A stretch of 27,446 nt of DNA from a virus. Below are positions 1 through 27,446 of the stretch, piece by piece (positions within the stretch are counted from its first letter, which is position 1; each line of letters starts with the position of its first letter). Location of the stretch: IMG/VR virus record IMGVR_UViG_3300046007_008928, positions 1 through 27,446 of that record, one strand, 5' to 3'. The position numbers and the translations under genes were made by a program. The notes beneath the pieces were generated by a model. That model was given only the letters and a program-made list of their open reading frames with translations. It was not told where the DNA came from and searched no databases.

Positions 1-660
1 ACCGATAAAGATTTTGTTCTCTACCATTGCTAGGCTTGTAGCGAACGACACCATGAATCGGAATGCCTCTAATGCATAACTGGCGTGCAGAGCTAGATAG
101 ATTGCTTTAATATGATCTTCTTCTGCAATGTGACCATCTAGTTCTGCTGCACAGTTAATTTGGTGTAACCTATCATAATATTTCCCAACACTACTTGCCA
201 TATCTACAATTTCTTTTGTATCGTGAATAGTGTTGAATACTTCTTTAGGTACATTATAGATATTACGAATGATATGACTATAACTGCGACTGTGTATGTT
301 AGTTTCAAAGAATGTCCAGTTATATACTAAGGCTTCTAATTCAGGCAATGATATAACCGGTGTAAAAATTTGACTGGGTCCACGACCCTGCAAACTATCC
401 AATGCTGTCTGTCTTAATAGATTACTAGTAAAAATATGTTTTACTGTATCACTTGCATCTTTAAAATCTTGTGCGTCTTTAGTAAGACTAATTTCTTCAG
501 GCACCCAAAAGAAACCTCGGGCAGTTTGCTCTAATTTTTGAATCTTATTGTACTTAACTTCTTCAAACCGTTGAATGGTTACCGGGCCTTCGGGATCCAA
601 AAACATTTTGCGTGTAAGATAATTTGTTTTTGTTTTTAGATTGTATTGTTGTTTACTCAT
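1..660 (-). CDS. nrdB: Ribonucleoside-diphosphate reductase class Ia, beta subunit (3' end outside the window)
   Basis: The small subunit of class Ia ribonucleotide reductase houses the diiron-tyrosyl radical that starts reduction of ribonucleotides by NrdA. The 220 residues visible align with E. coli NrdB: FFWVPEE (51-57), the first iron ligand Asp88 in LDSLQGR, the helix with Glu119, His123 and radical Tyr127 (HSRSY), and Glu198 in ALEAFRF. The frame is open to the window edge, so the C-terminal part with the remaining ligands and the NrdA-binding tail is not seen. The ATG is at 660, overlapping the upstream gene's stop as ATGA, with an AAGG ribosome site inside that gene. Odd point: Glu119 and His123 are separated by three residues (E-T-N-I-H), whereas E. 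coli NrdB has E-T-I-H. Family assignment is very secure. Confidence 0.96.
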   Translation of the reverse strand, partial: MSKQQYNLKTKTNYLTRKMFLDPEGPVTIQRFEEVKYNKIQKLEQTARGFFWVPEEISLTKDAQDFKDASDTVKHIFTSNLLRQTALDSLQGRGPSQIFTPVISLPELEALVYNWTFFETNIHSRSYSHIIRNIYNVPKEVFNTIHDTKEIVDMASSVGKYYDRLHQINCAAELDGHIAEEDHIKAIYLALHASYALEAFRFMVSFATSLAMVENKIFIG

Positions 661-1478
661 TTATTTTCTACCTTATAATAAAATGTAAGTGAATTTTTTA
701 ATTTAATGTCCATGAAACCATCGTGATTCCATACACCAGTTTTTAGTTTTTGTAAGATCATGTTTGCAAAAAATTCATTGAATTCTGGACCTAAATGCCC
801 GCACAAGTTTCCTGTTTCAGGGCTATTAAAATTTTCTAAAGGTAAATTTAGAAGTTCTAATTGTCTAAGCCAAAAAGAATGCATATAATGCATGTCAGCA
901 ATAATGCCCTGTTTTTGTTCTCTTTCCTTGGTTATTAATGCTCCTGAAAATGATGGAAAGAAAATTGTATTTTTATGTAATCTCTCCATGTTATCTAACA
1001 TTAAATCTGTAGCAACTTTGTGATATTCTTCGTCTACCGATCTAAACCAACCTCGAAGATGTATAAGTTTATTTTTGTCAACTGGAGTAAGTTTGTCGCC
1101 GTACATTTTTATCAATGCATCAATATGGCCTTCACCTGTGACCACATGATTAAATTTTACACTGGTTAAGTTTACAAATTTGCTGTATCTTGTAGCACCT
1201 GTTACAAGCACAATGTTAAGATCATTGTCCTTATATGTTTCTAAAAATTTTGTATATGTGTAAAAGAAAGAACTACCCGCCAAAGAGTACAATGTAACTG
1301 TATTTTTTTCTCCGTATTGCAAATCATACAATGGTTTATCTTTTTTAAGAAATGATAACCATGATTTTTTATTAGGATTAGACATTTTTTCTAATCCATC
1401 AGCAACTAATTCAAACCATTTTACAGCCTCTTTACTATTTGATGATGCGTAGCTGTCTCCGTATATTCCTATTTTCAT
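657..1478 (-). CDS. SGNH-hydrolase-like protein between nrdA and nrdB
   Basis: This 273-residue protein begins MKIGIYGDSY, and G7-D8-S9 is the block I nucleophile motif of SGNH/GDSL hydrolases. Near the C-terminus CGHLGPEFNEFFANMI (from about residue 226) places His228 where these proteins carry the catalytic His, followed by the usual amphipathic helix. The classical Asp three residues before that His is Leu here, as I recall from other phage members with a C-H pair at this site. No signal peptide or membrane segment is seen, so it probably acts in the cytoplasm. The substrate is unknown; O-acyl groups on sugars would fit the glycosyltransferases upstream, but that is inference. It overlaps nrdA and nrdB by 4 bases (ATGA) on each side, so it is translationally coupled into the nrd operon. 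Confidence 0.6.
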   Translation of the reverse strand: MKIGIYGDSYASSNSKEAVKWFELVADGLEKMSNPNKKSWLSFLKKDKPLYDLQYGEKNTVTLYSLAGSSFFYTYTKFLETYKDNDLNIVLVTGATRYSKFVNLTSVKFNHVVTGEGHIDALIKMYGDKLTPVDKNKLIHLRGWFRSVDEEYHKVATDLMLDNMERLHKNTIFFPSFSGALITKEREQKQGIIADMHYMHSFWLRQLELLNLPLENFNSPETGNLCGHLGPEFNEFFANMILQKLKTGVWNHDGFMDIKLKNSLTFYYKVENK

Positions 1479-3793
1479 AACTTACAAGCCTCACAATCCT
1501 CTTCGTCAAATGCTTCAACGGTTTGTGATTGTACAGGCTCTTCCTGCTCTACAGCTTTTGCACCTTGTTTATTAATCAAACTATAATAAAAAGTTTTTAT
1601 ACCCCATAAATGACTTTGCATGAGATTTTTTGCAATCAGCGTAGTAGGTACCTTACGATTTGCGAAATGAGCAGGGTTATAAAAAGTATTGGTAGAAATA
1701 CTTTGATCAACATATGCTGCAAGTACAGCAGCAGTCTTGAGATATCCCACACAGTCTTTTTGCTCCCACATTAATTGATATTTGTTTTTAAGTTTATGAT
1801 ATTCTGGCACTACTTGTGTAAATGATCCCGCCTTAGATTCTTTAACCGAAATCAGAGACATAGGCATTTCAATGCCGTTTGTAGAATTTATAACAACTGA
1901 ACTACTTTCTACAGGTGCGATAGCCATCAATGTTGCATTGCGTACTCCATGTTTCTTCATTTCATTTCGCAAACTTTCCCAATCTAATTCAGGAGTAAAA
2001 TTAGTTAATTCGTTTACTCCACTGGCTCTTAACTCCCATGGAAAGATTCCTTGACCATATCGTGTCTTATCGCTGTCTACACATTTCCCGCGTTCTTTAG
2101 CAAGTTCAACTGTGGCTTCTGTAAGATAGAAGGCTTGATGTTCCATCCAACTCTTTACTTCTTGTAGTGCATCCTTCTCGCCATACTTTAGTCCACGCTT
2201 TGCATGCCAGTATGCTAGATTGGTGACTCCAATGCCCAATGGTTGTATTTCATCGTTGCTTAGTTTACTTTGAATGCTTAGAAAATCCTGATAGTCGAGG
2301 ATATTGCATAGGCTGCGCTGCAAAATGCGGCAAGCCCTACGCATATCTTCAGGGTTGCGAAACGACCCCCAGTTAATACTGCCGAGTGTACATAATGCAA
2401 TGCGACCGGAATCGTCATCAAGGCGCTTAAAAGGACGAGTAGGTAATAGTATTTCACAGCATAGATTTGATTGATAGATTGTATGATATTCAGGATCGAA
2501 CGGACCTTGATTCATGACGTTATCAATGAATACGAGATAGATACGACCTGTATCTGTTCTCTCTTTTAATATTCCACTTTTAAAAACTTCTTCTGCGCTA
2601 ATCGTTTTCTTACGCAAACCTGATTGTTTCTCATATTTTACATACAATTCTTCGAATCGTTTTGTGTTTTTGTAGAATGCTTCGTAGAGGTCGGGAACTT
2701 CGTTAGGGTCGAAAAAGGTAATGTTTTCTTTGTTTCTAAATCGTCTCCAAAAGAAACTCGACAACACAACCCCATAATCCATATGACGGACTCTTGTTTC
2801 TTCGGTTCCTTGATTGTTTTTAAGTACAATAAGATCATCAAACTGATGATGCCATATAGGATAAAAAACTGTAGCACTAGCATTGCGAATACCTCCCTGA
2901 CTGCAACTGCGTAAGTCGCCAAACCATTTTTTCAAAAAAGGTATCATACCCGTGTGCATAATCTCACCACCACGAATAGGCGAGCCCAGTGGTCTTAGAC
3001 GACCAATCTCTAAACCAATGCCAGCTCGTTTGCTAGCATACTTAGCCATCATTTCACCACTAGCAAAAATACTATCGAGATCATCGTCACTACGTATAAG
3101 AACACATGAACTAAATTGTTTGGTTGGGGTACCAAGGCCAGCAAGAACAGGAGTAGCGAGAGTGAATAAACCATCCGACGCAGCATTGTAGTATTCCTTT
3201 ATATAACGCATTCTAGCAGATAACGGTTCTTCTTTGTGAAAAACAGTAGCAGCCGCAATCATGTATCTTACTTGAGGAGTTTCATATGTTTGCTTTGTTG
3301 AACGATTTTTTACAAGATACTTCTCAATTAATTGCTCAATAGCAGCATAACTATATTGTTCGTCTTTGGCATGGTCGATGAACGTGTCCATCTTATCCCA
3401 TTCTTCTTCGGTGTACCAATTCAATAAGTCATTGGTATACAGTCCTGTTTCTACATTTCTTTTTACTATTTCGTATAGACGCGGAGGATTATAATCTCCG
3501 TAAACATCTTTACGCAACATGCTTAGTCTTTGTTTTCCAGCAACATACTGGTAATTAGTATGCCCGATGTCCGGATTTGATTCTACATCAATCAAATCAA
3601 CAACTGCTCTTAGTGTAATTTCATCTATTTCTCTTGTTGTAATTCCATCATAGAAATGTGGTTGAGCCTTAATTTCTATCATGGATTGACTTACATCAGC
3701 TATTCCCGTACAAATTTTTGCTATCTGCGCTTGCCATTTTTCTAGTGTGAGTATTTCTTGCTGTCCTGATCGTTTTGTAACGTATATTTTCAT
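1475..3793 (-). CDS. nrdA: Ribonucleoside-diphosphate reductase class Ia, alpha subunit
   Basis: The catalytic subunit reduces NDPs to dNDPs for phage DNA synthesis. The 772 residues match E. coli NrdA in length (761). An ATP-cone allosteric domain fills about residues 1-90. Active-site residues are visible: redox Cys230 (FSSCVLI), Asn443, thiyl Cys445 and Glu447 in QSNLCCEILLPT, the partner redox Cys468 (ALCTLGS), the radical-relay pair Tyr736-Tyr737 (TFYYSL), and the C-terminal shuttle cysteines C767-E-A-C770-K-L. It therefore looks fully functional, with no intein or intron. Its ATG overlaps the stop of the unknown gene upstream (ATGA, 3790-3793) and its stop overlaps the SGNH gene start. 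The extra Cys446 next to the thiyl cysteine is a minor variation. Confidence 0.98.
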   Translation of the reverse strand: MKIYVTKRSGQQEILTLEKWQAQIAKICTGIADVSQSMIEIKAQPHFYDGITTREIDEITLRAVVDLIDVESNPDIGHTNYQYVAGKQRLSMLRKDVYGDYNPPRLYEIVKRNVETGLYTNDLLNWYTEEEWDKMDTFIDHAKDEQYSYAAIEQLIEKYLVKNRSTKQTYETPQVRYMIAAATVFHKEEPLSARMRYIKEYYNAASDGLFTLATPVLAGLGTPTKQFSSCVLIRSDDDLDSIFASGEMMAKYASKRAGIGLEIGRLRPLGSPIRGGEIMHTGMIPFLKKWFGDLRSCSQGGIRNASATVFYPIWHHQFDDLIVLKNNQGTEETRVRHMDYGVVLSSFFWRRFRNKENITFFDPNEVPDLYEAFYKNTKRFEELYVKYEKQSGLRKKTISAEEVFKSGILKERTDTGRIYLVFIDNVMNQGPFDPEYHTIYQSNLCCEILLPTRPFKRLDDDSGRIALCTLGSINWGSFRNPEDMRRACRILQRSLCNILDYQDFLSIQSKLSNDEIQPLGIGVTNLAYWHAKRGLKYGEKDALQEVKSWMEHQAFYLTEATVELAKERGKCVDSDKTRYGQGIFPWELRASGVNELTNFTPELDWESLRNEMKKHGVRNATLMAIAPVESSSVVINSTNGIEMPMSLISVKESKAGSFTQVVPEYHKLKNKYQLMWEQKDCVGYLKTAAVLAAYVDQSISTNTFYNPAHFANRKVPTTLIAKNLMQSHLWGIKTFYYSLINKQGAKAVEQEEPVQSQTVEAFDEEDCEACKL

Positions 3794-4236
3794 TTTAAAC
3801 CTATTTTAGTGATGATTGGCAAAGTGTCAATACGCTTGACTATTTTAAAATCTGTTAGACAGTTATTTACTACAGTATTAGGCCAATAATTAAGTATATA
3901 TTTTGCGTTATCTACCAATACCAAACACACATCCTCGTTATTATAATCTTTTGCTTCGACAAATTCAAGTGTTTCTATGCCCAACAAATATAATGTATAA
4001 AACATACCCAATCCACGGGCAATATTACAATAGTGGTTTTCAAAAATAAGCTCCCATGGATTAGGCCAATCTTTTACAAAATCACTGTGTAAGTAATGAT
4101 TTACTAACGGAGCCTGTTGCCACCAATTGTCTATCTCTATACATTTTGTTGGTAAATCTACATTTTCCAAAGACAGTCGTAAACGATACCAATTTTTAAA
4201 AATAATATCATGATTGTTTTGAAAATGATTAACCAT
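3790..4236 (-). CDS. Unrecognised 148-residue protein in the glycosyltransferase/nrd string
   Basis: I do not recognise this protein. It is short, soluble and rich in aromatic residues. Visible landmarks are W39-W40, the segment DWPNPWELI (56-64), NHYCNIARGLGM (67-78) with Cys70, and NYWPN (116-120). The Cys followed by an A-R-x-L-G helix and a later Tyr/Trp-rich strand faintly resembles a transglutaminase/papain-like core, but no convincing His-Asp pair is visible, so I do not assign it. It starts with a TAATG one-base overlap with the GT9 fragment upstream and ends in an ATGA overlap with nrdA, so it belongs to the same translationally coupled string. It is a real gene by its overlaps and coding quality; its function is unknown. 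Confidence 0.8.
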   Translation of the reverse strand: MVNHFQNNHDIIFKNWYRLRLSLENVDLPTKCIEIDNWWQQAPLVNHYLHSDFVKDWPNPWELIFENHYCNIARGLGMFYTLYLLGIETLEFVEAKDYNNEDVCLVLVDNAKYILNYWPNTVVNNCLTDFKIVKRIDTLPIITKIGLK

Positions 4237-4688
4237 TATTTTGTTTCTACACCTAAACTTTTAAGTGCATTAACTACAATATCCGGACTTACAAAAGCAT
4301 CTTCGTTGTACTCAGCTTGTTCCCAAATCCAAAATTGTTTGTCTCTTAAATATTTTCTATCTTTTAAGAGATTGATATTTTCGGGATGACCGAAAATATT
4401 AGGGTCGCTTTGACCAAACACAGCAACTCCTTGTTTACCTATATCCCAGCAAAAATGTTGAAAAAAGCTATCTACACTTACCCAAGTTTTACAGTCCTTA
4501 ACAAGTAAAGCTAATTCATATAAAGGTAAATTTTTTCTAAAATCATCTACAAGCTGATGTTCCCCGTTAACACCTACTTGTATGACATGTTCATTTATTC
4601 TTGATAACACCTCTTCCCAATAAGGGTAATTCTTAGGATGTTTTTCACCATTTCTCATAAATTTTGCATAAGGAGATATTATTATCAT
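4236..4688 (-). CDS. GT9 (heptosyltransferase-like) C-terminal half as a separate small protein
   Basis: The 150 residues resemble the C-terminal nucleotide-sugar-binding half of GT9 (ADP-heptose:LPS heptosyltransferase type) enzymes only. It begins with the linker strand MIIISPYAKF, then KHPKNYPYWEEVL (16-28), a QVGVNGE strand-turn (37-43), and the diagnostic DSFFQHFCWDIGKQGVAVFG (73-92) followed by SDP, equivalent to the family's D-[ST]-x-x-x-H and V-x-x-[FY]-G-x-[ST]-D-P signature. A normal GT9 enzyme is about 320-350 residues; the N-terminal half is missing here. A candidate N-terminal half is found at the C-terminus of the GT2 protein two genes upstream (5173-6150), so the two may assemble into one enzyme. 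The ATG overlaps the methyltransferase stop (ATGA). Confidence 0.7.
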   Translation of the reverse strand: MIIISPYAKFMRNGEKHPKNYPYWEEVLSRINEHVIQVGVNGEHQLVDDFRKNLPLYELALLVKDCKTWVSVDSFFQHFCWDIGKQGVAVFGQSDPNIFGHPENINLLKDRKYLRDKQFWIWEQAEYNEDAFVSPDIVVNALKSLGVETK

Positions 4689-5176
4689 TTTGTTGCTTCT
4701 ACATTTAAAAATAAATTTTTTGTATCAGGCTTAATATATCCTGAGTTAGGTTCTTTTCTTTCAATGTTTTTAAATCCTGCCCATGACATAGATTTTTTTA
4801 ATTCAAATTCAGTATATAAAAATTTATGTACTAGTCCAGGATTTAACCATGCAGTAGAAAAAAAATGTCCATATAAATTCCATCTACCATCTTGATCGGT
4901 GTTTATAAATGCCTTACATGATTCTAAAAAATCAGGTGTTTCAATTCGTATGATTCCATTTGGTTTAAGTACACGACACCATTCTTTTAAAACATCATGA
5001 GCTTGTAAATAATCAAAATGTTCTATCACATGGTATGCCCGTATTTCATCTATACTGTTATCGTCATACTTTAATTTAGAAATATCATATCTCTCATCTG
5101 CCTTTTCAGCATATAAGTCAATATTTATGAAACCGTCGATGTAATCGCCGCCGCTACCTAAGTTAAGTTTTATCAT
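4685..5176 (-). CDS. Small SAM-dependent methyltransferase (class I, type 11-like)
   Basis: This 163-residue protein has a Rossmann methyltransferase core. Motif I is IKLNLGSGGDYIDGF (2-16), the acidic ribose-binding residue is Asp20-Asp21-region (NIDLY), the post-motif is RAYHVIEHF (46-54), and motif III follows in VLKPNGIIRIETPDF. It lacks a large C-terminal domain. Proteins of this size in sugar-modification clusters usually methylate small molecules or glycans; with glycosyltransferases on both sides a sugar O-methyltransferase is the likeliest role, but the substrate cannot be read from the sequence. It overlaps its neighbours by ATGA at both ends. It lies between the two apparent halves of a GT9 enzyme, which is unusual. 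Confidence 0.85.
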   Translation of the reverse strand: MIKLNLGSGGDYIDGFINIDLYAEKADERYDISKLKYDDNSIDEIRAYHVIEHFDYLQAHDVLKEWCRVLKPNGIIRIETPDFLESCKAFINTDQDGRWNLYGHFFSTAWLNPGLVHKFLYTEFELKKSMSWAGFKNIERKEPNSGYIKPDTKNLFLNVEATK

Positions 5177-6150
5177 GATACATTATAGAATTTTTTATAT
5201 GCATCTTCTAGTGAGCCAGTCCAATTCCAACGATCCATATGTGCATATACATTGTATTCATGTATATCACCCAATAATGCTTTGGCTTCTGCTATACTAC
5301 GACCAGGAATAATTTCTGGGTAGCAACTAAAGACTACAGGATTCTTAATAAGAGGTAATATTCGTTTAAAAACAATATGATCACCCATGCCGCAATCAAG
5401 TATTACAATTGTTTGATCTTTAAAATTCATGATGTTTTGAAAAATTCTCTCATCATGTTCAAACATTTCGCTTACACCATCTCGTATGCCACCTTGTTTA
5501 TTCTTTAAATGCCATGTAATTGCATGCGGAACAACATAATTTTTATATCCGCGCTTTTTAAGTTCATATGTAAATAATGTTTCTTCTCTATGTGCAATTC
5601 TAGATAATGCAAGATTGTAGTCTGCTACACCTGCCCTATATAAAAAAGAACAATGCAGATGGTCTACTTCTTTTTTCTCTGTAATCATTCCCCATTGCAA
5701 ATTTGCTTCGTTATAAATATTTTCTATTTTTCCTGTTGCATTTACAACGCCCATACTAGGAGGAGTCAACACTGATCCACCGACTGCACCTACATTTTCT
5801 TCAATAGTAGCATGTGTATACAACTGTTCTAAAACATTACTGTCAGCTACTGTGTCATCATCCAGTCGCCAAACCCATTTATACCCCATATGATTTGCTC
5901 TTTGATGATTGTGATGTTGACCTTTCTTTTCAGCATAAAGCCATTCCCAACCTACTCCACATTCGCTGAGAATTTGAAAGAGATAGGTATAATGCTGTTG
6001 GTCTCTAACATCTCTAGGAGGATCATTATCATCTTGTATGATAAGATAATCTGGTTTCATAGTCTGTGTTATAACAGAAGATATTGCTAAAGGCAATGTT
6101 GTATCGTATCTACCTCTAGTAGAAATTGAGCAAAGTATTTCTTTTTTCAT
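5173..6150 (-). CDS. GT2 glycosyltransferase fused to a GT9 N-terminal-like domain
   Basis: Residues 1-about 240 form a GT-A family 2 glycosyltransferase: ILCSISTRGRYDTTLP opens the nucleotide-binding fold, IIQDDND (37-43) follows, the metal-binding motif is RLDDDT with Asp97-99, and TWHL (213-216) supplies a late His. Residues 244-325 are different: DQTIVILDCGMGDHIVFKRI looks like the first strand-loop-helix of GT9 heptosyltransferases (I-x-x-[GD]-x-G-D), followed by further alternating strands, then the protein stops. The missing GT9 C-terminal half is encoded separately at 4236-4688. I chose the ATG at 6150 because it gives an ATGA overlap with the upstream stop and has GGA nearby; a TTG at 6159 would add three residues. 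Confidence 0.82.
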   Translation of the reverse strand: MKKEILCSISTRGRYDTTLPLAISSVITQTMKPDYLIIQDDNDPPRDVRDQQHYTYLFQILSECGVGWEWLYAEKKGQHHNHQRANHMGYKWVWRLDDDTVADSNVLEQLYTHATIEENVGAVGGSVLTPPSMGVVNATGKIENIYNEANLQWGMITEKKEVDHLHCSFLYRAGVADYNLALSRIAHREETLFTYELKKRGYKNYVVPHAITWHLKNKQGGIRDGVSEMFEHDERIFQNIMNFKDQTIVILDCGMGDHIVFKRILPLIKNPVVFSCYPEIIPGRSIAEAKALLGDIHEYNVYAHMDRWNWTGSLEDAYKKFYNVS

Positions 6151-8138
6151 TTTTTCCAATGTTGATTACTAAATGGTGCCTCACGCCAATTTATTCTATT
6201 GCCGTGTTGATCATAATCCCAATAATAAATTTGTTTTGTATCTATATTATTGAATCCAAATTCTTTCAATTTCTTTTCAATAATTTCACGACCTTTATGT
6301 TTAGGGTGTAAATCTGTATGTACTTCCATCATAATTTCATTAATGCGTACCATATCCATTGGATCGGCATTTAAAATTATGTCGTATTCTGCTCCTTCGC
6401 AGTCTAATTTTAATAGTATGTCATGTCCTGCTATTTGATTCATGATATCTCTAAATGTCATGGTTTCTACAACTTCAAAATTATCAGAAACATTATACAT
6501 GCTATTAGCACCTGCATTATCGTTGATACTAACTTTAATAAATTGGTTGCCTTTATCACTAACTAGTTTCTTGTGTGTAGTAATTGTTGATAAACCTGTT
6601 CGTGAAATATTTTTAAGAAAAGTATTATATGACATACTGATTGGTTCTACTGCTACAACTTGTTTGGCACCTAAAGTTGCTGCATATAATGCAAACGCGC
6701 CAATATTTGCACCAATATCTATAACAATTCTATCACGCATATTTTGTTTATTTAAATGATATTGATTACTTTCGACAACTTCACGATGCATATTAGCATC
6801 CTGTTCTTTTAAGAAATCCAATGATACACTATCGTTCATATCTTTATCCCATACACATAACATAAGATTAATATTTTCTTTGTCTCCGCGATTATGCGGT
6901 TCATCTCTTAAACTTCCATCAGGCGCTATAAATTTAAATTTGAAACCAGGAAAGTATGATTCATCTAAGTTATGTATTTTATGATGCGGTCCCCAAAGAC
7001 CAGGTGTTTCTAACATAGGTACAGTAATCATCAATCGTTTACAATGTTTTTTAAGTTTTTCAACGATTTCTAATCCATTGTCTAAATGTTCTATAACTTC
7101 AAATGCAATGATTGTATCATATTGACCTAATTCATAGGTGTTAATATCACCATGTACAAATGTTACACCTTTGTCACGCCATTTTTGTTCTCTTGCTACA
7201 GGAATAATTCTTTTATCATAATCAAGTCCTGTATAATCTATATTCTCGGGTAAGAACTGAACTCCATATCCGCTAGAGCATCCCAATTCAAAAACTTTTG
7301 TTCCTAAGATATTTTGTGCTGCCCATGAATATCTTGTTATTTCTCTAGGTGCAATTTCATCACCTTTAAAAAATACTGCTCTTTCCCAGTAATTACTAAG
7401 TCTCCATTGATACCATCGTGGATTATATTTTCTAGCGAGTGTAAGAGAGTTTGTTAAGAAAATATCTTCCCATTCAGGAACAAGCGATTTATCATGAACA
7501 GTACCTTCGCCTTTATGATATATAGGGAAATCACCGCAATACATACCGGCTGCTGGATTCCATTTCTTTTCAACGCATTCTAAAACTTCAAACCCTGCTC
7601 TTTCACATTCAATACTAAATTCTGTATCTTCCCCTCCACCAGCACCATAATCAAGACTTAACAACCCTATCTTATCAAATACTCGTCTATGAATCATTAC
7701 ACAGAAAAAGATTGCAAAATCATGTCCAGCCGGTTCACTTTCACTTTTAATTAAACAGCTTATACCTGCTTTTTCATTGTTTGTGAAAACTGAAGCTAAT
7801 TGATCTAACCAACGATTTTTATGTTGTTCTAATAAAACTGTATCATTGTTTAATAATACAATAAGTGGACATGTAGCTACCTCAATACCTGCATTACATG
7901 CCCTTGAATATCCCAAAGGAGCATCGTTCCAAACTATTTTTAAGTTATCACTCAGTCCTAACAAATCAAATTTTTCACGCAATGAATCACAGTATTGTCT
8001 AGTGCCATCCACACAGCCATTTGCTGATATAATTAATTCAACATCTGTAATGTAACTAAACTTAAAAATTGACTCAATGCATGGTTTTAATAAATCATCG
8101 CAATGATTGTATGTCGGAATTACAACACTATATTTCAT
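6147..8138 (-). CDS. Three-domain GT2 glycosyltransferase - methyltransferase - FkbM methyltransferase
   Basis: Numbering is from the ATG at 8138. Residues 1-about 250 are a GT2 glycosyltransferase (KYSVVIPTYN, LIISANGC, LLNNDTVLL with Asp99, GGGEDTEF around 168-175). Residues about 278-430 are a class I methyltransferase (VFELGCSSGYG, motif I at 282-292; FEVIEHL at 346-352). Residues about 468-640 are an FkbM-type methyltransferase (VIDIGANIGAFAL, 472-484; KLDCEGAEYD, 577-586). FkbM enzymes O-methylate sugars and polyketides, so one polypeptide may add and cap a sugar. I prefer 8138 to the ATG at 8144: the AAAGG ribosome site abuts 8144 directly but lies 6 bases from 8138, and the paralogue upstream also begins MKYS. 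The GT2 part is clearly paralogous to the next gene upstream. Confidence 0.9.
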   Translation of the reverse strand: MKYSVVIPTYNHCDDLLKPCIESIFKFSYITDVELIISANGCVDGTRQYCDSLREKFDLLGLSDNLKIVWNDAPLGYSRACNAGIEVATCPLIVLLNNDTVLLEQHKNRWLDQLASVFTNNEKAGISCLIKSESEPAGHDFAIFFCVMIHRRVFDKIGLLSLDYGAGGGEDTEFSIECERAGFEVLECVEKKWNPAAGMYCGDFPIYHKGEGTVHDKSLVPEWEDIFLTNSLTLARKYNPRWYQWRLSNYWERAVFFKGDEIAPREITRYSWAAQNILGTKVFELGCSSGYGVQFLPENIDYTGLDYDKRIIPVAREQKWRDKGVTFVHGDINTYELGQYDTIIAFEVIEHLDNGLEIVEKLKKHCKRLMITVPMLETPGLWGPHHKIHNLDESYFPGFKFKFIAPDGSLRDEPHNRGDKENINLMLCVWDKDMNDSVSLDFLKEQDANMHREVVESNQYHLNKQNMRDRIVIDIGANIGAFALYAATLGAKQVVAVEPISMSYNTFLKNISRTGLSTITTHKKLVSDKGNQFIKVSINDNAGANSMYNVSDNFEVVETMTFRDIMNQIAGHDILLKLDCEGAEYDIILNADPMDMVRINEIMMEVHTDLHPKHKGREIIEKKLKEFGFNNIDTKQIYYWDYDQHGNRINWREAPFSNQHWKK

Positions 8139-8147
8139 TATCATCCT

Positions 8148-8903
8148 TTAAACTGTATGTTTGTACTTTTCGTACCATTCCATGTTATTATATTTCTGCG
8201 CTAATCTTAATTCATTGCGCCTAAATGTTCTTTCCCAATCACTTACTAATTCGGGATTATGCACAGTACCTTCGCCTTGATGCCATAACGGAAAAGCACC
8301 CACATGAAGTTTAATGTCTTGATTCCAAACTAAAGGAATAGGTTGTACAACTTCGTATCCTAATATTTGTGCGGCTGCACAAAAATCTATATCTTCATTT
8401 CCGCCGGTAATATATTCTTCGTCTAATAATCCAACTTCATTAATTACTTTTCTATCAATCATTACACAAAAGAAAATGCCAAAATACATTTTTGTAATTT
8501 CACTATATTTTTTTAGTGAACATGTTATTCCGCATTTAGGATTACTTTCAAATCCACTATGCAACATACGCAACCAATCACCTTTTACTTGAGGTAATAA
8601 AATTGCATCGTTGTTTAACATTACTAATTTATCACAAGTTGCTTGCATTATACCAATATTAGTGGCTCTAGCATAACCCAATGCTTGCTCATTCCAAATT
8701 ATTTTCAAATGTTTTTCTAAACCCAAATATGCAAAAGTTTGCTGTAATTTAGTTAAAAACTCTGAAGTATTATCTGTACATCCGTTGGCAGATATAATTA
8801 ATTCTATATCTTGTAAATAGGAATATTTAAAAACCGCATCCAAGCAGGGTTTTAAAAATTTATCGCAATTATTATATGTAGGTATGACAATGCTATATTT
8901 CAT
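8148..8903 (-). CDS. GT2 family glycosyltransferase
   Basis: This 251-residue single-domain GT2 enzyme begins MKYSIVIPTYNNCDKFLKPC, has LIISANGCTDN (about 34-44), the donor/metal motif LNNDAIL around residue 97, and GGNEDIDF in the acceptor region. It matches the N-terminal domain of the three-domain protein downstream almost motif for motif, including the C-terminal H-x-GEGTVH-x-x-x-LV segment and A-x-KYN, so the two arose by tandem duplication. The donor sugar is unknown. It is the first gene after the giant fibre, separated by 47 bases that hold a hairpin covering its AGAGGG ribosome site. Its stop (8148) is followed within 10 bases by the next start. Confidence 0.93.
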   Translation of the reverse strand: MKYSIVIPTYNNCDKFLKPCLDAVFKYSYLQDIELIISANGCTDNTSEFLTKLQQTFAYLGLEKHLKIIWNEQALGYARATNIGIMQATCDKLVMLNNDAILLPQVKGDWLRMLHSGFESNPKCGITCSLKKYSEITKMYFGIFFCVMIDRKVINEVGLLDEEYITGGNEDIDFCAAAQILGYEVVQPIPLVWNQDIKLHVGAFPLWHQGEGTVHNPELVSDWERTFRRNELRLAQKYNNMEWYEKYKHTV

Positions 8904-8905
8904 GA

Positions 8906-8945
8906 AATGCCCTCTTACTACTTATGATTGTAGTAATTGGGCATT
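8906..8945 (-). promoter_or_regulatory. Hairpin that covers the ribosome binding site of the first glycosyltransferase
   Basis: The intergenic bases can fold into AATGCCC/GGGCATT (8906-8912 with 8939-8945), a 2x2 internal loop, TTACTAC/GTAGTAA (8915-8921 with 8930-8936) and an 8-base loop. In the minus-strand transcript the 3' arm contains the AGAGGG Shine-Dalgarno sequence and ends two bases before the ATG at 8903. No U-run follows, so it is not a standard intrinsic terminator. A translational brake or mRNA-processing hairpin that lowers enzyme output relative to the fibre is the most natural reading; this is inferred from pairing only. Confidence 0.6.
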
Positions 8946-8950
8946 AAATT

Positions 8951-11900
8951 TTAAGCATAAGTTGCGTTCAATGTATACCAGTTTGTAGCATTCATAGCTA
9001 TAAATTCTACACATCCGCCGACAGCTAATGTAAATCCTGCATTCGCAGCCAATGCATTAATTTGATCACTTGTATTTGGATACACTAGCAATGCGTTTGC
9101 ACCACCGTTTCTTACTACAACACGAAGACCTTGTACGCAATCTGGTAATCTAACGCCTGTACTTGCAGCTACTGTAGTGACATTATTAATAGCTGTAGTA
9201 AGAGCCGTTGCTGTTCCTTGATTAGAGCCTGCTGCCGATATAGTATCTGTTGTTCCAAAATCGAAATATATAGCACTGAATGCACCTGTACTTGCGTTAT
9301 AAACAAGAGGAGTTGTTGCAACATCAACTTTAGGTGTTTGACTTGAGCCTGCCGCGCCGACCATAACTGGGTACAATGCTACTGTACTGTTATCATCAGT
9401 AGCATTGATTGCTGTACTTGGGCCTGCTTGACCAGAGAATCCTGATGTTCCAGTAAATCCAGATACACCTGTAAATCCACTGACACCCGACCAACCACTT
9501 ACGCCACTCCATCCTGATCTACCACTTATACCGGTAGTACCTGACCAACCTGATACACCAGTAGTGCCACTAAATCCTGATGTTCCTGAAATACCAGTAG
9601 TACCTGACCAACCTGATACACCAGTAGTTCCTGATGTACCTGATACACCAGTAGTGCCTGACCATCCTGATACACCAGTAGTGCCTGACCATCCTGATAC
9701 ACCAGTAGTGCCACTAGCACCTGACCAGCCGCTTACGCCTGTTGTACCTGAAGTGCCACTAAATCCACTTACGCCTGTAGTGCCACTAGCACCTGACCAT
9801 CCTGAGGTTCCGCTTATACCAGTAGTGCCTGACCATCCTGACGTTCCTGAAACACCTGTAGTTCCTGACCAACCTGATGTACCGCTATCGCCTGTTCTAT
9901 TAAAATTAATAACAAGTGCATCATTATTTGCTGGGATAGTACCAGATACATAAGTTACTGTTAGTGTGTAATAGGTTGTATTATCTGTAGCAGCCGTAAC
10001 ATTGAATATTGCCTGAACTGTGCTTGCGTTAGAGTTATTCGTAACAACAAATTGCCCTTTATTAACACTAGAACTTGATGCAAAAGATGCTAACCAAGCA
10101 GAGAAATCAACGCCACTTACATTAAGATCGTTTACATAAATTGCAGTTACTAAACCTATTGTACCACTATTAAATCTTACGCTACCATTGCTACCAATAC
10201 CAGCTGTTGTAGTGGAATCAAAATAATATCTTACACCGGCTTTATTACCTTGAGGTCCTGAATATCCAGAAATACCTGTTGTGCCACTTGCGCCTGACCA
10301 ACCACTTACGCCTGTTGTGCCACTAGCACCTGACCAACCACTTACACCAGTTGTGCCTGATGTTCCTGATATACCAGTTGTACCCGACCAACCACTTACG
10401 CCTGTTGTGCCACTAGCACCTGACCAACCACTTACACCAGTAGTACCTGAGGCGCCACTCCAGCCACTTACGCCTGTTGTTCCTGATGCACCACTCCAAC
10501 CCGATGTACCTGATATACCAGTTGTACCTGACCAACCACTGACACCAGTAGTACCTGATGCACCTGACCAACCACTTACGCCAGTAGTACCTGATGCACC
10601 TGACCAACCTGATGTTCCACTTACACCAGTAGTACCTGATGCACCTGACCAACCACTTACACCAGTAGTACCTGATGCACCTGACCAACCACTTACACCA
10701 GTAGTGCCTGACCAACCTGATACGCCGGTTGTTCCACTGAATCCACTTATACCTGTTGTACCACTCACGCCTGTAGTACCTGATGCACCTGACCAGCCTG
10801 ATGTTCCTGATACACCAGTAGTACCTGACCAGCCTGATGTTCCACTTATACCAGTAGTACCTGATGCACCTGACCAACCACTTACACCAGTAGTACCTGA
10901 TGCACCTGACCAACCACTTACGCCAGTAGTACCTGACCAGCCTGATGTTCCTGATACACCAGTAGTACCTGACCAGCCTGATGTTCCACTTATACCAGTA
11001 GTACCTGATGCACCTGACCAACCACTTACACCAGTAGTACCTGATGCACCTGACCAACCACTTACGCCAGTAGTACCTGACCAACCACTTACGCCAGTAG
11101 TTCCTGAAGCACCACTATATCCACTAATACCTGTGGTGCCTGAATATCCTGAAACACCAGTTGTACCAGAAGTGCCAGAAGTACCAGATTCACCACTCCA
11201 ACCACTAACACCTGTAAATCCACTAGTTCCTGATATACCTGTTGTACCTGATATACCGCTTGTACCCGAAGTGCCACTGTATCCACTGACGCCAGTAAAT
11301 CCAGACACACCCGACCAACCTGATGTTCCACTCTCTCCTGATGTACCACTTATGCCTGATTCACCTGACCAACCACTTACACCGCTTACACCTGTGTATC
11401 CGCTTATACCTGATACACCGCTAATACCTGATATACCTGTATATCCACTAATACCCGATGTACCTGAAGTACCGCTAGCACCACTAATACCTGAGAATCC
11501 TGAAACACCTTGTACAAGAGCAAGAATAATTTCTAAGTTATTTGCAAATCCTGAAGTACCGGTGCCACCTGATGTTACTAACGATACAGGAATTGTCCAA
11601 TAACCTGTGTTGTTAGTTGGAGTACCTGTAATAGTAAATGTTTGGAAGTTAGCACTTTGTGCTTTATCCTGTAATGTAATATTTTCAGTTTGTTGCAATA
11701 ATGCTAGGAAGATGTCAATATCAATACCATCGTTTGTAGTCATGTTTACATACAAGTTAGTAGCACTTGTTTGTGTACCAGTATTGTATTGAATATGTCC
11801 ACTAGCTGGCGGAGGTGTTTGACTGTTTGCATCAATTGTGTATTCAAATATAGTGCTTGAGACACCTGGCGCGCCACTTGCACCACTTGCACCACTTGCA

Positions 11901-14900
11901 CCAGAATATCCACTTACACCTGATGTACCTGATGTACCTGATGTACCGCTAAATCCGCTAACACCTGTAGTACCAGAAGCACCTGATTCACCACTCCAAC
12001 CAGATGTGCCACTGTATCCGCTAACACCTGTATGTCCTGACTCTCCGCTCCATCCTGAAGTTCCTGATGTACCGCTTGTTCCTGATATTCCTGATGTACC
12101 GCTTTCACCTGATGTACCACTTGTACCGCTAAAGCCACTAACACCAGAAATACCTGATTCACCACTCCAACCACTAACACCTGTAGTTCCTGATGTTCCT
12201 GATGTTCCGCTTGTACCGGATGTTCCGCTAAATCCTGATGTTCCGCTTATACCTGTAGTACCGGATTCACCACTCCAACCACTAACACCTGTAGTTCCCG
12301 AAGTTCCTGATATACCTGTTGTACCTGACCAGCCACTTACGCCTGTGTAACCACTAGTACCTGATGTACCTGATTCTCCTGATGTACCTGATTCTCCTGA
12401 TGTACCAGAAGTTCCTGATATACCTGTTGTGCCTGACCAACCACTTACGCCTGATTCACCACTAAATCCGCTAACACCTGTAGTACCGGATTCACCACTC
12501 CAACCACTAACACCAGTAGTTCCCGATGTTCCTGATTCTCCACTAGTACCTGATTGACCTGATGTTCCACTAAATCCACTAACACCAGACTCTCCTGATG
12601 TACCTGATTCTCCGCTCCAGCCACTAACACCAGATTCTCCTGATGTACCTGAAATGCCAGATGTGCCACTAAAACCACTTATACCTGTAGTACCTGAAGC
12701 ACCACTAAAACCACTTATACCTGTAGTACCTGAAGCGCCACTGTATCCTGATTGACCAGGAACAGCTGCCGTTAAGGTTATATTAGATGTTATATCACCT
12801 ACTTTGACTAATGTAACTTTAGCGTGCCACATGCCTGCAGCTCCGGCAGATGTATATACTGATGTTCCATCAATAATCCATTGCGAAGCATTACCAGATA
12901 AAATTACTTGATATGTACTTGTTGCGCTATATGTGCCGATTGGTGATACGCTTAGTGAGGCATTGTCATATGCGTATACATCTCCTGTTGTATCAAAGTA
13001 GAATGCATATGTAGGAGCTGTAAAGCCAGCTGCTCCTAAACCGATCAATTGTCCAAATGTTGCAGCTAGATTTACTTTAAATGTAGTTGCAGCTCCGGGA
13101 TAAGCCTGATCAGTGTATGAGGTAGTTGCTGAATTATCTGCGCCAATTTTTTCTACACTATCACCCTCTGAGGTCATATTTGGTGCAGCATTTTGGAAAG
13201 TAAGCGTTGATGCTGTTGCACCACTAGTACCGCTTGCACCTGAATAACCTGATGTGCCACTGAATCCTGAAACACCGGTAAATCCGCTTACGCCTGTGAA
13301 TCCTGATGTTCCGCTTGTACCGGATGTTCCACTTTCACCTGATGTGCCAGAAGTTCCTGATTCACCTGATGTACCACTAAATCCTGATGTGCCGGATGTG
13401 CCGGATGCTCCTGATTCTCCACTCCATCCTGATACTCCGGTAAATCCTGAAGTACCTGATACACCAGATGTACCGCTTGTTCCACTTGTACCTGATTCTC
13501 CACTAAATCCTGAAGTACCTGAAACTCCTGATTCACCACTCCAACCAGATGTTCCACTTTCACCTGAATGTCCTGAAGTGCCTGATTCTCCTGACCAACC
13601 ACTTACACCTGATTCACCTGAGAAACCACTTACACCTGATTCACCTGAGAAACCACTTATACCAGTGTAACCTGAAGTTCCACTTAAACCTGAATCACCT
13701 TGAGGACCAACTGCTCCATCTAAGTTAATTGTCCAGCTGCTGTATGTTCCTGATCCGTTAATTTCTATAACATTAACAACCATAACACCTGTACCAGGAT
13801 TATAGCTTGTAATAGGACCGTTCATATCATTGCTATTATCGTAAGCAATAACAACGTCTTGATTTATTGTATAGGCAAGTCCTGTAGCAACAGATAATGT
13901 TTGTGAACCTAAACCAATAGTTAATAGTGAATTGCTAGTTGTAGCATAACGATCACCAGTTTGACCACTTGCCCCTGATATACCACTTATACCGCTTGTA
14001 CCGCTAGTTCCACTGAATCCACTTACACCAGTAGTACCTGATTCTCCTGACCAACCACTTACGCCAGTAGTACCAGAAGTACCAGAAGTACCAGATTCAC
14101 CACTCCAACCTGACACACCTGTAAATCCTGATGTACCTGACACACCAGATGTTCCACTTAAACCAGAAGTTCCTGATTCTCCTGACCATCCGCTTACACC
14201 AGTAGTACCTGATTCACCTGACCAACCACTTACGCCAGTAGCACCAGAAGTACCACTTATACCTGAAGTGCCACTAAATCCACTAACACCAGTAGTGCCT
14301 GAAATACCTGATTCACCTGACCAACCACTTATGCCTGATTCTCCGCTAAATCCTGATACACCTGATACACCTGACCAACCACTTACACCTGATTCTCCTG
14401 ACCAACCACTTATGCCTGATTCACCACTTGTACCTGATTCACCTGACCAACCACTTATACCTGTAGTACCTGATTCGCCGCTAAATCCTGATACACCTGA
14501 TTCACCTGACCAGCCACTTATGCCTGATTCTCCTGATTGTCCCGATTCACCACTCCATCCTGATGTTCCACTAACACCTGATTCACCACTCCAACCGCTT
14601 ACACCGGTTTCGCCACTGAAACCACTTATGCCACTTGTACCTGATTGACCTGATTCTCCACTAAATCCACTTTCACCTGATGTGCCAGAAGTTCCTGATT
14701 CGCCGCTCCAGCCTGAAGTGCCACTTACACCTGATGTACCTGATTCTCCTGATGTACCTGACTCACCTGACCAACCACTTACACCTGATTCACCACTAAA
14801 TCCGCTTATACCTGAAGTACCTGATTCTCCTGATGTACCACTTGTACCACTTGTTCCACTTGTACCCGATTCACCGGACCAGCCTGATGTTCCACTATAA

Positions 14901-17900
14901 CCTGATGTTCCTGATTGTCCTGATACACCTGTCCATCCTGAGGTGCCTGAAGCACCACTATAACCTGATGTACCGGATTCACCACTAAATCCTGAAACGC
15001 CAGATTCCCCTGAGAACCCACTTATACCGGACTCACCTGAATATCCGCTTACGCCTGTAAATCCACTTATGCCGGAACCGCTAAATCCTGAAACTCCACT
15101 AAAGCCTGATGGACCTTGTATAGGTCCAACATTAGTCCAGTTTCCTAATCCATCACTAACTGCACCGTCACCTGCATTGTATCCGCCACCTGCATTTTGA
15201 ATCAGATATAAATCGCCTGCTGCTGCACCGCCTGGTAAATATGTATAATCATATACACTTCCAGATAATTGAATTGATTTACCAGAGTAACCTGATAGAC
15301 CAGATGTGCCACTATAACCACTGATACCAGATACGCCTGAATAACCACTGATACCTGAACCACTGAAACCACTTAATCCAGATGTACCAGATGTACCACT
15401 CAAGCCTGAGGTACCTGACTCACCTGAGAATCCACTTACTCCAGTAAATCCACTTACTCCAGACTCTCCAGAAGTACCACTGAAACCTGATTCACCTGAT
15501 GTTCCACTGAAACCTGATTCACCTGATGTTCCGCTATGTCCTGATAAGCCACTTGTTCCAGAAGCTCCACTAAAGCCTGATGTTCCTGATACACCAGAAG
15601 TACCGCTTACGCCTGTAAATCCACTTATACCAGAAGTACCACTGAATCCACTTGTACCACTAACACCAGATTCACCAGAAGTTCCTGACTCTCCACTAAA
15701 GCCTGAAGTACCAGATTGACCTGAATCACCTGACCAACCTGAAGTACCAGATTCACCAGAAGTTCCTGATACCCCTGAAGTACCACTTATGCCACTAAAT
15801 CCTGAAACTCCACTAAATCCCGAAGTGCCAGATAGACCAGATTCTCCTGACCAACCTGAAGTACCGCTTAATCCACTTGTACCTGATTGACCGGATTCGC
15901 CGCTCCAACCACTTAATCCACTAAAGCCTGAAGTGCCACTTATACCTGATGTGCCTGATTCTCCCGACTCTCCACTATAACCTGAAGTACCTGATTGTCC
16001 ACTAATACCAGTGGCGCCACTGAAGCCTGATGTCCCCGATTCACCAGATGTTCCACTAAAACCTGATTCTCCGGATATGCCGCTTATTCCTGATTCTCCG
16101 CTATAACCACTTATACCAGAGGGTCCTGAGTATCCAGAGAAACCACTTACACCTGATGCTCCTGAAACACCTGAATGACCACTAACACCTTGAACTAAAG
16201 CTAAAATGAGTTCAAGACCATTTGCAAAGCCGGAAGTGCCTGTTCCACCTGAGGCTAATAAAGTTACTGGAATAGTCCAGTAACCTGTATTATTTGTAGG
16301 TGTGCCGTTTATCTCCCAACGCTGATAATTGGCGCTTTGAGCCTTATCCTGTAATGTAATAACTTCAGTATCTTGTAATAGTGCTAGGAAAATATCAATA
16401 TCAATACCATCGTTAGTGGTCATATTGACATATAGGTTTGTTGCGCTTGTTTGAACAGAGTTATCGTATTGAATGTAACCACTAGCAGGTGGTGGGGTTT
16501 GACTATTAGCGTCAGCAGTATACTCAAATATTGTACTGCTTATGCCAGGAGTACCACTTGTACCAGATGTACCACTAGCTCCGCTGAATCCACTTACACC
16601 AGTTGTACCTGATTCACCTGAAAAACCACTAATACCTGAACCTGAGAAGCCTGAAATACCTGAGGAACCTGATTCACCTGAATGCCCAGATACCCCGCTT
16701 TCACCAGACCATCCACTGACACCAGTAAATCCTGATGTGCCACTAATACCAGACGCCCCTGATTCTCCTGAATGTCCCGATGTACCACTAGTACCTGATT
16801 GACCAGATTCTCCACTCCATCCAGAGGTGCCGCTTTCTCCAGAATGTCCTGATGAACCTGATTCGCCTGACCATCCACTTACACCTGTAAATCCAGATGT
16901 TCCACTTACACCAGATGTGCCTGATAGACCTGAAGTACCAGATTCACCGCTATATCCTGAAGTACCTGACAAACCACTAATACCAGACGCCCCTGATTCT
17001 CCTGAATGTCCCGATGTGCCACTTACACCTGATGCACCACTGAATCCACTTACACCAGTAAATCCTGATGTGCCACTTATACCAGACGCACCTGACTCTC
17101 CACTTACACCTGTTGTGCCTGATTCACCACTAAAACCACTTGTACCAGATTGACCACTTTCCCCGGATGCCCCACTGACACCACTTTCCCCGGATGCCCC
17201 ACTGACACCACTAAATCCACTTAATCCAGATTGTCCAGAAGTTCCACTAAATCCACTTACACCAGTAATTCCAGAATCACCTGATAATCCTGAATATCCG
17301 CTTATACCAGTCGTACCTGAGAATCCTGATTCTCCTGATTCTCCTGAGAATCCACTTACACCTGATCCACTAAATCCACTTACACCTGATTCACCTGATA
17401 ATCCAGAATCTCCAGAGAATCCAGACGGTCCACTGAATCCACTTACACCTGACAAACCTGACGTTCCGGATAAACCTGAATGTCCTGATATACCACTTAT
17501 ACCAGATGTGCCTGAAAAACCACTTATACCTGATCCACTAAAGCCTGAAAAACCACTTACACCAGAAGGTCCTTGTAATGGACCGATATTCGTCCAAGTG
17601 TTATCTCCATTACTTACTGCACCATCTCCTGCATTATAACCTCCACCTGCATTTTCAACAATATACACAGTGCCTGAGGGGATTCCGTTAGGCAAGAAAG
17701 TATAATCAAAAACAGAACCACCTATTGTAATTCCTGCACCTGAAAAACCGCTAACACCACTAGCACCAGACACTCCACTTGGTCCAGAGAAACCTGATAC
17801 TCCACTTGGTCCCGAGAATCCAGACACTCCACTTGGTCCAGAGAAACCTGATACTCCACTTGGTCCAGAGAAACCTGATACTCCACTTGGTCCCGAGAAT

Positions 17901-19150
17901 CCAGACACTCCACTTGGTCCTGAGAATCCACTTGGTCCTGAGAAACCTGATACTCCACTTGGTCCTGAGAAACCTGATACTCCACTTGGTCCTGAGAAAC
18001 CAGATATACCTGACGGGCCTAACGATCCAGATGCTCCTGAATATCCACTGATACCTGAGCCACTAAAACCTGATCGTCCCGAGACACCACTTAAACCCTG
18101 TTGACCTGATGCACCAGATGTACCACTGTAGCCGCTTATACCTGAACCACTAAAACCTGATTGACCTGACGCTCCGCTTATACCAGTTGTGCCTGACCAG
18201 CCGCTTACGCCACTAGTCCCACTAGTCCCACTAGTCCCACTGGCACCGCTAAAACCTGATCTGCCACTAAAACCCGATGTACCGCTAGCACCAGATGTAC
18301 CTACTTGACCACTTGCTCCGGACCATCCAGAAGGTCCTGAATAACCACTTATACCAGTTGTACCACTAAATCCACTTATACCTGATCCACTATATCCTGA
18401 AATACCTGATACGCCACTTAAGCCTAGTTGACCTGATGCACCTGACCAACCTGATGTTCCACTCGCACCACTGTGACCTGAAACACCACTAAAACCTGAT
18501 CGTCCGCTAATACCGCTTAAACCGGTATGTCCTGAGAAACCAGAAAAACCGCTCGGTCCTGAGAAACCAGAAGCGCCTTGTGCTCCGCTAAAACCTGATC
18601 TACCACTAAAACCTGATGTACCTTGTGCTCCTGAATAACCTGATGTGCCACTAGCACCACTATAACCTGATAGTCCTACTATACCAGTAATATTACTACC
18701 ATCACCATACAAATAGTTAGCATAAACAACATTAGCAGTTACATCAAAATTGCTGACTACATAATCAACAGTAAGTGTTCCTGTTGTTTTATCAAAGGTA
18801 AAATTAGCGTCTCCGCCAAATGCTCCCGAGTCATTAAATTGAACTTGAGTGTTTGCACCACCAGGTACTCCACTTCCTCCACCTCCGCCACCAGCAGCCC
18901 ATGTAAGGTTGCCTGTGCCATCAGTTTGCAAGAAGTAGCCATTAGTGCCACCCAGTATTTTTACATTACCGACTGGTCCTAAATTTGCAGTACCTGTATT
19001 TGTAACAGTATTTGCTGTAACGTTGTTTGCAACAACATTACCAGTCGGTACCATTACATTGGTAACTACATTACCATTTGCTGCGATTACAGTGTTGCCG
19101 GGTATGCCTACGCTAAAGCCACCCAGAGAGTTAAACGGTTGAGCTGCCAT
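8951..19150 (-). CDS. Giant collagen-like fibre/adhesin protein, 3399 residues
   Basis: The N-terminal 1-157 ([13 protein letters not shown] repeats, [18 protein letters not shown], then [16 protein letters not shown]) is typical of fibre proteins of T4-like plankton phages. Eight blocks of Gly-X-Ser/Thr triplets (such as GFSGTSGVS) follow, roughly at residues 157-472, 527-869, 989-1289, 1347-1730, 1821-1976, 2134-2429, 2551-2964 and 3087-3243. They are separated by seven globular modules: A (472-527), B (869-989), A' (1289-1347), C (1730-1821), D (1976-2134), B' (2429-2551) and E (2964-3087). A C-terminal domain (3243-3399) ends [10 protein letters not shown]. Such repeats form collagen triple helices, so a very long trimeric appendage is expected. 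Glu occurs mainly in the middle blocks; Pro is concentrated in the first. SGSGIS steps break the triplet phase. An AGGA site precedes the ATG and a late-promoter box lies 32 bases upstream. Attachment point and receptor are unknown. Confidence 0.92.
10276..11100 (-). repeat. 36-bp minisatellite encoding [12 protein letters not shown] units
   Basis: This stretch of the fibre gene is dominated by a 36-base unit encoding 12 residues of the type [12 protein letters not shown], with shorter 18- and 27-base variants mixed in. Two exact adjacent copies run from 10635 to 10706. Variation is mostly silent (aca/acg, gta/gtt) or V/I and T/W exchanges that keep the Gly-X-Ser/Thr phase, showing selection on the protein repeat. 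Confidence 0.85.
10787..11083 (-). repeat. Perfect 144-bp tandem duplication inside the fibre gene
   Basis: Bases 10787-10939 are identical to 10931-11083, a 153-base match at a spacing of 144 bases, which adds exactly 48 residues in frame. Neighbouring repeats differ at silent sites but these copies do not, so the duplication is recent on the time scale of the array. It was found by direct comparison of the two stretches. Confidence 0.9.
11508..11865 (-). repeat. Globular module B' of the fibre (second copy)
   Basis: It encodes a module of about 118 residues starting [20 protein letters not shown] and ending [10 protein letters not shown]. About 100 of 118 residues are identical to the module at 16187-16545, while many third codon positions differ. 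It is therefore an old duplication kept under protein-level selection, and it lies between collagen blocks 6 and 7. Confidence 0.85.
15110..15290 (-). repeat. Globular module A' of the fibre (second copy)
   Basis: It encodes about 58 residues with [36 protein letters not shown] and [12 protein letters not shown]. It is paralogous to module A at 17572-17735. The closing G-x-IQGP motif that leads into collagen triplets is common in phage collagen-like tail proteins. Confidence 0.8.
16187..16545 (-). repeat. Globular module B of the fibre (first copy)
   Basis: It encodes a module of about 118 residues starting [20 protein letters not shown] and ending [10 protein letters not shown], and is the partner of 11508-11865. 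Module E (9890-10258; [28 protein letters not shown]) has the same order of short motifs and looks like a more distant relative. Confidence 0.85.
17159..17212 (-). repeat. Perfect 27-bp tandem duplication with GC-rich codons
   Basis: Bases 17159-17185 and 17186-17212 are identical and encode SGVSGASGE twice. The unit uses GGGG/CCCC-containing codons that are rare in the surrounding AT-rich repeats, so the identity is not explained by background composition. This points to recent slippage. Confidence 0.85.
17572..17735 (-). repeat. Globular module A of the fibre (first copy)
   Basis: It encodes [20 protein letters not shown], then [16 protein letters not shown] and [12 protein letters not shown]. 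It is paralogous to module A' at 15110-15290 and separates collagen blocks 1 and 2. Confidence 0.8.
17771..18000 (-). repeat. 27-bp minisatellite encoding GPSGVSGFS units
   Basis: Nine copies of ccacttggtcc lie at regular spacing: eight at the 27-base period and one shortened to 18 bases. They encode repeats of G-P-S-G-V-S-G-F-S. This is the most proline-rich part of the whole fibre and the closest to canonical Gly-Pro-Y collagen. Alternating gagaaac/gagaatc ends show that higher-order two-unit blocks have been copied. Confidence 0.88.
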
Positions 19151-19182
19151 GTTTTATCCTAATAATATAGTCTCATTTACTA

Positions 19183-19189
19183 TATTTAT
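19183..19189 (-). promoter_or_regulatory. T4-late-promoter-like box upstream of the giant fibre gene
   Basis: The minus strand reads GATAAATATAG, close to the T4 late consensus TATAAATA recognised by the phage sigma-like factor gp55. The box is 32 bases before the fibre ATG at 19150, leaving room for a short leader with the AGGA ribosome site. In an AT-rich genome such a box is suggestive, not decisive. Confidence 0.55.
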
Positions 19190-19239
19190 CTCAACCAATT
19201 AAATAATATTTAAGAATAAAGTACTTTGGATATCTTTTT

Positions 19240-19605
19240 ATGTTGACCAGACAACCACACCGACCACTATGTGAACAATGCAAAGTGTCATTAGCTAAAC
19301 CTAATGGAACAAGTAAACACGGGTTTCAAAAGTGGCACAAATACTGTTCTAGTTGCGCTAAAGCTGCCTACAATTCACGATTCGGTTATCTGTTACATAA
19401 AAAAAACAAGTGCGAAAAATGTGGATTTATACCTGAAGATAAATGTCAACTTGATGTAATTTACAAAGATGGCAATAAAAAGAATAAAGAAAAAACAAAT
19501 TTAAAAACTTTATGTGCAAATTGTAATAGATTGCATCAAAAAAGATTGCGAGAAAAGAAAAAAAATATTATGGATATTACTGTTGATGCTGATGTGATTT
19601 TATAG
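19240..19605 (+). CDS. Small zinc-ribbon protein with a degenerate HNH motif
   Basis: This 121-residue protein is the only plus-strand gene. It has four C-x2-C pairs (C11/C14, C36/C39, C58/C61, C92/C95), which suggests two zinc sites. The second half follows the HNH endonuclease pattern C-x2-CGF ... QLDV-x-x-x-DGN-x-x-N ... NLKTLCANC-x-RL. However, the catalytic H-H/D-H before DGN is I-Y (LDVIYKDGN, 71-79), and the last His of the usual CANCH is Asn96. The zinc-binding frame survives while the catalytic histidines are lost, so a DNA-binding or structural role is likelier than cleavage. The start has only a weak GGA 10 bases upstream. Its 3' end overlaps the desaturase gene by 29 bases, tail to tail. 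Confidence 0.72.
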   Translation: MLTRQPHRPLCEQCKVSLAKPNGTSKHGFQKWHKYCSSCAKAAYNSRFGYLLHKKNKCEKCGFIPEDKCQLDVIYKDGNKKNKEKTNLKTLCANCNRLHQKRLREKKKNIMDITVDADVIL

Positions 19606-20296
19606 TTAAAAGATTTAAACTTTCAAATATTTTACAATAAAAATATCCTATATCAAATTCAAAAGTTCTTCTACTAAGTTTAACACTGGCAGGATCAAGG
19701 TGATGATTGTTATGAAGTTCTTCACCTCCTATTATAATTCCCCATGGTGATATATTTCTACTATTATCTTTTGTTTCGCCATTACGATAGCCGAAATAAT
19801 GCCCGATGCCATTGATTACTCCTGCCGCCCAGAAAGGTATCCAAATCATTTGAATACCCCAAATAAGAAGTCCCCAATAATCAAACAATAAAACATTCAA
19901 CACAAGTAAAATAATAATGCCAAGTCCATTGAAAGGTGTGTATAACTTATGCTCAATAAAATCATCAGGAGTACCAACACCATATGTACTAACCATATCT
20001 TTATCTTTTGCTGCATTTGCATATAGAAATGCTCCTTTACATAAAACATTTAATATACCGTAAACTTTAGGGCTATGCGGATCATTAAATTGATCACTAA
20101 AACGATGATGTTTACGATGGATAGCAACCCATTCTTTAGTAACCATGCCTGTTGTCAGCCATAACCAAAATCGCATGAAGTGACTAAGCACTGGGTGAAA
20201 TTGTATTCCTTTATGTGCTTGACCACGATGTAAGAATAATGTTACACATATAATAGTAATGTGTGTTGCTATGAGGGTGTATAAGATTTCAATCAT
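19577..20296 (-). CDS. Fatty-acid (acyl-CoA/acyl-lipid) desaturase
   Basis: This membrane-bound diiron desaturase introduces a double bond into fatty acyl chains. All three histidine boxes are present: H23-x4-H28 (HRGQAH), H60-x2-H63-H64 (HRKHH) and H195-x2-H198-H199 (HNNHH), plus His166 in NGIGHYFGYRN. Hydrophobic segments lie at about 6-22, 37-52, 124-141 and 143-160. At 239 residues it is shorter than typical bacterial delta-9 desaturases (about 300) but keeps the whole catalytic core and the E-x-x-HNNHH signature. It lies directly behind the gp23 terminator with no Shine-Dalgarno; a CTAAATA box ends 4 bases before its ATG. A phage copy probably alters host membrane fluidity during infection, which is inference. 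Confidence 0.93.
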   Translation of the reverse strand: MIEILYTLIATHITIICVTLFLHRGQAHKGIQFHPVLSHFMRFWLWLTTGMVTKEWVAIHRKHHRFSDQFNDPHSPKVYGILNVLCKGAFLYANAAKDKDMVSTYGVGTPDDFIEHKLYTPFNGLGIIILLVLNVLLFDYWGLLIWGIQMIWIPFWAAGVINGIGHYFGYRNGETKDNSRNISPWGIIIGGEELHNNHHLDPASVKLSRRTFEFDIGYFYCKIFESLNLLTIKSHQHQQ

Positions 20297-20300
20297 AGTT

Positions 20301-20307
20301 TATTTAG
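20301..20307 (-). promoter_or_regulatory. Late-promoter-like box abutting the desaturase start
   Basis: The minus strand reads CTAAATA, then AACT, then ATG. T4 late transcription begins about six bases downstream of the box, which would place the 5' end at or next to the start codon. No ribosome site is visible. The box lies between the gp23 terminator and the desaturase, where a promoter is needed if the terminator works. Confidence 0.45.
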
Positions 20308-20311
20308 CCAC

Positions 20312-20336
20312 AAAAAAGCGCACATAAAGTGCGCTT
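20312..20336 (-). terminator. Intrinsic terminator after the capsid gene
   Basis: In the minus-strand transcript an AAGCGCAC/GTGCGCTT stem (8 pairs) closes a TTTAT loop and runs into a T tract (20312-20317). It lies 31 bases beyond the gp23 stop codon and would end the highly expressed head transcript before the desaturase. Confidence 0.88.
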
Positions 20337-20367
20337 AATTGCCTTCCCATCCCGAAAGAAGATTTGA

Positions 20368-21570
20368 TTATTGGAATGTCAAGTTCTGAACTGCGATCTC
20401 ACCAACATAGTCAGCAGCATTACCGAACGATGATGCTGTGTTTGTTAATTCGATATAGCCATAACGTGTCATGAACGATACGACTGGTTCGAATGATGTT
20501 GGATCAAGAACAACGCCACTGCTCATCAATGGAATGTATGGGCAATAGAACGCTGCTGCGTCAGTTTCGCTTGAACCTTTGTAACCAACTAGAACAGGTT
20601 GTGTATCAGGAGCATAGCTGTTTACAAATACACGCATTGCACCGTTCAATGTACCGACAAACTTAGTATTTGTAGGTGCTTCGAATGTACCTTCTGTGGT
20701 ACGAGCAAATGCTGATGTTGTAGCAGACTGTAGAACAGTCAAGCTAGCTGGGCTGACAACACACCAGTTACCTGCGCCACGACGTGTACGCTGGGCAATC
20801 AAGTTTGCAACACGGTTGATTAGAACAGCTAAAGCAGCGTGTTCGTCACCAACGTAAGTAGCAGTACCTGATACTGTTGCTTGGTTGTATGTAAACTCAG
20901 TTGATGCTAATGTTGCTAAAGACAATAGAATTTCTTGGTCAATTTCAGCAGTAATTTCTTGTGCTAAAGCTGCCATGATTTCTGCTTCGACGTCAATACC
21001 ATGTTGGCTTTGTGCGTCTTGAGCAGCTTCGAATGTCCAACGTGCCTGTAACTTACGGCTCTTAGCTTCAACAGCCTGTCTCAAGATTTGAACGCTGATC
21101 TGACGACCACCGTTGCCTTCTAGAGCAGCAGTGTTGTTACCTGTGTATGCTGTTGCTGTATCACCAGCAGCACCACTTGGCTGACGTGAATATGCTTGAG
21201 CAATCTTGAATGGGCTTAATGCTTCTTCACCAGCGATAACACTTGTTTGTGCTGCACTGTTGTCTGTCAAGCTGTTGGCATAACGAACACGCAATGTGTG
21301 AATTTGGCCAACTGGTCCTGTCATTGGCTGAACGCCTACCAACTCGTTAGCAATAACTGTTGGCATTACACGACGGATCACTGGAAGAATAACGCGGTTT
21401 AATGTTGCGATATTACCAGCTGTAGTTGTACCTGCTGAAGATTCAGCAAGTAGTTGCTTTTTAGTATTCTCTAAGAGAACACTCATTGTTGAGCGGCGAG
21501 TGCCCTTTAAGCCTTCTAACAGGGCATCTTTAGTCTCGTCCCAACGGCTTTCTAATAAAACTTTAGACAT
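20368..21570 (-). CDS. gp23: Major capsid protein gp23
   Basis: This 400-residue protein is the main shell subunit. Recognition rests on VILPVIRRVMPTVIANELVG (60-79), the VQPMTGPVGQIHTLRVRY segment just after it, the conserved body (AEIMAALAQEITAEIDQEIL, RTRRGAGNWCVVSP, YCPYIPLM) and the end FMTRYGYIELTN. The N-terminal about 43 residues are the expected propeptide: LLAE (40-43) fits the gp21 cleavage rule (L/I)-x-E. T4 gp23 has 521 residues, so this is a compact version without an obvious insertion domain. An excellent AGGAGA site lies 10 bases before the ATG, and a terminator follows. The gene is last in the order 20-67-21-22-23, as in T4. Confidence 0.97.
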   Translation of the reverse strand: MSKVLLESRWDETKDALLEGLKGTRRSTMSVLLENTKKQLLAESSAGTTTAGNIATLNRVILPVIRRVMPTVIANELVGVQPMTGPVGQIHTLRVRYANSLTDNSAAQTSVIAGEEALSPFKIAQAYSRQPSGAAGDTATAYTGNNTAALEGNGGRQISVQILRQAVEAKSRKLQARWTFEAAQDAQSQHGIDVEAEIMAALAQEITAEIDQEILLSLATLASTEFTYNQATVSGTATYVGDEHAALAVLINRVANLIAQRTRRGAGNWCVVSPASLTVLQSATTSAFARTTEGTFEAPTNTKFVGTLNGAMRVFVNSYAPDTQPVLVGYKGSSETDAAAFYCPYIPLMSSGVVLDPTSFEPVVSFMTRYGYIELTNTASSFGNAADYVGEIAVQNLTFQ

Positions 21571-21595
21571 GTTATCTTTCTCCTAATAATGTCGT

Positions 21596-21603
21596 TTTTT
21601 ATA
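21596..21603 (-). promoter_or_regulatory. Possible late promoter for gp23
   Basis: The minus strand reads CTATAAAAAAC across the gp22 stop codon. TATAAAAA differs from the T4 late consensus TATAAATA at one base, and the ATG is 25 bases downstream with an AGGAGA site between. An individual promoter would suit the large demand for capsid protein, but the match is imperfect. Confidence 0.35.
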
Positions 21604-22708
21604 GCCCTGCCAAACGCTTAAAGTCGATTAAGTTATTTGTAACTTCATCCACTTCAACTTCTTTCTTGGCAGATTTATCACCAGTAACTTCACTTATCAT
21701 CTTTGATTCTGAAAGATTTTGTTTTCCAACAACTTTCTTTTCAGCGCCAGAGTTGAGAACTGCTGGTAGATACTTATCAAAAGTGGCTTTCAATTTTGGT
21801 GTCTGCACACTTTCTAGTAGGCTCTTCATTGTTTGTGCCTTTTCTTCGTTTAATGGAGCAAGTAATTCACTCATCATTTTTTCACGTTGATTAGACTCTT
21901 TAATGATTCGAACCTCACGTTCTTTACTTTCGACCAATTTTTTAGCATTGTTAATTGTACTAACTGCCTCTGCTAATTTTTGATCTTTTTCTTGTAGCTG
22001 TGCTACTAGTTTGCGAGTTTCAGCTTTCTCATTTAAATGAGTTACACTGAATTCACTTGCAAATGCCTCAAAGAGCTTGCGACCGAAATTGTTTTCACGG
22101 GCAAGTTGAATATCTTCTTTGAGTTGTGATAATTCACCCTTAAGATGATTGGCAATAGTGCTACCGACTTTCTTAGCACTTTCGGCAACAAATTTCTGTT
22201 TAAGTGCTTCTAATTGTTTGCGACCTTCTGCAACCAATTTGACTTTAGCTTCAACAACAGCTTGTTTATCTTGTGAGAACTCTTTGATTTCTCTTGCTAG
22301 AGCGTGTACAATAAATTGTTCCAATTTTTCTTGGCTTTCTTTCATTGCTTTACGATCTGTGCGGAGTTCACGAATTTCTTCTGCTAATTTAGTAACCATA
22401 AAGTCATTAAATTTTACAGCATTTTCACGCAACTTTTGTTGTGCCTGTGCACGTTCTTCGTTCATTGCCTGTCTTTCTGTGTGAAATTCTTCAATTTCAT
22501 TTGAAAGACTGTCTGTTACCATCTTGTCAAGGGCTTCAACCATCACAGTTCTGTCATGCTCATATCGTTGTGCGAATTCTTCTCGTAATTCTGCACGAAC
22601 TTGCTCACGTGCTTCATACAACTTGGCTTCCCAGGCTTCATTTAACTGTTGCCCGATATCCTCATTGATCAAGCCGCTCTCAAGTAATGGTTTGATAGCA
22701 TCAAACAT
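21599..22708 (-). CDS. gp22: Prohead core scaffolding protein gp22
   Basis: This 369-residue protein is almost entirely charged coiled coil: repeated E/K/R-rich heptad segments such as LREEFAQRYEHDRTVMVEAL, EIREFRTDRKAMKESQEKL-like repeats, and EREVRIIKESNQREKMMSEL. In T4, gp22 forms the inner core around which gp23 assembles and is then degraded by gp21. Its position between gp21 and gp23, its length and its composition fit. Sequence identity within this family is low, so position is the stronger argument. It begins MFDAIKPLLESGLIN; an AGGGG site precedes the ATG by about 8 bases. Confidence 0.88.
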   Translation of the reverse strand: MFDAIKPLLESGLINEDIGQQLNEAWEAKLYEAREQVRAELREEFAQRYEHDRTVMVEALDKMVTDSLSNEIEEFHTERQAMNEERAQAQQKLRENAVKFNDFMVTKLAEEIRELRTDRKAMKESQEKLEQFIVHALAREIKEFSQDKQAVVEAKVKLVAEGRKQLEALKQKFVAESAKKVGSTIANHLKGELSQLKEDIQLARENNFGRKLFEAFASEFSVTHLNEKAETRKLVAQLQEKDQKLAEAVSTINNAKKLVESKEREVRIIKESNQREKMMSELLAPLNEEKAQTMKSLLESVQTPKLKATFDKYLPAVLNSGAEKKVVGKQNLSESKMISEVTGDKSAKKEVEVDEVTNNLIDFKRLAGL

Positions 22709-22720
22709 GCTTATTCCCCT

Positions 22721-23356
22721 TTATTTGATTTTGAGATCCTTGATGAGGCGTTTTACTTCCTCAGCCAAATATCTCTGTACTTTTTTGTCACCGCGGGCTT
22801 CTTTAGCAATATCCATCAATTTATGACCATGACGCATATTCATCATGCCTTCATAAATTGCTTTCGGATATGCATTAGGAGCACTTGGTTGAGCGACAAT
22901 ATCTACAGTGACTATTTCAAAGTCACTGACTCGGCCATCCAAATCGTTGACATTACCGCTGCCACGACTTGAAACACCTAACTTAACTCCACTCTGCAAC
23001 ATGGTTTTGACTAGCTCACCCATTGGAGTAGGAAGTATTTTTAATTTACCGAATCCGTTTGCACCGTCCATCCACATACTAGTAATCATGTGTGATACAC
23101 GGTCTAAATTTATTTTTAGATCATCTGGATGATCTACTTCACCTAAAACTGAGTAACCAGATTGAATCTGTTCATTAAGAGTTTGAACAGCGGTTTCTAT
23201 TTCAGAAACGGGGTAAACACGCTCATTTGCGTTTTTTACCCCACCCTGAATGAAGATCCCTTTCATATAGAGATTCTTCTTGTCGCCGTCACCCTCGCTT
23301 TCAACCACCATACCGGCTCGGTCGAAAGTTAGATGCTCTTTGAGATACAAAGCCAT
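22721..23356 (-). CDS. gp21: Prohead protease gp21
   Basis: This 211-residue maturation serine protease is a relative of herpesvirus assemblins. Signature regions are MKGIFIQGGVKNANERVYP (31-49), GEVDHP with His76 as probable catalytic His, LGVSSRGSG with Ser129/Ser130 as nucleophile, and VTVDIVAQPSAP (150-161) with Asp152. It cuts scaffold and gp23 after (L/I)-x-E before DNA packaging. The length matches T4 gp21 (212). The start is MALYLKEHLTFDRAG with GAGAG upstream; the gene is 15 bases after the gp67-like gene and 12 bases before gp22, so the three are co-transcribed. Confidence 0.96.
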   Translation of the reverse strand: MALYLKEHLTFDRAGMVVESEGDGDKKNLYMKGIFIQGGVKNANERVYPVSEIETAVQTLNEQIQSGYSVLGEVDHPDDLKINLDRVSHMITSMWMDGANGFGKLKILPTPMGELVKTMLQSGVKLGVSSRGSGNVNDLDGRVSDFEIVTVDIVAQPSAPNAYPKAIYEGMMNMRHGHKLMDIAKEARGDKKVQRYLAEEVKRLIKDLKIK

Positions 23357-23371
23357 TTGCTCTCAGTTCCC

Positions 23372-24232
23372 TTACTTAATAATTCTTTTAACAGTCTTTT
23401 TAGACTCTACAACACTCTTAGTGTTTACACCACTTGCTTGTGATGTTACTGGCTTAGGAGCTTTTTCTAGGTCTTGACTGGCTTGCGCTGGGGCATTCTT
23501 AAAAGATCCTGCACCCTTAACTTGTGTTTCACCCTTGCTGTAAGCGTTGCTTGGTCCTTTTGGGCTTGTTGGTACAGCTTCATCGTGACCGCTAAACTTT
23601 ACGGGGTTTACACCAGCAGTTTTAATTTTTGGCTCATGTAATGCGATTGATTTTGGATTTGCACCATTGTCGCCATGAGTTACTGGAACTTTCTTAAGAG
23701 TAATAGCTTCCATAACCTCATCTTCGTCCATTTCATGACTTGATTCTTCTAGGTCAGCGTCCTCTTCTTCCATCATTTGTTCTTCATCGTCGGAAGCGTC
23801 TTCATCGCCCATGTCAGCAACATCTTCTTCGTCACCCATGTCATCATCGCCACCGCCCATAATTTGCTCAAACTCTGCCATTAATTGGTCTAGTTTGTCC
23901 TCAATTCTAATTACGGCATCTTCTACATCAGCACCTTCTTCGTCACCCATGTCATCAGCGTCAATGTCAACGACTTCTTCTTCATCATCGAATTCCATTT
24001 CGCCTTCTTCATCGGCTTCAGTCATGCCGCCGGCTTCTTCAGCACTGATTTCATCCATCAAGTCGCCTACTTCGCCTACCATGCCGCCTTCACCCATCAT
24101 TTCTTCATCCATGATAGATTCATAAATTTCACGTGATTTTTCAACAACGATTTCGTGAAAAAGTTCACGGGCTTGTTCTTCATTCTCATTGATTATTAAA
24201 TCAATAAGTTGTTCAAATTTTTTGTTATCCAT
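23372..24232 (-). CDS. gp67: Acidic prohead core protein, gp67-like (enlarged)
   Basis: This 286-residue protein has three parts: an N-terminal helix (FEQLIDLIINENEEQARELF and onward to ESIMDEE, about 6-45), a very acidic low-complexity stretch (about 46-178) of D/E/M/G, and a basic, Pro/Ser/Lys-rich tail (about 180-286) ending KTVKRIIK. T4 gp67 (80 residues) has the same layout of a short L-x-x-A-R-x-LF helix region followed by an acidic tail, and this gene occupies the 67/68 slot between 20 and 21. The extra tail could stand in for gp68, for which I see no separate gene. An AGGAGA site and a late-promoter-like box lie upstream. Confidence 0.72.
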   Translation of the reverse strand: MDNKKFEQLIDLIINENEEQARELFHEIVVEKSREIYESIMDEEMMGEGGMVGEVGDLMDEISAEEAGGMTEADEEGEMEFDDEEEVVDIDADDMGDEEGADVEDAVIRIEDKLDQLMAEFEQIMGGGDDDMGDEEDVADMGDEDASDDEEQMMEEEDADLEESSHEMDEDEVMEAITLKKVPVTHGDNGANPKSIALHEPKIKTAGVNPVKFSGHDEAVPTSPKGPSNAYSKGETQVKGAGSFKNAPAQASQDLEKAPKPVTSQASGVNTKSVVESKKTVKRIIK

Positions 24233-24269
24233 TATTAATTTCTCCTGAATAGAATGGCTTTGTAATAAT

Positions 24270-24276
24270 TATTTAG
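24270..24276 (-). promoter_or_regulatory. Late-promoter-like box for the gp67-21-22-23 unit
   Basis: The minus strand reads CTAAATAATTATTAC, 37 bases before the ATG at 24232. It lies immediately downstream of a strong terminator, just where a new transcription unit must begin. That position makes this one of the two best-supported promoter boxes in the window. Confidence 0.6.
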
Positions 24277-24284
24277 TGAGTATC

Positions 24285-24316
24285 AAAAAAAATAGCACAA
24301 TAAGTGCTATTTTTTT
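24285..24316. terminator. Symmetric intrinsic terminator between the small gene and gp67
   Basis: An ATAGCAC/GTGCTAT stem with an AATAA loop is flanked by an A run on the left and a T run on the right, so it can terminate transcription from either direction. On the minus strand it closes the gp20/small-gene unit. Confidence 0.88.
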
Positions 24317-24342
24317 GCGTTTTTGTAAAAGATATACCCAAA

Positions 24343-24570
24343 TTAAGCAGGTGCACCTTCCCCTTCGGGTTTAGCACCATATTGTTTGTGTACTTTTTTC
24401 AAATATTGTTTTTTCTCGTATTGACGAACATCCATCATTTTACGCAATTTTCTAATTTGCTTTAATGTTAATTTTGTTTTTCTACTCTGTTTCCATATAG
24501 GTTTACTGTTATCTTGATTTACATCTTGATAACCTGCTATCGGTGGATCAAACATTTCTAGTAGTTTCAT
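24343..24570 (-). CDS. Unrecognised 75-residue basic protein between gp20 and gp67
   Basis: I do not recognise this small protein. It begins MKLLEMFDPPIAGYQD and has a lysine/arginine-rich helical middle (RKTKLTLKQIRKLRKMMDVR, about 30-49) followed by EKKQYLKKVHKQYG and a short acidic-Ala end. Its strong positive charge contrasts with the acidic core protein that follows and could serve in binding it or DNA, which is speculation. The ATG is 8 bases past the gp20 stop with no Shine-Dalgarno; an ATAAATA box ends 5 bases before the ATG. A terminator follows 27 bases after its stop. Small ORFs at this place are usual in T4-like phages of plankton. Confidence 0.75.
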   Translation of the reverse strand: MKLLEMFDPPIAGYQDVNQDNSKPIWKQSRKTKLTLKQIRKLRKMMDVRQYEKKQYLKKVHKQYGAKPEGEGAPA

Positions 24571-24575
24571 ATATG

Positions 24576-24582
24576 TATTTAT
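24576..24582 (-). promoter_or_regulatory. Late-promoter-like box abutting the 75-residue gene
   Basis: The minus strand reads CATAAATAC, then ATAT, then ATG; the box includes the gp20 stop codon. As at the desaturase, it is placed so that a T4-type late start would fall on or beside the A of ATG, and no ribosome site is present. Confidence 0.4.
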
Positions 24583-26357
24583 GCTGGCGGAGCGCCTGTT
24601 GGTGCTGCGGCACCGGGTGAACTTTGTACAGGTCCTGCTACTTCAGGTCCTGCAGGTGCTTCTGTCCCTTCTTCAGGAGCTGGTGCTTCCATTTCTTCTC
24701 CCGCTTGTTCATCTGATTCAATATCGCCAACGCTAACTCCGATATTTCTCAAATCTGATCCTTGCGGTTCTGCATCTTCAGTTTCTGCATTTTCTTCACG
24801 CCATAATTCTTCATTCTTAGTAATTTCTTCTTCAGTTAAACCTAAGAATCTTTCTAAAGCAAATCGCTTTGAAATATACGGAAATGCTTCCATTGTACTA
24901 AAGGTATTGACTCTCGCAGTATCTAATTCACTTTGACGATAGGCTGCAAAATTTTGTGGAGGATTAAATCTTAATTGAAATAATCCACTGTCAATATTAA
25001 AACCTCTCCAACGCAAGAACAACTTAAATTCTTCATCAAGTTTCATTGCAATATAACTTTGTAATCTTTCGCAATATTGATTGAAACGGAATTCTTGAAT
25101 CATTGCAGTGCCAACACGACCATCGCTTAAAGGTGTTGTATTATCATCGGGTCCTGTTGGCAAATATGAACTAGGAACCCGTAAACCGCGAGCCAATCTA
25201 TTATTAAAATATCTTAAGTCATCGATTTCACCCAAATTCTGTCCACCAGGTAGAACTTCTACAGAAGAACCTCTTCCGTCAGCCGTCACCGGGAAGAAAT
25301 AATCTTCGTTCATTGATAAAGGATTGTATGTGGCATCTACAATAGATTGGCCACCATAAAGCGATGGAATTCTACGCTGATGGATTTCGTTTTTAATGCG
25401 TTCTACAAATGCCATAGCCATATGACTTGGCATGTTTCCAACATCAATTTTAAACATTCTGCGTTCAGGAGCACGTTGGACACGATATATTAGAACAGCA
25501 TCTTCTAATAATTCTTTTTGCTTATAAACTTTAAAAATATTTTCAAGTATGGACTGACCAAAAGGCCAAAAGCGGTCTAATCCCTCAGTGAGGCTTAGAT
25601 GAACTATATGTTTTGCATCTATGGCTGACTCGCTTTGGCCAAGTGTAAATCTACTGCCTGATGTATTATAGGGCATAGCAGGAACAGTATAGGGTGTGTT
25701 GGTACCACCGCCAGTGCCACCAAGCCCTGTCGCAGGGTTTGCAGCAAAGTCAGTATTTGTCTTTTGTGCAACACTTAAATTTTGTAAGTTAATGTTTAAA
25801 TCTTTAAGAACATATTGTTCAGGCTTCTTGCCTTCACTTTCATTAACAATAACTTTAATAACTTTGACCATATCGACCCAATATAACTTAAAGTTTTCTG
25901 GGTCACGAACGAATACTTGATCTCCGTATTTTATAACATTGCGAAATACTTTAAAAATTCTAACATCAAATTCATTTAATTTACACCATTGTTGTAATTG
26001 TGTTTTAAGCAATTCAACTTCATGCGGAGTAGGATCTTCTTTAAATTCAAACATGAACGGAGTTTTATTCTGTTCATTTTTCATAGTGCTGAATTCGCTG
26101 ATAATGTCCAAACACGCATTAATTTCAGCATCAACATCCATCATTTCATATTGATTATATCTTTCAATACGGTTTGGATGCCCAGTGTAGACTTCTGGAA
26201 GTCTACTCATATAGTTTCTATAACCCCATTCTAAATTATTCCATGCGCCGGAATTTGTTGCACTGGTTGTGTTGTTCCATGCTCCGTTATTACTGTTACC
26301 ACCAGATATCGGACTTGAAACACCGCTGCGATTCAAAAATTTCTTTTTATATGTCAT
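24579..26357 (-). CDS. gp20: Portal vertex protein gp20
   Basis: The twelve-subunit portal gates DNA packaging and nucleates head assembly. The 592 residues contain the well-known gp20 core: YRNYMSRLPEVYTGHPNRIE (46-65), MMDVDAEINACLDIISEFST, HIVHLSLTEGLDRFWPFGQS, ILENIFKVYKQKELLEDAVL, YRVQRAPERRMFKIDVGN and YLPTGPDDNTTPLSDGR. T4 gp20 has 524 residues; the excess is an N-terminal Asn/Gly-rich segment and a Pro/Ala/Glu-rich C-terminal tail (about 540-592) that is probably disordered. The start at 26357 has no clear Shine-Dalgarno but lies 21 bases after a CTAAATA box. This is the marker gene often used for T4-like phage diversity. Confidence 0.98.
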   Translation of the reverse strand: MTYKKKFLNRSGVSSPISGGNSNNGAWNNTTSATNSGAWNNLEWGYRNYMSRLPEVYTGHPNRIERYNQYEMMDVDAEINACLDIISEFSTMKNEQNKTPFMFEFKEDPTPHEVELLKTQLQQWCKLNEFDVRIFKVFRNVIKYGDQVFVRDPENFKLYWVDMVKVIKVIVNESEGKKPEQYVLKDLNINLQNLSVAQKTNTDFAANPATGLGGTGGGTNTPYTVPAMPYNTSGSRFTLGQSESAIDAKHIVHLSLTEGLDRFWPFGQSILENIFKVYKQKELLEDAVLIYRVQRAPERRMFKIDVGNMPSHMAMAFVERIKNEIHQRRIPSLYGGQSIVDATYNPLSMNEDYFFPVTADGRGSSVEVLPGGQNLGEIDDLRYFNNRLARGLRVPSSYLPTGPDDNTTPLSDGRVGTAMIQEFRFNQYCERLQSYIAMKLDEEFKLFLRWRGFNIDSGLFQLRFNPPQNFAAYRQSELDTARVNTFSTMEAFPYISKRFALERFLGLTEEEITKNEELWREENAETEDAEPQGSDLRNIGVSVGDIESDEQAGEEMEAPAPEEGTEAPAGPEVAGPVQSSPGAAAPTGAPPA

Positions 26358-26378
26358 AATTTAAATGGGTTGATAATG

Positions 26379-26385
26379 TATTTAG
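26379..26385 (-). promoter_or_regulatory. Late-promoter-like box for gp20
   Basis: The minus strand reads GCTAAATACATTATC in the 30-base gap before gp20, 21 bases from the ATG. The extended form (T/A)AAATAC is shared with the box at 24576. Expected leader length is about 15 bases. Confidence 0.6.
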
Positions 26386-26387
26386 CG

Positions 26388-27446
26388 TTAAACCCTAGCA
26401 GTTTGCAATAACTTGTCTTGGGTGCTATTACTTTGCGATAATTGATCTATAATTTGATCCAATTTATCAATCATGACACTTACTTTATCATTAGCCAATG
26501 TGCTTTCATTACCGGTTTCCGCTTGTGGTAAAGACAATTGTGAAAGAGTAGACTTCAATGTATCTTGAATACCAGTAACCAAATCTGTTATATTAGTTCG
26601 GTTTGAGTCAGATAGTTCTTGCAGTTTATCCGTAAAATCTTCGAACATTCCTGAATCAAAATCTGCAGGTAATGCTGTGTCTACAGGCGATGTTGCAAAT
26701 TCCGTACTTGCCATCTTTTTCATAGAGTCAAAGCCTGCAAGTCCTGAGTCTATGCCTGAAGTCATGTTACCAAACATTTTAGTAACTGAACTTAGTTCAG
26801 ATTGTGCAACACTTGCAATTTTATCAGTAGGTATTACAATTTCATTTCCATGTAGTTCAACAATGTATCCTGATTCGGGTCCTTCAAATATTCCACCTTT
26901 TTGTGCTTGCGGTATACTAGCCTGTTTGGCTGAAGCATATTGCGTACCTCCACCAGCAGATAATTGTCCTTCATATCCTTTAGCCAGTTGTGCTCTTTTT
27001 TGCGTTTCTTGTGCTCCACCTGCATATCCAACTGCCTTACCAATTGCACCGATGTCTGCTAAGTCTACACCTTTTGCTTCTTTTTCTTTAAAATAAACAG
27101 CAGCTAGTTTTGCAGCTACAGCAGGATCGTTTGCTAAATCAGGATCTTTTACTAAATCTACACCAATTAATTTTCCAAATTTTTCGTAATTTGATTTACC
27201 AGTTAACTGAATTAATCCACGGCCACGATACTTATAACCTTCACCTGGCTCGGTATTGCCCATTCTACCGCCGTAGATAACATCACCTACTGCCTCTGGT
27301 CCTTTATCTACAATTGCTTGTGCTTCTTCCATTGAGCGGAATCTAACTTTATTTCCGCCTTGATTACCTGCGCCGTATAATTTAAATAATGTTTTAGCAC
27401 TATATTTTTCTAATTCCTCTGACCTAGGTTTAAATCCTGATTCCCT
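26388..27446 (-). CDS. Virion-associated GH19 chitinase/muramidase-domain protein (5' end outside the window)
   Basis: The frame is open to the window edge; 352 residues are visible. The first about 125 are a GH19 domain: RESGFKPRSEELEKYSAKTL carries the catalytic Glu of the H/R-E-[ST]-G motif, and RMGNTEPGEGYKYRGRGLIQ with LTGKSNY is the family hallmark. GH19 enzymes of phages cut peptidoglycan or chitin-like glycans. After a Gly/Ala/Gln linker comes KGGIFEGPESGYIVELHGNE with IVIP, a pattern I know from the C-termini of tail tape-measure and other large virion proteins, then a long polar helical tail ending LLQTARV. An internal Met at 27332 would lose the catalytic Glu, so the true start is upstream. 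It is probably a structural lysin used in cell-wall penetration rather than a free endolysin. Confidence 0.85.
   Translation of the reverse strand, partial: RESGFKPRSEELEKYSAKTLFKLYGAGNQGGNKVRFRSMEEAQAIVDKGPEAVGDVIYGGRMGNTEPGEGYKYRGRGLIQLTGKSNYEKFGKLIGVDLVKDPDLANDPAVAAKLAAVYFKEKEAKGVDLADIGAIGKAVGYAGGAQETQKRAQLAKGYEGQLSAGGGTQYASAKQASIPQAQKGGIFEGPESGYIVELHGNEIVIPTDKIASVAQSELSSVTKMFGNMTSGIDSGLAGFDSMKKMASTEFATSPVDTALPADFDSGMFEDFTDKLQELSDSNRTNITDLVTGIQDTLKSTLSQLSLPQAETGNESTLANDKVSVMIDKLDQIIDQLSQSNSTQDKLLQTARV

What the first reader, a model, noticed from the sequence alone, without database searches (positions are those of the whole stretch)
3790..19150. Candidate fibre-glycosylation system: giant Gly-X-Ser fibre followed by a coupled GT/methyltransferase string
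Seen: a 3399-residue collagen-like protein with about one Ser or Thr per triplet is followed on the same strand by GT2, GT2-MT-FkbM, GT2-GT9N, MT and GT9C, with only a hairpin between and near-continuous translational coupling. Known: Bacillus BclA, a collagen-like Gly-X-Thr protein, is O-glycosylated with rhamnose, methyl-rhamnose and anthrose by enzymes encoded nearby. Inferred: this phage sugar-coats its own fibre with methylated glycans for protease resistance, stiffness or immune-like evasion. Alternatively the enzymes alter host lipopolysaccharide.
Basis: partly seen in the sequence, partly recalled or inferred. Interest (0 to 1): 0.78.

Follow-up and report, generated by a model that had tools for sequence, protein, structure and literature searches.

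The report
Phage gene set sugar-coating collagen-like fibres
A T4-like environmental phage makes a giant collagen-like fibre with a serine in almost every third position, and right behind it carries a set of sugar- and methyl-transfer enzymes that, across many unrelated phages, goes with serine/threonine-type collagen fibres and not with glutamine- or proline-rich ones, so it very probably decorates the fibre with sugars.

Summary
ORF 8951-19150 (-) encodes 3399 aa with 797 Gly-X-Y triplets; Ser/Thr fills 97% of Y positions and Pro is about 1%. After a 47-nt gap come GT2, GT2-MT-FkbM, GT2-'GT9N', MT, GT9C and a 148-aa protein, end to end.

The gene set is a phage cassette. It lies directly behind Gly-X-Ser/Thr fibres with at least eight unrelated C-terminal types. 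Among fibres sharing one chaperone tail (S74), it lies within 1.5 kb of 19/20 Y=Ser/Thr stalks and 0/43 others. Among collagen ORFs picked by DNA pattern: 11/15 G-X-S/T against 1/79 others. Eighty close capsid relatives lack the cassette next to the capsid gene; their fibres there have a homologous anchor but no collagen stalk. A cultured phage (P19250A) has a Gly-X-Ser protein 14 nt upstream of a minimal cassette.

The gap holds a covarying hairpin that hides the GT2 ribosome site and a late-promoter-like octamer, as in T4 gene e.

Best reading: cytoplasmic O-glycosylation (with methylation) of Y-position Ser/Thr on the phage's own fibre. No glycan has been shown. Exceptions exist both ways; modification of the host envelope remains the main rival.

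The parts
8951..19150 (-). giant collagen-like fibre protein, 3399 aa: N-terminal anchor (aa 1-155), 16 Gly-X-Ser/Thr runs (797 triplets) broken by short slips and by larger non-collagenous inserts (two of them duplicated), C-terminal domain aa 3246-3399
   Evidence: C-terminal domain has no Pfam hit but 28 relatives in viral contigs
19183..19190 (-). late-promoter-like octamer GATAAATA, 32 nt before the fibre start
   Evidence: NATAAATA in 21/25 leaders of fibres with the same N-terminal anchor against 1% of random 70-nt stretches
8904..8950 (-). intergenic hairpin (-19.4 kcal/mol, z = -6.0): 3' arm holds the GT2a ribosome-binding site, loop/arm holds late-promoter-like CATAAGTA (8919-8926)
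   Evidence: covariation 8/19 pairs changed on both sides, 151/168 cells paired against 59-86 when slid
8148..8903 (-). GT2a, GT2-family glycosyltransferase, 251 aa
   Evidence: Pfam PF00535 E 2e-18
6147..8144 (-). TRI: GT2 - SAM methyltransferase - FkbM O-methyltransferase fusion, 665 aa
   Evidence: Pfam PF00535, PF13489/PF08242, PF05050; 80 loci in viral contigs
5173..6150 (-). GT2b-GT9N: GT-A glycosyltransferase with an extra ~85-aa C-terminal module, 325 aa from ATG 6150; most cassette-specific protein
   Evidence: Pfam PF13641; fold pLDDT 88, GT-A matches incl. TarP and polypeptide GalNAc-T2; only 1 of 50,697 phage records and 4 MAG contigs carry it
4685..5176 (-). MT: SAM methyltransferase, 163 aa; absent from some cassettes
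   Evidence: Pfam PF08241; presence/absence
4236..4688 (-). GT9C: C-terminal (nucleotide-sugar) half of a GT9-type glycosyltransferase, 150 aa
   Evidence: Pfam PF01075 E 1.6e-6, C-terminal part only; weak match to heptosyltransferase 1
3790..4236 (-). U148: last member of the cassette, 148 aa, LapG / transglutaminase-like cysteine proteinase fold; Cys70 invariant, no conserved His where LapG has one (by position in the fold)
   Evidence: 24 homologs aligned, fold pLDDT 90.6, PDB 4fgo TM 0.72

Best explanation
The six genes behind the fibre are a phage-specific cassette that O-glycosylates, and with FkbM/SAM methyltransferases methylates, the Ser/Thr residues in the Y position of the phage's own collagen-like fibre stalk. 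Proposed order: late in infection the fibre is made from its own late promoter; the cassette is translated from transcripts starting at a late-promoter-like site inside the hairpin, which frees the GT2a ribosome site; soluble GT2 enzymes use host nucleotide sugars to add a first sugar to Y-Ser/Thr and extend it, the GT9-type enzyme adds a further sugar, and methyltransferases modify or cap the glycan before or during fibre assembly. The glycan would stabilise and stiffen a Pro-free triple helix and shield it. Shown here: gene order, conservation, residue-specific association, conserved hairpin, no clear membrane segments. Inferred: the chemistry, the acceptor, the order of steps, the benefit.
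For: (1) With the C-terminal domain held constant (S74 family), the cassette lies within 1.5 kb downstream of 19/20 stalks with Y=Ser/Thr and 0/43 with Y=Gln or other; 8/9 against 0/18 after collapsing similar rows, p = 4e-6. The one exception, L396, has the cassette about 9 kb downstream (L030). Leaving out contigs already known from earlier scans, the seven new Y-Ser loci are 7/7. (2) Collagen ORFs picked by DNA pattern: 11/15 G-X-S/T against 1/79 others. (3) 44 of 70 distinct ORFs upstream of cassettes have an adjacent stalk of 15 or more triplets, Y-S/T at least 0.77 in 43, across at least 8 unrelated C-terminal types; the C-terminus lies between stalk and cassette, so mere contiguity does not explain the pairing. 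(4) Of 80 gp23 relatives none has the cassette within the flank held; fibres with the homologous anchor lack Gly-X-Y (0 of 13 complete ones with at least 1.5 kb downstream, against the GXS-bearing window, L013, L054, L096). (5) Non-adjacent cassettes (L021, L030, L044, L086): collagens elsewhere on the contig are Y-S/T 0.88-0.98. (6) P19250A, the only annotated phage with the GT2b gene, has a Gly-X-Ser ORF 14 nt upstream; MAG contig L509 has one directly upstream too. (7) Ser kept at Y across TCN and AGY codons. (8) Late-type control. (9) No clear membrane segment in any cassette protein.
Against: No glycan has been measured. GT9 and FkbM are typical of LPS/exopolysaccharide pathways. Long cassette contigs without a detected collagen: L019 (200 kb), L071 (50 kb), L083 (41 kb). 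Y-S/T collagens without the cassette: L116, L134, L185, L217 and G053. G-S/T-S/T collagens, also S/T-rich at Y, lack it in 30/31. Seeds of the S74 scan came from cassette loci, and many loci are related, so effective sample sizes are smaller than raw counts; the S74 tree gives only 2-3 independent changes.
Confidence: 0.78

Rival explanations
1. The enzymes modify host lipopolysaccharide or another surface glycan (superinfection exclusion or receptor change) and sit beside fibres because receptor genes and receptor-changing genes share a hypervariable host-recognition region.
For: This is the published reading for glycosyltransferases near tail fibres of pelagimyophages (PMC7029224). GT9C resembles heptosyltransferase 1 and FkbM is common in O-antigen pathways. 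In L017, L019-L022 the cassette follows the capsid gene with no fibre between.
Against: It does not explain why the cassette tracks the residue at Y, nor why it goes with many unrelated receptor-binding C-termini. No clear membrane segments, flippase or polyprenyl-linked enzyme. Control looks late.
Confidence: 0.11
2. Collagen stalk and cassette are one mobile block that spreads together without functional tie (hitchhiking).
For: Fibre stalk and cassette are both missing next to gp23 in relatives, and an HNH endonuclease-like ORF sits beside them in this phage and in many relatives.
Against: The C-terminal domain between stalk and cassette differs in at least 8 unrelated ways while stalk type and cassette stay paired; co-occurrence holds when they are 9 to 188 kb apart.
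Confidence: 0.06
3. The cassette glycosylates another virion protein or phage DNA; the collagen stalk is a correlated trait only.
For: Phage glycosyltransferases act on capsid and tail-tube proteins in mycobacteriophages (cited in PMC12619734) and on DNA in others.
Against: Y-residue specificity and immediate position behind the fibre; no base-modification genes seen in the window.
Confidence: 0.05

Closest known systems
BclA of the Bacillus cereus group exosporium (and BclA1 of C. difficile)
   Same: Prokaryotic collagen-like protein with Thr-rich Y positions, glycosylated (PMC8968730); one cassette-bearing phage stalk group (L061-L063) even has Pro/Thr-rich GPT-type repeats.
   Different: BclA is a cellular spore protein with abundant Pro; here it is a phage protein, nearly Pro-free with Y=Ser, and the enzymes are a different, phage-restricted set (GT2-MT-FkbM, GT2b-GT9N, GT9C) without sugar-synthesis genes.
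Mimivirus collagens and their lysyl hydroxylase / glucosyltransferases
   Same: A virus that encodes both collagen and collagen-glycosylating enzymes (PMC9546862, PMC8968730).
   Different: Mimivirus modifies hydroxylysine; Lys+Arg are 0.3% of this repeat and no hydroxylase is present in the window.
Virion glycosylation of mycobacteriophages (Freeman et al. 2023, cited in PMC12619734)
   Same: Phage-encoded glycosyltransferases that sugar-coat virion proteins.
   Different: Acceptors there are C-termini of capsid and tail-tube subunits, not a collagen stalk; homology of the enzymes was not tested, the paper is not held.
Pelagimyophage host recognition cluster (PMC7029224)
   Same: T4-like phages with glycosyltransferases and tail fibres in one island; collagen repeats noted there.
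   Different: Authors read the enzymes as O-chain modifiers; no Y-residue link was described.
T4 gene e / I-TevI late promoter inside an RBS-hiding hairpin (PMC3014915, PMC2988022)
   Same: Hairpin hides the ribosome site; late-promoter-like octamer lies between its arms.
   Different: Here it heads a glycosyltransferase cassette; the octamer is degenerate (CATAAGTA/CATATATA) and no start site is mapped.

Membership tests
Collagen-like proteins (Gly-X-Y repeat) | long uninterrupted Gly-X-Y runs, Pfam PF01391 over cut-off | tested here: met
   797 triplets; nearly all of the 51 PF01391 matches in this ORF pass the cut-off
Collagen-like proteins (Gly-X-Y repeat) | folds as a triple helix | not testable with these tools
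   Pro about 1% makes an unmodified helix doubtful; needs CD or EM
BclA-type glycosylated collagens | Ser/Thr in Y as glycan acceptor sites | tested here: inconclusive
   Y = Ser/Thr in 97%; glycan not measured
BclA-type glycosylated collagens | glycosyltransferase genes linked to the collagen gene | tested here: met
BclA-type glycosylated collagens | rhamnose/anthrose biosynthesis genes nearby | tested here: not met
   no nucleotide-sugar synthesis gene among the window ORFs
Mimivirus-type collagen glycosylation | lysyl hydroxylase and Lys in Y | tested here: not met
   Lys+Arg 0.3% of the repeat, no hydroxylase
Phage serotype conversion (Gtr type) | GtrA flippase and membrane-bound Gtr enzymes | tested here: not met
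   no flippase; only one borderline hydropathy window in six proteins; GT2a has only a weak GtrB-like PHROG match
T4 gene e-type late-promoter hairpin | conserved hairpin hiding the ribosome-binding site | tested here: met
T4 gene e-type late-promoter hairpin | late promoter between the arms, start downstream of the 5' arm | tested here: inconclusive
   NATAWDTA in 10/10 GT2a leaders against 3% background, but 0/10 exact NATAAATA; no transcript data
GT9 glycosyltransferase (split) | both halves of a GT9 enzyme present | tested here: inconclusive
   C half met; N half not recognised by Pfam, PDB search or Foldseek
LapG / transglutaminase-like cysteine proteinase (U148) | fold | tested here: met
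   TM 0.72 to 4fgo
LapG / transglutaminase-like cysteine proteinase (U148) | Cys-His-Asp triad | tested here: not met
   Cys70 invariant, but no invariant His follows it in the 24 homologs; which residues replace the triad was judged by position in the fold, without superposition

The most novel reading that the evidence does not exclude
A widespread, phage-specific post-translational system in which the enzyme cassette is matched to the chemistry of the fibre stalk: Ser/Thr-type collagens carry this O-glycosylation/methylation cassette, while Gln-type collagens carry a different one, so that tailed phages have several dedicated collagen-modifying systems replacing prolyl hydroxylation.
Probability: 0.35. 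Interest if true: 0.88.

Novelty: new variant of a known kind. Interest (0 to 1): 0.76.

Why it matters
If true, tailed phages carry their own collagen-glycosylation machinery, matched residue by residue to the stalk. That would give glycosyltransferases near phage tail fibres, usually read as host-surface or DNA modifiers, a new and testable role, and explain how a nearly Pro-free collagen could be stable. A sequenced phage from a named host strain, P19250A, carries a minimal version, so the idea can be tested directly.

Tried and rejected
1) Sequence search of annotated phages with the fibre N-terminal domain, and with a pure Gly-X-Ser repeat, found nothing (the repeat is probably masked as low complexity). 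2) 'The hairpin is a terminator': not supported, no T-run, not flagged; the covarying, RBS-hiding, octamer-bearing form fits translational control better. 3) First covariation count used a mis-registered structure; redone with the gap moved. 4) An early grouping of collagens by locus number mixed two scans; corrected. 5) GT9N as half a GT9: no support. 6) U148 as an active LapG-like protease: doubted because no conserved His follows the Cys. 7) Rfam and tRNA scans: nothing. 8) Reading the mycobacteriophage virion-glycosylation paper: not held. 9) A second relative of P19250A among annotated phages: none by tail protein. 10) Pfam scan with a wrong frame failed and was redone in part.

Full report
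WHAT IS THERE. The window is itself an IMG/VR virus record of a T4-like phage: Pfam finds Gp23, the gp21-type prohead protease, the T4 portal, and both ribonucleotide reductase subunits. All long genes but one lie on the minus strand. Between a fatty-acid desaturase and nrdA lie the giant fibre and six further genes. The fibre (8951-19150) has a 155-aa N-terminal anchor, 797 Gly-X-Y triplets in 16 runs, several non-collagenous inserts (two of them duplicated) and a 154-aa C-terminal domain. Y is Ser or Thr in 97% and Pro is about 1%. Ser at Y is written by TCN and AGY codons alike (413 and 274), which cannot interconvert by one silent step, so Ser is kept by selection.

THE CASSETTE. GT2a, GT2-MT-FkbM, GT2b with an extra C-terminal module, MT, GT9C and U148 follow with junctions of +3 to -4 nt. 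Loci with a fibre C-terminus at least 66% identical carry the same order wherever the DNA held is long enough; MT is missing in some. Shorter forms exist: the constant core is GT2b-GT9N plus GT9C with a methyltransferase. The GT2b protein is nearly confined to viruses: 1 of 50,697 annotated phages and four MAG contigs among 84,980 prokaryote species genomes, at that scan's sensitivity.

TEST 1, FROM CASSETTE TO FIBRE. Of 70 distinct ORFs directly upstream of cassettes, 44 are fibres with an adjacent stalk of 15 or more Gly-X-Y triplets, 43 of them with Y-S/T of at least 0.77. They end in at least eight unrelated C-terminal types, including the S74 chaperone (PF13884). The C-terminus lies between stalk and cassette, so the pairing has survived replacement of the DNA between them.

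TEST 2, FROM COLLAGEN TO CASSETTE. Two DNA-pattern scans gave collagen-like phage ORFs without regard to neighbours. With at least 1.5 kb downstream, 11 of 15 loci with G-X-S/T and little Pro have cassette-family genes within 1.5 kb; other classes 1 of 79: Pro-rich 0/5, G-S/T-S/T 1/31, Y not S/T 0/41, other 0/2. The four negatives L116, L134, L185 and L217 lack the cassette; two of these have other sugar-related genes downstream.

TEST 3, SAME TAIL, DIFFERENT STALK. Fibres picked only by the S74 domain have stalks of Y=Ser or Y=Gln or other types. Cassette within 1.5 kb: 19/20 for Y-S/T of at least 0.7, 0/43 otherwise; 8/9 against 0/18 after collapsing similar rows, p = 4e-6. Caveats: the seed sequences came from cassette loci, and 12 of the 19 contigs were already known from earlier scans; the seven new ones are 7/7. 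The exception L396 has the cassette about 9 kb downstream on the same contig. A tree of the S74 domain needs two to three changes of the label, so this test alone rests on few independent events; the independence comes mainly from the unrelated C-termini of test 1.

TEST 4, SAME PHAGE LINEAGE. Eighty loci with gp23 77-96% identical have no cassette within the flank held. Many have a fibre with the homologous N-terminal anchor (36-58% identical) at the same place (gp23, often a desaturase, an HNH gene, fibre) but with no Gly-X-Y stalk; the few fibres with this anchor that do have the stalk (window, L013, L054, L096) have the cassette. Of 14 of their contigs of at least 44 kb, none carries GT2b and one carries a collagen.

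EXCEPTIONS. In L017 and L019-L022 the cassette follows gp23 directly or nearly so. The 335-kb contig of L021 has Y-S/T collagens 142-188 kb away; L030, L044 and L086 likewise have Y-S/T collagens elsewhere on the contig. L399, an S74 fibre without a stalk, has a short collagen ORF beside its cassette. L019 (200 kb), L071 (50 kb) and L083 (41 kb) show none; they are linear and possibly fragments. Genome-level tally for contigs of about 40 kb or more: 12/15 cassette contigs have collagens against 1/14 gp23 relatives, p = 1e-4. G053 has a Gly-Ala-Thr collagen and no cassette.

CULTURED EXAMPLE. Methylophilaceae phage P19250A (KX815270.1) has ORF 0023, annotated as tape-measure protein, which is a 1201-aa Gly-X-Ser protein (280 triplets, 224 Y-Ser). 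MT, GT2b-GT9N and GT9C start 14 nt downstream.

CONTROL REGION. The 47-nt gap folds into a hairpin (-19.4 kcal/mol, z = -6.0). In nine sequences 8 of 19 pairs change on both sides and 151/168 cells pair, against 59-86 when slid. The 3' arm holds the ribosome-binding site of GT2a. The loop side holds TCATANNTA, almost invariant in 15 leaders and present as NATAWDTA in 10/10 GT2a leaders against 3% of random stretches; fibre leaders carry NATAAATA in 21/25 against 1%. This matches T4 gene e and I-TevI, where a late promoter inside an RBS-hiding hairpin restricts translation to late transcripts (PMC3014915, PMC2988022). Late timing fits modification of a virion protein; here it is inferred.

MECHANISM. 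Shown: order, conservation, residue-specific association, hairpin, no clear membrane segments. Inferred: GT2a, TRI and GT2b initiate and extend a glycan on Y-Ser/Thr, GT9C contributes a further sugar, FkbM and the other methyltransferases methylate the glycan, and host nucleotide sugars are used, as no synthesis gene is present. GT2b's fold is GT-A and matches wall-teichoic-acid transferase TarP and polypeptide GalNAc transferases alike, so the fold does not fix the acceptor. U148 has the LapG fold with an invariant Cys but no conserved His after it, so it may be a non-catalytic partner or act by other chemistry.

COMPARISON. It works like BclA glycosylation and, in logic, like mimivirus collagen glycosylation, but is a member of neither: no rhamnose/anthrose genes, no lysyl hydroxylase, different enzymes. 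I found no paper in the searched library (open-licence papers only) that links phage collagen-like fibres to a dedicated glycosylation cassette; published readings of fibre-linked glycosyltransferases are host O-chain modification or DNA protection (PMC7029224, PMC10202952).

VERDICT. Observation confirmed; interpretation supported by comparative evidence, unproven biochemically. New variant of a known kind.

Noticed in passing
L363, L374, L378, L385, L410 and others (contigs G028, G031, G034, G036, G039): Phage collagens with Gln in the Y position lack the cassette but often have a different GT2 ORF of about 520 aa, in several cases about 4 kb downstream; perhaps a second collagen-modifying system.
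   Followed up: partly
L217:2616-5688: A Gly-X-Ser collagen without the cassette is followed directly by an unknown 240-aa protein, a radical SAM/methyltransferase fusion and an NAD-dependent epimerase.
   Followed up: partly
KX815270.1:21390-24995 (P19250A_0023): Annotated as tail length tape-measure protein but is a Gly-X-Ser collagen-like protein; it shares interrupting modules with the window's fibre by eye.
   Followed up: partly
window 19240-19605 (+): HNH endonuclease-like ORF on the opposite strand between desaturase and fibre; conserved at this site in many gp23 relatives.
   Followed up: partly
window 19577-20296 (-): Fatty-acid desaturase gene between gp23 and the fibre, present in some gp23 relatives and absent in others.
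   Followed up: no
window 657-1478 (-): Protein of 273 aa without Pfam or PHROG hit between nrdA and nrdB; only 34-37% identical in relatives.
   Followed up: no
G053 (contig of L433), about 244-253 kb: 303-kb gp23 relative with a 3010-aa collagen-like ORF rich in Gly-Ala-Thr and no cassette; a counter-example worth study.
   Followed up: partly
L061-L063: Cassette next to Pro/Thr-rich collagens (GPT-type, as in BclA), so Thr in Y also goes with the cassette.
   Followed up: partly
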